DNA from: Mesorhizobium sp.
GTDB lineage: Bacteria; Pseudomonadota; Alphaproteobacteria; Rhizobiales; Rhizobiaceae
Assembly (NCBI RefSeq): GCF_017306545.1
Contig: NZ_JAFKID010000032.1
Span: forward strand, 1-64,000
DNA length: 64,000 nucleotides
Direction: 5' to 3'
In this document: positions 1-64,000 of the stretch, piece after piece
How positions within the stretch are numbered: the stretch's first letter is position 1
How the letters are laid out: each line of letters starts with the position of its first letter
Position numbers and translations under genes: made by a program
The notes under the pieces: model-generated
The model's input: only the letters and a program-made list of their open reading frames with translations
Databases searched by the model: none
Told to the model about the DNA's origin: nothing

Positions 1-1194
1 GGCCAGCGCCAGACCGGCGGGGCAGGGCTGTTCCGCTCCGAGGACAATCTGGAAAGCCCCTATGCCCGCGCGGCGCTGCGCCAATTCTACTGGCTACTCC
101 ATCAGGGCAAAATCGAGGGCTGTTCGCTGATAACGTTCGAAGCGGTCACCGGCCTGTCGCTGACGACGGAGGAGGGCGGGTTGCGTGACGAACTACCGCC
201 GATCACGACCTGGCTCAACCGGCTGCTGGCGCTCCGGATCGAAACCCAGAATCTTCTGTTCGAGGTTTTCGAGCAGTTGATGGCGGCCAAGGTTGAAGGC
301 GCCATCGCCGCGGGCACATACGACATGGGCGTGGAGACGCTCACGGCAGAGAGCATCACCGTCACCGATCGCCGGACAATCTACACGCATCCGGTCTCGG
401 GCGCGCAGTCGCATGTGCTGACCGTCGCGCGCAAGGATCGCCTCCCGCCGCTCGGCCTGCGCGAGGCGCTGGCCATCGCCCGCGCGGAGCCGCAATCGGT
501 CTTTCTGGTCAATACGCGCTCGAACCGTGCGGCGATCCAGCTGCCGACGGCGAGCTTGATGCTCGACGACGGCACCGTCGAGCACCGCGTACGGTTGCTA
601 CGGCCGACCGACGAACTGCGCTTCGGTCTCGACGCCATTGCCGAAACTTTCTGGCAAGCGGCCGACCGCAAAAAGTTCTGCGAACTCTGGCAGGCGGAAG
701 TCGCTGCCGTCCCGGAGTTCACCACCAGCACCTTCCATATGGTCACCGGCCTGCTGTTGCCGATCTGGCGGCGGCTGCCCGATCATGATTGCCAAGTCTA
801 CCGCATCCAGACCGATGCCGGCAAACGCATCATCGGCCGTCATATCGCGCCGACGATGGTGTCGAGCATGTTGCGCAATCTCGGCATCGACAATGTGCCG
901 GCGCTCGCGCCGGAGGACGCCTGGGCCGGGCTGGTCGAAGGGAAGATCGGGCTGCAGCTGGCGGACGGGATGATCCTGCGGCGCAGCCGTGTCATGAACG
1001 ACTATCGCGTCGAGCTGATCGGCTTCACCGAGGCGATGGTTCCTCGGCTGAAGGCTCTCGGCCTGATTTCGGAAATCATCTCCTGGAAACTCAGGCTGTT
1101 CATCCCGACCGGCGGCCAGGGCTCCGCCATCCTCGCCTCGCTTCTCGAGAGCCACACGCTGGTCGGCGTCACCGACCGCACGGCGGCAGCGTGA
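1..1194 (+). CDS. Strawberry-notch-like helicase family protein, C-terminal part (cut by left edge)
   Basis: The frame is open from base 1 and ends in TGA at 1192-1194, so only the last 397 residues are visible. Segments such as GQRQTGGAGLF, ESPYARAALRQFY and GTYDMGVETLTAES match the C-terminal region of the large strawberry-notch-like proteins (usually about 1,400-1,500 aa, with methyltransferase-like and DEAD-like helicase parts) carried by rhizobial plasmids and ICEs. Their role in the element is not established; a part in DNA processing is inferred. The Toprim gene follows after 12 bases, so the two are probably co-transcribed. An internal TTG at 181 is only a possible start inside the long frame and is not used. 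Confidence 0.85.
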   Translation, partial: GQRQTGGAGLFRSEDNLESPYARAALRQFYWLLHQGKIEGCSLITFEAVTGLSLTTEEGGLRDELPPITTWLNRLLALRIETQNLLFEVFEQLMAAKVEGAIAAGTYDMGVETLTAESITVTDRRTIYTHPVSGAQSHVLTVARKDRLPPLGLREALAIARAEPQSVFLVNTRSNRAAIQLPTASLMLDDGTVEHRVRLLRPTDELRFGLDAIAETFWQAADRKKFCELWQAEVAAVPEFTTSTFHMVTGLLLPIWRRLPDHDCQVYRIQTDAGKRIIGRHIAPTMVSSMLRNLGIDNVPALAPEDAWAGLVEGKIGLQLADGMILRRSRVMNDYRVELIGFTEAMVPRLKALGLISEIISWKLRLFIPTGGQGSAILASLLESHTLVGVTDRTAAA

Positions 1195-1206
1195 CCGGAG
1201 GCGATC

Positions 1207-2250
1207 ATGTCTGGCTCGGCAGCAGAGCTGGCACGCCGCCTCGGCGATCATGCCGAGGCGGTGTGCCGCGAATATCTCTCCAACGGCCGACGTGTCGGCA
1301 ATTACTGGATCGTCGGCGACGTGCGCAATGCGGAGGGCCGCTCGATGCATGTGCGGCTGAAGACCAACGCGAAGGGATTAGCCGGAAAATGGGTTGACGA
1401 GGCGACCTTAGAATTCGGCGACCTGCTCGACGTCATCCGCGAAAGCTGTGGCCTGATCGAATTCCACGATGTCGCGGACGAGGCCCGCCGTTTCCTCGCT
1501 ATGCCGCGGCCGCAGGCGCAGGACCCCGGCACGCAGCGCCAGCCAGCCGCGGCACACGGCTCTCCCGAAGCGGCAGGTCGCCTGTTCGCCATGTCGCGGC
1601 CGATCGCCGGCACGCTGGCCGAACGCTATCTTCGCAGCCGCGGCATCCTGCTCGCCGCGCGTGAGCGCACCCTGCGCTTCCACCCCGGCTGCTACTATCG
1701 CGATCTCGTGACTGGCGAGGTGCAGGCCTTGCCCGCGCTCATCGCTGCCGTCACCAATCTCGACGGTCGCCTGACCGGTCTGCAACGCACCTGGTTGGAT
1801 CCCGGCGGCAACGGCAAGGCGCATGTCGACGACCCGCGCCGCTCGCTCGGTCATCTGCTCGGCAACGGCATCTGGCTCGGCCTCGATCCCGGTCGGCCTG
1901 TCCGGGTCATCGCCGCCGGCGAGGGTTTCGAGACGATGGCCTCGCTGCACACGGTGATGCCGGCCCTACCGGTGGCCGCCACCACTTCGGCCAACCACCT
2001 CGCCGGCATGATCCTGCCGCCCGATTGCCGTCGCCTCTATATCGCGGCCGATGCGGACGCCGCCGGCCGGCATGGCATCGAGCGTCTTAGCCAGCGAGCC
2101 GGCGAAGCCGGGATCGCAACCCTCGTGTTGCGGCCGCAGCTCGGCGACTTCAACGACGATCTGCGCCATCTCGGCCCGAACCGTCTCGCGGCATGGCTCG
2201 GCGATCAGCTCCTCCCGGAAGATGCCCGTTACTTTCTTCCTTCCGGATGA
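1207..2250 (+). CDS. Toprim-domain protein (primase-like, DUF7146 type)
   Basis: A 347-residue protein with a GGAGG ribosome site 5 bases before the ATG. The N-terminal 110 residues (YLSNGRRVGNYWIVGDV, then KWVDEATLEFGDLLDVI) resemble the domain preceding Toprim in mobile-element primase-like proteins. The Toprim part contains the acidic motif AAGEGFETM near residue 238 and the D-x-D motif AADADAAGRHG near residue 281, the metal-binding residues expected of the fold. The likely role is nucleic-acid priming or processing during maintenance or transfer of the element. It sits between the strawberry-notch-like gene and the DUF2493 gene, a common arrangement on rhizobial plasmids. Confidence 0.85.
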   Translation: MSGSAAELARRLGDHAEAVCREYLSNGRRVGNYWIVGDVRNAEGRSMHVRLKTNAKGLAGKWVDEATLEFGDLLDVIRESCGLIEFHDVADEARRFLAMPRPQAQDPGTQRQPAAAHGSPEAAGRLFAMSRPIAGTLAERYLRSRGILLAARERTLRFHPGCYYRDLVTGEVQALPALIAAVTNLDGRLTGLQRTWLDPGGNGKAHVDDPRRSLGHLLGNGIWLGLDPGRPVRVIAAGEGFETMASLHTVMPALPVAATTSANHLAGMILPPDCRRLYIAADADAAGRHGIERLSQRAGEAGIATLVLRPQLGDFNDDLRHLGPNRLAAWLGDQLLPEDARYFLPSG

Positions 2251-2494
2251 ACGCGCTCGCCGGCAAGCGGGCAGGGCCGGTGTCACCGCACGCTCGCAGG
2301 CATGGCGGCGGTCCCGTCGGCGAGGCCGCGCCCGCGGCCTGCCTGAGAGGCGATCCCTGCCACTCCCCAGTCACGGCCGCAACGGCTGCGCCGTCCTCCG
2401 CTTCGCTCCGGCCTTCGGTGCGGCCGCGCTCGGGGCGCGGCCGGGATGCGCTGTCAGGCCGCGATGGACGCGGCCACAACCGACGGAGACAGCC

Positions 2495-3436
2495 ATGAAC
2501 TACGACCTTCCCTTCGACGACGCCTATGAGCCCTACCACGCCTCCTCGCCGACCGACCGCGTCATCCTCGAACTGCAGATGTACGGCCATCGTCCGCATC
2601 AGGACGAGCCGGATCCCCGCCCGCTGCCCGACGATGCCGTGATCCGCTCCGGTCTGGCCGGCATAGTCGATACCTTCACCGGCATGCTCGGTGACACCAG
2701 GCTCGAACCCGATCTCGACGACCTGCTCTGGTCCTTCGTCAACGTCTTCCACCGCGCCGCCGAGCGCGTCGCCCGCAACCTTGACCGCAACGAGGAGGCC
2801 CAACGCTCGAGCCAGAACGAACAGGACGGCTCGGAGGTGAAGTCCGTCGAGCTGGAGCGGCTCACCGCCGAAGGCATCACCTATATCGAGCGCCGCAATG
2901 TGCTGGAAATCATGCGCGACGAGGCGGCCGACCTCTACGAGGCGCAGACCGGCTCGGCATGGCGACCGCGCACCGGCTCGAAAGTCTCGCATCAGGCCAT
3001 GACGGCGGCGGTGATCGACAGCCGCGACTTCCTCGCCGCGCGCCGCCGCGCCGACACCGAGGTGCTGGTGCCGGCTGGTACAAAGATCGCCTTCTCCGGT
3101 GGCCTCGACTGCAACGAGCACGACAGGATCTGGGAGGCGCTCGACAAGGCCCGCGAGAAGCACCCCGACATGGTCCTGCTCCATGGCGGCAGCCCACGCG
3201 GCGCCGAGCGCATCGCCGCCTGCTGGGCCGAAAGCCGGAAAGTCACGCAGATCGCCTTCAAGCCGGACTGGAACCGGCACGCCAAGGCCGCCCCCTTCAG
3301 GCGCAACGACCAGCTGCTCTCGGTCATGCCTTACGGGCTGATCGTCTTCCCCGGTTCCGGCATCACCGAAAACCTCGCCGATAAGGCGCGCCGCCTCGGC
3401 ATCCCGGTCTGGCGATTCACCGAGGATAGCGTGTGA
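2495..3436 (+). CDS. DUF2493 domain protein (YspA-like SLOG fold)
   Basis: A 313-residue protein. The frame is open far upstream, but the ATG at 2495 (MNYDLPFDDAYEPYHASS) is chosen because the upstream part is low-complexity and overlaps the Toprim gene; GGAG lies 8 bases before it. The first 190 residues are helical and acidic with no recognised domain. The last 115 form a Rossmann-like SLOG domain: IAFSGGLDCNEHDRIWEAL, then LLHGGSPRGAERIAACWA, then VIVFPGSGITENLADKAR. SLOG proteins are thought to bind nucleotide-derived ligands. A second SLOG-like protein is encoded at 4484, with a toxin-antitoxin pair between them. Confidence 0.8.
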   Translation: MNYDLPFDDAYEPYHASSPTDRVILELQMYGHRPHQDEPDPRPLPDDAVIRSGLAGIVDTFTGMLGDTRLEPDLDDLLWSFVNVFHRAAERVARNLDRNEEAQRSSQNEQDGSEVKSVELERLTAEGITYIERRNVLEIMRDEAADLYEAQTGSAWRPRTGSKVSHQAMTAAVIDSRDFLAARRRADTEVLVPAGTKIAFSGGLDCNEHDRIWEALDKAREKHPDMVLLHGGSPRGAERIAACWAESRKVTQIAFKPDWNRHAKAAPFRRNDQLLSVMPYGLIVFPGSGITENLADKARRLGIPVWRFTEDSV

Positions 3437-3570
3437 GCGCTACGTTTCCTCGCCCCGTGGCGGACGCGCTTCCAGCGCCACATCGACGAACCCGACCTTG
3501 GAGTCGGGTTCGTCGTGCACTCGCATTTCGTATCCGCCTCCCGCGATCTTTGTAGCGAGGAGCCATTTTC

Positions 3571-3598
3571 TTGCAAATCGGGAAAATCTGGATATTAT
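3571..3598 (+). promoter_or_regulatory. Putative promoter of the toxin-antitoxin pair
   Basis: TTGCAA at 3571-3576 and TATTAT at 3593-3598 with a 16-base spacer, 24 bases before the antitoxin ATG. The surrounding 60 bases are visibly richer in A and T than the neighbouring genes. This is a sigma-70-like match by eye only. Confidence 0.45.
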
Positions 3599-3622
3599 GG
3601 AGAACTATACGGAGACTCGGCC

Positions 3623-3883
3623 ATGCGACAGTTCACGACAGGCGACCTCAACAAGCAGGTTGGCGACGTTACCGATGCCGCCAGCCGTGAACCGATCGTG
3701 CTCACCAAGCACCGCAAACCCCGCTTCGTCCTCATGAGTTACGAGCATTACGAGCGGATGCGCACCGGCAGGGATCCACGCCGCGCCTATCGTGTCTCCG
3801 ATATGCCGGACGAGCACAAGGACCTCTTCGCCGCGGAAATCGACCGGCTGGCGCGCGGCGAAGGGTATGACGATGAGCCATGA
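3623..3883 (+). CDS. Phd/YefM-family antitoxin
   Basis: An 86-residue protein. The ATG at 3623 follows a GGAGA ribosome site, and the N-terminus MRQFTTGDLNKQVGDVTDAASREPIVLTKHRKPRFVLMSYEHYERM has the Phd/YefM layout: a short DNA-binding N-terminus, the strand 'PIVLTKHRKPRFVLMS', then a helix. The C-terminal tail (DMPDEHKDLFAAEIDRLA) would wrap the toxin. It is expected to repress its own promoter and neutralise the product of the next gene, whose start lies inside this gene's last codons. Confidence 0.8.
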   Translation: MRQFTTGDLNKQVGDVTDAASREPIVLTKHRKPRFVLMSYEHYERMRTGRDPRRAYRVSDMPDEHKDLFAAEIDRLARGEGYDDEP

Positions 3884-4292
3884 GTTCCTGCCGGGCCAGG
3901 TCATCGCCTATCCTTATCTCTGGGCATGGCAGCAGGAACGTGGCGAAACCGAAGGCCGCAAGGTCCGGCCGACCTGCGTCGTCGTAGCCGTCAGAAGCGC
4001 AAATGACGGCCTGACCCACCTCGCCCTTCTCGGCATCACCACGCAGCCGCCGCAGCACAGTCGCGTTGCGCTCGACATCCCGGATATCGAGCGCCGGCGC
4101 GCGGGTCTGAGCGACCTCAAGCGATGCTGGATCGTCGTCGACGAATACAATTACGATGTCGCCGAGCGCTCCTGGTACATGGAACCGGGAAACGACATCC
4201 TTGGCCGCTTCAGCAAGGCCTTCGTGATGAAGATCGCAACCGCCTTCGCCAAAGCGCGGCAATCGGGGCGGCGCGTCGACCGTCTGGATTGA
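3873..4292 (+). CDS. PemK/MazF-like toxin of a type II toxin-antitoxin pair
   Basis: A 139-residue protein overlapping the antitoxin gene by 11 bases. The ATG at 3873 is preferred over the one at 3867 because AAGGG at 3861-3865 is better spaced for it. The opening FLPGQVIAYPYLWAWQ and the following EGRKVRPTCVVVAV fit the start of the PemK/MazF beta-barrel (G-x-V/I, then K-x-RP). Family members are endoribonucleases that cleave mRNA; that activity is assumed here. The pair probably stabilises the element by killing or arresting cells that lose it. The C-terminal half (SWYMEPGNDILGRFSKAFVMKIATAF) is more divergent. Confidence 0.65.
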   Translation: MSHEFLPGQVIAYPYLWAWQQERGETEGRKVRPTCVVVAVRSANDGLTHLALLGITTQPPQHSRVALDIPDIERRRAGLSDLKRCWIVVDEYNYDVAERSWYMEPGNDILGRFSKAFVMKIATAFAKARQSGRRVDRLD

Positions 4293-4483
4293 CGCTTTTC
4301 CTTTCTGCTTCTTTTAAACCCGTCCACTCGGCACACTGGCTTGTGGCCGGCCGGCCCTGGTCGCAGCGTGCCGCCGCTCCCGAGCCGGCCTCGCCGCCTT
4401 GGCCTGCGGGACCATCACGCGCGCAGGAGAGGGAGGGGAGAGCCGGGCCGGGGCGGGGGCTTTGAGAGAAAGGAAGAGCGACC

Positions 4484-5017
4484 ATGGCGATGATATTTTT
4501 AGGCGGCTCACGCGACATCTTGGAACTGCCCGTTCCGGCAATCGAGCGGATCGGCGCGATCGTGGCGGCCGAGCACGGCGTCCTGATCGGCGACGCGCCC
4601 GGAGCCGATGCCGAAATGCAAAGCCTGCTCGCCGGCTACAATTACGAGCATGTCGGCGTCTTCCATGCAGGAGCCGAACCGCGCAACAATCTCGGTGACT
4701 GGGCCGCCTATCCCGTCCCGCCGCCAGAGGGTGCACGGGGCTTTGCCATCCACGCCGAGAAAGACCGGGAGATGGCCCGCCGCGCCGACTTCGGCCTGAT
4801 GGTCTGGAATGGCGAATCCCCGGGCACCTGCCTCAACGTATTGCGCCTTGCCATCACTGGCAGCCCTTGCGTCGTCTACGACACCATGCGCGGCGTAGTG
4901 GCGTCCGTCCACAACACTGTAGACTGGCGCGCCATGCTGCACCATGCAGGTCCCGAGGTACGCTGTGACGTCGAGGCGCGCATGTCCGCGAACGAGCGCG
5001 GCGCGCTGGAAGCCTGA
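4484..5017 (+). CDS. SLOG-like nucleotide-binding-fold protein
   Basis: A 177-residue protein with an AAGGAAGAG ribosome site before the ATG. The pattern IFLGGSRDI, then GVLIGDAPGADAEMQSLLAG, then a later 'FGLMVWNGESPGTCLNVLRL' follows the SLOG/YAcAr Rossmann-type layout also seen in the DUF2493 protein upstream: a glycine-rich first loop, GDAPGAD and a late W-x-G-x-S-x-G loop. No catalytic function can be assigned. Two SLOG-like genes within 3 kb, flanking a toxin-antitoxin pair, suggest a ligand-sensing or defence-related module, but this is inference. Confidence 0.65.
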   Translation: MAMIFLGGSRDILELPVPAIERIGAIVAAEHGVLIGDAPGADAEMQSLLAGYNYEHVGVFHAGAEPRNNLGDWAAYPVPPPEGARGFAIHAEKDREMARRADFGLMVWNGESPGTCLNVLRLAITGSPCVVYDTMRGVVASVHNTVDWRAMLHHAGPEVRCDVEARMSANERGALEA

Positions 5018-5510
5018 TCGCGGCGAGCCGCAATGGCCGGTTCGCGTCAAAGTGATGGGAGCTGCTGCCCCGACCCGGCCGGAGGCCGACCTCTTGTGAC
5101 GCCGCCTCTCGCGGCTCGCCGGCATTCCTCGGAATACGCTACCCGTCCATTGCGCCAAGGGCAGGACGGTGGGATCAGGCGACCCGTCGGCGATTGACAG
5201 CAGCTTGACGCCGGATGATCACCTCGCCGGTGTCGGAAGCGCGCGTCTCTCCCGGCAGCGGCCCCGAAGCCCGGATGCATGGCGGCGGACGGTAGCATGG
5301 GCCGCAGCGCGGAACGGTCGGGTCCGGGGCAGGCGGCGGAGAGGCAGATCCGCAGGCGGGGAAACGCTGACCTGCGAACGCCGCCGCAGCGTCGAGAATC
5401 TGCGATGGCGGCCGGAGGCATCGCCTTCGCTCACATCCGGACCATTCCCGTTTCATGTCGCCTTTGTAGTGGACCGCCTGCTTTTGCGGTCAACCCCCGT
5501 TGGGGGTACG

Positions 5511-5647
5511 CTCGGCAAGAAATTCCGGAAAATTCGATTTCGGTTTTTTTGTTGGCGGGCCAGGCACTTTCCTTCCCGCAAGCGGGGCCCTTGAAAGTGC
5601 GGCCCGCTCTCTGCGGCAAATAGAATTTTCCGGAATTTCCTGCCGAG
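5511..5647. repeat. Long inverted repeat, 25-bp arms (24/25 match)
   Basis: The left arm is 5511-5535 (begins CTCGGCAAGAAATTCC) and the right arm 5623-5647 (ends GGAATTTCCTGCCGAG). They are reverse complements except for one base and are separated by 87 bases that hold a second, 8-bp inverted repeat. The A/T-rich core GGAATTTTC/GAAAATTCC stands out from the GC-rich surroundings. It is not an obvious intrinsic terminator because no T-run follows. It may be a protein-binding site, a replication or transfer structure, or the remains of an insertion with terminal inverted repeats. Confidence 0.75.
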
Positions 5648-5680
5648 TGACCGCAGCAGGACGGCCCCCTCCTTTGGCGC

Positions 5681-5700
5681 CATCGGGAATGGTCCCGATG
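5681..5700 (+). promoter_or_regulatory. Hairpin before the DUF736 gene
   Basis: CATCGGGA at 5681-5688 and TCCCGATG at 5693-5700 form a perfect 8-bp stem with a 4-base loop, ending 5 bases before the AAGGAG ribosome site of the DUF736 gene. No T-run follows, so it is more likely an operator or a translation-affecting leader hairpin than a terminator. Confidence 0.4.
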
Positions 5701-5719
5701 CAAGCGAAGGAGAAGTACC

Positions 5720-6043
5720 ATGGCCACCACGATCGCAAACCTCACCGCCAAGGCCGACGGCTCGATGGAAGGCGTGTTCGCCACGCTGAGGGTCAACGCC
5801 CCGATCACCCTCATCCCGAACAACAACAAGTCGCGCGAGGATGCGCCCGACTACCGCATCGTCAACAAGCGCACGGGCTTCGAGATCGGAGCCGGCTGGA
5901 ACCGCGTCTCCCAGCGTTCGGGCGAGGAATACCTCTCGGTCAAGCTGGAAGCCCCCGAGATCGGCGTGATCTTCGGCAACCTCGCTCCCGCCCCCGGCGG
6001 TGAGGAGAACAAGAAGGTGATCCTGTGGAATAACCCGCAGTGA
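5720..6043 (+). CDS. DUF736 family protein
   Basis: A 107-residue protein starting at an ATG with AAGGAG 8 bases upstream. The sequence MATTIANLTAKADGSMEGVFATLRVNAPITLIPNN, then DYRIVNKRTGFEIGAGWNRVS and EYLSVKLEAPEIGVIFGNL is typical of DUF736, small beta-rich proteins on alphaproteobacterial plasmids and ICEs, usually near DUF2493 and strawberry-notch genes as here. Their biochemical role is unknown. A strong terminator follows immediately, so the gene may be highly expressed as a single unit from the repeat-rich region upstream. Confidence 0.9.
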   Translation: MATTIANLTAKADGSMEGVFATLRVNAPITLIPNNNKSREDAPDYRIVNKRTGFEIGAGWNRVSQRSGEEYLSVKLEAPEIGVIFGNLAPAPGGEENKKVILWNNPQ

Positions 6044-6051
6044 ACCGCAGC

Positions 6052-6086
6052 GAGCCGGCCCCGCAAGGGGCCGGCTCTCTTTCTGT
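6052..6086 (+). terminator. Intrinsic terminator after the DUF736 gene
   Basis: GAGCCGGCCCC (6052-6062), loop GCAA, then GGGGCCGGCTC (6067-6077): a perfect 11-bp GC-rich stem followed by a T-rich stretch (TCTTTCTGT). It lies 8 bases past the DUF736 stop codon. Confidence 0.8.
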
Positions 6087-6108
6087 CCCGCACCATCAGG
6101 AGGTTTCC

Positions 6109-6435
6109 ATGAGCCGCTACACCATCACCGTCATCGGCAACGGCGGTTCCGACCCCGACGCCGTCATCGGCTACGATCCGCCGCTGCGTACCTTCTTCTT
6201 ACAAGCGTTCCCCGACGAAAGTGGCGACGATCTTGCTTTGTGGCTCGGCACAAGCGACCGCGAATTCGAAACGGTCGATGCGCTGCACGCAGCGGCGCGG
6301 TCACGAGGGTTCGACTTTATGCCGCTTCCTAAGGACGTCGCGTTGCTGCTGGCCGAGGATTTCGGCAAAGATGCCGTGCGCCCACCGCGTGATGGCCCAC
6401 TCGCAGCGTTTCTGCGCCATCTGCAATCGAAGTAG
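6109..6435 (+). CDS. Conserved-looking hypothetical protein of the element backbone
   Basis: A 108-residue protein. The ATG at 6109 has a strong AGGAGG site 6 bases before it, which decides the start. The sequence (MSRYTITVIGNGGSDPDAVIGYDPPLRTFFLQAF, then DLALWLGTSDREFETVDALHAAA) is not recognised. It is acidic, has no membrane segment or signal peptide, and the spacing of its predicted strands and helices suggests a small alpha/beta domain. It is isolated between two strong terminators, so it is probably transcribed from its own promoter or by read-through. Confidence 0.65.
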   Translation: MSRYTITVIGNGGSDPDAVIGYDPPLRTFFLQAFPDESGDDLALWLGTSDREFETVDALHAAARSRGFDFMPLPKDVALLLAEDFGKDAVRPPRDGPLAAFLRHLQSK

Positions 6436-6446
6436 TCCAATGAAAC

Positions 6447-6489
6447 GAGGCCCGTGCCGGATGATCATCGGCGCGGGCCTCTTTTTTTT
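6447..6489 (+). terminator. Intrinsic terminator
   Basis: GAGGCCCGTGCCG (6447-6459) pairs with CGGCGCGGGCCTC (6469-6481) with one central mismatch, followed by eight T residues (6482-6489). It ends the transcript of the 108-residue hypothetical protein. Confidence 0.85.
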
Positions 6490-7127
6490 CGGCTGTTCGC
6501 TACCCGCGAATGGTATCCCATCCGCCGGCGTTGTAATAAACGCGCCTTGTTGCAGGCGATATCGGCGCGACAGACGATAGTCGTCACTTTGGCCCCTTGA
6601 GGTGGCTTGTCGTCCCATGAACCTATGCGGATGCCAATGCTCGGATCCGGTCCGTCGACGGCGACAAAAAAGGTCGGTGCATAGCCCGGATTTGCTGTGT
6701 GCGGGCGAGCCGGCCTGCGGCCGACCGCGCTCTATTCGCGACGCCTGCGCGCCGCTCACGGAGCCCGTTAAAACGGTCTCCGCCTCCGGTGACGATCGCA
6801 TCTCGCGAGGCTGCGGGATTCGGATCGACCGGCTCCCGCAGCCACGAGGGGCGACCCCTCGCGCACCCCGCCGGCTGGTCGCCGGATATGGGCGCATCCC
6901 CTGGCGGGGATGCGGGTCTCTATCTCTCTGACGTCCCAGTCTACTGGCCGCTCCCATCGCCTCAAGGACATCGCGGTGCCCCCAATTTTCTGCCGTCGCC
7001 CTGATGGGCGCCGCCAGAAAATCGGCACCCCCGCTCGCCGCCTCCGGCGGTCGCTTCGCGATCCTTGACCCGATGCTCGACTTGCCCGTCGCGGGACCTC
7101 CGTCATCAAGATGAAGGAGACCATGAC
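6490..7127. other. Gene-free stretch with hairpins
   Basis: About 640 bases in which no reading frame looks real: the long minus-strand frames here are arginine/proline-rich shadows. It contains a perfect 9-bp stem CGCATCCCC/GGGGATGCG with loop TGGC (6893-6914) and, near 6972-7046, an imperfect inverted repeat built around AATTTTCTG and CAGAAAAT with GGTGCC/GGCACC at its outer ends. This could be regulatory DNA for the gene at 7128 or a decayed gene. Confidence 0.4.
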
Positions 7128-7688
7128 ATGGCACACAACAATCTCATGCTTGTCGCGCAACTTTCGGGCATGCGCATCAATGTCCTCGCGAACCGGCTCG
7201 GCTGCGACACGGAACTGGCGCGTGGCGTCCACGACCGCCTTGCGGAAAAGCTCGCGAAGATGATCGATGCGCAGCGCAACATTCTCGCGGCCGACAGGGC
7301 GCTTGTCGCGGCGCGCGGCACCGAAGACGAAGAGGACGCCTTCTTCGATCAGCATCATTACCAGACAGCCTGGTACGAAACGTGGCTGGTCGAGCCGATC
7401 GCGCTTCTCGACGACTATCTGGTCGACGAGCTGACGCACGAATATTTCGATTTTCGCGAAGCGCGCTGGTATTTCATGGATGGCGTGCTTCCCATCGTCG
7501 AGCGGGTTCCCGACGACAAGCTCTGCGGCCTCACCAAGATCATCGCCGAGATCGAGGAGATCAGCGGCGTCAGGTTCACCGTCGAGAACGTCTATTACAG
7601 TGAGGCCGAAGCCGAGGCAGCGTGGTGGGAACGTACTGGTCACGACCCGGACACGTTTTTCGCATTGAACGATGGCGGCCGCGATTGA
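7128..7688 (+). CDS. Hypothetical acidic protein
   Basis: A 186-residue protein. The ATG at 7128 is preferred because AAGGAGA (7114-7120) is well placed and the upstream extension is not protein-like. The sequence (MAHNNLMLVAQLSGMRINVLANRLGCDTELARGVHDRLAEKLAKMIDAQ) is helical and strongly acidic toward the C-terminus, with aromatic pairs (WYETW, YFDFREARWYFMDG). No domain is recognised, and there is no signal peptide or membrane segment. It is followed by a perfect 14-bp-stem terminator, so it is a monocistronic gene. Confidence 0.65.
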   Translation: MAHNNLMLVAQLSGMRINVLANRLGCDTELARGVHDRLAEKLAKMIDAQRNILAADRALVAARGTEDEEDAFFDQHHYQTAWYETWLVEPIALLDDYLVDELTHEYFDFREARWYFMDGVLPIVERVPDDKLCGLTKIIAEIEEISGVRFTVENVYYSEAEAEAAWWERTGHDPDTFFALNDGGRD

Positions 7689-7694
7689 CGGTTC

Positions 7695-7733
7695 GAGGTC
7701 GGGGCGGCTTGCGCCGCCCCGACCTCTTTTTTT
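7695..7733 (+). terminator. Strong intrinsic terminator
   Basis: GAGGTCGGGGCGGC (7695-7708), loop TTGC, GCCGCCCCGACCTC (7713-7726) and then seven T residues. The perfect 14-bp stem follows the stop codon of the acidic protein by 6 bases. The RHH gene on the other strand ends just beyond it, so it may separate convergent transcripts. Confidence 0.85.
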
Positions 7734-7807
7734 GATCGGCACGACCTGCTGGAGCGCTCAGCGCCGGGAACGGTTGATCCGCCGGATGCTCAAAATCCCC
7801 ACCCCGC

Positions 7808-8224
7808 TCATTCTTTCGGCAGTTTGTGCTTGTGCGCGCGGATGTAATCCTGCACCGCCTTGCGCAGCAGTTCCGTCATGCTATGGCCGTTGCTGACCGC
7901 CAGCAGTTTGAACTGACGCTGCTCCAAAGCCGTCAGGTAGTAGCCGCAGCGCACCATTTCTTCCTCGCGAATCTTCCTGCCTGCGACGGGGTCCTTCTTC
8001 TGGCCTTGTCGCAACAGCTTTCGAAAGTCGGGCGCGGCGGCCGGCGATGCCGGCGCCGACGCCTTTTTGCCCGACGGTTGCCCGGCTCCTTCCATCTTTC
8101 TATTAGATGCGTCGCCCTTCGGCGCAATGAACATGCTCGGCAGCGCCGGCGGTTGCGTCGAGATCGCCTTCAGCATCCGTGCTTTCTTGTCGTTGTTCGG
8201 CTTCGGTGTGGAAGCGTCGCTCAT
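7808..8224 (-). CDS. Ribbon-helix-helix-like partner of the ParA ATPase
   Basis: A 138-residue protein whose ATG overlaps the ParA stop codon (ATGA), so the two are translationally coupled. The first 75 residues are disordered and rich in P, A, K and S. The last 50 (EMVRCGYYLTALEQRQFKLLAVSNGHSMTELLRKAVQDYIRAH) look like a strand followed by two helices, as in ribbon-helix-helix DNA-binding proteins. Small RHH proteins downstream of a ParA commonly bind a centromere-like site and recruit the ATPase; that role is inferred. The two matching palindromes upstream of the ParA gene are candidate targets. Confidence 0.65.
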   Translation of the reverse strand: MSDASTPKPNNDKKARMLKAISTQPPALPSMFIAPKGDASNRKMEGAGQPSGKKASAPASPAAAPDFRKLLRQGQKKDPVAGRKIREEEMVRCGYYLTALEQRQFKLLAVSNGHSMTELLRKAVQDYIRAHKHKLPKE

Positions 8225-8901
8225 GCCGGGTTCCTTGTGGCTTCTATGAAGGCTTGGAGAATATCGTCGAACACGCCTTCGCTTTCGGCAATCGCTTTCG
8301 CGTCGGGTTCGGCGGGACTGTAGAGCGTCTGTCCGGACTGGAGATCGCGATAGGCGACGCGGTTGTTCAGGACGTGCTCGGCAATCGGCGTGCCATTTGC
8401 CTGAATCATTGTGCGCAGTTCGCTCAAGGCACGCGCCCTGCCGTCGATGATGGTCTGCTTCGTCAGCACGAACACGGCAGGCAACGGTCGGCCTCGGCTT
8501 TCCACCGCCAATGGAAGGTAGTGATCGGTGATCTGGATCGCGGCGGTAACGTCGTCGAGCGCGAAATAGACCGGCACCACGACGATGTCGGCCGCATACA
8601 GCCCCGCCATCAGATTGTCGTTGGTGGTCCCTTCGGTATCGATCAGGACAACAGATCGTTCGCCATTGTATCGCGCAGCGGCATCGAGAATCTCGTGTGG
8701 CGTTGCGGCGCTGACCAGTTGGAGGCTGTCAGGGCAATTGCCAGCCTCGCCCAGCATCTGGAACCAGCGGCTCATATTCTGGCGGCGGTCCCCGTCGACC
8801 AGCGTCACCGCGTAGCCCCGATGCAGCGCGACCGACGCAATTGCCCGCAGCAGGGTCGACTTACCAGTCCCGCCCTTCGGAATTGCAGCGGAGATGATCA
8901 T
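8221..8901 (-). CDS. ParA/VirC1-like partition ATPase
   Basis: A 226-residue protein. The ATG at 8901 is chosen because GGAGGAA precedes it and the deviant Walker A motif then lies at the N-terminus: MIISAAIPKGGTGKST (KGGTGKS near residues 9-15). Further ParA features are TLVDGDRRQNMSRW and VVLIDTEGTTNDNLMAGL. Proteins of this class segregate plasmids or, like VirC1, assemble relaxosomes at oriT. Its position between two palindromes and the mob genes fits either job. The gene is transcribed away from mobC, and its upstream region holds both palindromes. Confidence 0.85.
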   Translation of the reverse strand: MIISAAIPKGGTGKSTLLRAIASVALHRGYAVTLVDGDRRQNMSRWFQMLGEAGNCPDSLQLVSAATPHEILDAAARYNGERSVVLIDTEGTTNDNLMAGLYAADIVVVPVYFALDDVTAAIQITDHYLPLAVESRGRPLPAVFVLTKQTIIDGRARALSELRTMIQANGTPIAEHVLNNRVAYRDLQSGQTLYSPAEPDAKAIAESEGVFDDILQAFIEATRNPA

Positions 8902-8927
8902 CGGCTTCCTCCCTGCCAAATGTCTCG

Positions 8928-8953
8928 TTGTTTCGATGTTAACATCGAAACAA
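8928..8953. repeat. 26-bp perfect palindrome, copy 1 (candidate operator/centromere)
   Basis: The half-site TTGTTTCGATGTT is followed directly by its exact reverse complement. It lies 27 bases upstream of the ParA start codon. The core ATGTTAACAT and the flanks CTCG/GTCA are shared with the second copy at 9145. Confidence 0.8.
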
Positions 8954-9144
8954 GTCATCAACAACACAGGGTGACATGGATAAGTCCGATCCTATCTCCC
9001 GGACGGACCGGGCTGGGCCGCGACACGGCGGACGGCGGCATCTAGGCGACTTCGGTGGAGCATGGCCGAGCATGCGCACGATGGCTGAAGCTGCGATGCC
9101 GCGCAGCAGGTGATGACAGACAGCCGTCTCCCCCGCTTCGCTCG

Positions 9145-9170
9145 TTGTCTCTATGTTAACATAGAGACAA
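9145..9170. repeat. 26-bp perfect palindrome, copy 2 (candidate operator/centromere)
   Basis: The half-site TTGTCTCTATGTT is followed directly by its exact reverse complement. It differs from copy 1 at two positions per half, and both changes are mirrored in the other half, so the symmetry is kept. This is good evidence that a dimeric protein reads the site. Natural readers are the RHH protein at 7808 or the ParA-RHH complex. Confidence 0.8.
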
Positions 9171-9283
9171 GTCACCACGGCACTACAGACACATGACATC
9201 ATGACGTCGCCGTGCGCTGCGGTAAGGTGGTGTAGGGGTGCGTAACCTCGAACCTTCTCGCCAATGTTGATGTATTATTAGTG

Positions 9284-9320
9284 GCAGGATAGCCTATTTT
9301 GTGATACACACTAAATAGGC
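9284..9320 (-). other. oriT: Candidate oriT (MOBP-type nic site plus inverted repeat)
   Basis: Read on the - strand there is an inverted repeat GCCTATTT/AAATAGGC (arms 9313-9320 and 9292-9299, 13-base loop) followed at once by TATCCTG and C (9291-9284). RP4-class MOBP origins have the nic core YATCCTG|Y next to an inverted repeat, so the predicted nick is between bases 9285 and 9284 on the - strand. The site is 45 bases before mobC and the relaxase. With this polarity the mob genes would enter the recipient last, as is usual for MOBP elements. A further small hairpin GGCCC/GGGCC lies at 9326-9339. Confidence 0.65.
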
Positions 9321-9365
9321 GGCGCGGCCCTGTCGGGCCTTAGCGCCCGCAAGTGGGCTTGAGAG

Positions 9366-9773
9366 ATGGAAGCAGACGCCCAGAATGCACCGGCAAAGAG
9401 CGCAACGCGCCGTTATGGCGAGGTGGCGCATGTGCGCTTTTCGGCAGAGGAACTGGCCAGCCTCAAAGCTATTGCCGAGCGTGAAGGCGTGACCGTCAGC
9501 GAGGTCGTTCGGCGACTGGTGCGTGCCGAGACCGGTCATTTGCCCGTGGCGTCGGAGGTGCTCCTGCCGGCGGTCCTGGACATGACGGACCAGCTGCGGC
9601 GGATCGGGCTAAACTTCAATCACGCCGTGCGCGCCATGAACGAGGGTCGTGTTCCGTATGACGAGGACCTTGAAAGCGCACTGATGGCCGTTGGCGATCT
9701 GGTTCGGCAGTTCCGGGAGGAATTGAAGGCGATGACGATCGGGTCCCGGAAGGCAAGGGGGGCCAAGCCATGA
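9366..9773 (+). CDS. mobC: MobC-like relaxosome accessory protein
   Basis: A 135-residue protein. An N-terminal RHH-type DNA-binding stretch (AHVRFSAEELASLKAIAEREGVTVSEVVRRLVRAETG, residues 20-58) is followed by a MobC-like helical part with the family signature DQLRRIGLNFNHAVRAMNEG (residues 78-97). MobC proteins bind at oriT and help expose the nic site for the relaxase. Its stop codon overlaps the relaxase start (ATGA), and the candidate oriT lies just upstream. Confidence 0.85.
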   Translation: MEADAQNAPAKSATRRYGEVAHVRFSAEELASLKAIAEREGVTVSEVVRRLVRAETGHLPVASEVLLPAVLDMTDQLRRIGLNFNHAVRAMNEGRVPYDEDLESALMAVGDLVRQFREELKAMTIGSRKARGAKP

Positions 9774-12028
9774 GCCGTCGCCTTGCCGTTTATGCGGCCG
9801 AGATCGAGCGCTACCTGCATGGGGTGCCGATGGTGGTGGGCGATCTGGAAGAGGAGCAACCTGCTACAAGCGCGCGGCGGGAGGCCGGTGAATTCCAGGC
9901 GATGGGGATTTATGAGCGCGGAGGCGGGGGCGGGCGTAGCGGGGGATGGCGAGCCGGATCGGGAAGTGGCGGCTCTGCATCGCTGGCGGCCGGCGGGCGT
10001 ATAGGAGCGCCAGGCGCGAGATCGGCATCCAGCAGGACTCCGAAACCTACCGCTGGTGCGGCCTCGCCCAAGGCCGCCAGCGCGCCCATCATGATCTATA
10101 CCGCCACACTCGCCGGTTTTCGGCCGGCAGAGGAGGAGGAAGAGTGGAAGCGGCGGAGCGGTGGCGGGCGTGGCAGGGCTAGCGAGGGCGGCGGCCGGCA
10201 TGGAAGAAGTGTTGGCGGAGTGCGAGCTGCCTATCAGGCGCGTGCGGTGGCGGCGCGTGCCGGCTATGCCGCCGGCGCCCAGCCTGCCGTGTTCAAGGTC
10301 ATGCCCAAGCCGCCATCGACCAGAGAAGCCGCGGCGCGGCTGATCAATTATCTCGGCCGGCGTGACAATGAGAACGGCGAGAAGCACGACATCGACATCT
10401 TCGACGAAGACGGCCAGGTCCTCGCGACGGGCGCTGCCCGAAAAGCCTTTCTGAAGACGTTTTGCGAGACGTTCGAACCACCGCTGGAAAACACCAATTT
10501 CATTGAGGTGCGTTTCGAGTTGACAGCCGACGTCAGCGACGATGCACTGAAGGATGCGCTGAACGAGGCGTTCGGGTCGAAGCCGTTTGTCTATACGCGC
10601 CACGACCAGACGGTTGAGATCTTTGCCCATGTCGAAGAGCGGGCGGGGCCGCTCGCCCAGGTGCTGGCCGGGGGCCGGGAGAATTCGCGCAGCAGGGCGC
10701 TCGACAAGATCGAGGCGCGCTTAGGCGAAGGGTTGGGGCGGGTAGGGGTCACGGCGACGGTCGAGGTCACGGCAGCGGTCGGGAACGAGTGGCAGGCAAA
10801 ATATTTTCTGCAGAAGTTCATCCGCATGCATTCGGGCGTCCATGACACGAACGGTGATCCGGTTCGCGGAGCGAAAAATCCTTCGAAGGCGGCAGCGTCG
10901 CTCTACGAGCAATGGCGGCCGCAGCTCTCGGGTCGCGAACGGCGCAATGCCTATCATCTGCTTTTTTCGGCACGGGCCGGTACGGATGCGAACGCGGTCA
11001 TGGCGGCCGCACGCGCCGTGCTGGAAGAGCGCGCGCCAGGCTACAAGTTCGTCCTGGCGCATCACAAGGACACGAAACACGTTCATATCCATGCAATGGT
11101 GCAGGCGCGTTCCGCCGATGGTGAGCGCCTCAAATTCTACAAGCCGGATCTGGTCGCCTGGCGCGAGGCGTTTGCGGAAAAGGCACGCGAGTACGGCATC
11201 GCCATGGTGGCGACGCGGCGCATGGACCATGCGATGAGCCGCCCGTTCACAAAGGAGCATGTCGGCGCCTATAACCGGGCGCAACGCGATCCACGCTATT
11301 CTGTCAGCGCCAGAACGGTCGAGCGGGTAGAGGCCAAGCGGCAGCGCCGGATCGACGGACAGACGCTTGTCGCGAACGGCGATGCAATTGCGGCGGCCTG
11401 GCAAACGACCGCCGCGACAATGCGAAGCGTTGGCGTCACAGGGCTGGCGCTCACCGCTGCCGAGTCGATCGGCAAGAACCTTCTGCAGTACCGCGATGGC
11501 CAGGCGGGAAAGGGGGTTTCGGATGCTGCGACGGATCGTGGGGCGGGCGAGAAAAGCCAAAAATCTTTCCTTACCCATCCCGCCATGAAAGAATTGATTG
11601 CACTGATAGGAGATCTCGACATGGCCCAGACACCGTTGGAGATGCGGCAGAAAATGGACCGCGTGAACAAGGCGCTCGACGCTATGGGCGAGACGTTGCC
11701 CGAAGCGGAACAGAACCGGTTCGAGCAGTATCGCGAGGACGTCAACGACAAGATGCACGACCGGCTTGCACGCCTGCAGTTCGAAGCGGAGCAGCAGCGG
11801 AAGGCAGGAGCGTCCGGTGGCGGCGAACCCGTTCCCGAACGCGAAGCGCGCGGGCGCGATCTTCCGGCGCGCGACGATGCTCGCCAGCCGGAGACGTCGC
11901 GTCGGGAAGCCGAGGCGACCCGAAGCCGGCAGGATCAGCAGCAGGAGCGGAATAGGAAGAAGGTTCGGCAGGCGGAAGAGCAGGATCGCCGCACACAGCG
12001 ATCCAACGACAATGATTACGAGCGATAG
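9770..12028 (+). CDS. MOBP-type relaxase/mobilization nuclease
   Basis: A 752-residue protein. Residues 1-170 are low-complexity and rich in G, S, A and R, with no recognised domain. The relaxase domain starts near residue 173 (FKVMPKPPSTREAAARLINYLGRR), where the tyrosine of INYLGR is a candidate nicking residue. Motif III is clear near residues 429-439: AHHKDTKHVHIHAMVQ, the metal-binding histidine triad. The C-terminal 250 residues are charged and coiled-coil-like, ending in a Q/R/E-rich tail that may carry a secretion signal for the type IV channel. It should nick oriT, stay bound to the 5' end and pilot the strand through the VirB/VirD4 channel at 17.8-30.9 kb. Confidence 0.9.
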   Translation: MSRRLAVYAAEIERYLHGVPMVVGDLEEEQPATSARREAGEFQAMGIYERGGGGGRSGGWRAGSGSGGSASLAAGGRIGAPGARSASSRTPKPTAGAASPKAASAPIMIYTATLAGFRPAEEEEEWKRRSGGGRGRASEGGGRHGRSVGGVRAAYQARAVAARAGYAAGAQPAVFKVMPKPPSTREAAARLINYLGRRDNENGEKHDIDIFDEDGQVLATGAARKAFLKTFCETFEPPLENTNFIEVRFELTADVSDDALKDALNEAFGSKPFVYTRHDQTVEIFAHVEERAGPLAQVLAGGRENSRSRALDKIEARLGEGLGRVGVTATVEVTAAVGNEWQAKYFLQKFIRMHSGVHDTNGDPVRGAKNPSKAAASLYEQWRPQLSGRERRNAYHLLFSARAGTDANAVMAAARAVLEERAPGYKFVLAHHKDTKHVHIHAMVQARSADGERLKFYKPDLVAWREAFAEKAREYGIAMVATRRMDHAMSRPFTKEHVGAYNRAQRDPRYSVSARTVERVEAKRQRRIDGQTLVANGDAIAAAWQTTAATMRSVGVTGLALTAAESIGKNLLQYRDGQAGKGVSDAATDRGAGEKSQKSFLTHPAMKELIALIGDLDMAQTPLEMRQKMDRVNKALDAMGETLPEAEQNRFEQYREDVNDKMHDRLARLQFEAEQQRKAGASGGGEPVPEREARGRDLPARDDARQPETSRREAEATRSRQDQQQERNRKKVRQAEEQDRRTQRSNDNDYER

Positions 12029-12084
12029 AGACGGTGATCGCGCAAGCCGCTTCGACATGGCGCGTGCCATCCGCGCATAGAACG

Positions 12085-12603
12085 ATGAGCGACAAGATTC
12101 TGGTCAGCGCCTGCCTTCTCGGCCGACCTGTCCGCTACAACGGATCGGCCAAGACTGTAACGCACCCGGCGCTGGAGCGCTGGCAGCGCGAGGGGCGGCT
12201 TATCGCGATCTGTCCGGAGCTGACGGCCGGTTTCAGCGTGCCACGTCCGCCGGCCGAAATCGCGGCAGGCCAGTCAGGCGAGGCGGTTCTTTCAGACGGT
12301 GCACGCGTCATCGAGGCGACCGGCGCGGACGTGACAGAACTTTACGTTGCCGGCGCGCGAGCGGCTCTGGATCTGGCCCGCGAGCACGGTTGCCGCTTCG
12401 CCCTGTTGATCGACGGTAGCCCGTCATGCGGCAGCGGCTTCATCTACGATGGTGCGTTCGCCGGCCGTAAGCATGTCGGTGCCGGCGTGACGGCCGCGCT
12501 TTTGCGGCGGCATGGAATAGAAGTCTTCGCGGAAACGGAAATCGACGCCCTACAGGCCCGCTGGTCGCAGGCTTCGGGCAGTTTGCCCGCATATCCTCCA
12601 TGA
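12085..12603 (+). CDS. DUF523 family protein
   Basis: A 172-residue protein. MSDKILVSACLLGRPVRYNG at the start and CRFALLIDGSPSCGSGFIYDG in the middle are the hallmark DUF523 motifs, with conserved cysteines in SACLLG, ICPEL and SPSCG. Some members of this family have been linked to 2-thiouracil desulfuration; the substrate here is unknown. The ATG at 12085 follows an AGAACG stretch with only a weak ribosome site. It is cargo downstream of the relaxase, 56 bases after its stop. Confidence 0.85.
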   Translation: MSDKILVSACLLGRPVRYNGSAKTVTHPALERWQREGRLIAICPELTAGFSVPRPPAEIAAGQSGEAVLSDGARVIEATGADVTELYVAGARAALDLAREHGCRFALLIDGSPSCGSGFIYDGAFAGRKHVGAGVTAALLRRHGIEVFAETEIDALQARWSQASGSLPAYPP

Positions 12604-12612
12604 GGGGACAAC

Positions 12613-12999
12613 ATGCCGATGTCTTTGAAGCTGCGGTTTGTTCCCGGTCGGTATTCCGTCGCACGGCTGGCGCCAGATAGCTCAATTCCCGACTGGGCTT
12701 CCGGACCGCGATTTTCCGCCATCATCCGTGCCGATGATGAACTGACGATCGTGTGCCATGAGGACCGGGTGCCCGAAGGGGTAGAGGCCGAACATGGATG
12801 GGCCTGCCTGAGAACGATCGGCCCTTTCGATTTTCAGGCCACTGGAGTTGTGCAGTCGCTGATTTCTCCGCTTTCCAGTCATGGCATCGGGATTTTCGTC
12901 CTTTGCACATTTGACGGAGAGCATCTCCTCATTCCTGCGACTGAGAGCCACAGGGCATGTGATCTGCTAACTGCGGCGGGTCATCGATTCGTTGATTGA
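12613..12999 (+). CDS. ACT-domain protein
   Basis: A 128-residue protein starting 9 bases after the DUF523 gene. The layout LKLRFVPGRYSVARLAPDSSIPDWA, then FSAIIRADDELTIVCHEDRVP, then WACLRTIGPFDFQATGVVQSLISPLSSHGIGIFVLCTFDGEHLLIP is that of the small tandem-ACT (CASTOR-like) proteins thought to bind amino acids or other small ligands. It is cytoplasmic, with no catalytic domain. It is probably co-transcribed with the DUF523 gene as a cargo pair. Confidence 0.8.
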   Translation: MPMSLKLRFVPGRYSVARLAPDSSIPDWASGPRFSAIIRADDELTIVCHEDRVPEGVEAEHGWACLRTIGPFDFQATGVVQSLISPLSSHGIGIFVLCTFDGEHLLIPATESHRACDLLTAAGHRFVD

Positions 13000-13161
13000 T
13001 TGTTTGCTCGTCGTGGCTTGTGCGGCAGCGTGGTCATAGCGATGTCGGGATGTTCGGCGATCGCGTGGCGTGGCACCAGGGTGCGATGTACGCGCCCGGA
13101 TGGTGAGTCCTCCCCCGGATTGTCGGGAAAGCGCCGCAAAGGAGATCCATGCCGTAGATCG

Positions 13162-16156
<2,995 letters not shown>

Positions 16157-16202
16157 GAGTCTCATCCAGATTGTCGCCGCCGTCTCATCCTGATCGCCGC
16201 GC

Positions 16203-16240
16203 TATACGCCGGAAGGAATGACTTGAGCACGGAATTTCAT
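16203..16240 (-). pseudogene. Probable first codons of the DUF1905-like gene, beyond the IS21 element
   Basis: Reading the - strand from an ATG at 16240 gives MKFRAQVIPSGV and then a stop at the IS boundary. M-K-F-x-A-x-V is the kind of N-terminus expected for DUF1905 proteins, and it has the same orientation as the headless fragment at 13162-13605. It is too short to be sure. Confidence 0.45.
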
Positions 16241-16263
16241 CTGACGACCACGTGCAACGTTAA

Positions 16264-17234
<971 letters not shown>

Positions 17235-17257
17235 GGCCGACTCCTGGGGTTTTACAC

Positions 17258-17286
17258 ATCATAGCGATTTGTAGTGTCATTGTCAT
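17258..17286 (-). promoter_or_regulatory. Putative promoter of the DUF1778/GNAT pair
   Basis: On the - strand, ATGACA (17286-17281) and TATGAT (17263-17258) with a 17-base spacer, 24 bases before the antitoxin start. The spacer begins with a second ATGACA, giving a short direct repeat that may be the RHH operator. Confidence 0.5.
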
Positions 17287-17444
17287 TACGAATTGTTGTG
17301 TTTCTATGCCCCTGAAACCTGTCGCCTAAATCCCAACCTGCGCATCGGGTTGGCCACCCATTGAGTAAGGCAAAGATTCCGGCGCATCTCCTTGTAGCAA
17401 GTGATAGATCACTTGAACCATGGTTTGCGATCGGGGGAGCGGTT

Positions 17445-17690
17445 ATGAACGACGACGAATTGAACCATATCGTCAGAAAGAGCCGAGATGCGAAGAACGG
17501 CGGTTTTGGTGTCCTTTCGACCAGTGAGCAACTGGCCGCTGCCTTTATACTGAATCGGCCGGATTGGCTGGCGAGCGCCGGCTACACGATGGCTGAAGCT
17601 GTCGAGCGGTTGGGCGCGAAGTGGCTCGCGCTGATCCCTCCTGCCGCGCGCATCCTACGCGATGATGATGATGGAAACAGTGCGGGGTGA
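17445..17690 (+). CDS. Small hypothetical protein
   Basis: An 81-residue protein. The ATG at 17445 follows GGGGGAG at 17433-17439; an upstream in-frame TTG at 17361 would add 28 residues but lacks a good ribosome site. The sequence MNDDELNHIVRKSRDAKNGGFGVLSTSEQLAAAFILNRPDWLASAGYTMAEAVERLGAKWLALI is helical and unlike any family I recognise. It lies alone between the GNAT/DUF1778 pair and the virD4 gene. Confidence 0.6.
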   Translation: MNDDELNHIVRKSRDAKNGGFGVLSTSEQLAAAFILNRPDWLASAGYTMAEAVERLGAKWLALIPPAARILRDDDDGNSAG

Positions 17691-17823
17691 CCCCATTTCT
17701 CAATGCTATGCTCGCATTTCAGCAAGGGGCCAATATCTTGACTCGCAGCGGACCGCACTTGGTAGATAAAGCATCACGGCTCCCCCGGAATGCCTGCAGA
17801 TCGAAATTTCCTCACTAGCCCCT

Positions 17824-19977
17824 CTAATCGTCTATGACGTCGGGCAAGGTCTCTGCGACAACACTCATGCCGTTGTCGAAGGCTTCAGTGTCCCGCGATA
17901 ATGCGCGGAAGGATCTGCCCTCGCTCAACAAAGCAGCGAGAAGGGCTTCCTTTTGCGGCGAAACACGGCTGGCGGCTGCCTTGGCGGCGAGCGCGCCGAA
18001 ATCAACCGTCTTTGCGGCAGATGCGGTGCCGGAATCTTCCAACAGCGGCAGGGATTGCGAAACGGAATCCGCGTTTTTTCTCGTCCTGATCTGCCGTCGG
18101 ATTGGTGGTGGCGGCGTTCGACCGGCTTTTGCGGCGAATGTCGCTCCCCGGATCAATCGTGATTGCGCGATGCCGGAATGATATGGCCGAACAGGATAGG
18201 GCTCTTTGTGCTCAGCGGTCTTTGCCGGTTTCTCGCTGGTGCCCAACGCGGCCTGAGGCAATGGTTCGAAAGCCTTCTCCCTGAGCTTGTCGTCGGCGAA
18301 ATAGAAATTTCGGGTTCCAAGAATGGGCAACTGGCCTCGCGGCAAAATGATGACCTTGCTCTTGTCCAGCGTGCGGATTTCGTCGGGCCGCATGAGCGCG
18401 CGGCGGACTTCTTTGCGATGCACCGAGCGCGTGTAATAGGTGTCGAACAGCGTAGCCTTTGTGCGTGTCACGTCCTTTTGTTCGGCCGAGGTCTCGCCGA
18501 GCTGTTCGGACACATAGCGCAGGTCGTCTGCGTCCTGGGCGCCAAAGAATACCTGCACGCGGGCCGCGTTGATGAGGCTCTTTCGGCCTTCCTGGCGATA
18601 AATTTCGTCGACGGCCTTGAGCGACTGGACGAAAAACCACATCGAAACGCCGTTACCTCCGAGTGTTGATGCCATTTCGGTGACGTTCTCCAGCTTTCCC
18701 AGATTCTGAAACTCATCGAGCAGAACGAGGACTTGGTGTTCGTTCGGCCCGGGCACGGATTCCGACATGAAGTTCATCATCTGCGTGATGAGGACGTTGA
18801 ACAGCGGTCCAAGGGAGTTGATCTGCTCGCGCCGCACGTCGAGATAGAGCGATATCCTTTCGCGCTTAAGCGCCCGGATATCGAACGTGCTCTTCGATGT
18901 GGCTTTCATCAGGCGTTCATTGAGGAACGGCGCCATGCCGGTTCGCACGCCGGCATAGATGCCCGAGAACTGCCGTTCGGACATATCGAAGTAGGGCAGG
19001 AGGGTTTGCAGGGTGAAGGACGAGCATTGCGCCTTTCGCTCGCCGCGCAGCGTGCCGATGAAGTCTATCAGCGGCTCTTCCTCGCCGTTCATGATCCCCA
19101 GAATGGTTGCGAACGTCTTCTTTTCGTTCGGGATCGCCGGCGCCTCCATGACGAAGGAGGCGATTCCGGTGAAGAGCAGTCGGGCATCGTTGACCCAGTA
19201 GGGGTCGGCGCTCGCTGGCGGCCGGGGGAACAGCGCCGCCGCCATGTTGCGAAGGTCGATATCGCGTTGCGCGGAATCGAGCGAGATGAAATCCATCGGA
19301 TTGTAACCGGCGGTATTGCCGGCGCGATCGGCCGGCGCAAAGCGCACCACTTTGCTCATTTTGGAACGATAGCCGGCGGTTGCTTCGTAGGTTTCGCCGC
19401 GCAGATCGAGAACGACGAGCGAATGCGGCCATAGGAGCGCGTTCGGAATGATGACCGCCGCGCCTTTGCCGGAGCGGGGCGGGCCGATGACAAAGCCGCC
19501 GATGTCATCGCCATCGACCCAGAGATATTTGCCGCCGCGCAGCTTCGGCCGCGTCCGCCGCCGGCGGCCGGTGCGCCTTTCACGGTACGGCAGGGTCAGC
19601 GCCTCGACCAGCTTCCCCCCGGCGCGACCGATGAAGACCCCGCCACGCTTCGTCAGACCGGCCCTGGCAACGTCGGACATGGACATGAAATGCGCGTCGT
19701 TCGTTCGCCGCGGCCGCATGAAAAAGGCAATGACGAGCGGGAGGAAGAAACCGAGCGCGCCGGCGGCCACGGCATATTGAACGCTCGTGAGATTGAACGC
19801 CCTGAGATCGGCCCAGGCATAGCGGGCCGCGGCCATAGGGTCCTTGTCGATCAGGGAGAAGATGAAGCCAGAGCCGGTTCGGTACCAATCGGTTGCGGCA
19901 TAGGCAACCATGAAGCAGACGGCGCCCAAAGCGACGCCCATGACCGCCATGAAAACCAGTTCGGCTGCCCTCTTCAT
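17824..19977 (-). CDS. virD4: Type IV coupling protein VirD4/TraG
   Basis: A 717-residue protein. The ATG at 19977 gives an N-terminal membrane segment (ELVFMAVMGVALGAVCFMVAYAA) and a second one near residue 75 (AVAAGALGFFLPLVIAFFM). The ATPase part has Walker A GPPRSGKGAAV (near residue 168) and Walker B QVLVLLDEFQNLGKLENV (near residue 415). The C-terminal 120 residues (after NFYFADDKLREKAF) are unstructured and charged. It couples the relaxase-DNA complex to the VirB channel. It is the last gene of the vir run, 16 bases after virB11. Confidence 0.95.
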   Translation of the reverse strand: MKRAAELVFMAVMGVALGAVCFMVAYAATDWYRTGSGFIFSLIDKDPMAAARYAWADLRAFNLTSVQYAVAAGALGFFLPLVIAFFMRPRRTNDAHFMSMSDVARAGLTKRGGVFIGRAGGKLVEALTLPYRERRTGRRRRTRPKLRGGKYLWVDGDDIGGFVIGPPRSGKGAAVIIPNALLWPHSLVVLDLRGETYEATAGYRSKMSKVVRFAPADRAGNTAGYNPMDFISLDSAQRDIDLRNMAAALFPRPPASADPYWVNDARLLFTGIASFVMEAPAIPNEKKTFATILGIMNGEEEPLIDFIGTLRGERKAQCSSFTLQTLLPYFDMSERQFSGIYAGVRTGMAPFLNERLMKATSKSTFDIRALKRERISLYLDVRREQINSLGPLFNVLITQMMNFMSESVPGPNEHQVLVLLDEFQNLGKLENVTEMASTLGGNGVSMWFFVQSLKAVDEIYRQEGRKSLINAARVQVFFGAQDADDLRYVSEQLGETSAEQKDVTRTKATLFDTYYTRSVHRKEVRRALMRPDEIRTLDKSKVIILPRGQLPILGTRNFYFADDKLREKAFEPLPQAALGTSEKPAKTAEHKEPYPVRPYHSGIAQSRLIRGATFAAKAGRTPPPPIRRQIRTRKNADSVSQSLPLLEDSGTASAAKTVDFGALAAKAAASRVSPQKEALLAALLSEGRSFRALSRDTEAFDNGMSVVAETLPDVIDD

Positions 19978-19993
19978 CGTGCCGCCACTCCCG

Positions 19994-21019
19994 TCAGATC
20001 GTCTCCGATTTGGTGAATTTGATCTCGCTGATGGCGCGGTGACCACCTTCCGACCGAACCATCTGCACGACCACCGGGATGACTTCGCGCAGATAGTCGA
20101 GGATCTCGGCGCGCGTTAGCCCGACATTGCCTTGCATGACCATAAGGGCGAGCCGTTCGTAGGCCGAGCGCGCGGAGTTCGCGTGGACCGTGGTCAGCGA
20201 TCCGGGGTGGCCGGTATTGATCGCCTGCAGGAACGAAAATGCTTCCGAGCCGCGCAACTCACCCAAAAGCAGACGATCGGGACGCATGCGCAACGAGGCT
20301 TCGAGAAGCTGCTGCGGCGTGACTTTCGCAAGGCCCTGGCCGCCTTTCGAGGTCAGCAAACAGATATTGTTGAGCATCGGCGGCCTGAGCTCGCGCGTGT
20401 CCTCGATCGTAATAATGCGCTCATGGTCGGGTATGACTTTCAGGAGCGCGTTGAGGAACGTCGTCTTGCCGGTGGAGGTGCCGCCGGACACGACCACGGA
20501 GACGCGATTGCGGACAGCGAATTGCAGGAATTCGAGCGGCGAGGTGTCGTGCAGCATCTCGACGAGCTTTCTTTCTTCGGCCGAAAGCGCCAGGCCGCTT
20601 CCTAATACGGTATGTTCGAAGGCACCGCGCTCGGCATAGTCTGCCAAGGTCATATCCATGATGACCTGCTTGCGGATCGAGATTATCCCGCCGTCGGGCG
20701 CCGCCGGCGGTAGGACGCACTGAAAACGCTCGCCTGACGGCAGAGCGGCCGACAGGACCGGCGTCACTTCGTTGACGACCTGGTTGCTCGCAGAGGCGAC
20801 GCCGGTCGAAACGGAGCGAATCCAGTTGCGGGTCAGCTCTCGCTTGGCGACATGCTCCATCTCCTTTTCGCCAAGACGCTCAATGAAAACCTCGCCCGGC
20901 CGGTTTATGGCGATTTCAGAAACCGAATCCTCTTCGAGATAGGACCAAATCGGTTCGAGTTCGGCGCGCAGGACAGGCGCACGCGCCCACGGATTTGGTA
21001 TGGGCTGCACGACGTTCAT
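19994..21019 (-). CDS. virB11: Type IV secretion ATPase VirB11
   Basis: A 341-residue hexameric ATPase of the VirB11/PulE type. Walker A is VVSGGTSTGKTTFLNAL (near residue 178), with the Asp box ITIEDTRELR, Walker B-like RMRPDRLLLGELRGSEAF and the His box TGHPGSLTTVHANSA. The N-terminal domain carries SVSEIAINRPGEVFIE. The start codon overlaps the virB10 stop (ATGA). It drives pilus assembly and substrate transfer at the cytoplasmic face. Confidence 0.95.
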   Translation of the reverse strand: MNVVQPIPNPWARAPVLRAELEPIWSYLEEDSVSEIAINRPGEVFIERLGEKEMEHVAKRELTRNWIRSVSTGVASASNQVVNEVTPVLSAALPSGERFQCVLPPAAPDGGIISIRKQVIMDMTLADYAERGAFEHTVLGSGLALSAEERKLVEMLHDTSPLEFLQFAVRNRVSVVVSGGTSTGKTTFLNALLKVIPDHERIITIEDTRELRPPMLNNICLLTSKGGQGLAKVTPQQLLEASLRMRPDRLLLGELRGSEAFSFLQAINTGHPGSLTTVHANSARSAYERLALMVMQGNVGLTRAEILDYLREVIPVVVQMVRSEGGHRAISEIKFTKSETI

Positions 21020-22491
21020 TTCACCGGCCTTGGCGGAAAGTACCCGGGATAATAATGATCCTTCGGCGTCATGAAGAGCGGCGTCGGATCAATCGCCGTT
21101 TTCGGCTTGCCGCCGCGCTTCAGCCGGGCCAGTTCCTCTTGCACTGGGTCGGCGTAAAGAGCGGAGAAATCCAGGTCGCGGCGGACGAACACCACTACCG
21201 GCGTGCCTTGGTCGACATAGATGGTCGGGGGAATATTCTGGCTGTCACGGAAAGCCTCCTGCGCAAGCTGCTGCAGGGCGGTAGAGGATTTGTCGAATGC
21301 GATGGAGCGAGCATCGCGTTGCGAGCCGTTGCCGCCATAGGTAACGGTGATGGTTTGGCCCGTCACAGGATCGACGGTGGTGACCTGGCGCTGTTGGGAA
21401 CCGTCATTGTCGTCGGCAAGCGAGGACAAATATTCCGACACGCCGCCGACCACGGAGAGCATGATGGCATTACCGTAGCGTTCGAGCCAATGGGTATCGA
21501 CACGTCCTCCGAGGCCGCCGCGGCCGAGACTGTCGGCGCCGGGCGATTCGATATCGACGGAAACGCCGTCGGAGCGGATGACGCGGTTCCACACGATGAA
21601 CACGCGCTTCTGCCCTCGCGCCAGCCCGGAACGGTACTCTCCGGTCAGGCGAGAGCCTTTCGGGATCAGGATGCGGCGGCCGTCGAGCGAGTAGACATCC
21701 TCACGCACGACAGCACGGACCATGCCCGGCAGGTCGGTGTTGATCGCGGTTTCAAGAAAGCCGCGGATCATCGTGCCTTCGGCTATCATGGCGTCGGTGC
21801 GCCTGAAGACCCGTGCCTTCGCCATGCCTCGGGAACTGGACTCCGATTGCGCGAGGAAAGCCTTGTTCGGGTCGCTGTCGGCTCCCGGCACCGGGATGAT
21901 CTGGCCGTCAGCGGCGATCGTGGCTTGCGCTGGGGCCTCCTGACCGCCCGCGCCTCCGGTCTGGTCGGTCGTCACCATCTGGTTTGAGCGCAGGCGCTCC
22001 CACATCCTTTTCTCGGCTTCGGCTTCTTCGGCCTTGCGCCGGGCTTCTTCCTCGGCCGCCGCCTTGCGGCGGGCCTCTTCCTCTTCGGCCTTGCGTCGTG
22101 CTGCGTCCGCCGCCATCTGGGCTTCGAGCGCCCGCCGCTGCGCATCGAGATCTTGCCCCGGCTGCACCGTCTGGTCGACGTTATCGGCCTGTTTGGTATT
22201 GTCCTCGCCTTCAGCGGGAGGCGGTACGACGATTTGATCTATCGGCTTGTCGGCCTGTTGCGGGGTTTCGGACAGTCCCGGTGAGCGGAATTCCGGTGGA
22301 TTGAAATCCTCCTCCGAACTGGAGGCGACGTCGCTCGCCGCCGGCGAGCGCGGCCAGTTGATCCAGATCAGCGCGCCGGCGACGAGAAGCCCGAAGCCGA
22401 CCATGGCGACTTTCGTGCCCATACCGGCACCGCGCCGCGCGACGGAAGGTCTGCCATCGAGGTCGTTATAGTCGATCTGGCTCATAGTCAT
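21016..22491 (-). CDS. virB10: Type IV secretion core protein VirB10
   Basis: A 491-residue protein. The start is placed at the ATG at 22491, which overlaps the virB9 stop (ATGA); an ATG at 22485 is better spaced for GGGGGA and is an alternative. A short cytoplasmic tail leads to one membrane helix ([19 protein letters not shown]), a proline-rich stretch, a charged A/E/R/K repeat helix (residues 130-180) and the TrbI/VirB10 barrel ([24 protein letters not shown], then [14 protein letters not shown]). It spans both membranes with VirB7 and VirB9. Confidence 0.95.
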
Positions 22492-23291
22492 CGTCCCCCA
22501 CTTCGTGAGGATGGGAAGAGGCTGATTTTGCGGTCGAGTTTCGTCGGGCCGTAAATGTCGGCGATCGGATCGACCCGCGCGGCGCGCGCGCGATTGTAAA
22601 GGCAAAGCGCCTTGCCATCGGCCCGGAGCGTGAACTGGCGGCCGACCTTGTCGACGATCGTATATTTACCCTGGGTGCGCAGGTTCACCAGGGATTCGTG
22701 GCCGTTTTCATCAACGACGAAGATGGCGGGTATGTCGCCGGTGAATTCGAGGAACATTTTTGTTCCGTCGTCAAACACGACACGCGGCTTCAGGCTATCC
22801 TCACCCTTGTAGGCGTAATCGTAATTCAGATCGGCGATCTTCAGGTTCTTCAGGTCGGGATCGGCCGCGCTCTGCCTAGCCTGGGAAAGCAGGCGGGCGT
22901 TCACATCTTCATCGGGATATTTGAACCGGACCTGGAAAGACACCCGGTCGCGATTGCTGTTCGACGCCTTGAGCAACAGCGAGTAGACGCGCCGGTTCGT
23001 GACAATGTTGACGTTTGTCCAGGCGTCCCGCTCCAGGGGCTTGACGAAGAGGAACCGCGAACCGCGCTTGGGGACGATCGACCAGCCCTTTGTGTCGCCG
23101 GCCGAGACGGTTTCGATAATTTCCGTCGGGCTAAGCTCTATCATCGTGGAGACGCCGAGCGCCGCGTTGACCGTCGTCACATCGTTGTTGTCGAAGGTGA
23201 CATACCGGATGCGAGCGTCCCGAGCATTGGCGATATCGGCCATGCCGAGCAGGATGACGACCGATAGAGCCGCCCCGGTGAATGGCTTCAT
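22488..23291 (-). CDS. virB9: Type IV secretion outer-membrane core protein VirB9
   Basis: A 267-residue protein. The ATG at 23291 gives a signal peptide ([23 protein letters not shown]) and overlaps the virB8 stop (ATGA). The mature part shows TrbG/VirB9 features: [50 protein letters not shown] and [28 protein letters not shown]. With VirB10 and a VirB7-like lipoprotein it forms the outer-membrane ring. Confidence 0.95.
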
Positions 23292-24007
23292 TGCAGGTTC
23301 CCCGCAGTCGGAGCCGATTCCTGGTCGCGCCGGTAGTCTGTGACCTGGAAGCCGAGCGGATTGTCGAACCGCCATTCGTTCTTCACCGGCGTCGACGTGT
23401 AGCGGAATTTCACCACCGCGACCCAATTATCGGTGGTCGAGGTGTTGTCACGTCTTGTCGTGGTTGAAAACCGTACGGAGGCCGTGCTTCGGTTCAGGAG
23501 GGAGACCGATTTGACGTTGACTGATATCGAGACGTTGCGGCCATAGAGCTTGTCGAGCGATTGCGGATTTGACGGCGTGTAGAGCCAGGTCAGGTCCTTC
23601 GACGCCGCCCCTGTCGAATAGAGTTGCGCCAGATCGAAATTCGCCTTGATCTCGTGCACGTCATAGGTTTCGCGCGCACGGAGATAGCGAACCAGATTGG
23701 CGGCCGTGACAGCCTCATTTTGCGATAGGTCACCAGGCTTCAGAGCGCGGGCGATTTCGAGGTAGCCGGTCGTCTTGTCGACCTCGATAACATAGGGCTC
23801 GAACTGCTTGAGCGGCAGGATCAGGACCAGCGTCAGGAGGGACAATACCGCCACGACGGCAGAAACACCGCTCACGATCCATGCCAGGGTGCGAGAGCGC
23901 CGAAGCGAGCGGTGGGTGTCGTCTTCCCAGGTCGCACCGGCCTTGTAGTAGGTCCGGTCGACCGGATCACCGTTCACTCCGACGGTGCTTTCGTGTGACG
24001 TTGACAC
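23288..24007 (-). CDS. virB8: Type IV secretion inner-membrane protein VirB8
   Basis: A 239-residue protein with a GTG start (24007) and GAGGAC 8 bases before it. A cytoplasmic N-terminus is followed by one membrane helix ([26 protein letters not shown]) and the VirB8 periplasmic domain ([20 protein letters not shown], then [16 protein letters not shown], then [29 protein letters not shown]). It nucleates channel assembly. The short gap to virB6 (71 bases) holds no gene; a canonical virB7 is absent here. Confidence 0.95.
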
Positions 24008-24078
24008 TTTACTATGTCCTCATCTGCAAACTTCGCCCATCCCGTTAAGGCGATAAAGTCGTTGGTTTCCGGTATCCC

Positions 24079-25128
24079 CTATGCCAACGGCGCCCCGTTC
24101 TGGCGAACACCCCGTTGGATTGATGCTCTGGCGGCTTCCGTGCTGGCCGTTCGGGCGTCGCGCATTCTTTGCCACCGCCTGGAGACGGCATAGCGGGCGG
24201 CCCCGCCCAATCCGCGCGTTACGGCCGCAGCGCCAGTACCGCGCCAAATCCGACCCGCCGCGTTTCTATAGGCGTATTGCGCACCCGCCGTGTTGATGTA
24301 GCCAGCGCCGTTGAGAATGGCGGTGATCGCGGGAAGCTGGGTGAAGATGTATATTCCGATGATTGTCACCAGAACGAGGGGCAGGACCATTGACATCTTG
24401 CTGTCGGCGGAGGCTCCGCCCGACATAGCCGTATTGAGCGCGAGATTGACCAACGAAAAATAGAAGCCGAGAAAGCCGTATATGAGAATTTGCTGAATAA
24501 TCAGGTAGGTCGTCAGCGAAATGAAGCCTTCGGAAATGCGGCTCGACCAGCGATAGAGCCAGAGCACGATCCAGATCGGCGCGAGGGCGAGCGTGATGAA
24601 AAGCATGATCTTCGCCGCGATGATTGCAGCGATCGCGATGGCCGAGAAAATGATCGCCGCCATGAGGACGATCGTCGAGAGGATCGCCCCGAAAATATCG
24701 AACATCGATCCGGAATAGACCTGCTTGGCGACGTCCTGGGCGCCACGGTAAAGATTGTCGATCAAAGCCGGTATGGCGTGCTGGTCCGAAAGCTGGTTGC
24801 CTGTCGCGCGCGAGACCGCGCCGACGATGATCTTGCCCACTTCATCGGGTACAGCCTGTACGAGCTTGTAAATGGTTTCGGAGAACGTTCCCCAATGGGT
24901 CAGCAGCAGATAGATGATGACCACCCTGCCGAGGCGATAAGCCGCCTCAATGGGAGAAATGGTCTCACGGCCGCTGATGATCGAATAGCCCCACCAGACG
25001 ACATAGATGGTGAGCATGCCGGTGAAGATCGGACCGAGGGCGTTACCGATCTGCATGTAGACGTTGGAAACGAACCCTTGCCCAACACCGTCGATTCCAT
25101 CCAATATGCTTGTCGCCAGGCCGTTCAT
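24079..25128 (-). CDS. virB6: Type IV secretion membrane channel protein VirB6
   Basis: A 349-residue polytopic membrane protein (TrbL/VirB6 type) with at least five hydrophobic helices, for example GPIFTGMLTIYVVWWGYSII, LGRVVIIYLLLTHWG, STIVLMAAIIFSAIAIAAII, ITLALAPIWIVLWLYRW and MVLPLVLVTIIGIYIF. The conserved W in the fifth segment region is present. A basic soluble tail (residues 290-349) follows. It forms the inner-membrane passage for DNA. Its start overlaps the lipoprotein gene (ATGA). Confidence 0.9.
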   Translation of the reverse strand: MNGLATSILDGIDGVGQGFVSNVYMQIGNALGPIFTGMLTIYVVWWGYSIISGRETISPIEAAYRLGRVVIIYLLLTHWGTFSETIYKLVQAVPDEVGKIIVGAVSRATGNQLSDQHAIPALIDNLYRGAQDVAKQVYSGSMFDIFGAILSTIVLMAAIIFSAIAIAAIIAAKIMLFITLALAPIWIVLWLYRWSSRISEGFISLTTYLIIQQILIYGFLGFYFSLVNLALNTAMSGGASADSKMSMVLPLVLVTIIGIYIFTQLPAITAILNGAGYINTAGAQYAYRNAAGRIWRGTGAAAVTRGLGGAARYAVSRRWQRMRDARTASTEAARASIQRGVRQNGAPLA

Positions 25129-25328
25129 TCGTCCTCGATAACGTTTTCAAAGGGCGTGGCGTTGACCGGCTTGAGCGGGCCGCAGGTTGCGTCGTCAGCA
25201 TAACCCAAAGGCGCGCACGGCGCTTTCAGTTCGCGGCCCGGACGGGCGCACCCCGCCATCATCGCCGCGGTCGCTATGATGGCAGTCGCGGCGGCAACGT
25301 ACGGCCGCCTGTCCCTGGAAGCCGTCAT
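25125..25328 (-). CDS. Small lipoprotein, VirB7-like or entry-exclusion type
   Basis: A 67-residue protein with a signal peptide ending in a lipobox (AAMMAGCARPG, cysteine at residue 27) and a short mature part containing two more cysteines (APCAPLGYADDATCGP). Size, lipidation and position inside the virB run suit either a VirB7 equivalent, which would anchor VirB9, or an entry-exclusion lipoprotein. Order argues slightly against a classical VirB7, which lies between virB6 and virB8. It is coupled to virB6 by overlap. Confidence 0.65.
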   Translation of the reverse strand: MTASRDRRPYVAAATAIIATAAMMAGCARPGRELKAPCAPLGYADDATCGPLKPVNATPFENVIEDE

Positions 25329-25334
25329 CTATCG

Positions 25335-26069
25335 TCAGTTCCCCGACTTGCCGAAATTCTCGAAAGGATTGACATCGCTCGGCGTCATCATCCGCTGGAC
25401 CTGACTTTGCCGGAGAAGCCGTGTTTTCATCTCCTCGTTGAGCGCCGCGACGGCGCCATTTTGAACACCGATCAACTCGTTAACGGCGCGTGCGTTTTCA
25501 AGCTGCATGCGCGTGTTCTGATCGACCGAGCCTTTCACGTCCTCGGATTGCCCGATCTGGCCGCTCGCGGATTGCAACGACTGTTCGCGCTGGGTCACGC
25601 CTTGCGATGCCTGGGAAGTCAGCGCGCTTAAGAGCGACGCAACATTCACGCTGCCGCTATAGGCACTGTTGATTGCGCTGTTCTGACCGCCGGTCACTTG
25701 CTGAAGCTGCTTCACCAGTTGCAGGCCGTTGATGACCGCACCGGCGATTTTCTGGATCTCGGGAGACAGCCCGCCGAAGGACAGCGCGCCGCCATTGAGG
25801 ACCGAGCCGAAGCTGGGAGCCTGGGCGATCGACATATTGCCGCCGAGGCCCATCTGCCCGATGCCGAGGGAACCATCACGGCTTCCGGTCAGCGACTGCA
25901 GAATCTGTTCGCTTTTTTCCAGAATGTCCTTGTTGGAATCCATGATGGCGTTCGTGTTCTTCGCGTTCTGCCGGGCAACGTCGAGATTCGCGCCGTCAAT
26001 GACGGCAATTTGCGCCATGGCGCTCCCCGACAGCAGGGCGAAAACGAGGGTGAAAACCATCTTTCTCAT
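25335..26069 (-). CDS. virB5: Type IV secretion minor pilin VirB5/TrbJ-like
   Basis: A 244-residue exported protein with a signal peptide (MRKMVFTLVFALLSGSAMA) and a mature start QIAVIDGANLDVARQNAKNTNAIMDSN, typical of VirB5. Long helices follow (LQLVKQLQQVTGGQNSAIN, then TRMQLENARAVNELIGVQNGAVAALNEEMKTRLL). VirB5 sits at the pilus tip and takes part in contact. The mature N-terminus is nearly repeated in the next protein encoded upstream (26079-27233). Confidence 0.85.
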   Translation of the reverse strand: MRKMVFTLVFALLSGSAMAQIAVIDGANLDVARQNAKNTNAIMDSNKDILEKSEQILQSLTGSRDGSLGIGQMGLGGNMSIAQAPSFGSVLNGGALSFGGLSPEIQKIAGAVINGLQLVKQLQQVTGGQNSAINSAYSGSVNVASLLSALTSQASQGVTQREQSLQSASGQIGQSEDVKGSVDQNTRMQLENARAVNELIGVQNGAVAALNEEMKTRLLRQSQVQRMMTPSDVNPFENFGKSGN

Positions 26070-26078
26070 GTCAGCCTC

Positions 26079-27233
26079 CTATTCCTGAAGTGCCTCGATG
26101 ACGCCCGCGGCGCCATCCGGGTCGGCCGCTCGCATGATCGAGTGGCCGTTTGCGCCACCGGCGCGGGCGTTTTCGATCGCGCACGACAACCAGTTTTTCC
26201 GCTCCACGTTCAGGCGCGTCAGCACGGCCGGATCGCAGGAGAACGGGTTCGCCGATCCCTCCTTGGGCGGCGTGATCGTTTTCGCCGCTTGCGAGATGGC
26301 GGTATTCCGCATTTGCAGGAATTGACCGAGCAGGGCCGTGAAATCCGCGGACTGCTTGATGTACTGATTCGTCACATCGGCATTGAGGTTGCGTGCCGAC
26401 GAATTGACCTCCCAGGCATCCTTATATTCGGTCGTCTGACCAATCGTGCCGAAGAGAGCTTCAATCAGTGAGGAATTTCCCTGAATCCGGGCCGAACTGG
26501 CGTCGAGGTTGGCGGCCGCGGTCGATGCCGTGCCGAGCGCGGCCTGTTGCGCCTTGCCGCCAACGCCGCCCGCTGTCACGATGCTGATTGCGGGTGGAGC
26601 AGCGGCCGGCGCTGCTCCGGTCGACACGTAATTATTGAAATACGAGTGCCAGCGCCCGACGCCGCCCGCCCATTGTTTCTGTTGAGCGGCATCGGAGCCG
26701 TTGTACCAGCTCGAAAGGCAGGAATAATTCGACGCCCCGCACTTCGAGACGCCCATGCCGAGATATTTTACGCCGCCTTCGATATTCTGTTCGTTTATGT
26801 CCCGGTCAAAGCCCATCTCGTTGCCGGTCCCCTTGGTGAGCTGCATGACGCCCTTCACGCCGGTCGGAGATCCAGCGCAGCTATCAAGGCGCGATTCCTG
26901 ATAGGCGACCGACAAGGCCAAGCCCTCCGGAACGCCGTATTTTTGCGCGTAGTAGCGGATCAGCTTCACGTTGCCGGCATCACGCTTCAAAGCGTCGCTT
27001 GGCGAGCGCCGGTACATTTGCGAGCGGTACTTGTTGGAATAGGTGCAGACGACACGCTTTTTCTTCACCTTTTCATCGGCCTTGGTTTCATTCGATTTCT
27101 TGTTGTGGGATTCGCTTTCCTGCCGTTTGTCGAGGTTGGCGTCGTCAATCACGGCAATCTGTGCCAGGACCGGCTCCGATGCGACCGGAGCGATTGCGAC
27201 GGCGGCGATCGCGCTCCTAAGCAGCTTCTTCAT
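26079..27233 (-). CDS. Lytic transglycosylase with a VirB5-like N-terminus
   Basis: A 384-residue exported protein (signal MKKLLRSAIAAVAIAPVASEPVLA). The mature start QIAVIDDANLDKRQ is almost the same as that of VirB5. Residues 85-195 form an SLT-type transglycosylase domain: YGVPEGLALSVAYQESRLDSCAGSPTGVKGVMQLTKGTGNEMG, with the catalytic glutamate in QESRL. The remaining 190 residues are helical (ADFTALLGQFLQMRNTAISQAAK), as in VirB5/TrbJ proteins. It looks like a fusion of peptidoglycan-cutting and pilus-associated parts. It is a second such enzyme beside VirB1 and overlaps virB4 by 17 bases. Confidence 0.75.
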   Translation of the reverse strand: MKKLLRSAIAAVAIAPVASEPVLAQIAVIDDANLDKRQESESHNKKSNETKADEKVKKKRVVCTYSNKYRSQMYRRSPSDALKRDAGNVKLIRYYAQKYGVPEGLALSVAYQESRLDSCAGSPTGVKGVMQLTKGTGNEMGFDRDINEQNIEGGVKYLGMGVSKCGASNYSCLSSWYNGSDAAQQKQWAGGVGRWHSYFNNYVSTGAAPAAAPPAISIVTAGGVGGKAQQAALGTASTAAANLDASSARIQGNSSLIEALFGTIGQTTEYKDAWEVNSSARNLNADVTNQYIKQSADFTALLGQFLQMRNTAISQAAKTITPPKEGSANPFSCDPAVLTRLNVERKNWLSCAIENARAGGANGHSIMRAADPDGAAGVIEALQE

Positions 27234-29619
27234 GCTCGCTCTCCCATCCGCACAGGTACGGCAACCACGCCTCCGGTTCCTCGCCGTAGGTCTCGCGCAG
27301 CCGCTCGCATTCCTTGATGTTGGTTTCGGTACTGGACAGCACTTTGATGAGGTCGGGCATGGCCGACAGGTCGAGCCTTGCGACGATGGAGTCGCTGTCG
27401 TGCTTGACGAGGAACGTTCTGCTTTCCTTGGCCGTTCGCCTGACGAACTCGAATTCCTTGGCGGTCAGCGAGAACCGCTCCATGTACGAATCCTTGCTGG
27501 CCTTCGCATTCGGAAAAAAGACGTTGGTTTTGGTCTGCTCGATCAGCGACGATGAGATTGAAGAGTTGACCACATCTTCGGCCGTTTGCGTGCCGAAGCC
27601 GACCACGCCGTTGCGCCGGCGAATGGTTTTCAGGGTCTCGTTGATGAAGGCCGCGAAAACATCGTCATCGAGCAGCTTCCAGCCTTCGTCGAGGAAGAGC
27701 ATGAGCGGCGTGCCGTCGATGATCTCCTCGAGACGGTGGAAGATATACAGCAGCGCCGCGGAACGCAGCTTCTTGTCGACCAGGATCTTGGTCATGTCGA
27801 AGCCGACGACCGGTCGCGAGAAGTCCACCAGATCGACCGGGTTGTTGAACAGCCAACCCTTGTCGGCCGGATCAAGCCAGGGCTCGATACGGGCGGCCAG
27901 ATCGTTCATGCCCGGGGTCAATGAACCGCGCAGCACTTCCGGCAGAAGGTCGAAGGTCCGGCTCTCGCGCGGCAATTTGTGAAGCTTGTCGACCGCTCCG
28001 TTGATGACGCGCAGTTCTGCTACATCGAGCGCGCCTTCCTCCGGCGTCAAAATGTAGCGCAACAGCCCCTCGATAAATGAGCGGTTCTCGGGCGTGTCCT
28101 CCAATTGTAGAGGCGCAAATCCCGTCGGCTGCATCGGCTCCATTACTTCGTACCGGCCGCCGAGCGCGCGAACGAAAATCTCCGCGCCGCGCATATAGTC
28201 GAAATAGATGCAGCGCGGCCGCGGCGTGACGCGCATCGCCTCCGCCATAAGGAATGACAGCACCACGGTCTTGCCCGAACCAGTCGGGCCAAAGACCGTG
28301 AAATGCCCCACGTCATGGACATGGAAATTGAAGTAATAGGCCGTCTGGCTGGTTGTTTCGAGCAACGCGATCGGCCGTCTCCAGTGCAGGCCGTCGCGTT
28401 GTCCGGAGGGGAAATTATGTCCGGAGAACAAGCCGGCGAAGTTCAGCGACGAGATCAACGCGCGACGTGCGATATAGCTGAAGTTTCCCGGTAGCTGCGC
28501 CCAAAAGGCCAGCTCGGTATTGAGGCTTTCGCGCACCGGCACGATCGACATGCGCGACAGTTCCGCCGTTATATCGGATAGCGCCCGGTTGAGCCCCTGC
28601 ATGTCGGAAGAGAGCGCCAGGACGGTCATGTGATGGTGGCCGAAAACGACTTCCCCGCCCGCCAGCTTGTCGGCGCCCTCATGCACCGAATCCTCAACGG
28701 TAGTGCCCGCTTCGTCGGAGCCCTGGACCTGGTTGGCAATCGTGTTGATACGACGCATGGCCGTCACCCGGTCCTCGATCGCGAAGGATTGCGTGAGGAT
28801 GAATTCATGCGGCAACCGCAACAGCCCGTCGAGCGACCCTGGAGCGGTGAAGGGTGGATATTCCTTGATCGACACCATGGCGCCGACCTTGCTTGAATCC
28901 GGCCCCTTTATTTCCAGGGCCGACTTGCCGAAGAAAATTTGCCGCGTCGGGCAGACCGTCGCCAGACTCATCCGAGGCAACGGCATTTCCACATCGGCCC
29001 CGCCGGCGAGGATTTTGGCCACAAACTCGGCCGGTTCGGAAAACACGCTTTCCCGCCGCTTCACAACGCCTAGCAGCCGCGCGCCATAGGCGGAAAAGTC
29101 CTTCACGACGCCATTAAGAACGTCGTGCAGTTCCGACATGGCTTCTTCACGGGTTTCCTCGCCCGCCGTGTTGACCCGGAACGCATTGAGCGCCTTGTCC
29201 ACCCACCCGACGCGACCGATCATCGGCCGGCGGATGATGGTCAGAAACGCCTCATTGACGAACAGGTTTTTCGAGCGCAGCTCATCCATGTAGCGCGCGT
29301 CGAGTTCGGCCACGAACGGGTTGTCGAAATCGCCTTCGATTTCCGGCGTTACATGACGGCGAATGATGGTCGAGTAGGCCGCGAACCGCGATGTCGAGAG
29401 GTTTCGGAACGTCGTGTTGCGGTTGAACATACGGTTGTTGAGTTCTGCCTGGTCCATGGTCTGGAAAGGCAGGCCGCTGAGCTGCACGACGCCGACGAGA
29501 AAGCCGCTTTTGGTGACAATGAGATTGTCATCGACGTGCCGCAGATACGGGACATGCATTTCGACGGGCTTTTCCCGCTTGCGTTCGCGCCCATATTTGA
29601 GGTCGGCATCGACAGTCAC
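27217..29619 (-). CDS. virB4: Type IV secretion ATPase VirB4
   Basis: An 800-residue protein. The GTG at 29619 (VTVDADLKYGRERKREKPVEMHVPYLRHVDDN) is used because GTGA overlaps the virB3 stop. The N-terminal CagE/TrbE domain (SGFLVGVVQLSGLPFQTMDQAELN) precedes the ATPase: Walker A VFGPTGSGKTVVLSFL (near residue 432) and Walker B PLMLFLDEGWKLLDD (near residue 635), then GFGTQTAEDVVNSSISSSLIEQ. VirB4 energises pilus assembly and substrate passage at the inner membrane. Confidence 0.95.
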   Translation of the reverse strand: MTVDADLKYGRERKREKPVEMHVPYLRHVDDNLIVTKSGFLVGVVQLSGLPFQTMDQAELNNRMFNRNTTFRNLSTSRFAAYSTIIRRHVTPEIEGDFDNPFVAELDARYMDELRSKNLFVNEAFLTIIRRPMIGRVGWVDKALNAFRVNTAGEETREEAMSELHDVLNGVVKDFSAYGARLLGVVKRRESVFSEPAEFVAKILAGGADVEMPLPRMSLATVCPTRQIFFGKSALEIKGPDSSKVGAMVSIKEYPPFTAPGSLDGLLRLPHEFILTQSFAIEDRVTAMRRINTIANQVQGSDEAGTTVEDSVHEGADKLAGGEVVFGHHHMTVLALSSDMQGLNRALSDITAELSRMSIVPVRESLNTELAFWAQLPGNFSYIARRALISSLNFAGLFSGHNFPSGQRDGLHWRRPIALLETTSQTAYYFNFHVHDVGHFTVFGPTGSGKTVVLSFLMAEAMRVTPRPRCIYFDYMRGAEIFVRALGGRYEVMEPMQPTGFAPLQLEDTPENRSFIEGLLRYILTPEEGALDVAELRVINGAVDKLHKLPRESRTFDLLPEVLRGSLTPGMNDLAARIEPWLDPADKGWLFNNPVDLVDFSRPVVGFDMTKILVDKKLRSAALLYIFHRLEEIIDGTPLMLFLDEGWKLLDDDVFAAFINETLKTIRRRNGVVGFGTQTAEDVVNSSISSSLIEQTKTNVFFPNAKASKDSYMERFSLTAKEFEFVRRTAKESRTFLVKHDSDSIVARLDLSAMPDLIKVLSSTETNIKECERLRETYGEEPEAWLPYLCGWESEHEEAA

Positions 29620-29909
29620 GGCGAATAGCTCCTCGCACCCCAAAATCCGGTGTTCGCGATGGCGCCGCGTTTGGACACACGGCGCTCGAAGATGTGGAAA
29701 ATGTATGGGTCGCGCTGGCAGAGATAGGCGCTGACCAGGTGCGTGACACCGAAGACACCGAGGCCGAGAACGAAGCTGCTGGTCGCGATAAAGGCGATCA
29801 CCGCGAGCATTCCGTTGAGTGCAAAAACCTCGTAGCGGACCCCCCATTTCATAGGCGGGCGCGTCAACGGCAGGCTTACAGGCTCGACATAGACCTCATC
29901 ATCGTCCAT
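29616..29909 (-). CDS. virB3: Type IV secretion membrane protein VirB3
   Basis: A 97-residue protein with SLPLTRPPMKWGVRYEVFALNG, the VirB3 N-terminal signature, one or two membrane helices (MLAVIAFIATSSFVLGLGVFGVTHLV) and a C-terminal DPYIFHIFERR stretch typical of the family. It cooperates with VirB4 and the pilin. It follows virB2 by 4 bases and overlaps virB4. Confidence 0.9.
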   Translation of the reverse strand: MDDDEVYVEPVSLPLTRPPMKWGVRYEVFALNGMLAVIAFIATSSFVLGLGVFGVTHLVSAYLCQRDPYIFHIFERRVSKRGAIANTGFWGARSYSP

Positions 29910-29913
29910 TCGA

Positions 29914-30225
29914 TCAGCCCCCCGCCGCCGACCTCACCGAGTCGACAAAGGAAGCCGCACCGAACACGAGCGCGATGCCGATGATGATGGAGAAGGCCAT
30001 CATCCACACGAGCCGGCCCGTCATCGCAAGGAAGCCCAGGAAGCAGACCGCGATAATTGCGATCGAGCGCGCAATGTTCCCCTGCAGGACGCCTACGAAC
30101 CATTCAAGCACGCTTTCGACCGGCTCGGCCGACTGCGCATACGCGGTCGCCGGCGCAAGCATCATGCCGATCGCCGCCGCCGCCGCCAATCGCAGAACAA
30201 ATCCGCCTGCATTCCTGTAATCCAT
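29914..30225 (-). CDS. virB2: Major pilin VirB2
   Basis: A 103-residue protein. The ATG at 30225 is preceded by AAAGGAG. A long signal peptide (ends ATAYAQSAEP, cleavage near residue 31) is followed by two hydrophobic helices (IARSIAIIAVCFLGFLAM and MAFSIIIGIALVFGAASFV) separated by TGRLVW, the layout of VirB2 pilins. It would form the conjugative pilus. Confidence 0.9.
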   Translation of the reverse strand: MDYRNAGGFVLRLAAAAAIGMMLAPATAYAQSAEPVESVLEWFVGVLQGNIARSIAIIAVCFLGFLAMTGRLVWMMAFSIIIGIALVFGAASFVDSVRSAAGG

Positions 30226-30239
30226 CCCTCTCACTCCTT

Positions 30240-30911
30240 TCAGTTGCCGAAGTCGATGACGTGGCCGTCCTGCCATTCGACATCGCTCGACCCGTCAGCC
30301 ATGGCTGAAGGTTGGGCCTCGCTTCGCGGCGAGGACGATGACCGAACCACATTTGCGAGCTTCCAGCGATTCAGGATCTTGACGATGTATTTCGCCGTTT
30401 CGCCATTCACGGGAATGCCGCTCGCTGCGTAGACGTTCTGCTCGCCAGCGTTGTAGGCGGCCAGCATCAACAGGGGATCGTGAAACTCGTCGTAGAGCGA
30501 CTTCATATATCGGATGCCGGCGCGAATGTTCGCGGCTGCATCGCATCTATCCGCCACGCCGAACCTCGTCGCCGTTGCCGGCATGAGCTGCAGGATACCG
30601 AGAGCCCCGGCGCTGGACGGTCCCTGATTCTGGCCCATATCACTTTCTGCCCAGGCAACCGCGTCGGCAAGATCGGCGTCAAATCCCTCCTCAACAGCAA
30701 TCCTGCGTACCAAAGTCTGGACACGCTGCCGATCACCCGACTGGCATCCGCTGTCGACCTTCACGCCTTTGCTTGTGGCCGGGCCGACCATCACGGCAAC
30801 GGGCGTTGCAAAAGCGGCGGCTACGCGCTTGGATACGGCATCTTGCGCGTGCGCTCCGATTGGGGCCACCGCGCAACACAGCGTAAGCACAAGGCCGTAT
30901 TTTGGTTTCAT
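30240..30911 (-). CDS. virB1: Lytic transglycosylase VirB1
   Basis: A 223-residue exported protein (ATG at 30911, signal MKPKYGLVLTLCCAVAPIGAHA). The SLT domain spans residues 65-180: FDADLADAVAWAESDMGQNQGPSSAGALGILQLMPATATRFG, with the catalytic glutamate in WAESDMG, then AGIRYMKSLYDEFHDPLLMLAAYNAGEQNV. It opens the cell wall for channel assembly. It is the first gene of the virB run, behind the promoter at 30943-30970. Confidence 0.9.
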   Translation of the reverse strand: MKPKYGLVLTLCCAVAPIGAHAQDAVSKRVAAAFATPVAVMVGPATSKGVKVDSGCQSGDRQRVQTLVRRIAVEEGFDADLADAVAWAESDMGQNQGPSSAGALGILQLMPATATRFGVADRCDAAANIRAGIRYMKSLYDEFHDPLLMLAAYNAGEQNVYAASGIPVNGETAKYIVKILNRWKLANVVRSSSSPRSEAQPSAMADGSSDVEWQDGHVIDFGN

Positions 30912-30925
30912 CGGGCCGCCGCGTA

Positions 30926-30940
30926 TTGACAGTTTACTAG
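30926..30940 (+). promoter_or_regulatory. Shared operator-like motif, copy before virB1
   Basis: TTGACAGTTTACTAG, lying between the virB promoter and the virB1 start and covering the probable transcription start. Near-identical copies occur at 36661-36676 (CTGACAGTTTACTATG on the - strand) and 38720-38734 (TTGACAGTATATTAG). It is likely to be bound by a regulator common to these genes. Confidence 0.6.
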
Positions 30941-30942
30941 GT

Positions 30943-30970
30943 GTTATACGACCATAGCTGGAACCGTCAA
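30943..30970 (-). promoter_or_regulatory. Putative virB operon promoter
   Basis: On the - strand TTGACG (30970-30965), a 16-base spacer, then TATAAC (30948-30943), 32 bases before the virB1 start. The operator-like motif lies directly downstream, a position that suits repression. Confidence 0.55.
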
Positions 30971-31002
30971 CCACCGTTCGTGCGATCTAGGGCGCATCTC
31001 CA

Positions 31003-31623
31003 ATGAAGTGTGGAATCATCGTCACGGCCATGCTCTTGCAATGTAGTCTGGCACACGCTGCCGATCCCGGTTTCGATGGTGTGGATCCGTTCCAGCAGCC
31101 TTCGGCCAAATATCTTCAGCAATTCGTCAAGGCCGGAGAGAAGGTCTTTGTCTATGAGCGATACGACGCCAACGGGAAGTTGTACCAGCGGGACGTGGCT
31201 CCGCTCACTGCCCCGGTCGAAATAAAGTCGGCGACCGAGCGCGTTATCAACGGCGTGCCTTACCGGTTACGTGGGCTCAGCGCCTGCCCGAGCCCGATCA
31301 TCACCTATGAGAACGAGGACTGGGATTGCACCAAGGCCGCACAGGATTACGAGAACGCCATCTACAACAACCGCGCTTCCGTGGTTCTTTGCAAAACCCT
31401 TGTATTGAAGAGCGAAGCTCACGTACCCGACGCCGTTTCATGTTTCGCACTTGTCGGCGCCGGCGATGCCAACGACCCCTATTCAGTCTCCTACGACGAC
31501 GATGCGATGGTATTCCTTCACATGGCGGCGATCGGCAAGAACAAGGAAGGGAGGTCGCTCCGGCCGGATCTCGAAAAATCATCCGGTCTCGGCCGGCAAT
31601 TCCAGAACGATGAAGCGAATTGA
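31003..31623 (+). CDS. Exported protein, divergent SNase-like fold, catalytic motif missing
   Basis: A 206-residue protein with a signal peptide (MKCGIIVTAMLLQCSLAHA). The mid part RVINGVPYRLRGLSACPSPIITYENEDWDCTKAAQDYENAIYNNRASVVLCKTLVL, then PDAVSCFALVG, has the spacing of a thermonuclease (SNase) domain, but the usual D-A-P-E of the catalytic loop is replaced by LSACP. Four cysteines suggest disulfides in the periplasm. It is divergent from virB1, separated by 91 bases that contain the operator-like motif, and overlaps the next gene. Function unknown; a structural role at the transfer machine is inferred. Confidence 0.55.
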   Translation: MKCGIIVTAMLLQCSLAHAADPGFDGVDPFQQPSAKYLQQFVKAGEKVFVYERYDANGKLYQRDVAPLTAPVEIKSATERVINGVPYRLRGLSACPSPIITYENEDWDCTKAAQDYENAIYNNRASVVLCKTLVLKSEAHVPDAVSCFALVGAGDANDPYSVSYDDDAMVFLHMAAIGKNKEGRSLRPDLEKSSGLGRQFQNDEAN

Positions 31624-32140
31624 ACTCGCCGCCTTCGTGGCAATCGTGATCGCCCCTGCTGCGGCCGCCCAGGAAAACATCGCCGCGAAAGAGACACCGA
31701 CACCTGTCGTCGTGTCTCAAAACGCGCAGCTCCTGACCGGCGACACCTGGCGAGACGGAAATAAGCTATACCGGCTTTATGGGGTTCAATCGTGCCTTCG
31801 TGGCACGGCTGCGACCGATAGCAATGGACACAAAGTCGATTGCGGCAATCTCTCGCTCGCCCATTTGGCCGCACTATTCTCCACCGCGACAGTGACTTGC
31901 CAGCCGATCGGCTACGCCATCGACAAGGCGACTTTCGTCGTTTGCGCCGCTGACCTCGACGGCAACACGATAGACGTTGGCACGGCGCTCATCTCGACGG
32001 GCTATGCGTTCGCCGCCATGAATACCAAGGGCCAGGCGGTCAGCACCAACTACCTCGTTGCGGAGATCAATGCTAAGATGGAGCGTGACGGCCTTTGGGC
32101 CATGAGATTTCAGCATCCGGTGCAATTGCTGCTGAAATAG
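31610..32140 (+). CDS. Exported SNase-like protein, catalytic motif missing
   Basis: A 176-residue protein starting inside the last codons of the previous gene. A signal peptide (MKRIELAAFVAIVIAPAAAA) is followed by LLTGDTWRDGNKLYRLYGVQSCLRG, then KVDCGNLSLAHLAALFSTATVTCQPIGYAIDKATFVVCAADLDGNTIDVGTALISTGYAFAA. This is the SNase pattern, including the late 'DG..I...L...GYA', but RLYGVQSC replaces the catalytic R-x-x-G-I-D-A-P-E, so nuclease activity is doubtful. It is the second of a tandem pair with similar architecture, suggesting an old duplication. Confidence 0.65.
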   Translation: MKRIELAAFVAIVIAPAAAAQENIAAKETPTPVVVSQNAQLLTGDTWRDGNKLYRLYGVQSCLRGTAATDSNGHKVDCGNLSLAHLAALFSTATVTCQPIGYAIDKATFVVCAADLDGNTIDVGTALISTGYAFAAMNTKGQAVSTNYLVAEINAKMERDGLWAMRFQHPVQLLLK

Positions 32141-32157
32141 GTACAGGAGCGCAGAAA

Positions 32158-32412
32158 GTGACCCGGCACAGGCAAGGCACGCCCGACGGCTATTATCCGG
32201 TGGACGGCAAGACTTGGTATCCGATCGAAGAGCCCGAGTGTCGCAATAGCGGAGACGGATCAGGAAAGCTCATCGCCATAGGATTCGCCATATTGATGCT
32301 CTATATTCTTTGGCGGGTGCTGGTGCTTTGGGTCAACGACACGCCGTGGGCACTCTGGATCGTTCAGCATATTGCCAGCGGCGTCGCGTGGATTTGGTCA
32401 CTGTTCTTCTAG
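32158..32412 (+). CDS. Small membrane protein
   Basis: An 84-residue protein from a GTG at 32158, with AGGAG 8 bases before it. A soluble N-terminus (VTRHRQGTPDGYYPVDGKTWYPIEEPE) is followed by two hydrophobic helices (LIAIGFAILMLYILWRVLVLW and WALWIVQHIASGVAWIWSLFF). No family is recognised. It follows the SNase-like gene closely and may act in the cell envelope near the type IV channel. Confidence 0.5.
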   Translation: MTRHRQGTPDGYYPVDGKTWYPIEEPECRNSGDGSGKLIAIGFAILMLYILWRVLVLWVNDTPWALWIVQHIASGVAWIWSLFF

Positions 32413-32834
32413 GCCGAGACGTTCGCGAAAGACGACAGCAGCGCATGCAGATCGTCGTGATCGAGTTCGCACCAGCCCTGCCCCATAAGCCGCTTGAAGT
32501 ATGCAGCCTTTATCCTGATCTCGCGAAGATCTGCTACGGGCGCAATGGCGGCTCGCCGGCGCACGGCGGCTTCCTCCGCCATCACAACATCAAGGTTTGA
32601 GCCAATCAAGGTCGCCTCTGCCTCCTCGGCTGCCATGAAGCGCTTGCCAAGCCGCTCCACCAGTATCAGGGCTGCCCGATGCTCCTCGATCAGATTCGTA
32701 ACACCTGAAATCTTCTGCGTCTCGGCATTGCTGCACGCCAGTTGAACGACCATAGCCCTGCTCCAAGCGGTCCGGTGCCCCACCTGACTGAGACGGTTAT
32801 CCACCTTCCGCTTGAGCGAAAGGGATGATGCCAT
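32409..32834 (-). CDS. Hypothetical helical protein
   Basis: A 141-residue protein from an ATG at 32834 with AAAGGG before it. It is almost wholly helical (AGAA/E/R-rich, e.g. NLIEEHRAALILVERLGKRFMAAEEAEATLIGSNLDVVMAEEAAVRRRAAI) and ends in CELDHDDLHALLSSF. It is convergent with, and overlaps, the small membrane protein gene by 4 bases. No family is recognised; the coding potential looks fair. Confidence 0.5.
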   Translation of the reverse strand: MASSLSLKRKVDNRLSQVGHRTAWSRAMVVQLACSNAETQKISGVTNLIEEHRAALILVERLGKRFMAAEEAEATLIGSNLDVVMAEEAAVRRRAAIAPVADLREIRIKAAYFKRLMGQGWCELDHDDLHALLSSFANVSA

Positions 32835-32898
32835 CCCTTTTTTCTGCCCGCCAAAGCTGAAACTCTGGCGGAAGTCACAGGTATAGGATCAACACGAA

Positions 32899-33528
32899 AT
32901 GTTCCGCGCGTTGGTGGTCGAAGATCAGAACCTAATGCGTCTGGCGCTAATGGATCAGGTACGGGCCAGTTTTGAGAACTGCCTGGTTATTGGAGCGGAA
33001 ACCCTCGAACTCGCTATCCACGAGTTCGAAAAAAACGATTTCGATCTCGTCGTTATCGATCCGGGGCTACCCGGTTTCGATCCGACATCACAAGCGGATC
33101 GTGTCGTGGTGGTCGAAAAAATCATAGAAGCCTCGCCGAGCGCCATACACATTGTCGTAACCGGCTCCGACAACACCTCCGAAGCGGCCATTTTCCGCCG
33201 GATCGGAGCGTCCGGCTATATCGGCAAAACGGGCTTCGAGCCTGGCGTTTTCAGCGATGTGCTCGACGACATTTCCACAAAGGGATTTTCGGTCCGGCTA
33301 TCGCGTGTGGCGATGACCATTCCCGATTATCGCTATTCCGGTCTGACACCCCGGGAACAGGAAGTTATTGACATGATGAGTCATCGCGAGCCGGGCATGA
33401 CGCGGAAGCAGATCTATGAGCTCATGGGCGAACGTCTCAGTATCGATGCCGGTTCTGCCGAAAAATATTTCAAGCAAGCGCGGGCGAAGTTAATGAAGCA
33501 CGGCCACAGACTGCCGCAAGGGCTTTAA
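32899..33528 (+). CDS. Response regulator with LuxR-type HTH
   Basis: A 209-residue protein. The receiver domain starts RALVVEDQNLMRLAL; Asp54 in DLVVIDPGLPG is the expected phosphorylation site, and IVVTGSD plus the lysine in GYIGKTG complete the pocket. The C-terminal domain (YSGLTPREQEVIDMMSHREPGMTRKQIYELMGERLSIDAGSAEKYFKQARAKLMKHG) is a GerE/LuxR helix-turn-helix. Its likely partner is the histidine kinase at 34775. The FkbM gene starts 4 bases after its stop codon, so these genes form one operon. Confidence 0.85.
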   Translation: MFRALVVEDQNLMRLALMDQVRASFENCLVIGAETLELAIHEFEKNDFDLVVIDPGLPGFDPTSQADRVVVVEKIIEASPSAIHIVVTGSDNTSEAAIFRRIGASGYIGKTGFEPGVFSDVLDDISTKGFSVRLSRVAMTIPDYRYSGLTPREQEVIDMMSHREPGMTRKQIYELMGERLSIDAGSAEKYFKQARAKLMKHGHRLPQGL

Positions 33529-33532
33529 CCAA

Positions 33533-34237
33533 ATGACCTCGTTAAACGTCCACGGGATCAAAGTTCCCTTGAACCCAGGCGATGTCTCACCTGTTGTCTG
33601 GCAAGCCCTCGCTACCGAGACCTACGAGGCCAAAGAGGCAAAGTGCATATTCAAGGCCGTCAGGCCAGGCGATCGCGTACTTGAGCTTGGCTCAGGTGTC
33701 GGCATTATCACGTCACTAATCGCTACCATCGACAGCGTGCATGTGTGGGCCTTTGAGGCGAATCCCAACACTGTCCTTCTGGCGCGGCGAGTCATTGCCG
33801 CAAATGATCTCGACAACGTCGAACTGTTGCAAGGCGTCCTCACAGCCGGCTCTCCGCGTCTCTTCACCTTTTACATCCGCAAGGACCTCTGGATGTCTTC
33901 CATGGACAAAGACCAAGGGCCATTTGAGAGCGAATATTCGGTCAAGTCGACTAACATCGACCAATTCATTTCCGCGCATGACGTCAACGTTCTTGTCATG
34001 GATATAGAAGGTGCCGAAAAGGACCTGATACTTCACGCCGAGCTTTGCGGCATTGAACGGATCTTTCTGGAGTTGCACGACCATTTGTATGGACTAGCCG
34101 GAATCCGTGACATCACTCAGGCGCTCGCGGCAAAGGGCTATGCCTATGACCCACGCGGCTCCCGCGGACCGTGCGTGCTTTTCGCGAAGGATGACGGCCC
34201 ACGCGAATACGTGGAGATGGAAGCTGATGAGGCATAA
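33533..34237 (+). CDS. FkbM-family methyltransferase
   Basis: A 234-residue protein with a SAM-binding motif VRPGDRVLELGSGVGIITSLIA (residues 43-64), then VWAFEANPNTVLLARRVI and the FkbM-type ending VLVMDIEGAEKDLILHAEL. Family members O-methylate sugars, polyketides or other small molecules. The substrate here is unknown. Its position between a response regulator and an exported sensor-like protein is unusual. It overlaps the next gene by 11 bases. Confidence 0.85.
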   Translation: MTSLNVHGIKVPLNPGDVSPVVWQALATETYEAKEAKCIFKAVRPGDRVLELGSGVGIITSLIATIDSVHVWAFEANPNTVLLARRVIAANDLDNVELLQGVLTAGSPRLFTFYIRKDLWMSSMDKDQGPFESEYSVKSTNIDQFISAHDVNVLVMDIEGAEKDLILHAELCGIERIFLELHDHLYGLAGIRDITQALAAKGYAYDPRGSRGPCVLFAKDDGPREYVEMEADEA

Positions 34238-34778
34238 ATTATTTGCTCTTGCCATTACGGCCGTACTGGCAATCGCCGGCGCGACAGCGGTCAACGCTGC
34301 TTTTGACAATCCAAACAAAATCACCGTTCAGGATGCCTCCGGCAAAGAAATCGAAACCTTCTCTATTGAGCAATTAAAGGCTGAGTTCTCCCAGCAAACC
34401 TATAACACCCGCACGCCATGGACGCAGAAGGATAAGAAGATCGTTTATCGCGGACCATTGCTAACGGATGTGCTGGCCAAATCCGGTCTTGCCGAAACTC
34501 CCGCCATCAAGGTGGTCGCCTATGATAACTTCGTCTCGGAAATCCGCATGGACGAGATTCGGTCGTATAAGCCGATCCTGGCAGTGGAACGCCAGTGCAC
34601 GCAGGACGACCGGGTCCACGGTCGCTGCGAGGCTGACCAGGAGTTTCGCCCTATCAGCATGGTGGAAAAAGGACCGATCTTTATTGTGTGGCCGTACGAC
34701 AGACTGCCCGATACTTACGTTCCAGCTCGCAACGCCATTTGGGTTTTCTTCCCGGTTGTTCTCCGAGCCGAAAAATGA
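34227..34778 (+). CDS. Exported molybdopterin-oxidoreductase-like domain protein
   Basis: A 183-residue protein with a signal peptide (MRHKLFALAITAVLAIAGATAVNA). The mature part (KITVQDASGKEIETFSIEQLKAEF, NTRTPWTQKDKKIVYRGPLLTDVLAKSGL, then IKVVAYDNFVSEIRMDEI and MVEKGPIFIVWPYDRLPD) resembles the small periplasmic proteins with a sulfite-oxidase-like fold often encoded beside a histidine kinase. The usual cofactor cysteine position is not obvious, so it may bind another ligand. Overlap with the kinase gene (ATGA) suggests it is that kinase's periplasmic input component. Confidence 0.65.
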   Translation: MRHKLFALAITAVLAIAGATAVNAAFDNPNKITVQDASGKEIETFSIEQLKAEFSQQTYNTRTPWTQKDKKIVYRGPLLTDVLAKSGLAETPAIKVVAYDNFVSEIRMDEIRSYKPILAVERQCTQDDRVHGRCEADQEFRPISMVEKGPIFIVWPYDRLPDTYVPARNAIWVFFPVVLRAEK

Positions 34779-36040
34779 AGATCGACACCGGCCGGCTTCT
34801 CTCCGCGCTTCCTTATCTCGGATTGGCGGTTGCGCTCGGCCTCAGCGCATGGACGTTCATGCGGGCGGACTACTACAGGCGAGAGACGGATAAAATTCTC
34901 AGCCAAACCTACGAGATTCAATGGCGGGCAACACAAGCACGCGAGCGGCTTATGAGGGTCCAAGGCTATATCCGCCTGGCCGATGGAACCGGAAAACTGG
35001 ATCCTGACATCAACCGGCAAATGGCGCTCGTGAGCGTCAACATCGCGCAGCTGGTAGGTCTGCGCTATCTCCCCCAATTCTTTCCTAAAGACGATATTGA
35101 GCTCCTGGAAAATGTTCGTCGAACGATCGAACAAAACGTAGCTCCCATAGTCCAGGCCGGGAGGAATTACTCCTTGGCGCTCGACTACATGCGCAAGCTC
35201 GAGCAGGATATGTATGAGATTTCCAGTGCCACCGTGAACCACAGTGCTGCGCTACAAGAGACGGCCGAGATCGACATCGCCGCTTCACGCAACTGGTTTA
35301 TCTTTGCAATGGCGCTTGGACTGGTCGCGATTTTCTATCTCCTGATCCACCAGCGCTACACCAGCATCAGCCGCCGCGATCAACAGATACGCTCATTCGC
35401 GTCGCTGTTCGCGCATATGACCCGCTCTCGCGTGACGGCATTGCGGCTGGTTCTCGAAAATTCCGACCTGATAAATCCCCCAAACGAAGAAATATTGAAG
35501 GCTGCACGGTCGGCCGCAGCCGAGCTTGAGGCCATCAACGACGGTTTGCTCAAGATTGCTTATTCGCAACGTGACCCTCAAACGTTGCCGCTAGGCAAGC
35601 TCTTGCACGAACTCGCAAAAGACAGAAGAGGCATTGTGCGGCTGGAGACGGATGAGGAGGCAGACAAGCAGCCAGTACCGGCAACACAATTTCGCGTCTT
35701 GATCGACGAACTCGTTCAGAACGCCTTGACTGCCGTCGAAGTCACTCGAAATCCAAAGGTTCTCGTCAAAGCATCGATCCAACGTCAGCGTATCTTTCGC
35801 CGCAACGCTCTTCTTGTCGAGGTGGCGGACAACGGGGCCGGCATGGCGCCAGAGATCATCAAGAAGGCGACCACCCCCTTTTTCTCGACCCGAGGGGGAA
35901 ACCATGTCGGTCTCGGGCTAAGCGGCTGTTTGCAGATGGCCGCCACGCTGAACGGCAAAATTCTTATCAAGAGTAAGCCAGGACTGGGAACATCCGTGCA
36001 AATCCGCATCCCTGTTTCGGCTCCTCCACTGCCCGCGTAG
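34775..36040 (+). CDS. Membrane histidine kinase
   Basis: A 421-residue protein. Two membrane helices (LLSALPYLGLAVALGLSAWTF, residues 8-28, and WFIFAMALGLVAIFYLLI, near residue 200) enclose a helical periplasmic sensor of about 165 residues. The cytoplasmic part has a divergent phosphoacceptor region (RSFASLFAHMTRSRVTALRLVL) and a HATPase domain with N-box DELVQNALTAVE, G1 VEVADNGAGM, F-box TTPFFSTRG and G2 NHVGLGLSG. It should phosphorylate the response regulator at 32899. Confidence 0.85.
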   Translation: MKIDTGRLLSALPYLGLAVALGLSAWTFMRADYYRRETDKILSQTYEIQWRATQARERLMRVQGYIRLADGTGKLDPDINRQMALVSVNIAQLVGLRYLPQFFPKDDIELLENVRRTIEQNVAPIVQAGRNYSLALDYMRKLEQDMYEISSATVNHSAALQETAEIDIAASRNWFIFAMALGLVAIFYLLIHQRYTSISRRDQQIRSFASLFAHMTRSRVTALRLVLENSDLINPPNEEILKAARSAAAELEAINDGLLKIAYSQRDPQTLPLGKLLHELAKDRRGIVRLETDEEADKQPVPATQFRVLIDELVQNALTAVEVTRNPKVLVKASIQRQRIFRRNALLVEVADNGAGMAPEIIKKATTPFFSTRGGNHVGLGLSGCLQMAATLNGKILIKSKPGLGTSVQIRIPVSAPPLPA

Positions 36041-36076
36041 GTGGCGACAATCACAATATCCTCAAACCGAGCGACC

Positions 36077-36619
36077 TTAAGCGGATTTGTGCCGCTTTCG
36101 AGCGCGGCAAAACAGGAACGTCGCGGGATCTCGCCCGAGTGCGCCTGCGATGCCGGCTATCGTGTCAACACTGATATTGCCTTGTCCGCGTTCCAGCTTC
36201 GTATAGGTCATTTGCGCGACACCCAGCAGCGCCGCCATTTCCTTTCGTAAAAGCCCGCGCTCCGAGCGTTCCTCGTTGATGATGTCGGCGAGGCGCCGAC
36301 GAATATCGTCATCCCCTAAAGCGTGTACCCAATCGTCGATTTTCGCATCACCGGCCAGCATTGTCGCGATCGACACGTCAAGAGCAGCCGCCATAAATTC
36401 CAGCGTTCGCAATGTGACGTTGTTGTTTTGCCGACATGTTTGGATGTAGGTCCGATATGAGAGGCCTTCGCCGTGACTCGATCGTAACAAGGCTGCCATG
36501 TCCTGGTGAAAGAGATTCCGTCTTCCACGCTCGCTTTCGAGGAACGCGGCGATGTTAGACCGGAGCGGATTGTTAACGATCCCCTCCTCGTTCTTTTTTA
36601 TAAATCGGTGTGCTCGCAC
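36077..36619 (-). CDS. Double XRE-family HTH regulator
   Basis: A 180-residue protein with two successive HTH-like domains: residues 22-92 (NLFHQDMAALLRSSHGEGLSYRTYIQTCRQNNNVTLRTLEFMAAALDVSIATML) and 105-172 (LLRKEMAALLGVAQMTYTKLERGQGNISVDTIAGIAGALGRDPATFLF). Only the second is a textbook XRE domain. The start is uncertain: a GTG at 36619 opens the frame, while GAGGAGG sits further in, just before a non-standard start. It is divergent from the TrbM-like gene, and the shared motif at 36661-36676 lies between them, suggesting autoregulation and control of virB. Confidence 0.75.
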   Translation of the reverse strand: MRAHRFIKKNEEGIVNNPLRSNIAAFLESERGRRNLFHQDMAALLRSSHGEGLSYRTYIQTCRQNNNVTLRTLEFMAAALDVSIATMLAGDAKIDDWVHALGDDDIRRRLADIINEERSERGLLRKEMAALLGVAQMTYTKLERGQGNISVDTIAGIAGALGRDPATFLFCRARKRHKSA

Positions 36620-36660
36620 GAACTCGCCTATTCGGTCTATCCTTTTTCGCGGCGCAGAGT

Positions 36661-36676
36661 CATAGTAAACTGTCAG
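36661..36676 (-). promoter_or_regulatory. Shared operator-like motif, copy between the XRE and TrbM-like genes
   Basis: CTGACAGTTTACTATG on the - strand; 13 of the first 14 bases match the copy before virB1. It lies in the 79-base divergent intergenic region, where it could control both genes. Confidence 0.6.
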
Positions 36677-36698
36677 AATTCAACGCTCGCAGGGGATT

Positions 36699-37310
36699 GT
36701 GACCGTGCTGAAATTTCTCTTTCTGGGTGCTGCTGTCGTGGCCGGCAGCATGTTTCTTCCGTCCGAATCACGGGCTTCTGAATGGGGCTGTCAGGTCCTC
36801 CTGTGTCTTTCCGGCGACTGGCAAGGAACTCCCTCTTGCCACCCGCCGATCTACAGGCTGATTGCGGCAATGGATAACCCTGGCTTTCATTGGCCGACTT
36901 GCCCACAGGCCAACTCCTCTCGGGCTCGATATGAGCCGTACGAGAATTGCCCCGCAGGCTGGACTGCCTTCGCGCCTGTGGCTTCCGAGCACGGTGGACA
37001 TTTGGCACAAAGCATGTGCCGAGCGCCTGCCAGCAACGTTCAGCAAGTGCGTAATGGCCAAATGTGGACCGGTAACGGCGGTCTTCGCTGGAGCGGCCAT
37101 GGCGATAACGGCATTGGAACCGCCACGGTCCAGATCGGAGACAAGACCGTGCAAGCTCGCGTGCAAACAGCGTCCAGTGGAGGACATGGCTTCGCTGCAA
37201 CAACCTATTATGAAATTGCGCGACCTCGCCGCGCGAAACCCTATTACATCGAGTACAACGACGCTAACGGCGCGCGTCAACGCTCTTGGTTCGATCTAAA
37301 TAGACCATAA
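36699..37310 (+). CDS. TrbM-like exported conjugation protein
   Basis: A 203-residue protein from a GTG with AGGGG before it. A signal peptide (VTVLKFLFLGAAVVAGSMFLPSESRA) is followed by WGCQVLLCLSGDWQGTPSCHPPIYRLIAAM, the cysteine pattern of TrbM/KikA conjugal transfer proteins, and CPQANSSRARYEPYENCPAGW. The C-terminal half (VQIGDKTVQARVQTASSGGHGFAATTYYEI) is beta-rich. TrbM proteins are needed for some mating-pair systems; the exact function is unknown. It is preceded by the shared operator-like motif. Confidence 0.65.
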   Translation: MTVLKFLFLGAAVVAGSMFLPSESRASEWGCQVLLCLSGDWQGTPSCHPPIYRLIAAMDNPGFHWPTCPQANSSRARYEPYENCPAGWTAFAPVASEHGGHLAQSMCRAPASNVQQVRNGQMWTGNGGLRWSGHGDNGIGTATVQIGDKTVQARVQTASSGGHGFAATTYYEIARPRRAKPYYIEYNDANGARQRSWFDLNRP

Positions 37311-37367
37311 TCAAACATCCTCCCATCCCCAGCGGATAATAATCTTACAAAACTAGGAGTTGACCAG

Positions 37368-37609
37368 ATGGAAACCATTACAGCGCCACCATCCACGGCA
37401 ACATCGATTCAGTCGCGCCGTTCGAGAAAAGCACGAAAGTAAACGTCGCGACGGTTCGGCATGGACCGGCGAGAAGGATGCGCAAAAAGAAGTGGCCGAT
37501 TGGGTTCAGGTGACCCGTAGACGACAAACCGGCGGCATGGTTAGGGAGTGCCGCCGCCAAAAACATCGGCAAGGTCAGCATGAATGGTCGTTGCCAGATA
37601 TGCGCCTAA
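37368..37609 (+). pseudogene. Decayed single-strand-binding-like (OB-fold) gene
   Basis: An AGGAG site (37355) and an ATG at 37368 open a frame that soon stops. Reading across frames restores a coherent protein: SATIHGNIDSVAPFEKSTKVNVATV, then AWTGEKDAQKEVADWVQVT, then AWLGSAAAKNIGK and VSMNGRCQICA. The strand pattern and the 'K-G-V-S-V-x-G-R' ending resemble small SSB-like proteins. At least two frameshifts are needed, so it is inactive. It lies just downstream of the TrbM-like gene. Confidence 0.6.
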
Positions 37610-37628
37610 TTTCCTTGGCCGTCTCCTT

Positions 37629-37970
37629 TCAAGCCGATTGTCCGAACCGGCCCATACCATGCTTCCACAGCGTCACGCGGGCTGGCGTGGCGTGCTGTCC
37701 GAATTTGCCCCAAACGAAATATCTGGCGACTTCGACCGGCAACGCCAGCTTAGCCGGCGGCAAAGCGCCTACATTGAGATCCGCAGGGTACGCAACGATC
37801 TTGCCGTAGGTGGCCATCGCGTCAAGCGCGCTCTCACCGATTGTATCGTCAATGGCGATCGATCGCGCGCCCATGCCGTCAATGAACGCATCGACCAATT
37901 CTCGAACCTTGACTGCGATCGCCTGCCGATCACCTTTGTATCTGTTACCCTTCAACTCGATCTTCAACAT
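37629..37970 (-). CDS. Hypothetical protein
   Basis: A 113-residue protein from an ATG at 37970 with no strong ribosome site. The sequence MLKIELKGNRYKGDRQAIAVKVRELVDAFIDGMGARSIAIDDTIGESALDAMATYGKIVAYPADLNVGALPPAKLALP looks protein-like, with a basic first strand and a central helix. No family is recognised. It is convergent with the decayed SSB-like gene. Confidence 0.45.
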   Translation of the reverse strand: MLKIELKGNRYKGDRQAIAVKVRELVDAFIDGMGARSIAIDDTIGESALDAMATYGKIVAYPADLNVGALPPAKLALPVEVARYFVWGKFGQHATPARVTLWKHGMGRFGQSA

Positions 37971-38080
37971 GGCGGTGACAGCTCGAACCGGGCCAACGGT
38001 GAAAAACGAAGAGCCCTAGGCAGAGAGCAGCAGTATGCCCACGAACGTGTATAGTCTTGCCTGGTCAATGACGACCCTGC

Positions 38081-38530
38081 TTATTTCCTCGGTGCGCAAT
38101 AGACGCCTTGCGATTCCATCAGCACGACCCCGCCCTTCAACTCGCTTATCGCTCCAACCCATGCGTCGGAATAGGTTCGGCTGGCATCGACCGCCGTGAG
38201 CCAGATCACGCGGTTGTCGGCCAGTTCCACCTTAACCTCACTTTGTAGCGGACTTCCCCGGACCGTCTGTTGATAGTGACGCTTTATCCGGACCTTGCCG
38301 TCCGGAAATTCCACATCATTGTTGTCGTAGCTCAGTACGAACGCGCCATCTCCCTTATCGGTCCGGCATGAACCGTCGCGCTCGCACACGATCTTGGAAG
38401 CCGTCTTGCAATCCCATTGCAATCCGGCCGGCCACATCGGATTTCCTGCGCTTTTGGTTTCGTCGCTCTGCGCAGCCGCTCCGATACACATTGTTCCCAT
38501 GGCAAGCGCCACGACCACCGCCCTACTCAT
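38081..38530 (-). CDS. Exported hypothetical protein
   Basis: A 149-residue protein. The ATG at 38530 gives a signal peptide ([21 protein letters not shown]). The mature part has paired cysteines ([23 protein letters not shown]) and a beta-rich body ([28 protein letters not shown], then [19 protein letters not shown]). The family is not recognised. The shared operator-like motif lies 190 bases upstream at 38720, in the same relation to the gene as at virB1, so it may belong to the same regulon. Confidence 0.6.
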
Positions 38531-38533
38531 CAA

Positions 38534-39021
38534 CTGGCTTCGCCCCTCTCTCCAGAATGATCGGGCTTATTTCGGCACCTCGTGGACGGAGGCAACGGCG
38601 CTGTAATGCTCTGAATCATCGCCGGCGCTGCTGGGTCCCCTACAAGGCGTTGTCCGCGTCGAAAACTCAGCCGGCGCCGGCAAAGAAATCTCTGCTCATT
38701 GCGGCTCGTAACTCGCCCGTTGACAGTATATTAGACCTGATACCAGGACAATACGACGGGGTTATCGAGCGCGAGCACGTCGCCCCTGGATCGTTGCGTT
38801 CATCGCTGTCTTGCCTTCGGAAATGATACTCCCGTAGACCTCCGCATACGTCCAGCAGAAGCGCATTTCCGAGGTGTGGCTCGCATGGGAAAGGTTATCA
38901 CGACGACCGCCATGCTAGCGATCATCGGAAGTCGGCCGTCGCAGACCAAGGCGGCTAGGCTTCGCCAGATCCACTGGCGTCGAAGCACGCGTATATCTTT
39001 GTCCAGCGCGACGGCGTGGGA
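38534..39021. other. Intergenic stretch with one operator-like motif
   Basis: About 490 bases without a convincing intact gene. It carries the third copy of the shared motif at 38720. A short frame from 38886 (MGKVITTTAMLAIIGSRPS) looks like the start of an exported protein but is soon broken, so it may be gene debris. Confidence 0.4.
38720..38734 (+). promoter_or_regulatory. Shared operator-like motif, third copy
   Basis: TTGACAGTATATTAG, differing at two of 15 positions from the copy before virB1 (30926-30940). Its orientation relative to the downstream exported-protein gene (38530, - strand) is the same as that of the virB1 copy relative to virB1. Confidence 0.5.
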
Positions 39022-39521
39022 CTAAAACAGAAGCTCACCCTGGGGCTGGCGTTCCCAGCGACGCACCTTGAATGTCCCCGGCGGGAGTGGCTTGAGCAGA
39101 TCCATTTCCTGGTCACCATGATCAAGCCACTTCATCCGGTCCTCACGACGCAATATGGCCATTTGCCTGTCGTGGTAGGGCGCCACGTCCGGGTTCGCCT
39201 CGGTCGTCAGGATTGCATAGGATTCCGGCCAGTCCCGCGTGGCCGGGCGCCAGATGCCGGCGAAATAAAACCAGTCGCCATTGGCCGGCGCGAAGCTGTA
39301 ATCCTTGCCCTGGCTGCGAAAGCGGAACTCGGAGGCCGGCACGAGGCAGCGATGGCTTGGAAAGGCCCGGCGGCGCGGACCACGGTGAAAGGACGGCCAC
39401 TCCGCTCGCGCGGCTGCAGGCCCCAGGCCAGATCCACCATCTCAACATCGCCGGCGGAACGCCTTATGATGACGCGGCGTTCATCGAGCGGTGCGTCGGC
39501 ATCGAAAACCTTCGCGGTCAT
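39022..39521 (-). pseudogene. Broken SRAP (YedK-like) gene
   Basis: On the - strand one frame reads DERRVIIRRSAGDVEMVDLAWGLQPRERSGRPFTVVRAAG and, after one frameshift near 39365, another reads AFPSHRCLVPASEFRFRSQGKDYSFAPANGDWFYFAGIWRPATRDW, then AILTTEANPDVAPYHDRQMAILRREDRMKWLD. Together they are a SRAP domain, but the N-terminal Met-Cys that bears the catalytic cysteine is absent and the frame is broken. It is the dead relative of the intact SRAP gene next to it on the other strand. Confidence 0.75.
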
Positions 39522-39580
39522 GATGCGTGAACATACCAAGAACGGGATCGCGATGCAAAGGCGATCTGAACGGAGGAAGG

Positions 39581-40171
39581 ATGTGCAATGATTACAGGCT
39601 GAAGGTGGACATCTCCTCGATCATCGAGGAGTTCGCCGACCTGAAGATCAAGATCCGATTTTCAGAGGGGCGGCCGAACATCGAGGCCCGCGACGACATC
39701 AAGATCACCGACATTGCGCCGATCCTGCGCACCGTCGAAGGAGAACGCGGCGAAGGCGATCTCGTGCAGCGGCGCTGGAGTTGGCCGGGGTCGACGAAGA
39801 AGCCGGTCTATAATTTCAGGTCCGAGGGCCGAGAGTTCACCTCGAACCGCTGCATCATCATTGCTGACGGATTCTACGAATTCACCGACCCGGCCGAAAA
39901 GGGGAAGAAACGCAAGGACAAGTGGCTGTTGAAGAAGAGCGGCGAGCCGATCTTCGCGATCGCCGGCATCTGGCGCGACACGAAGGATGTCGGTGAGGCC
40001 TTCACCATGCTGACGATGGAGCCCGGTCCCGACATCGCGCCTTATCACGACCGGCAGATTGTCATTCTGGAACGTGATGCGTGGAACGATTGGCTCGATC
40101 CGACCGTGCCGGCGCAATCGCTGATCCGGCCGCTCTCGGCCGGATCGCTCGCGGTCGAACAGGTCGGCTGA
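39581..40171 (+). CDS. SRAP family protein (SOS response-associated peptidase, YedK-like)
   Basis: A 196-residue protein. The ATG at 39581 follows GGAGGAAGG and places cysteine at position 2 (MCNDYRL), the residue that in this family links to abasic sites in single-stranded DNA. Other motifs are NFRSEGREFTSNRCIIIADGFYEF and EPGPDIAPYHDRQIVIL, with the conserved His. It protects abasic sites at replication forks. It is encoded near the SOS mutasome, which suits a DNA-damage cassette. Confidence 0.9.
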   Translation: MCNDYRLKVDISSIIEEFADLKIKIRFSEGRPNIEARDDIKITDIAPILRTVEGERGEGDLVQRRWSWPGSTKKPVYNFRSEGREFTSNRCIIIADGFYEFTDPAEKGKKRKDKWLLKKSGEPIFAIAGIWRDTKDVGEAFTMLTMEPGPDIAPYHDRQIVILERDAWNDWLDPTVPAQSLIRPLSAGSLAVEQVG

Positions 40172-40177
40172 TGCGCC

Positions 40178-40540
40178 TTGCCTTTCCGCGTAGCCATGCG
40201 TTTCCCCGTGGCCGCGTTGTGGTCGAGGATGATGGAAGCGACGGGTGCGGCCCTGTTCGGCATCTGCGCCGTGGCACAGGGAGGGATCGCGCCGTCCATG
40301 ACCCGCGAGTTCGCGATAGGCATGGCATGGCTGGTACTGATCGCCACCTTCGCCTGCTACACCGTATACTACGCGATGCTGCGCATGTTCCCCGTGACGA
40401 AGGTCAGTGTCGCCATTTACCTGAGCCCGCCGGTGACGATGATCTGGTCATGGATGCTGTTCTCGGAACCGCTCACGCTTGCAATGTTCCTTGGGCTGGG
40501 AGTGACCCTCGTAGGTGTTTGGCTTACGTCGCGTGGCTGA
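40178..40540 (+). pseudogene. Fragment of an EamA/DMT-family transporter
   Basis: About 120 residues with three or four hydrophobic helices: FAIGMAWLVLIATFACYTVYYAML, VAIYLSPPVTMIWSWMLFSEPL and LAMFLGLGVTLVGVWLTSRG. This is the C-terminal half of an EamA domain of a drug/metabolite transporter. The usual ten-helix protein is more than twice as long, and the upstream DNA belongs to the SRAP gene, so the 5' part is lost. The frame begins without a good ribosome site. Confidence 0.7.
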
Positions 40541-40577
40541 GTTCCAATCCGCAACTTCCGATGACACGTAAAATGCC

Positions 40578-43500
40578 TCACCTGAAATTCCTGCCCTTCA
40601 CGACGATCTGGCTGATATGGCCGTAATTGTCGGTGAGGCTCCGCCCTCGGAAGGCGCGCGGCGGCAGTTCGCGCGGATCGGGGCCGGAGCCACCATGGCG
40701 AACCTGATCGCCGCGACCATGCGTCAGCGGGAATGCGGTGTCACGGCTGCCGACGCTCGCCAGATCGGCCGAGAGGTCGGTGATGCGCTGCGCGACCAGA
40801 TGCACTACGGCGCCCTCGCGCTGGATGCGGCCGCGCACGGCGAGCATCCCAGCGGACATGAGCGTGCGGCGGTTCGTCTCGAAGACCTTGGGCCAGATGA
40901 CGAGATTGCCGACGCCGGTCTCGTCCTCCAGCGTGACGAACAGCACGCCCTTCGCGCTGCCCGGCCTCTGCCGGACAAGCACAATGCCTGCGGCTTCGAG
41001 CCAGCGGCCGTCGCGGGCGTCCATCGCCTCGGCCAGCGAGACGATGCGCCGGCGACGCAGATCCTCGCGCAGGAACGAAACAGGATGCGCGCGCAGCGAC
41101 AGGCCGGTATGGCCATAGTCCTCCACCACCTCGCTGCCGGCCGTCATCGGGCGGAGCGAGACGGAGGGCTCGTCGATCTCGGGCACGATCTCCGCTTCGC
41201 GTGCAGTAGCGGCCGCAAAGAGCGGCAGCGGCTCGTCGCGCAGGCCGCGGATGGCCCAGAGTGCTTCGCGCCGGGCGAGCCCGAAGGCTGGCCGGAAGGC
41301 GTCGGCTTCGGCGAGCTGGACGAGCGCGGCCTGCGGCACGCCGACACGGCGCCAGAGGTCGTCGATCGAGATAAAGGGTTGACCGGCGCGCGCACCGACG
41401 ATCGATGCGGCGTGCAGATTGGCAAGACCCTTGACCATGCGAAAGCCCAGGCGAACGGCAAAGCAGTCTTCGTCGTCGGTGGGCTCGAGCGTGCAGTCCC
41501 AGCGGGACGCGTTCACGCAGACCGGCCGGATTTCGACGCCGTGTTCGCGTGCGTCGCGCACGATCTGCGCCGGTGCGTAGAATCCCATCGGCTGCGAATT
41601 GAGCAGCGCGGCGGCAAACACGTCGGGATGCCAGCATTTGAGCCACGCCGAGGCGTAGGCGATCAGTGCAAAGGATGCCGCGTGGCTTTCGGGAAATCCG
41701 TAAGAGCCGAAACCTTCGAGCTGCCGGAAGGTGGCTTCCGCGAAATCGCGCTCGTAACCGTTGGCGACCATGCCGTCGATGAGCTTGGCCTTGAAGGCGC
41801 TGACGCTGCCGGTGTGCTTGAATGTCGCCATCGACTTGCGCAGCATGTCGGCCTCGCCGGCTGTAAAGCCCGCACAGACGATCGCGACCTGCATGGCCTG
41901 CTCCTGAAACAGCGGGACGCCAAGCGTCTTGCCAAGCACCTTTTCCAGTTCGGGCTTGGGATAATGAACCGGCTCCAGCCCCTCGCGGCGGCGCAGATAG
42001 GGATGCACCATGTCGCCCTGGATTGGGCCGGGCCTGACGATCGCGACCTGCACGACGAGGTCGTAATAGGTGCGCGGTTTGAGCCGTGGCAACATCGACA
42101 TCTGCGCGCGGGATTCGATCTGGAACGTGCCGAGCGTGTCGGCGCGCCTGATCATCGCGTAAGTGCGTGGATCTTCCGGCGGTATCGTCGCGAGCTCGAA
42201 ATTGGCGCCCTTATGCTCGGCCAGAAGGTCGAGGCCCTTCTTCATGCAGGTCAGCATCCCCAGGGCAAGGATGTCGACCTTCATGAAGCGGAGCGCGTCG
42301 ATGTCGTCCTTGTCCCATTCTACCACTTGGCGGTTTTCCATTGCTGCTGGCTCGATCGGCACGAGATCGTCCAGCCGGTCATGGGTAAGGACGAAGCCGC
42401 CGGGGTGCTGTGACAAGTGCCTTGGCGCGCCCTGCAATTGCCGGGCGAGGTCGAGGGTCAGGCGCAGGCGCCGGTCGGCGGCGTTGAGATTGAGCTGTTC
42501 GACCTGGTTCTTCGACACGCCCTCTGGCGACCAGCCCCAGACCTGGCCCGAAAGGCTCGAGATCAGGTCCTGCGGCAGGCCGAGCGCCCTGCCGACGTCA
42601 CGCAGCGCGCCTTTGGTGCGATAGCGAATGACTGTCGAGCACAGTGCTGCGTGATCGCGGCCGTAGGTGTCGAACACCCACTGCATGACGATCTCGCGCC
42701 GTTCGTGCTCGAAATCCACGTCGATGTCAGGCGGCTCGCGGCGTTCTTCTGAAATAAATCGTTCGAACAGGAGATCGTTTCTTCCGGGGTCGATGGAGGT
42801 AATGCCGAGGACGTAGCAGACCGCCGAATTGGCGGCCGAGCCGCGCCCCTGGCACAGGATGTCGCGCGAACGGGCGAAGCGGACGATGGAATTGACCGTG
42901 AGAAAGTATGGCGCGTAGTCGAGCTTCTCGATCAAAGCCAGTTCGTGTTTCAGCGAAGCGACGACGTTTTCCGGCACGCCCTCCGGATAGCGCCGCAGCG
43001 CGCCTTCCCATGTCAGCTTTGCAAGCGTCTGCTGCGGCGTGAGGGCGGGATCGTCGCGCTCCTCCGGATATTGGTAGCGCAACTCGTCCAGGGAGAAGGT
43101 ACAGCGGCGCACGATCTCCAGTGTACGGGCAAGCGCCTCGGGATAGCGCGCGAAGAGGCGGTGCATCTCGGCCGGCGGTTTCAGGTAGCGGTCGGCATGC
43201 CGCTCGCGGCGATCGCCCAGCTCGTCGATGGTCACACCATGGCGAATGCAGGTCACCACGTCCTGCAAGATGCGTCGGCTCGGTTCGTGGAAAAGCACAT
43301 CATTCGTGACGATCGTCGGCACGCGCATCTGTGTGGCGAGCTCCGACAGCTCGTGAAGCCGGAACTGGTCGTTGGGCCGCCGCCGCAGGGTCAGGGCCAT
43401 GTAGGCGCGGTCGCCGAAGGCCTCGCACAGCCGGCGCAGATGGAAGCCGCAGTCCTCGTCGGCCATGTCGGGTACGAGAACGGCGATCAGGCCTTCGCCA

Positions 43501-43850
43501 TAGACGACGAGATCGGCCCAGCGCAGATCGCACTTTGCCTTTCCAGCACGTTTCTTGCCCAGCGATAGCAGACGGCAGAGCCTCGAATAGGCGGAGCGAT
43601 CGGTCGGATAGACGAGGATGGACGGGCCGTCGGTTAGATCGAGCCGGCAGCCGACGAGGAGGCGCACGCCGGTAGCCTTCGCGGCTTCGTGGGCGCGCAC
43701 AATGCCGGCGAGGCTGTTGCGGTCGACCACGCCAAGCGCCTCGATGCCCATCAGGGCGGCCTGCGCGAACAGTTCCTCGCAGGACGATGCGCCGCGCAGG
43801 AAGCTGAAATGCGACGTCACCTGGAGCTCGGCGTAGCGGGGCTCGTTCAT
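40578..43850 (-). CDS. dnaE2: Error-prone DNA polymerase DnaE2 (ImuC)
   Basis: A 1,090-residue C-family polymerase. The N-terminal PHP domain starts [26 protein letters not shown]; the palm is seen in [31 protein letters not shown] and [17 protein letters not shown], which holds the catalytic aspartates. Later come the helix-hairpin-helix region and an OB-type domain ([23 protein letters not shown]). With ImuA and ImuB it performs damage-induced mutagenic bypass. It starts 4 bases inside the end of imuB. Confidence 0.95.
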
Positions 43851-45370
43851 CCGAACACCCCGTGCAGATACCAGAGGTGGGAGCCCGTCTCAGGGTCTTC
43901 GCCATTGCCCGCGCGGTAGATCCAGTAGCGTTCGCCGGCCGGGTCTTCGACGCGGAAATAGTCGCGAATGGCGGCAAGTTCGGCGTCGCGCTTCCACCAC
44001 TCGGCATGGATGCGCTCTGGTCCATCGGCCCGCTTGACGCGGCGGCGCACGCCGCGCCATGTGAAGGAGACCGGCGGATGATCCGGCAGGAGCGCGATCG
44101 CCTCGATGCGCTCCGGATGCGCCAGCAGCCGGATCGGTCGCGGCCAATGGCTCGGCCATGCAGCACCTGTGTCGGGCGACATGGCCGGGATATGGCAGAC
44201 GGAGCGCTCGGGCACGTCGCTGGCGACTGGCGCAGCCCGGTAGATCGCCCGCTCGCCGACACGGTTTGCCAGCGTGTCGACGAGATCGGAGATGTCGGGT
44301 GTCGCGACCTCAATCAGGCTGCTTGCAATTTGCCGGCGCTGAAGCGGCTCGACGATCGGGGCGGCCAGCGCCATGCGTTCGATGCCGAAGCCCGGATCGA
44401 TCCTCTCGATCTGGTCGCACAACAGGCGGGTCAGGCGTTTGACGTCGCGCACCGGCTGCGCCATGCCAACCCGCACCGCCTCGACCCGGTTGTCGACGCG
44501 GTGACAGAGGAGATCGAGCCGGCGCGCGCCGAGGCCATTTTCCTCGAGCGCGGCGCAGAGCTGCGCGACGAGCTTGCCGGCATAGCGGGCGATCGTCTCG
44601 GCCGCACCGATGGGCTCGGCGAAGCTTCGCCGCACCTCGATCAGGTCGGGAGGCCGAACCGGCTCGATCGGCTCGGCCAGTTCGCCGAGGGCCTGGTTGA
44701 TGCGCCGGCCGAGTTCCGGCCCGAAGCGCAGGATCAGCGGCGCGCGCGGCTGCGCCAGGAGATCGCCGATGCATTCGAAACCGAGCACACGGAGCTCAGC
44801 CGCCATGCCGGGCGGCAGGCGAAGGGCGGCGAGCGGCAGCGGATTAAGCAGAGCCGCACCATGCTCCGGTGGCGCGATGAAATGAGGATCGGCGCCGAAA
44901 CGGGCGAGCGCATGGGCCGCGCCCCAGGTGTCGGCGATCGCTCCGCGTGCCGTGACGCCGGACATGGCGAGCCGGCCGATCAGGGTTTCGATCATGGCCG
45001 CTTCGCCGCCATGAAGATGATCTGCGCCGGTCGAGTCGATCACGATACCGTCGGGAGGATCGGCGGCAATAATCGGGGCGATGCGCTGGAGCATCCACAG
45101 CGCCAGCCGCTCCAGCGCCTCCGCGTCGGCGACGGGATCGGCGTCCTGCACGATCAGGCCGGGCACAAGCACCTGCGCCTTGGCGGCAGGCATGCCGGTG
45201 CGCAGCCCGGCGGCCTGGGCGGCGGCGTCCGCCGCCTGCACCACCCGCCTGTTGCCGTCCCGGCCGATCATCACCAGCGGCGCCTCAGGCGGAGGCGCCG
45301 CGCCGCCAGCCTTGTGCCGCAGCCGGTCGGTCGGCCACTCCGGCAGGTAGAGCGAGACAACCCTGCTCAT
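43847..45370 (-). CDS. imuB: Y-family polymerase-like mutasome protein ImuB
   Basis: A 507-residue protein. The ATG at 45370 ([19 protein letters not shown]) is preferred to an upstream one because it fits the family. It has the Y-family-like layout ([21 protein letters not shown], then [16 protein letters not shown]) but, as in other ImuB proteins, the catalytic carboxylates appear to be lacking. The C-terminus ([21 protein letters not shown]) includes a conserved region followed by WYLHGVFG. It bridges DnaE2, ImuA and the beta clamp. It overlaps imuA by 86 bases. Confidence 0.9.
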
Positions 45371-46046
45371 CACACGCGTCCACTTCGAAATCAGCACTCT
45401 CGCCCGCCTTGGCGCGGATCAGTTCGACAAGCCAGCGATGGCGGCCGACGCCCGGAACCGGTAGCGCCTCGGACGGAATGACGGAGACACGCCAACGCGT
45501 CATGGCGGCGGTCGGTGCGCCGAAGTCGGACGCGTCGCTGTGGCGTCGCCAGCGGCGCAGCGCGATGCCGATCGATCCAGTCCCTTCGGCGGCAAGCTGG
45601 AGCCGGCGCGATGCCGTCATTGGCAGTCTGGCGATCTCGCCGACGACGGCGCCGAGGCCGCCATGGCGAAGGCCTTCCTCCATGCACGCCAGGATGGTCT
45701 TGTCGTCGCCGGCCTCTACATAGACGACGCGATCGGCGGCAAGGCCTGCCTGGGCAAGCGCCGGAGCGAACAGGTCAGTCTTGGCGATGCACCACAGCGT
45801 CTTGCCGGTCGTGCGCCCCGCGATTCCGGCCGCGAAGAGAGCCGCCGCCGCCCCATCGATCGCGCCATTACCGCCGCCGGCAACCTCATGAAGCGCGCCG
45901 CGCGCCAAGCCGCCGCCGGGGAGTCGCGAATCGACCTCTGGAATCCCGAACGGAAGCACCGATTTTGCGCGCCGCGATCGCCCTTCGAGGCGCGCGATCC
46001 GCTCCCGAAGTTCGATAACCGTTGAATGGGACGCCAAGGCACGCAT
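45285..46046 (-). CDS. imuA: Mutasome protein ImuA
   Basis: A 253-residue RecA-like protein: VLPFGIPEVDSRLPGGGLARGALHEVAGGGNGAIDGAAAALFAAGIA, with the Walker A loop replaced by AGGGNGAID, then LWCIAKTDLFAPALAQAGL and a conserved C-terminal [24 protein letters not shown]. It is the first gene of the cassette, 32 bases downstream of a LexA box. It is known to interact with ImuB. Confidence 0.9.
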   Translation of the reverse strand: MRALASHSTVIELRERIARLEGRSRRAKSVLPFGIPEVDSRLPGGGLARGALHEVAGGGNGAIDGAAAALFAAGIAGRTTGKTLWCIAKTDLFAPALAQAGLAADRVVYVEAGDDKTILACMEEGLRHGGLGAVVGEIARLPMTASRRLQLAAEGTGSIGIALRRWRRHSDASDFGAPTAAMTRWRVSVIPSEALPVPGVGRHRWLVELIRAKAGESADFEVDACDEQGCLALPAGVADRPAAAQGWRRGASA

Positions 46047-46078
46047 CTATCCCTTGAAAGCAGTTCTGTCTTTGCTAT

Positions 46079-46093
46079 GTTCTACATTTGTTC
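46079..46093. promoter_or_regulatory. LexA (SOS) box of the mutasome
   Basis: GTTC at 46079-46082, seven bases TACATTT, GTTC at 46090-46093: an exact match to the alphaproteobacterial LexA site GTTC-N7-GTTC. It is 32 bases upstream of imuA and about 90 bases before the divergent gene at 46184, so it could serve both. Confidence 0.8.
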
Positions 46094-46183
46094 CCATCTG
46101 GACAAAGAGTCAACGGACTCGTTGGGTCGGGACGGATGCCGCAGCGGAACTGCACTGCGGCGGCGCAATCGTGGAGCAGGCGA

Positions 46184-46801
46184 ATGACGATCACCATTCA
46201 CGTGGAGGGAGCCAGGCCGGAAGAGATCATCCGCGGCCTGCTGGCCGCACAGCTGGTATTCGACAACGCGGGCGTCACCCCGGACGCGGCGGTGACGGCG
46301 CGTTTCGTGGTCGAGGGTTGGGATATCGAGGGGTTTCCCGAGCCTGCGCCGGACGCGGAACTGGCAATCTGCCATGTCTGGGACGATGCCGACCAGGCGG
46401 CCGTGACGGCGTGTTGCGCAGGCTGGCCGCAGGAGAAAATCCCGGGTTCCGCCGACCTCGAACTTGTCACCGAACCTATGCGCTTCAGGCTGACGCCGGG
46501 CGAGAATAACCAGGACCGGGAGTTCGAGACGGCCGCAGCCGGCATTCTCGAAGAAATGTGCCAGGAAGGGTATTTCGACGACGGGCGGCCCGAGGACAAG
46601 GTGGCCTATCTTCTGGACGACTGGGATTTCGGGCAGCTCAGCGCCGAACAGCGCCGTCTTTACGAGGAGCGCATTCGACCGCTCATGCGCATCTGGACCT
46701 TCGAACGGCATCGCTTCGACGAAGAATATGCCCGGCGCAGGGTCGAATGGGCGGGCGAGATGGAAGCCGACGAGCGGCAAATGAACCTGTTTGCAGCGTG
46801 A
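46184..46801 (+). CDS. Hypothetical acidic protein, divergent from the mutasome
   Basis: A 205-residue protein. The ATG at 46184 follows GGAGCAGG. The sequence MTITIHVEGARPEEIIRGLLAAQLVFDNAGVTPDAAVTARFVVEGWDIEGF, then ELAICHVWDDADQAAVTACCAGW and YLLDDWDFGQLSAEQRRLYEERIRPLMRIW, is acidic and contains no domain I recognise. Sharing the LexA-controlled intergenic region with imuA raises the possibility of SOS induction. It ends MNLFAA. Confidence 0.6.
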   Translation: MTITIHVEGARPEEIIRGLLAAQLVFDNAGVTPDAAVTARFVVEGWDIEGFPEPAPDAELAICHVWDDADQAAVTACCAGWPQEKIPGSADLELVTEPMRFRLTPGENNQDREFETAAAGILEEMCQEGYFDDGRPEDKVAYLLDDWDFGQLSAEQRRLYEERIRPLMRIWTFERHRFDEEYARRRVEWAGEMEADERQMNLFAA

Positions 46802-46879
46802 GCAACGGCCGGACCGCCCGGTCTTGTAATTCTGCGTTCGATTCCAATCTCAATGAGAGACAAGAAAAAGAGAGCAGGC

Positions 46880-47251
46880 ATGGCGGCTTTTCAGGTCAGG
46901 ATCGCGTATCTCACGCCGCTGAAGCGGTCGCGGCACTGTTTCCACCAGCTTGTGCTCGCCGGCGATCGACAAAGCGCGCTGGCGGAAGGACGCGCGCTGC
47001 TGAAGAAAAGGTCGCCGGAGGCGCGCATCGTTCATGCGGCCGCCAATCTGCGCCCCGACAGCAAGGATACGGAGGCCGCAGTCCAGGCCGGATGGCGATA
47101 TCGCGACGGCTGGTGGTGCCGGCCGATCCGCGCCGGCGATGATCTGGCGGCGACCGCTCTTCATGGCTACGCCGACAGCAAGGCGATCAACGCGCGCAGC
47201 ACCGCTGGTTGCGTCGATATCGATCGTCACGCCGCACGAATGACCGCGTGA
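46880..47251 (+). CDS. Hypothetical protein
   Basis: A 123-residue protein. The ATG at 46880 (MAAFQVRIAYLTPLKRSRHCFHQLVLAGDRQSALAEGRALLKKRSPEARIVHAAANLRPD) is preferred to one 27 bases upstream because of AGAGCAGG. It has an alternating basic/helical pattern ending in WRYRDGWWCRPIRAGDDLAATALHGYADSKAINARSTAGCV. The family is unknown. It follows the acidic protein gene by 78 bases. Confidence 0.5.
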   Translation: MAAFQVRIAYLTPLKRSRHCFHQLVLAGDRQSALAEGRALLKKRSPEARIVHAAANLRPDSKDTEAAVQAGWRYRDGWWCRPIRAGDDLAATALHGYADSKAINARSTAGCVDIDRHAARMTA

Positions 47252-47271
47252 CGGCGAATACCGGGAGGCTG

Positions 47272-47526
47272 CTATCGCCACATCCCGCGCATCTTCGTCT
47301 TGAGGTCTACCTGGATTTCCGGCTGTGGCGCCCTGCCCGGCGCGGCCGACGGCGGCCAGGAAACCTGCTCGAAGCGCTCGAGGATGTGGTCGGGAATGAA
47401 CCGCGTGCGCGAAGCGCAGACGTGGCGATCGCCGCGGGGCCGACTGCCCGCTGACATAGAAGCGCTGTGGGGTGACCAGATGGCGACGTAAAGCAGCCGG
47501 TGTTCCTCCTCGAGATCAGCCGCCAA
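47272..47526 (-). pseudogene. C-terminal remnant of a UvrD-like helicase
   Basis: On the - strand, DLEEEHRLLYVAI is the motif VI-region pattern of UvrD-type helicases, and GDRHVCASRTRFIPDHILERFEQVSWPP matches the C-terminal tail. Between them the frame has slipped: the alternative frame reads VTPQRFYVSGQSA, and the T-R-A segment of motif VI is missing. The fragment is thus truncated and internally deleted. Its 5' edge coincides with the start of the NDH-2 remnant on the other strand. Confidence 0.6.
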
Positions 47527-47851
47527 GCAACACGGCAGATATGTCGCCGAGATGATCCACGCCCGGCTGCGCGGTGAACGGACAAGGCCGTTCCGCTATA
47601 AGCACGACGGCAGCCTGGCCACGATCGGCAAACGGTTGGCGGTGATCGATTTCGGCTGGATCAAGCTGCGCGGGGCATTCGCATGGTGGATCTGGGGTCT
47701 TGCCCACATCTACTTTCTGATCGGGGTTCGCAATCGGCTCAGCGTCGCCCTCAACTGGCTATGGATTTATACACGGGATCAGCGCCGCTCTCGCTTGATC
47801 ACGCAGGGAAGCGCTGCGGGCGAAACCGAGCGGTCCACACCATCTCGGTGA
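47519..47851 (+). pseudogene. C-terminal remnant of a type II NADH dehydrogenase
   Basis: AAKQHGRYVAEMIHARLRGERTRPFRYKHDGSLATIGKRLAVIDFGWIKLRGAFAWWIWGLAHIYFLIGVRNRLSVALNWLWIY is the C-terminal end of an NDH-2 protein (the membrane-anchoring helix and the 'GSLATIGKRxAVIDF' motif). The catalytic Rossmann domains upstream are missing. It has no start codon of its own, so it is a relic that marks a recombination scar. Confidence 0.75.
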
Positions 47852-47888
47852 CGCCAACGACCGGAGGTGTTTCCTCTCCCGACCCCGA

Positions 47889-48146
47889 TCACGAGTCCTG
47901 ATCGGGCTCCTCCGGCGAATTGGCCAGCGTGCGGATGGCGTTCTCGAGCCGCTGGATGGTGAACGCGCCGTCGGCGAACCAGAGCTCGATCTCGGCAGGA
48001 TCGAGACTATCGATCATGGCCGATGTCGGCACCTTGCAGCCGGCCTCCCGGATAGCCCGGACATTGTGCTGGTATCTCCGGATCCGCTCCTCCATCGGGA
48101 GGTCCGGACCGTGACGCAGCAGCTTGTCCTTCGGCCAATGGCCCAC
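47889..48146 (-). CDS. Small hypothetical protein
   Basis: An 85-residue protein from a GTG at 48146 with a good GGAGGAA site 6 bases before it; a longer frame upstream is low-complexity and is rejected. VGHWPKDKLLRHGPDLPMEERIRRYQHNVRAIREAGCKVPTSAMIDSLDPAEIELWFADGAFTIQRLENAIRTLANSPEEPDQDS is helical and acidic at the end. The family is unrecognised. Confidence 0.55.
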   Translation of the reverse strand: MGHWPKDKLLRHGPDLPMEERIRRYQHNVRAIREAGCKVPTSAMIDSLDPAEIELWFADGAFTIQRLENAIRTLANSPEEPDQDS

Positions 48147-48422
48147 AGGCTTTCCTCCGCCGGCAGAGATTGCCAGGCATGTTAAGGGGCACCGCCGCCC
48201 GCGCAAGCGGGAAACGCGAGCCACTATGCCCCAGGCGCGACCCGTGTGGCCCGGACCGCCGGCTGGCGACAGTGCAATTGCGCAACCGCAAAGCCGAAGG
48301 CCGGTCCACGGTCCAGCCCGGGATGGAACGGAACTGCCCGATATTGCGGCCACGCTCCTGGACGCGGCGATCCCCACGCCAAACGGAATCCGCCGGCTCG
48401 GGACCGCGGAATAAGCTGGAAG

Positions 48423-49066
48423 CTATTTCAGGCCGAGCTTCTTCTTGAGTTCGGCGTTCTCCTGCCGCAGGCGTTCCGCGAGCTGCTTCTTCAGTTGCTT
48501 GTTCTCTTCCTCCAGTGCAAGGAGGTCATTCAGATCGGCGGGCGCTGCGCCTTCTTGACAGACACGTCCGGGCCGATCGACTTCTCGATCCTGGCGAGTA
48601 GCTGAGCACGTTCCTTTTCGGAATAAGTCTTCCGCTTGGCACGGGCCGGCGCGGGCGGAGCCTCCGCCACCTTCGGTGCTGGTTTTGCGGCTTCCTTTGC
48701 GATCCGCGGCTTGGGCGCCGCCTTTGGCTTTCTCGGTCGCGGAGCTTTTTTCTTCGGCTTCGACTCAGGCGCCTCTGCTGCTGCAGGGGCTTCGGCTGGG
48801 GTCTCGACGGTTTCAGCTTCCTGCGGATCGGGCATGTTGTGCTCCACCTTTGGTTGGTCGGGGATGTCAACATCCGTGGACAGCGCACCGGAGTCAACGG
48901 GCGGCCCATTCGAGGCTTCCCCCATCTCAGCGTCAACCTTCGCAGCGACCGCGGTCAAATCGATCCCGCTCCAGATCGAGCGGCTTCGATCATGGATTCC
49001 GCGCTTGCGTTTGACTTCAACAATTACTGGACGCGTCTGTGGCTTCACAATTTCTACCTCGACCAA
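48423..49066 (-). pseudogene. SyrB-like regulator, internally deleted
   Basis: The N-terminal frame (ending KPRIAKEAAKPAPKVAEAPPAPARAKRKTYSEKERAQLLARIEKSIGPDVSVKKA) has the P/A/K-rich linker and RKTYSEKERAQ-LxxIEK signature of SyrB-like proteins. The family then has a helix-turn-helix (GISEQTYYQWKK-type) followed by a leucine-rich coiled coil. Here the helix-turn-helix is missing and the coiled coil (DLLALEEENKQLKKQLAERLRQENAELKKKLGLK) appears in another frame, so both a deletion and a frameshift have occurred. Confidence 0.7.
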
Positions 49067-49261
49067 AACGACTTGCGACGGGTTGTCGGATAGCGCGATC
49101 GATCCCGATAATCACAGGATTCAAAAGTCGATAAAACGAAAGGAACGTCTTTCCCTCGAAAATGCCGCAGCTACCGTTCGCGGCGCATTTCGAGGATTGA
49201 TTTCCGGAAGTCAAACCCTGTTCGCGCTCGTCCACCCGCCTTCCTGCTATCCGGATCAGAC

Positions 49262-49842
49262 TCAGGGCGCAACGGTGACGTGGAGGGATTCCAGGATTCG
49301 CGGCAGGTCAGCGAGGCGTGGCAGATCGAGAGCGGGACTGTCGGCTTCCAGCTTCGGCGCTACCGCCCGGTCGTAGACGGCGACGCACTGCCTGTTGGTG
49401 ATGCGCGACATGTAGACGATCCCGTCGAAGGTGGTCAGGTCGTACAGGGACTGGCTCAATCTCCTGCCCGCGGCCTGCGCCTTGGCGCGGACGGCATCGG
49501 TCGACACGCCGAGCAGGCTCGCTCCCTCGTTTCGCAGGTCGAGGAGGAACAGCGGCAGCGGGTTTCGCACCGCAGCGATCGAGTATCGATCGAACTCCTC
49601 CCGAAGGAGCAGCCTCTCGCCGGCCTTTTCGCAGCGATCACGAACAATCGTCTCGGCAACAGCCGTCATCGGATCCTGCGCCAGATACAACAGCTGAAAT
49701 CTGTTCCTCGGACTGGAAAAGCGCGAGCGGCCGTAGCCCATGCCGAGGGCGTCGCGGCATGAGCGCGCGCGATGATCCTCACATAGCCGGTGACCTCGAC
49801 CCTGACCGCGAGCCGCTGCAGAATGGCAGGGTCGAGCGTCAT
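49262..49842 (-). pseudogene. RES-domain toxin gene with a frameshift
   Basis: The start ATG at 49842 overlaps the antitoxin stop (ATGA) and gives MTLDPAILQRLAVRVEVTGYVRIIARAHAATP. The RES body is in another frame: LGMGYGRSRFSSPRNRFQLLYLAQDPMTAVAETIVRDR, later SQSLYDLTTFDGIVYMSRITNRQCVAVYD, which has the R-S-E type pattern. One missing base near 49755, at the junction HAATP/LGMGYG, explains the break. RES toxins degrade NAD+. The gene is probably dead, or the base is a sequencing error. Confidence 0.75.
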
Positions 49843-50561
49843 TGCGGATCGAAATAGGCCTGAGCGGTTTCAATGACCTCTTCAATCCGGTCCTGCTTGA
49901 GAAGATCGATCGGCCTGCGGCCGCCCAGCACAGGATTGGCCTGGCGTAACCAGAGCCAGGCCGTGCGATGGTTTCCGGCGAGACCGACGACAGCGGAGAT
50001 TCCGAGAGCCGGCCGCCCGTCGATGAACTGCTCGACGGGGAACACATGCTTCTTCGTGCCCTTCAGCAATCCTATGACCTCGTTCGCATGCTGCCATCGG
50101 TGAAGGGTCGAACGCGGGATGCCATAGTCACGGCTAAGCTCGCTGGCGCCGGCGACCGTGCCTGCCCAGTCCTCGATCTTCTGGGCGACGGCGAGTTCAT
50201 TGAGGAGGCGTTTGCCCTCCTCTTCGGGGACGATCGGCCCCAACCCCTCGCCTACAGATCGCTCGACCGTTTCGGGCACGACAAGCTCGATCTTGCGGCG
50301 GCCGCGCTCGTCACCAAAGGTTTCGACCAGTCGCCGGACGCCACGCACCAGTTCGGCCTGACGTCGTGCAAGGGTCCGGCGGGCTTCCGCCGGAAGATCG
50401 AGAACCGCCTCAGCGGCGGCGCCGGCGATGCGAGCGGACAGGGCGAGCGAACCGGATTCGAATGCCGTGTCGCTTTTCAGTGCGTCGGTGACCTTGCTGG
50501 TAACGCGGTCCGCGACGCGTGTTCGGGCGTTTCGGGCAATCTGCATGTTCGGACTGGCCAT
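49839..50561 (-). CDS. Antitoxin of the Xre/MbcA/ParS type (RES partner)
   Basis: A 240-residue protein. Its C-terminal domain (residues 190-240: VVGLAGNHRTAWLWLRQANPVLGGRRPIDLLKQDRIEEVIETAQAYFD) is the ParS/MbcA toxin-binding domain, and it includes an HTH region (LSRDYGIPRSTLHRWQHANEVIGLL). It is longer than usual because of a helical N-terminus with no known role. It is the expected partner of the adjacent RES gene, which is frameshifted, so the antitoxin may be a leftover. Confidence 0.8.
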   Translation of the reverse strand: MASPNMQIARNARTRVADRVTSKVTDALKSDTAFESGSLALSARIAGAAAEAVLDLPAEARRTLARRQAELVRGVRRLVETFGDERGRRKIELVVPETVERSVGEGLGPIVPEEEGKRLLNELAVAQKIEDWAGTVAGASELSRDYGIPRSTLHRWQHANEVIGLLKGTKKHVFPVEQFIDGRPALGISAVVGLAGNHRTAWLWLRQANPVLGGRRPIDLLKQDRIEEVIETAQAYFDPQ

Positions 50562-50908
50562 CGGGCAAACTCCATCCTCTCAAAGGACAATATAGGAATG
50601 GAATTGATATTTGTCCAGTCTGTCCCATTTGCTCCGAATGCACCACCTGTGTCGAACGGATCGATAAAACAGTGCTGCGTTGCACAACGTGCAATGCTGC
50701 TATGCGAAATCAACGCTGGAGCGGATGCTTGGATGATGTAGCCTGAGACTGTTGAATTTCGTCAGGATCTACCTCCTCCCAGAGACTGACGGATACGGTC
50801 GACCTTCACCTCCTCCCGATCGTCGACCATCTATATGACGCCCGCCGCTCCTCCTCCCGCGGCGGGCGTTGTGCTTTCTGGCTTTGCACTTTGCGGGCAG
50901 CCAAGCAG

Positions 50909-51739
50909 TCACTGCTGCGACCGGCGCCAACCCGCTGCCCGGGCTTCCTGTTCGGAACAGAACCACCGCTCGCCCTTGCCGGCCGAGACCCGCGTCCGCG
51001 CGTAGTATTTCTGACCGGGCACGTGGTAGATGCGCTCCCCCTTCCGGGAAATGTTACCCTTGATGTCGCAAGCACCCGACTGTTTAGATGCCGCGGCAGG
51101 CGAAACGGCCGATGGCGTCGGGGAAACGGTCGACGAATTGTCGGTCTGTTCACTCTGCGCCGCCCGCCACTTCCACGGCAGTTCGAATTGACCCTGCCAG
51201 ATGCCTACCTGTTCCGCTTTGGCGGCGGATTGCGCCCCGGAAAACGCACCGTTCGAATAGCGCGGCCAGTCCACCGCGTGCCCGTTTCGGACCAGCCATC
51301 TCTGGACACTGGCGCCGTCGGCGCGCGTGCAGTTGCCCACGAAACGGCCGTACTGGTCGCGCTCGACGAATTTGCAGGTCGTTGGCGACGCCGCCGCCAG
51401 CCATCCGGCCAGAGCATCCGCCGCTCTCGCTCCACACCGATACATACGGCCAGCGGCATCTGCGCAGAGCTGCGCCGATTCGGGCGCATCGACGCCGTTG
51501 AATCTGATCCGCTCGCCGTGGATCTCGATGGTGTCGCCGTCGATGACCGACGAGCGGCCGGCGATCGTTGCCGCGCCGCCCGTGGCCACAAGCTGCGCAG
51601 CATTCGGCAGCGGCAGTTTGTCCAGGAAACCCGGACTGAAATACCCGGCTGCTCCGGCGACAACCATGGCGGCAAGGATCGCGGCGACACCCCCTGCCCT
51701 GCCGGAATTCCGCCGTTGGAAACTGACGACCTTGCCCAT
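50909..51739 (-). CDS. Exported thermonuclease-family protein
   Basis: A 276-residue protein with an N-terminal membrane anchor or signal (VAAILAAMVVAGAAGYF). The SNase domain follows: SSVIDGDTIEIHGERIRFNGVDAPESAQLC (with the catalytic D, D-A-P-E present), CKFVERDQYGRFVGNCTRADGASVQRWLVRNGHAVDW. A linker leads to a C-terminal ACDIKGNISRKGERIYHVPGQKYYARTRVSAGKGERWFCSEQEARAAGWRRS domain found on many exported nucleases. Unlike the SNase-like pair at 31-32 kb, its catalytic motif is intact. Confidence 0.85.
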   Translation of the reverse strand: MGKVVSFQRRNSGRAGGVAAILAAMVVAGAAGYFSPGFLDKLPLPNAAQLVATGGAATIAGRSSVIDGDTIEIHGERIRFNGVDAPESAQLCADAAGRMYRCGARAADALAGWLAAASPTTCKFVERDQYGRFVGNCTRADGASVQRWLVRNGHAVDWPRYSNGAFSGAQSAAKAEQVGIWQGQFELPWKWRAAQSEQTDNSSTVSPTPSAVSPAAASKQSGACDIKGNISRKGERIYHVPGQKYYARTRVSAGKGERWFCSEQEARAAGWRRSQQ

Positions 51740-52166
51740 CGGTCGATCGATACCCCTGATTGTCGGGTGCGTAACTTGGCAGAATTAGCTGAACATGCCC
51801 TTTCGGGACCCGTTCAAATGGTGACCAATTCAAGGGTGGGCAATGTGAAAATAAACGCAGGCTCGGACGCGCTTGATGCTCTCGAAGGACTCGTCTGCTT
51901 GTTCACAAGCCGGTGACGCAACCACCCACCCGTACGGCGATCTTCCAGATATCTCCCATCAGCGATCGTAGGATAACCCGCTAACGGAACGAGTGCGGCT
52001 ATCGCAAGTTTGGTGAGCGGGTGCGCACGTTTTGTCTGACAACCAACACTGAAATGACCCATACGGCCGGAGACGTCGATTTCCGTTCAGAACCCAAACG
52101 GCGGTATTTCAGTGCCAAACCGGTTTTCCCGGCTTTCCCGCGCCGCTCTGCTTGAAAAAAAGATCG
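51740..52166. other. Intergenic stretch, nothing convincing
   Basis: About 430 bases. The short frames here lack family resemblance or good starts. It marks the change from the eroded region to the metabolic island. No direct repeat or tRNA that would mark an element boundary was seen. Confidence 0.3.
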
Positions 52167-52613
52167 TCAGCGGTATCCAACGCACATCACGTAGTCCCGG
52201 AGCAGTTGCTCCTCGTATTCTACGTCATCGAGCAGCGATTGGAGCACGTCTCTGGCATTGAGCACGCCGATGGGTTTCGAGGCTTGATCCACGACCGGGA
52301 CGTTTTTCAGGTTTCGCTGCTTGATGGTTGACCATACATCGTTCAGCCAATCTTCGGGACGGCAGAAGGCCACCTTTGTGGTCATCACATTCGATGCCGC
52401 CATCGTGCAGCTACAACCCGTGCACTGGCTGATATGCCCGACCACGTCGGTTTTCGTGATAATTCCGGTCATTCTCCCGCCGTCGTCGCAGACGATGACG
52501 AGATTGAATTTCGGTCCGTTCAGCAGCCGGGCCGCATCGATCAACAGGGCGTTGGAATCGATCACGGCGAGGCGCCCTTGTGCCGTCGTCAGAAGCCTTT
52601 CAACCTTCGTCAT
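52167..52613 (-). CDS. Two-CBS-domain protein
   Basis: A 148-residue protein made of paired CBS motifs: ALLIDAARLLNGPKFNLVIVCDDGGRMTGIITKTDVVGHI, then SNVMTTKVAFCRPEDWLNDVWSTIKQRNLKNVPVVDQASKPIGVLNARDVLQSLL. CBS pairs bind adenosine nucleotides and regulate partners or signal energy status. An unusual CTGCSC cysteine cluster lies between the two domains (residues 63-68). It follows sdhD by 60 bases and may be in the same operon. Confidence 0.85.
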   Translation of the reverse strand: MTKVERLLTTAQGRLAVIDSNALLIDAARLLNGPKFNLVIVCDDGGRMTGIITKTDVVGHISQCTGCSCTMAASNVMTTKVAFCRPEDWLNDVWSTIKQRNLKNVPVVDQASKPIGVLNARDVLQSLLDDVEYEEQLLRDYVMCVGYR

Positions 52614-52673
52614 TTCTACTCCTTGCGAATTTTTCGATCGCTCTTCGCCTGTCGCGCTCGCCCAGATAGATGC

Positions 52674-53060
52674 CTACGCCCCTAAGGCAATCCGGAGCGT
52701 CGCGATGATCCCGACAGCGGCAAGGGCAAAACACGCGAAACGCATCACGATCAGCGCCCAGATCTTGGCAACGGAGTGGACATAATCCTCGATCACCACC
52801 TGCAGTCCCAAGGCTGCATGCCAGAAAAGCGTGACCAGCAGCAGGACCATCATCACTGTGTTTATCGGCTTGGCCAGCCAATGAATAAAGGTTTCGTAGT
52901 CGGTGCCGGTATGGGCGATGAGCGAAGCAGCGAACCATATTGCCGGCAGCACCAGCGCAATGGCCGTTATCCGCTCCGTCCACCAGTGTCCGAAACCCGA
53001 CTTCGCGGACCCGAGACCGACTGCGCGGCCGAGCGGAGTTTGAATTCGATATCGCGTCAT
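52674..53060 (-). CDS. sdhD: Succinate dehydrogenase membrane anchor SdhD
   Basis: A 128-residue protein with three hydrophobic helices (ITAIALVLPAIWFAASLI, INTVMMVLLLVTLFWHAALGLQVV, IWALIVMRFACFALAAVGIIATLRIAL) and the anchor signature HAALGLQVVIEDYVH (the histidine is a probable heme ligand). The opening RYRIQTPLGRAVGLGSAKSGFGHWW is typical of alphaproteobacterial SdhD. Its start overlaps the sdhC stop by one base. Confidence 0.9.
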   Translation of the reverse strand: MTRYRIQTPLGRAVGLGSAKSGFGHWWTERITAIALVLPAIWFAASLIAHTGTDYETFIHWLAKPINTVMMVLLLVTLFWHAALGLQVVIEDYVHSVAKIWALIVMRFACFALAAVGIIATLRIALGA

Positions 53061-53467
53061 CAACTGTGCCCCGCGATCAACAGGCTGAGGAGCCAAGAAA
53101 TCACCGTCAGCGCGGCGCTTAGAAGGACCACGGCCCAACCGGAGGCATATATCTGCTTCAACTCGAATGCTCGCACGCTGTCCCAAACCAAGTGACGGAT
53201 CCCTCCGCAAAGGTGGAGGAAAAACACGAACGTGGCGATCAGGAACAGAATCTGGCCGGGCCACGATCCGATGATGGTCTGAAGCTGGGAATACGCGGCT
53301 GGGCCGCTGGCCGCAGCCGCCAACCAGATCGCCAGGACAACCGCGAAAACGCTCAGGGCGACACCGGTAATCCGGTTGGCAATGGAGAGCACGGAGGTGA
53401 GCTGTGGCCGATAAATCTGGATGTTCGGCGAGAGCGGCCTTGCCCGCTTGGTCGTCATGCGTTCCAT
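53060..53467 (-). CDS. sdhC: Succinate dehydrogenase cytochrome b556 subunit SdhC
   Basis: A 135-residue protein with RPLSPNIQIYRPQLTSVLSIANRITGVALS at the start (the family SPH-x-IY pattern, here SPNIQIYR) and three membrane helices. The heme-ligand histidine is in HLCGGIRHLVWD. It pairs with SdhD to anchor the complex and pass electrons to quinone. An ATG at 53458 is an alternative start. Confidence 0.9.
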   Translation of the reverse strand: MERMTTKRARPLSPNIQIYRPQLTSVLSIANRITGVALSVFAVVLAIWLAAAASGPAAYSQLQTIIGSWPGQILFLIATFVFFLHLCGGIRHLVWDSVRAFELKQIYASGWAVVLLSAALTVISWLLSLLIAGHS

Positions 53468-53475
53468 AGCGCGCC

Positions 53476-54333
53476 CTAGCTTTGTCGATCGACGATCATC
53501 TTCTTGATCTCCGCGATCGCTTTACCCGGATTAAGCCCTTTCGGACAGGTTCGGGTGCAGTTGAGGATGGTGTGGCATCGGTAAAGCCGAAACGGGTCTT
53601 CCAAAAGATCGAGCCGTTCACCCGCAGCTTCGTCGCGGCTATCGGTCAGCCAGCGCCATGCCTGCAAAAGTGCGGCGGGACCGAGGAACCTGTCTCCGTT
53701 CCACCAGTGGCTCGGACAGCCTGACGTGCAGCAAAAGCAGAGAATACATTCGTAATAACCGTCGAGCTTCGCGCGATCTTCCGGCGCCTGCAATCGTTCC
53801 CGGTCAGGCGCAGGCGTCGTGGTCTGGAGCCAGGGTTCAATCATCTCGTACTGCGCCAGAACGTGGGTAAGGTCGGGAACGAGGTCCTTGATGATGCGCA
53901 TATTCGCCAGCGGGTAGATTTGCGCAGGCGCGCCGGTTTCCTCGATATAGCGAGTACAGGCCAGCCAGTTTGTACCGTCGATGTTCATTGCGCAGGAACC
54001 GCAGATACCCTCACGGCAGGAGCGACGGAAAGTCAGGGTCGGGTCGACATTGTTCTTGATCCAGATCAGGACATCCAGAACCATCGGTCCGCAGGCGTCA
54101 AGATCGACCTCGAACGTGTCGAGCCGCGGATTATCGTCGCCATCCGGATCGTAGCGATAGATCTCGAATGCCTTTGTGCGCACTGCGCCCGCCGGCGCCG
54201 CCCATGTTCGTCCACGCTCGATCCGCGAACCCGGCGTTACGCCGAAATTTCGCGGCACAGGAAACCGCTTGAGGAGAGGATGTTTCGGAACCTGGTCGGA
54301 AGCGCGGACGATGAACGCATTAGTTCTAGGCAT
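53476..54333 (-). CDS. sdhB: Succinate dehydrogenase iron-sulfur subunit SdhB
   Basis: A 285-residue protein. The ATG at 54333 has GGTGG before it. The 2Fe-2S ligands are in [25 protein letters not shown], and the 4Fe-4S/3Fe-4S ligands in [18 protein letters not shown] and [22 protein letters not shown]. An N-terminal extension of about 45 residues ([27 protein letters not shown]) is longer than usual. The gene order is sdhB-C-D and no sdhA is nearby, so the flavoprotein must come from elsewhere or the complex is unusual. Confidence 0.9.
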
Positions 54334-54853
54334 CGTTGCCACCAGATTTTATTTTCTCGCCGGCGCCGCGCGAAGAGATCTTGATACCGGTCGATGGATT
54401 ACTGACCGAAACCGGATCGCTGGCCGGGAAAGTTTCCAACAGTCCTTCATCGAGCAGAGAATCCGGAATCTCTGCTGCTGGATCGTCGGCCGTCATATCC
54501 TTGTCGTGGTTCCGCCGACCGCTTTGGGTGGGAAAAAGAATGGTGAGCAGCAGCGCGGTATCCTCGATGCCTTTCACCGAATGCGGCTCACCGCCATCGA
54601 GGTACAACCATTGACCGGCCAGGAGCTCGACTGAAGCGGCCGGAAGTCCGAGTAATGCCCGCCCCTCCAGACAGTGCAATGTGATTGGGCCATCGACACG
54701 GTGAGTCTTGATATCCGCTCCAGCGCGGACGACGAGGCGGACGGCCTCGAACGCATCAGATTTAACGATTGCGGTTGTCCGAGCATGCTTCAGAGCAGGC
54801 CCCAACGGACTTAGGTCGATGATTTCTCCCGGATTGGCATGGCGGATTGCCAT
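54326..54853 (-). CDS. Cupin-domain protein
   Basis: A 175-residue protein. The cupin core spans residues 25-115 ([37 protein letters not shown], then [29 protein letters not shown]). The C-terminal tail contains [25 protein letters not shown], a stretch otherwise found as a small separate protein, so this looks like a fusion. The function is unknown. It overlaps the sdhB start and is likely the first gene of the operon, upstream of sdhB. Confidence 0.75.
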
Positions 54854-54921
54854 TTGAAGCTATCTCCTTGGCAAGACCTTACTTTGGGGCGTGAGCGGTG
54901 CGCCAATAAAAGATTTGAGCG

Positions 54922-55362
54922 CTAGGCGCTTTCTCTGGCTTCGCGCCCCGACACCTCTTCGATTGTGACACGATAGAACACGTGGTCGCTTTGGTAGGAT
55001 AGCGGCTGCGCGACAGGCTTCAAGGCGCCCGGTTCCCACCAATCGGTATGACGACTGAGCAGTGACCATGCATGGTCTCGGTCGTCTTGACGGGGCAACT
55101 CCTCATAGAGCCCGTCTATGATCACGCTTTTCCAATCGCGCCCGGGGCCGTGTTCCTCGGCGACGACCGAAACGTAAGGATTCGCTCGCATCCACTCAAT
55201 CTTCTTTCCCGGCATAGAGAATGCGTAGAGATGATGGTCGGCATAGGTGAAATAGATTGGAACAACATAGGGACGTCCCTCGCTGACGCAGGCCAGACGT
55301 CCGATCCGCCCGGCGCTCAACAACTTCGTACATTCAAGCGTGCTAAGTGAACGAACGTGCAT
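54922..55362 (-). CDS. Pyridoxamine 5'-phosphate oxidase-like (flavin-binding) protein
   Basis: A 146-residue split-barrel protein: LLSAGRIGRLACVSEGRPYVVPIYFTYADHHLYAFSMPGKKIEWMRANPYVSVVAEEHG, with DWKSVIIDGLYEEL. This subfamily (often annotated as pyridoxamine 5'-phosphate oxidase family) binds FMN or F420-like cofactors and is common in stress and nitrosative-defence settings. It lies 68 bases upstream of the cupin gene in the same direction. Confidence 0.8.
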   Translation of the reverse strand: MHVRSLSTLECTKLLSAGRIGRLACVSEGRPYVVPIYFTYADHHLYAFSMPGKKIEWMRANPYVSVVAEEHGPGRDWKSVIIDGLYEELPRQDDRDHAWSLLSRHTDWWEPGALKPVAQPLSYQSDHVFYRVTIEEVSGREARESA

Positions 55363-55823
55363 TTCGATTTCTCCTCGTGTTTCTCAAATCGTTTTCATAC
55401 TACTCCGAGTTTGTCATTCAGGGATGCGGCAAGATGGGTGGCGATGGCTGCCATCGCTGTCTGGCATCCCCTTGCTCTGCGAGTCCATTCTCCGGGCGGC
55501 GTTTGCGGGCAAACAAGGCTTGTCTCTGCCCAGAGTCGGAGCAGAGCGGAACAGAACCTCCATCCAATGTAATACAGCTACGGATTGTGGCTGCCCTGAA
55601 ATCAGTTCGGCTTCTTCTTCATCAGGCCCAGCCTGCCCACACAAACACTGCGCCAATATCCACGCAAGCGCGCTGAACCTCGTCATTCGACACGAGGTTC
55701 ATGAGGCCGTAGTCTTTTCGTGCGCATGGAATGACTATCAGAACTCACTTGGCCCGACTGGCATCAACCCCGCGATGAGTTCGGAGCAATGACAAGCATT
55801 TTTGTGCGCTCGGAGAAACGAAG
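55363..55823. other. Divergent intergenic region
   Basis: About 460 bases between the PNPOx-like gene (- strand) and the synthetase gene (+ strand). The frames here on either strand are short and not family-like. I could not make out an FNR box. Confidence 0.35.
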
Positions 55824-58508
55824 GTGACGATCCGAAACCTGCACTATGCATTCGCCCCGCAATCGATCGCCGTCATCGGGGCATCGTGCCAGCCGGGATC
55901 GGTCGGATCGGTCGTGCTCGACAATATCTTGAAAGGCGAGTTCGCCGGCGATGTCTGGGCGGTGAATCCGAAATATGCCGAATTGAACGGCCGCCCCTGC
56001 TACGCGGCCGTGAAGGATCTTCCCGCGGTGCCCGATCTTGCCGTGATCATGACGCCGGCCCCGACAGTACCTGGCCTCATCGGCGATCTCGGCGCCAAGG
56101 GGACGCGCGCTGCGGTTGTCCTCTCTGCCGGCCTAACCGAACAGAACGGCTTGAGGCAGAAGATGCTCGATGCAGCACGGCCGCATCTGCTGCGCATCAT
56201 CGGGCCGAACGGCATCGGTCTCATGCTGCCTCACGCTAGGCTGGACGCCGGTTTCTTCCACATGGCAGCGGCCCCCGGTGACATCGCGCTTCTGTCCCAG
56301 TCAGGTGCAATCGCCGCCTCGCTGATCGACTGGGCTGCCGACAACGGTGTGGGATTTTCGCAGATCGTCTCGCTCGGCGACATGGCGGACGTCGACGTAG
56401 CCGATTGCCTGGATCTCCTCGCCGGCGACGCTAAGACCCGCGCCATCGTTCTCTACCTCGAATCCATCCCCAATCCCAGGAAGTTCATGTCGGCGGCGCG
56501 CGCAGCCGCACGGACCAAACCCGTCATCGCCATCAAACCGGGCCGCCACGCCGAAGCGGCGAAGGCGGCAGCCACGCATACGGGAGCGCTGTCGGGCGCC
56601 GACCGTGTAGTGGACGCCGCGCTGCGGCGGGCCGGGATTCTGCGGATCATTAACCTTTCGGAATTGTTCGACGCCACCGAGACGCTCGCCCGTTTCGCTC
56701 CGTTGGAGCGGGCGCATGTCGGCATCGTCACCAATGGCGGCGGAGCCGGCGTGTTGGCTGTCGACCGATTGGCAGATTTCGGCGCCAAGCTGGCCGAGCT
56801 GTCGGCTGATACATCGGTGACTCTCGACCGGACGCTGCCGGCGAACTGGTCGCGCGCCAATCCTATCGACATCATCGGCGACGCCCCGCCCGAGCGCTAC
56901 CGAACGGCCGTCGCCGCCGTCGCCGCCGATCCCTCCGTCGACGTGGTTCTGGTCATGAATTGTCCTACCGGCATCGCGTCCTCGGCGGACGCAGCGACGG
57001 CAGTCGCCTCGCTGGCGAAAGAAGGCACCATCGGCGGCAAGCCCGTTCTGTCCTGCTGGCTGGGCGGAGCCACCGCGCGAGAAGGCCGCCGGCTGCTCCA
57101 GTCGTCGGGAATCCCGAGCTACGAAACGCCCGCCGCCGCAGCCGCCGCGGTGGACTATCTGACCAGATGGTCTCGGGCCCAGAAAATGCTGCAGCGCGTT
57201 CCGGCGGCCGCCGCGGCGGCGTCTGTCGACCGTGCAGCCACTCTTGGCATCTTCCGGCAGGCGGCGTCGGAAAAGCGCCGCGTGCTGACGGAGCCCGAGG
57301 CCAAGGCCGTAGCGAAAGCCTACGGCATTCCGGTGCTAGAGACCATCGTCGCCGAGTCCGTGGACGACGTCGGGAAAGCCGCGGAGCGTCTTCTGCGGGA
57401 TTCGCGGAAGATCGTCATCAAGCTGCTCTCAAAGTCAGTTTCGCACAAATCCGACGTTGGTGGCGTGGTCCTGAACATTGAGACCGCCAAGAGCGCGTGC
57501 GATGCCGCACGCCGCATCAAAGGGAACCTGCGCCAGCATGCGCCGGACGCTTCCATCGACGGATTTGCCGTCCAGCCGATGATCGAGCGCAAACAGGCGC
57601 AGGAACTGATCCTGGGGATCGGCCACGACGTCATATTCGGCCCGATCATCCTGTTCGGGACGGGCGGCGTCGCCGTGGAGGTCGTCAACGACACGGCGAT
57701 CGCGCTGCCGCCGCTGGACGACGTCCTGGCCGGCGGCCTGATCGACCGGACGCGGATCGGTCGTCTGCTTGCCGGATTCCGGGATCGCAAGCCGGCGGAT
57801 CGCGCTTCGCTCATCCATGCCCTCATGGCGCTTTCGCAATTGATCGTCGATTTCCCGTGCATCGTCGCCGCCGACATCAACCCCCTGCTCGCCGACGGCG
57901 AGGGCGTGATCGCGCTCGATGCGCGCTTCGAGATAGAGCCGGGGACCGTTGAACGGCCCGGCCCCAACCCGACGCTGATCATTCGCCCCTATCCTGCTGA
58001 ATGGGCAAGGGACATGACGGTCCGGGACCGGACCTACCACGTGCGGCCGATCCGGCCCGCCGATGCGGTCCTCTATCCGGATTTCTTCGACCGGATGGAC
58101 AAAGAGGACATGCGGCTCCGCTTCTTCAGCCTGAGCAAGCACTTCTCCGACAAGCTCCTGATCCGCCTGACGCAGCTCGACTACGACCGTGAAATGGCGT
58201 TCGTGGCGTTGGATCGCGACGGAAATCTATGCGGGGTCGCCAGGATCTTCGCCGACCCCGATCACGAGACGGCCGAATATGCGTTGCTGGTGCGCAGTGA
58301 CCTCAAGGGACAAGGCCTTGGCTGGGCACTGCTGCGGCATCTGGTCGACTATGCCAAGGCGGACGGCCTGAAGCGAATCGACGGCATGGTTTTGAGCGAG
58401 AATGCGGGCATGCTGAAGATGTGCCGCGAGTTCGGCTTTCAGCTTGCGGTCGACCGAAACGATCCCGGCATCGTCAAAGTCTCCCTGGACCTTTTGAACG
58501 ACACCTAA
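55824..58508 (+). CDS. Acyl-CoA synthetase (NDP-forming)/GNAT acetyltransferase fusion (Pat-like)
   Basis: An 894-residue protein from a GTG with GGAGAA before it. Residues 1-470 form the CoA-binding and ligase domains of the NDP-forming synthetases (APQSIAVIGASCQPGSVGSVVLDNILKG; THTGALSGADRVVDAALRRAG), 490-700 the ATP-grasp domain (IVIKLLSKSVSHKSDVGGVVLNI) and 735-894 a GNAT domain (YHVRPIRPADAVLYPDFFDRM; LKGQGLGWALLRHLVDYA). Such fusions act as protein lysine acetyltransferases that tune acetyl-CoA synthetase and central metabolism; whether it makes acyl-CoA itself is unclear. Confidence 0.9.
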   Translation: MTIRNLHYAFAPQSIAVIGASCQPGSVGSVVLDNILKGEFAGDVWAVNPKYAELNGRPCYAAVKDLPAVPDLAVIMTPAPTVPGLIGDLGAKGTRAAVVLSAGLTEQNGLRQKMLDAARPHLLRIIGPNGIGLMLPHARLDAGFFHMAAAPGDIALLSQSGAIAASLIDWAADNGVGFSQIVSLGDMADVDVADCLDLLAGDAKTRAIVLYLESIPNPRKFMSAARAAARTKPVIAIKPGRHAEAAKAAATHTGALSGADRVVDAALRRAGILRIINLSELFDATETLARFAPLERAHVGIVTNGGGAGVLAVDRLADFGAKLAELSADTSVTLDRTLPANWSRANPIDIIGDAPPERYRTAVAAVAADPSVDVVLVMNCPTGIASSADAATAVASLAKEGTIGGKPVLSCWLGGATAREGRRLLQSSGIPSYETPAAAAAAVDYLTRWSRAQKMLQRVPAAAAAASVDRAATLGIFRQAASEKRRVLTEPEAKAVAKAYGIPVLETIVAESVDDVGKAAERLLRDSRKIVIKLLSKSVSHKSDVGGVVLNIETAKSACDAARRIKGNLRQHAPDASIDGFAVQPMIERKQAQELILGIGHDVIFGPIILFGTGGVAVEVVNDTAIALPPLDDVLAGGLIDRTRIGRLLAGFRDRKPADRASLIHALMALSQLIVDFPCIVAADINPLLADGEGVIALDARFEIEPGTVERPGPNPTLIIRPYPAEWARDMTVRDRTYHVRPIRPADAVLYPDFFDRMDKEDMRLRFFSLSKHFSDKLLIRLTQLDYDREMAFVALDRDGNLCGVARIFADPDHETAEYALLVRSDLKGQGLGWALLRHLVDYAKADGLKRIDGMVLSENAGMLKMCREFGFQLAVDRNDPGIVKVSLDLLNDT

Positions 58509-58596
58509 GTCGCCGCTGGCTGCTTCAGGGCAACCGTCGCGCGTGACCATCAAGCCCGCGAGAGGCCGCAAGCGCATCTCCGGGTGAAGGTAATTT

Positions 58597-59469
58597 TTAG
58601 TGAGCCAGGAACAGCGGCACCGGGGGCCGCTCGAGCAGCGACCGGGTAACTCCTCCCAGAATCGCCTGCCGAAAGCGCGAATGGACGAACGCGCCCATGA
58701 CGATCATTTCCATACCTTCCGAGGCTAGGAAAGAACGGAGGCGTTCGGCGACGTCGCCTGCCTCGGCTAACAGCGTGGCGAGCTTGCATTCGATGCCATG
58801 CCGCGCAAGGAATATGGCGAGATCGGCTCCCGGTGCCATACGGGAGAGATCCTTTTCACCCTCTACCGTAACCGCCACCACCGTTTCTGCACGAACGAGA
58901 AAAGGCAATGCGTCCTTGACGGCACGCGCGGAGCGGGCGCTACCATCCCAGGCTATGGCGATCCGCTCCGGTCTGACCGCTCCGCCATCGCGCGGAACCA
59001 GAAGCAAAGGACAACCGCTGTCGAAAAGAACGTCTTCAATCACTGTACGCTGCGAAGGATCAGAAATCTCGGCTGCGTCGAGGATCGCAAGATCATGGAC
59101 GCGCGCCAGCTGAACGAAACGCCCGGATCTTGAGTCGAAAGGCGAGCTCGCATGTTCGGCGACGACATCCAACCCCGCGCCGGCGACCGCCTTGCTGGCC
59201 TCGTGTGTTACGGACGATGTGGACTTTTCGAGACGCTCCGTCTCCTGTGCGAGCCACACGGACGCCGTCGCTGCAGACATAGGAAACGGCGCGCTCAGGT
59301 GTGGCGCGAAGACGTAAAGCGAAATCGTGCTATCAGTTGTTTGGGCAAGCGCGATGGCCGAAGCCAAGGCTTGTGTCTGTGTCTCGCCGCCATCCGAAGG
59401 AATGCCGACCAGTATGCTTCGAAACGGCTCGCAATATGCCTTGGACCGGATCATGTCATCGCGCGTCAC
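58597..59469 (-). CDS. Tandem universal stress protein
   Basis: A 290-residue protein with two UspA domains. The GTG at 59469 is chosen because it overlaps the cytochrome c stop (GTGA) and follows AGGAG. The second domain carries the ATP-binding motif GMEMIVMGAFVHSRFRQAILGGVTRSLLERPPVPLFLAH; the first (CEPFRSILVGIPSDGGETQTQALASA) lacks it. Such proteins bind ATP and help survive energy limitation. It is co-transcribed with the cytochrome c gene. Confidence 0.85.
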   Translation of the reverse strand: MTRDDMIRSKAYCEPFRSILVGIPSDGGETQTQALASAIALAQTTDSTISLYVFAPHLSAPFPMSAATASVWLAQETERLEKSTSSVTHEASKAVAGAGLDVVAEHASSPFDSRSGRFVQLARVHDLAILDAAEISDPSQRTVIEDVLFDSGCPLLLVPRDGGAVRPERIAIAWDGSARSARAVKDALPFLVRAETVVAVTVEGEKDLSRMAPGADLAIFLARHGIECKLATLLAEAGDVAERLRSFLASEGMEMIVMGAFVHSRFRQAILGGVTRSLLERPPVPLFLAH

Positions 59470-59783
59470 GGATTGATGCTCCTGATGTAGGCGATAATGG
59501 CATCGACCTGTTCCGGCGCAGCGACGAACTCGGGCATGTCCGGGTGCCCGGTCGAGATGCCTTCTGCCAGCGCTTCGGCCAGATCTTCGATAGGATAGCG
59601 CCTGGAAAGGGTCCGGAACGGCGGTGCGTCGGGATGGCTGCTCTTGTCGGTCGAAGTCACAGCGTGGCAGCGTGAACAATTCTCCTCGACCAATTTTCGG
59701 CCATAGTCGATTTGCGGGAAGTCATCCGCCCTGAACGACGCCACTGGAAACAATGTTGCTGCAACGAGCAGGAACCTGAGCAT
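59466..59783 (-). CDS. Small periplasmic cytochrome c
   Basis: A 105-residue protein with a signal peptide (MLRFLLVAATLFPVASFRA), the heme motif CSRCH (residues 45-49) and a distal methionine in GHPDMPEF. It is a class I c-type cytochrome. It may feed electrons to a terminal oxidase or reductase under low oxygen. It overlaps the usp gene and shares a divergent control region (59784-60047) with the other usp gene. Confidence 0.85.
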   Translation of the reverse strand: MLRFLLVAATLFPVASFRADDFPQIDYGRKLVEENCSRCHAVTSTDKSSHPDAPPFRTLSRRYPIEDLAEALAEGISTGHPDMPEFVAAPEQVDAIIAYIRSINP

Positions 59784-59981
59784 TGTGCGGAACCCTGTGA
59801 AGCCTTCGGAGGCTTTTAGCCCAGCAAGACGAACTCGCATTGACCTGCCGCAAATCTGTAAGCCGTCCACTTCCTTGCGCAGGAGGGAAAGCGGCGGCGC
59901 CTATCCCAGATGCCGTTACCGGCGGTCGCTGCGGGCAAGGCAACACCCTTTGCCCGTTTGGGTCGACGACGCGCGCGCGCT

Positions 59982-59995
59982 TTGATGTGTGTCAA
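59982..59995. promoter_or_regulatory. FNR/FixK-type box
   Basis: TTGATGTGTGTCAA: TTGAT-N4-GTCAA fits the FNR/FixK consensus TTGAY-N4-RTCAA. It is 53 bases before the usp gene at 60048 and within the divergent region shared with the cytochrome c gene. Confidence 0.7.
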
Positions 59996-60047
59996 GGCGC
60001 GGCGATCGGTCAGGGAGGACGCTTACCATGTGAACGGAGGTCTGGTG

Positions 60048-60866
60048 ATGGTCTATAATACGATCATGGTGCAACTCGACATAGACGCGCGGGCTACACC
60101 ACGACTGGCCTTCGCTTGGAGTCTTGCCCGGCGCTTCGAGGCTAAACTGATCGCGTTTTGCGCCGCGGAGCCATACCTATCGATTCCAGAGGACATCGAC
60201 GGTAGCGCGTCGTCGGTCAAGATGCAGCAGAAGTGCATCGAGATTGACGAGCAGTTGAAGGCGCTGAAGTCGGAATTCGAACATCTCGTGGGCAAAAATC
60301 ACGGTTCTTGGCGTGGTATGGTCGGTGACCCGACGAAATTGCTTGCATATCACGCCCGCGCGGCCGACCTGCTGGTCGCCAGCGCCAACAACGGGGTTGC
60401 AAGCGGCCTTCGCACAGTCTTTCCGGGTGAATTGATCCTGTCGGCTGGCCGTCCTGTCCTGTTTCCAAATGAACGTCATGAGCCTATGGCTGCCGCCAAT
60501 GTCCTTGTGAGCTGGAAAGATACGCGCGAAGCGAGGCGTGCTGTGGTCGACGCCATGCCGTTTCTTGTCACTGGGCAACAGGTTCTCGTTGCGACGATCG
60601 AGGACGACGACAAGCACAGCGCTCACCAGAGCGTGGCTGAGGTCGTTCGTTTTCTCGTGAGGCACGGGGTGAAGGCGCGGTCGAAAGTGATCGATGCGAA
60701 CGACCGCCAGGCACCGGAGGCGCTTCTGAACGAAGCGAAAGAAATTGGCGCTGATCTGATTGTCTCCGGCGGATATGGGCACAGCCGGTTGCGGGAGTGG
60801 ATTTTCGGTGGTGTTACGCTGTCCCTGCTTGCGGATCATTCCATCAACCGGCTGATGGCGAACTAG
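60048..60866 (+). CDS. Tandem universal stress protein
   Basis: A 272-residue protein with two UspA domains. The ATG at 60048 has CGGAGG 7 bases before it. The first domain (VYNTIMVQLDIDARATPRLAFAWSLARRFEAKLIAFCA) lacks the ATP motif; the second has GADLIVSGGYGHSRLREWIFGGVTLSLLAD. With an FNR/FixK box upstream it is expected to be induced at low oxygen, like USP genes of anaerobic stimulons. Confidence 0.85.
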   Translation: MVYNTIMVQLDIDARATPRLAFAWSLARRFEAKLIAFCAAEPYLSIPEDIDGSASSVKMQQKCIEIDEQLKALKSEFEHLVGKNHGSWRGMVGDPTKLLAYHARAADLLVASANNGVASGLRTVFPGELILSAGRPVLFPNERHEPMAAANVLVSWKDTREARRAVVDAMPFLVTGQQVLVATIEDDDKHSAHQSVAEVVRFLVRHGVKARSKVIDANDRQAPEALLNEAKEIGADLIVSGGYGHSRLREWIFGGVTLSLLADHSINRLMAN

Positions 60867-61048
60867 CCGGCATGTTCGTAGGATTACTCCGGGATCCTCG
60901 CCTGCCACGACATGTCGACCGCTTCCCTGCCAAGGTTTCTCTACCAACGGCTTCGATTGATGAGCCCGACTTGAGTTGCCGACACCGGCATAGCGATCCA
61001 CTTCGAGCGAGCATACCCTGAACGAAGAATCCAGCCTCCAGATAACAT

Positions 61049-61062
61049 TTGACGCGCGTCAA
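61049..61062. promoter_or_regulatory. FNR/FixK-type box of the arc operon
   Basis: TTGACGCGCGTCAA, a perfect palindrome that fits TTGAY-N4-RTCAA. It is 62 bases before the arcD start. The arginine deiminase operon is anaerobically induced through FNR-like regulators in several bacteria. Confidence 0.75.
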
Positions 61063-61124
61063 GGCGAAACGGTCCGCAACGGCACACTCTCCCAGCAAAT
61101 GGCCCGAACTCTGGGAGACCCGCT

Positions 61125-62591
61125 ATGGCCGCTACAGACCTTTCCACTTCCGCAACGTCGGTCTCGGAAAAGACCGACAGCAAGCTCCGTCTCGGCGCGC
61201 TGACCGCGCTGGTCATCGGCTCAATGGTCGGTTCGGGCGTGTTCAGCCTGCCGCAGAACATGGCGGCCGGCGCGGGACCGCTCGCCATCCTGATCGGCTG
61301 GGGCATCACCGCCGTCGGCATGCTGGCGCTCGTCTTCGTCTACCAGTCGCTCGCCGTGCGCAAGCCGAGGCTGGACGCCGGCCCCTACGCCTACGCCAAG
61401 GCCGGATTCGGGCCGTTCATCGGCTTCAACAGCGCCTGGGGCTACTGGATCAGCGCGTGGGTTGGCAACGTCTCCTACGCGGTGATCGTCTTTTCGGCGC
61501 TGTCCTATTTCTATCCGGCGTTCGGCGACGGCAACACATGGCAGGCCGTGCTCGGCGCCTCGGTCCTTTTGTGGCTCATCCACATCCTGATCCTCGCCGG
61601 CGTGCGCCAGGCGGCGATCGTCAACCTCGTCGTCACCGTTGCCAAGATCGCGCCCATCGTCCTGTTCATCGGCATCGTCGCCGTTGCCTTCAAGATCGAC
61701 GTCTTTTCAGCCGACTTCAGCGGGCTCGGCAATGCCAGCCTCGGCTCGGTCATGAGCCAGGTCAAGAGCACCATGCTGGTGACGCTGTGGGTGTTCATCG
61801 GCATCGAGGGCGCCAGCGTCTTTTCGGCGCGCGCGGAACGGCGCCAGGACATCGCGACCGCGACCGTGCTCGGCTTCCTCACCTGCCTGGCGCTTTATGC
61901 GCTGGTGTCGCTTTTGTCGCTCGGCATCATCAACCAGCCGGAACTCGCCGGATTGAAGAACCCGTCCGTGGCGGGCGTGCTGGAGGCGGTCGTCGGCCCC
62001 TGGGGCGCCATCCTCATCAACCTGGCGCTGGTGGTATCGGTCGCCGGTGCCTTTCTCTCCTGGACACTGCTGGCGGCCGAGGTGCCGCACGTCGCCGGGA
62101 AGGACGGCACCATGCCGAAGTTCTTCGCCCATGAGAGCGAGCGCGGCGTGCCCTCTACGTCGCTGCTGGTCACCAATCTCCTGGTGCAGGCGTTCCTCAT
62201 CATCACGCTGTTCGCGCAGAGCACCTACCAGGCGCTGTTCTACATCGCCTCCGCCGCCATCCTGGTGCCCTACATCTTCTCCGGAGCCTATGCGGCCAAG
62301 CTCGCCATCACCGGCGAGAGCTACAAGACCGGAGAGAGCCGCAACGGCGCGCTGCTGATGGGCCTCGTTGCCACGGTCTACGGCCTCTGGCTCGTCTATG
62401 CTGCCGGGCTCTCCTATCTCTTCATGTGCGCGATCCTCTATGCGCCCGGCATCGTCTTCTACGTCTGGGCACGGCGCGAGAACCGGGAGCGTGTCTTCCA
62501 TCCGGTTGAGGCCGTCCTCGCGGCCGCCCTCGTCGCCGTCGGCCTCTATGCCGCCTACGCAATGGCGACCGGCGCCGTCAGCGCGCTCTGA
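61125..62591 (+). CDS. arcD: Arginine:ornithine antiporter ArcD (basic amino acid antiporter)
   Basis: A 488-residue APC-family membrane protein with about twelve hydrophobic segments. The first holds the family motif ALVIGSMVGSGVFSLPQNMAAGAG. MLVTLWVFIGIEGASVFSARAERRQD (near residue 220) is characteristic of the arginine/ornithine antiporter subfamily. It imports arginine and exports ornithine for the deiminase pathway. It is the first gene of arcD-arcA-arcB behind an FNR/FixK box. Confidence 0.9.
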   Translation: MAATDLSTSATSVSEKTDSKLRLGALTALVIGSMVGSGVFSLPQNMAAGAGPLAILIGWGITAVGMLALVFVYQSLAVRKPRLDAGPYAYAKAGFGPFIGFNSAWGYWISAWVGNVSYAVIVFSALSYFYPAFGDGNTWQAVLGASVLLWLIHILILAGVRQAAIVNLVVTVAKIAPIVLFIGIVAVAFKIDVFSADFSGLGNASLGSVMSQVKSTMLVTLWVFIGIEGASVFSARAERRQDIATATVLGFLTCLALYALVSLLSLGIINQPELAGLKNPSVAGVLEAVVGPWGAILINLALVVSVAGAFLSWTLLAAEVPHVAGKDGTMPKFFAHESERGVPSTSLLVTNLLVQAFLIITLFAQSTYQALFYIASAAILVPYIFSGAYAAKLAITGESYKTGESRNGALLMGLVATVYGLWLVYAAGLSYLFMCAILYAPGIVFYVWARRENRERVFHPVEAVLAAALVAVGLYAAYAMATGAVSAL

Positions 62592-62621
62592 CGCGGCCCG
62601 ACTTTCCGAAAAGGATGAGAC

Positions 62622-63839
62622 ATGACAGCCCTCGGCGTCCATTCCGAAACCGGCCGGCTGCGCGAAGTGATCGTGCACCGGCCCGACCTCAGCCTGCGCC
62701 GGCTCACCCCGGACAATTGCAAGGCGTTGCTGTTCGACGACGTGCTGTGGGTCAAGCGGGCGCGGCAGGAGCACGACGTCTTCGTCGACGCGTTGCGCGA
62801 GCGTCATGTGACGGTGCATTCCTTCAACGACTTGCTGGCCGAGACCATGGCCGACGCCGAGGCGCGCGACTGGCTGCTCGACCGTCGGGTCGACGCTTCG
62901 GTCGTCGGCTACGACATGGTGGACGAACTGCGCGGCTGGCTGGACGAAATGCCAGCGGACCAGATTGCCTCTTTCCTGGTCGGCGGCATCGCGCGGGCCG
63001 AATTGCCGTTCCGGCCAACCGGCCTCACTGGCAAGACGCTGCTGCCACAGGATTTCGTGCTGCCGCCGCTGCCCAATCAGCTCTTCACACGCGACAGCTC
63101 GTGCTGGATCTACCGATCCATCTCGGTGAACGCGATGTACTGGCCGGCACGAAAGCCGGAGGCGGTCAATGTCGAAGCCGTCTATCGCTTTCATCCGCGC
63201 TTTCGCGACGCCGGCCTGCCCTTCGTTTCCCCCGACAATCCCGGTCCCGGCGTCAGCCTGGAAGGCGGCGACGTGATGCCGGTCGGCGGCGGCATCGTGC
63301 TGGTCGGCATGGGAGAACGCACCACGCCTCAGGCGGTTGGCGGGCTGGCTCGCAGCCTGTTCGCCGCCGGCGAGGCCACCCGCGTCATCGCCGCGCTGAT
63401 GCCGCGCGACCGCTCCTTCATGCATCTCGATACCGTCTTCACCTTCTGCGACCGCGATCTCGCGACCATGTATCCACCGGTGGTCGAGCGGCTGCGCGCC
63501 TTCTCGCTGCGGCCCGGCGACGGCGAGGCGGCCGTCGACGTGGTCGAGGAGGAAAAGCCCTTCACCGAGGTCGTCAGGGAAGCGCTCGGCCTGAAGGCGC
63601 TGCGCGTCGTCGCCACCGGCGGCGACAGCTACCAGTCGGAACGCGAGCAGTGGGACGACGGCAACAACGTCGTCGCCGTTGAGCCCGGCGTCGTCATCGG
63701 CTACGACCGCAACGTCTACACCAACACGCTGCTACGCCGCGCCGGCATCGAGGTGATCACCGTCGAGGGCGCGGAGCTGAGCCGCGGCCGCGGCGGCGGC
63801 CATTGCATGAGCTGCCCGATCGCGCGCGATCCGCTCTGA
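62622..63839 (+). CDS. arcA: Arginine deiminase
   Basis: A 405-residue protein starting 30 bases after arcD. It hydrolyses arginine to citrulline and ammonia. Motifs are [70 protein letters not shown] (catalytic His/Asp) and the C-terminal [10 protein letters not shown] with the active-site cysteine. The pathway yields ATP via OTCase and carbamate kinase. Confidence 0.95.
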
Positions 63840-63854
63840 CCGAGGAGAGAACAT

Positions 63855-64000
63855 ATGCCCGTCAACCTGCACGGCCGCAACGTCCTGACGCTGGACGATT
63901 TTTCCGGCGCGGAAATCCGCTATCTTCTCAGGCTGGCGGCCGATCTCAAGACCGCCAAGCGGGCCGGCAACGAAGTGCCGCGTCTAGCGCGCAAGAACAT
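63855..64000 (+). CDS. arcB: Ornithine carbamoyltransferase, N-terminal part (cut by right edge)
   Basis: Only 48 codons are in the window, starting at an ATG with GAGGAGAG upstream: MPVNLHGRNVLTLDDFSGAEIRYLLRLAADLKTAKRAGNEVPRLARKN. This is a typical OTCase N-terminus. Following arcD and arcA it is the catabolic enzyme that makes carbamoyl phosphate from citrulline. Carbamate kinase (arcC) is expected to the right. Confidence 0.9.
   Translation, partial: MPVNLHGRNVLTLDDFSGAEIRYLLRLAADLKTAKRAGNEVPRLARKN

What the first reader, a model, noticed from the sequence alone, without database searches (positions are those of the whole stretch)
9284..9339. A complete-looking MOBP oriT next to mobC and the relaxase
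On the - strand an 8-bp inverted repeat (GCCTATTT/AAATAGGC) is followed directly by TATCCTG|C, the RP4-class nic core YATCCTG|Y. It lies 45 bases before mobC and the relaxase, and the predicted polarity would send the mob genes last. The repeat and the core are seen in the sequence; the role follows from MOBP knowledge. It predicts that the VirB/VirD4 channel here is a DNA transfer system.
Basis: partly seen in the sequence, partly recalled or inferred. Interest (0 to 1): 0.8.

Follow-up and report, generated by a model that had tools for sequence, protein, structure and literature searches.

The report
Transfer origin of a Mesorhizobium element
This short hairpin with a nick-site sequence beside it is very probably the place where a conjugative element of a soil bacterium is cut so that one DNA strand can pass to another cell; it is a well-known kind of transfer origin, so the find is useful rather than surprising.

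Summary
On the minus strand GCCTATTTAGTG-tgtat-CACAAAATAGGC is followed at once by TATCCTG|C. The repeat is 11 of 12 bp, longer than reported. Of 10 YATCCTGY sites in the window only this one has such a hairpin.

Comparative evidence makes it an oriT. It lies at the same distance from the relaxase in 23 of 25 related loci, while the intergenic DNA beyond nic has diverged. Of 146 genomes of the genus, 25 have the site and all 25 have the relaxase. In two more distant relaxase groups the hairpin arms differ but still pair, with strong covariation, and the core stays TATCCTGCC. Arm type follows relaxase group.

The layout parA-oriT-mobC-relaxase plus VirB/VirD4 is that of rhizobial "type IV" plasmids. 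All 28 genomes with a close VirD4 have a relaxase match; one more has a VirD4 fragment only. This supports DNA transfer rather than effector delivery.

Nicking and mobilisation are not shown. Whether this copy sits on a plasmid is open: repC lies on other contigs. New member of a known kind; moderate interest.

The parts
9285..9291 (-). nic core TATCCTG; predicted nick between 9285 and 9284, followed by CCA
   Evidence: sequence; CAGGATA invariant in A1 (13 rows) and A2 (15 rows), whose rows were collected by that core; one natural change in the core in L094
9292..9303 (-). nic-proximal hairpin arm CACAAAATAGGC
   Evidence: its partner changes with it in relatives
9304..9308 (-). hairpin loop TGTAT; plus-strand TGTGNTAC around it is in all 15 chosen rows of A2 but only 8 of 13 rows of A1
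9309..9320 (-). distal hairpin arm GCCTATTTAGTG, with one mismatch not seen at the other 28 sites
9321..9347 (.). second inverted repeat (GGCGC-GGCCC-loop-GGGCC-TTA-GCGCC), possible accessory-protein site; weak by itself in this group
   Evidence: window minus strand z -2.57, but L003, L020, L026 z -0.81, 0.15, -0.01; a strong counterpart in L035 (z -6.3)
9282..9365 (.). conserved oriT block between nic and mobC
   Evidence: 29 regions: mean identity to the window 86-95% in the four 20-base bins 9293-9372, 22-58% in 15 of the 16 bins 8953-9272; edge at about 9282
9366..9773 (+). mobC: ribbon-helix-helix mobilisation protein
   Evidence: Pfam NikA-like 30.4 bits, cut-off 27
9770..12028 (+). relaxase, 752 aa; Tyr194 and His 432, 437, 439, 441 conserved
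   Evidence: Pfam Relaxase 51 bits, cut-off 24.6; residues the same in 15 of 15 aligned proteins
8221..8967 (-). ParA/VirC1-like ATPase, divergent from mobC
   Evidence: AAA_31, MipZ, VirC1 above cut-off; ParA_partition 88.4 bits, below its cut-off of 180
7808..8224 (-). small ribbon-helix-helix-like protein next to parA
   Evidence: weak Antitox_RHH match below cut-off; no match or 61
9145..9170 (.). 26-bp palindrome around ATGTTAACAT upstream of parA, probable operator
   Evidence: 84% mean identity in bin 9153-9172, inside a diverged region
8928..8953 (.). second, similar palindrome, inside the listed parA ORF near its (uncertain) start
   Evidence: D1, I6
17824..20046 (-). VirD4 coupling protein
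   Evidence: Pfam T4SS-DNA_transf 287 bits
19994..30974 (-). VirB11, B10, B9, B8, B6, B5, a transglycosylase, B4, B3, B2 and a VirB1-type transglycosylase; VirB7 not sought among ORFs under 80 aa
   Evidence: Pfam
181..7688 (+). predicted leading region (strawberry-notch helicase end, toprim primase, DUF2493, DUF736 and others)
   Evidence: ORFs; Pfam for the first only; the other names from the counterparts annotated in pMHa

Best explanation
The stretch from about 9282 to 9365 is the origin of transfer of a conjugative element of the rhizobial parA-oriT-mobC-relaxase / VirB-VirD4 type. MobC and the relaxase (possibly helped by the ParA/VirC1-like ATPase) assemble on the hairpin; the relaxase tyrosine cuts the minus strand between G9285 and C9284 and stays on the 5' end; VirD4 passes it to the VirB channel; the strand moves 5' first through parA and the genes at 181-7688 and brings mobC, the relaxase and the virB genes in last. 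Shown: sequence, conservation, covariation, synteny, co-occurrence. Inferred from known MOBP systems: nick position, binding, polarity, transfer.
For: Same block at -483 to -486 from the relaxase in 23 of 25 loci. Covariation in the arms: 7 of 11 pairs changed on both sides, score 0.378 against 0.145 +/- 0.029 shuffled (0 of 500 as high) and at most 0.160 slid; inside the window's own group compensatory pairs in L005/L077 and L079. Arm type follows relaxase clade. 25 of 146 genomes have the site, all among the 29 with the relaxase. Relaxase Tyr and His residues kept. Close VirD4 in 28 of 146 genomes, all 28 with a relaxase match. A leading-region module lies on the same side, in the same direction, of a different oriT type in 4 plasmids. 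MOBP relaxases are reported to need ATCCTG, with a more variable inverted repeat beside it (PMC3772185, passages).
Against: No nicking or mating data. The window's distal arm has a mismatch that lowers hairpin stability (-8.6 against -12.2 kcal/mol in L003). In L020, L021, L024 and L032 the arms pair poorly without gaps (scores 5, 4, 0, 0 against 12), though L020 folds at z -3.70 with a bulge. The relaxase is below the NCBIfam MobP1 cut-off (63.9 against 200) and has no clear solved-structure relative (MobA 2ns6 at E 0.0063 only). 3 of 19 loci of the outer group and 1 of 12 of the second group lack the site near the relaxase. Some relatives have broken relaxases: pieces in G031 and G074, stops in one G106 copy. 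No repC match on this contig, IS21 genes between relaxase and virD4.
Confidence: 0.93

Rival explanations
1. The hairpin is an operator or transcriptional element of the divergent parA/mobC promoters, and the nic core next to it is chance.
For: The site lies in a divergent intergenic region with other palindromes that look like operators; relaxosome proteins often repress their own genes (recalled).
Against: The same core stands next to arms of quite different sequence that still pair, while the distance from core to the annotated mobC start varies from -14 to -118 in the second group.
Confidence: 0.04
2. The oriT is real, but the VirB/VirD4 channel next to it mainly delivers effector proteins to plants, as in M. 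loti R7A, and the mob genes are passengers or dead.
For: The Vir system on a plasmid of M. huakuii 7653R was discussed with host specificity (PMC4072884, passages), and traG/virD2 mutants of a Bradyrhizobium T4SS affect nodulation (PMC11201211, passages). Some relatives have broken relaxases. IS21 genes separate relaxase and virD4 here.
Against: All 28 genomes with a close VirD4 have a relaxase match; only G062 has a VirD4 fragment (202-aa frame) without one. All 30 VirD4 records listed (of at least 5000 matches) are among the first 39 relaxase records. In the window relaxase and the vir genes tested are open frames with family matches.
Confidence: 0.06
3. The site is a working oriT of an element that is not an autonomous plasmid here (integrated or fragmented), so it would mobilise chromosomal DNA.
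For: No RepC match (PF03428) on contig C38 of 96.8 kb (other replication genes were not sought); the contig also carries ORFs that look like sdhB, ImuA/ImuB/DnaE2 and arginine deiminase (by eye).
Against: The assembly is in 66 contigs and two small ones hold repC; 11 close relatives are records of the plasmid collection, pMHa circular.
Confidence: 0.2

Closest known systems
Mesorhizobium huakuii 7653R plasmid pMHa (CP006582.2) and other Mesorhizobium plasmids with this relaxase
   Same: Same gene order from the strawberry-notch gene through parA, oriT, mobC, relaxase to virD4-virB; oriT region 96.4% identical over 84 bases.
   Different: Relaxase about 72% identical; pMHa has an AAA ATPase and an S8 peptidase gene between relaxase and virD4, the window has IS21 genes and others.
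Rhizobial type IV / MobZ (MOBP0) transfer regions, e.g. pT173b and pT173c of Ensifer canadensis (L059, L054)
   Same: Divergent parA and mobC with hairpin and TATCCTGCC between them or at mobC's start; VirD4/VirB11 beside it in pT173b.
   Different: Relaxase group 36-44% identical, separate clade; arms GTCAAGTTTG/CAAACTCGAC instead of GCCTATTTTGTG/CACAAAATAGGC.
RP4 (IncP) oriT and Agrobacterium VirD2 nick sites
   Same: Nick consensus (C/T)ATCCTG(C/T); in RP4 an inverted repeat directly beside it (PMC3772185, passages).
   Different: RP4 uses Trb mating genes and TraJ/TraK accessory proteins (recalled); here the mating genes stand in VirB order and the accessory gene is a NikA/MobC-like RHH.
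vir-like MOBP1 conjugative plasmids of Mesorhizobium (pTONO-1 group, PMC8627217, section 14 read)
   Same: Mesorhizobium plasmids with a vir-like T4SS and a MOBP relaxase; probably the published home of this system (inference).
   Different: That section gives no oriT for them; I did not compare pTONO-1 itself.

Membership tests
MOBP-class oriT | nick consensus YATCCTG|Y | tested here: met
   TATCCTG|C at 9291-9284
MOBP-class oriT | inverted repeat directly 5' of the nick core on the cut strand | tested here: met
   11/12 repeat, 0 nt gap; covariation in relatives
MOBP-class oriT | relaxase of the MOBP class in cis, with Tyr and His motifs | tested here: met
   Pfam Relaxase (MobA/VirD2-like) above cut-off; Tyr194 and four His in 15 of 15; no MOB-class profile beyond NCBIfam was at hand
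MOBP-class oriT | site- and strand-specific nicking; mobilisation in cis | not testable with these tools
   needs purified proteins and mating tests
NCBIfam MobP1 subfamily (NF041450) | score at or above the curated cut-off | tested here: not met
   63.9 bits against 200
Rhizobial type IV (MobZ, MOBP0) transfer region | parA and mobC divergent with oriT between, relaxase after mobC, VirB/VirD4 mating genes | tested here: met
Rhizobial type IV (MobZ, MOBP0) transfer region | relaxase falls inside the MOBP0 clade of published trees | tested here: inconclusive
   groups with the pT173b/pT173c-type clade (SH-aLRT 100) but is a clade of its own; reference sequences of types IVa and IVc were not placed
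RP4 (IncP) transfer system | Trb-type mating genes in trb order | tested here: not met
   order is VirB1/B2/B3/B4/B5/B6/B8/B9/B10/B11/VirD4; Pfam families are shared by Trb and VirB proteins, so this rests on order, and the trb order is recalled
M. loti R7A-type effector VirB/D4 | VirD4 system without a relaxase and oriT of its own (recalled) | tested here: not met
   relaxase and oriT in cis; 28 of 28 genomes with close VirD4 have a relaxase match

The most novel reading that the evidence does not exclude
In alphaproteobacterial VirB-type plasmids the oriT is a two-part address: a shared core (TATCCTGCC, often with a TGTGNTAC loop) read by every relaxase of the class, and arm sequences that differ by relaxase clade and tell the machinery which element to cut. 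This keeps co-resident elements apart (this genome has a second relaxase with its own hairpin) while leading-region modules are exchanged between elements with different oriT types.
Probability: 0.4. Interest if true: 0.5.

Novelty: new member of a known kind. Interest (0 to 1): 0.35.

Why it matters
It gives a precise, testable nick site for a group of Mesorhizobium plasmids whose T4SS has been discussed as a possible host-specificity factor (M. huakuii 7653R, PMC4072884, passages) and one of which, pMHa, PLSDB types as non-mobilizable. With the oriT in hand, transfer of these plasmids can be tested with a short fragment, and the covarying arms offer a natural series for studying how MOBP relaxases choose their own origin.

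Tried and rejected
Orphan copies of the oriT that could be mobilised in trans: none seen in 146 genomes of the genus with this pattern (up to 1 mismatch); all 25 genomes with the site have a relaxase match, though in G124 the two lie on different contigs.

Second and third inverted repeats between 9321 and mobC as a conserved element: strong in the outer group (L035 z -6.3; L066 0 of 500 shuffles), but in the window's group three relatives gave z -0.81, 0.15 and -0.01, and L048 of the second group -0.83, so I do not claim them.

A universal loop motif TGTGNTAC: in all 15 rows of A2, but those rows were chosen by me; in A1 only 8 of 13 rows have it (exceptions L034, L037, L039, L045, L069), and L063 lacks it.

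Fold comparison: the model (pLDDT 77.7, pTM 0.57) gave no match at E <= 0.001; MobA 2ns6 was sixth at E 0.0063, behind unrelated proteins. Weak support only. Sequence searches of solved structures gave nothing related.

Loci L041, L046 and L071 of the outer group showed no core with a hairpin within 1500 bases upstream of the relaxase frame; L051 has an IS6 transposase gene where mobC should be. They are counted as misses.

Paper searches for a printed oriT of this group showed none in the listings; I opened eight papers in part only, and most subscription papers are not held. Giusti et al. 2012, which to my recollection located a functional oriT between parA and mobC of pSmeLPU88b, is not among the papers I saw; it is cited.

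Full report
What is there. The minus strand reads, from 9320 down, GCCTATTTAGTG TGTAT CACAAAATAGGC TATCCTG CCA. The mobC ATG is at 9366, 45 bases from the repeat. mobC matches Pfam NikA-like and the next gene, overlapping it, matches Pfam Relaxase, both above cut-off. Of 10 YATCCTGY sites in the window only this one carries such a hairpin; next to a random point the frequency was 126 and 75 of 150,000 in two models.

Relatives. The search for related loci returned 25 loci, 24 titled Mesorhizobium and one Hyphomicrobiales. In 24 of 25 the core lies upstream of the relaxase; in 23 of 25 at -483 to -486. L022 shows -587 because its match starts at residue 87 (its open frame starts at the usual distance), and L023 has only 45 bases upstream. 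L019 has two copies 101 bp apart. The hairpin is a perfect or nearly perfect 12-bp repeat in most, but in L020, L021 and L024 (relaxase 58-60% identical) it pairs well only with a bulge, if at all. Aligning 29 distinct regions of this group, the mean identity to the window per 20-base bin is 86-95% in the four bins 9293-9372, 77% in 9273-9292, and 22-58% in 15 of the 16 bins 8953-9272; the remaining bin, 9153-9172, is the palindrome at 84%. Conservation starts at about 9282, three bases beyond the predicted nick.

Genus-wide. Among 146 genomes of the genus 25 have the oriT pattern (29 sites; the reversed control pattern gave none) and 29 have the relaxase at E <= 1e-100; all 25 are among the 29 (Fisher p 2.5e-24, the genomes not being independent). 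From the coordinates of these calls I count 26 of 29 sites 485-488 bases before the relaxase start, after allowing for matches that begin inside the protein; the other three are the second copy of a tandem duplication and a copy with a match from residue 86, both in G106, and G124, where the two lie on different contigs. The relaxase matches of G031 and G074 are in pieces and one of G106 has two stops. Of the four genomes with relaxase but no pattern, G002 (locus L032) has other arms; G087 and G163 (62-63% identical relaxase) and G160 were not read. Own genome: one site.

Covariation. In 12 fetched plasmid loci with a relaxase 36-44% identical (Shinella, Sinorhizobium, Ensifer, Rhizobium, Nitratireductor), 11 have GTC(or GGC)AAGTTTG..CAAACTCGAC next to TATCCTGCC upstream of or at the start of mobC; the twelfth (L051) has an IS6 transposase gene there. 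In the outer group (25-35% identical) 16 of 19 loci have the core with a hairpin, mostly of the type GGAAAAATGT..ACATTTTTCC, some weak (L039, L066). A gap-free alignment of the 13 distinct sequences with 11/3/11 geometry (26 instances; the window's own group, with 12/5/12 geometry, and L063 were left out) gave 85.3% paired cells, 7 of 11 pairs changed on both sides, 17 cells changed on both sides against 5.5 +/- 1.7 shuffled, covariation score 0.378 against 0.145 +/- 0.029 (0 of 500 shuffles as high) and at most 0.160 for slid partners; further pair types were less clear (11 against 8.6, 32 of 500). A2 (15 rows chosen by me from all three groups) has CAGGATA and TGTGNTAC invariant, but the loop motif is in only 8 of 13 rows of A1. 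Within the window's group compensatory changes are seen in L005/L077 and in L079. One site (L094) has a changed base inside the ATCCTG hexamer, which should impair nicking if the published requirement holds (PMC3772185, abstract and passages).

Relaxase. A quick maximum-likelihood tree of 59 relaxases (63 loci less four: L022, L023, L025, L042) separates the three groups, each one side of a branch with SH-aLRT 100; the arm types follow these groups. Long branches such as L063 are unsure. Tyr194 and the histidines 432, 437, 439 and 441 are the same in 15 of 15 chosen proteins. The protein is below the NCBIfam MobP1 cut-off, and PLSDB's typing calls pMHa non-mobilizable although it has the relaxase and VirB/VirD4 genes.

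Channel. VirD4 and VirB2-B6 and B8-B11 have Pfam matches above cut-off; VirB7, a small protein, was not sought. Close VirD4 genes (E <= 1e-190) occur in 28 of 146 genomes, all 28 with a relaxase match; two of these VirD4 frames hold a stop (G128, G130). G160 has the relaxase without such a VirD4, and G062 has a VirD4 fragment without the relaxase. In the plasmid collection the 9 best VirD4 records are all among the 11 Mesorhizobium relaxase records, and the other 21 of the 30 listed are all among relaxase hits H12-H39. This favours DNA transfer. The genome paper on M. huakuii 7653R found the Vir proteins except VirB1 and VirB7 on pMhu7653Ra and discussed the system with host specificity (PMC4072884, passages); that this is the record now called pMHa is my inference.

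Polarity. By analogy with RP4 and VirD2 the relaxase stays on the 5' end at C9284, so parA and the genes at 181-7688 enter first and mobC, relaxase and virB last. In four plasmids with the outer-group oriT (Aminobacter MSH1 and MDW-2, Aquibium oceanicum, Mesorhizobium B2-1-8; the records found both in the 20 rows and the 13) the module that matches window 1-7660 in whole or part lies on the same side and in the same direction. The genes at 181-7688 are on the plus strand, so the transferred strand would be their template; this is inference.

Filing. The layout parA-oriT-mobC-relaxase with VirB/VirD4 is that of the rhizobial type IV systems (PMC10410297, PMC8628070, PMC10306167, PMC13274422, passages only). 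PMC10306167 calls pT173b/pT173c most like type IVb; PMC13274422 says that pT173b (printed there as pT137b) falls in neither type IV subgroup. The window's relaxase is a neighbouring clade. PMC8627217 (abstract and section 14 read, passages seen) reports MOBP1 relaxases on Mesorhizobium plasmids with a vir-like T4SS and, in that section, no oriT for them. I therefore call it a new member of a known kind, with a sequence that I did not find in print in the searches named under Tried and rejected.

Noticed in passing
L063 (own genome, contig C6) 506-537 and 2473-4503: A second MOBP-like relaxase of the same genome with its own hairpin (GGCTATCTGTATACAGATAGCC) beside GGCAGGATA, here upstream of a ParA-like gene rather than between parA and mobC.
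   Followed up: partly
8928-8953 and 9145-9170: Two 26-bp palindromes around ATGTTAACAT inside the listed parA ORF and upstream of it; the ATGTTAACAT core recurs in 5 of 14 relatives scanned (L003, L005, L015, L026, L047).
   Followed up: partly
L019 4413 and 4514; L085 and L099 (G106): Tandem duplication of the oriT, copies 101 bp apart.
   Followed up: no
L094 (G158): Natural change inside the ATCCTG hexamer next to an otherwise intact hairpin; the relaxase match of that genome has no stop inside.
   Followed up: no
1-7660: Leading-region module shared at DNA level with plasmids that carry a different oriT and relaxase type.
   Followed up: partly
13611-16156: IS21-type istA/istB pair between relaxase and virD4, where pMHa has an AAA ATPase and an S8 peptidase gene.
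   Followed up: no
40578-46046: ORFs that read like a DnaE2/ImuB/ImuA mutagenesis cassette on the same contig (by eye).
   Followed up: no
L047 (pMHa, CP006582.2): PLSDB types the plasmid as non-mobilizable although it carries relaxase, oriT-like site and VirB/VirD4.
   Followed up: no
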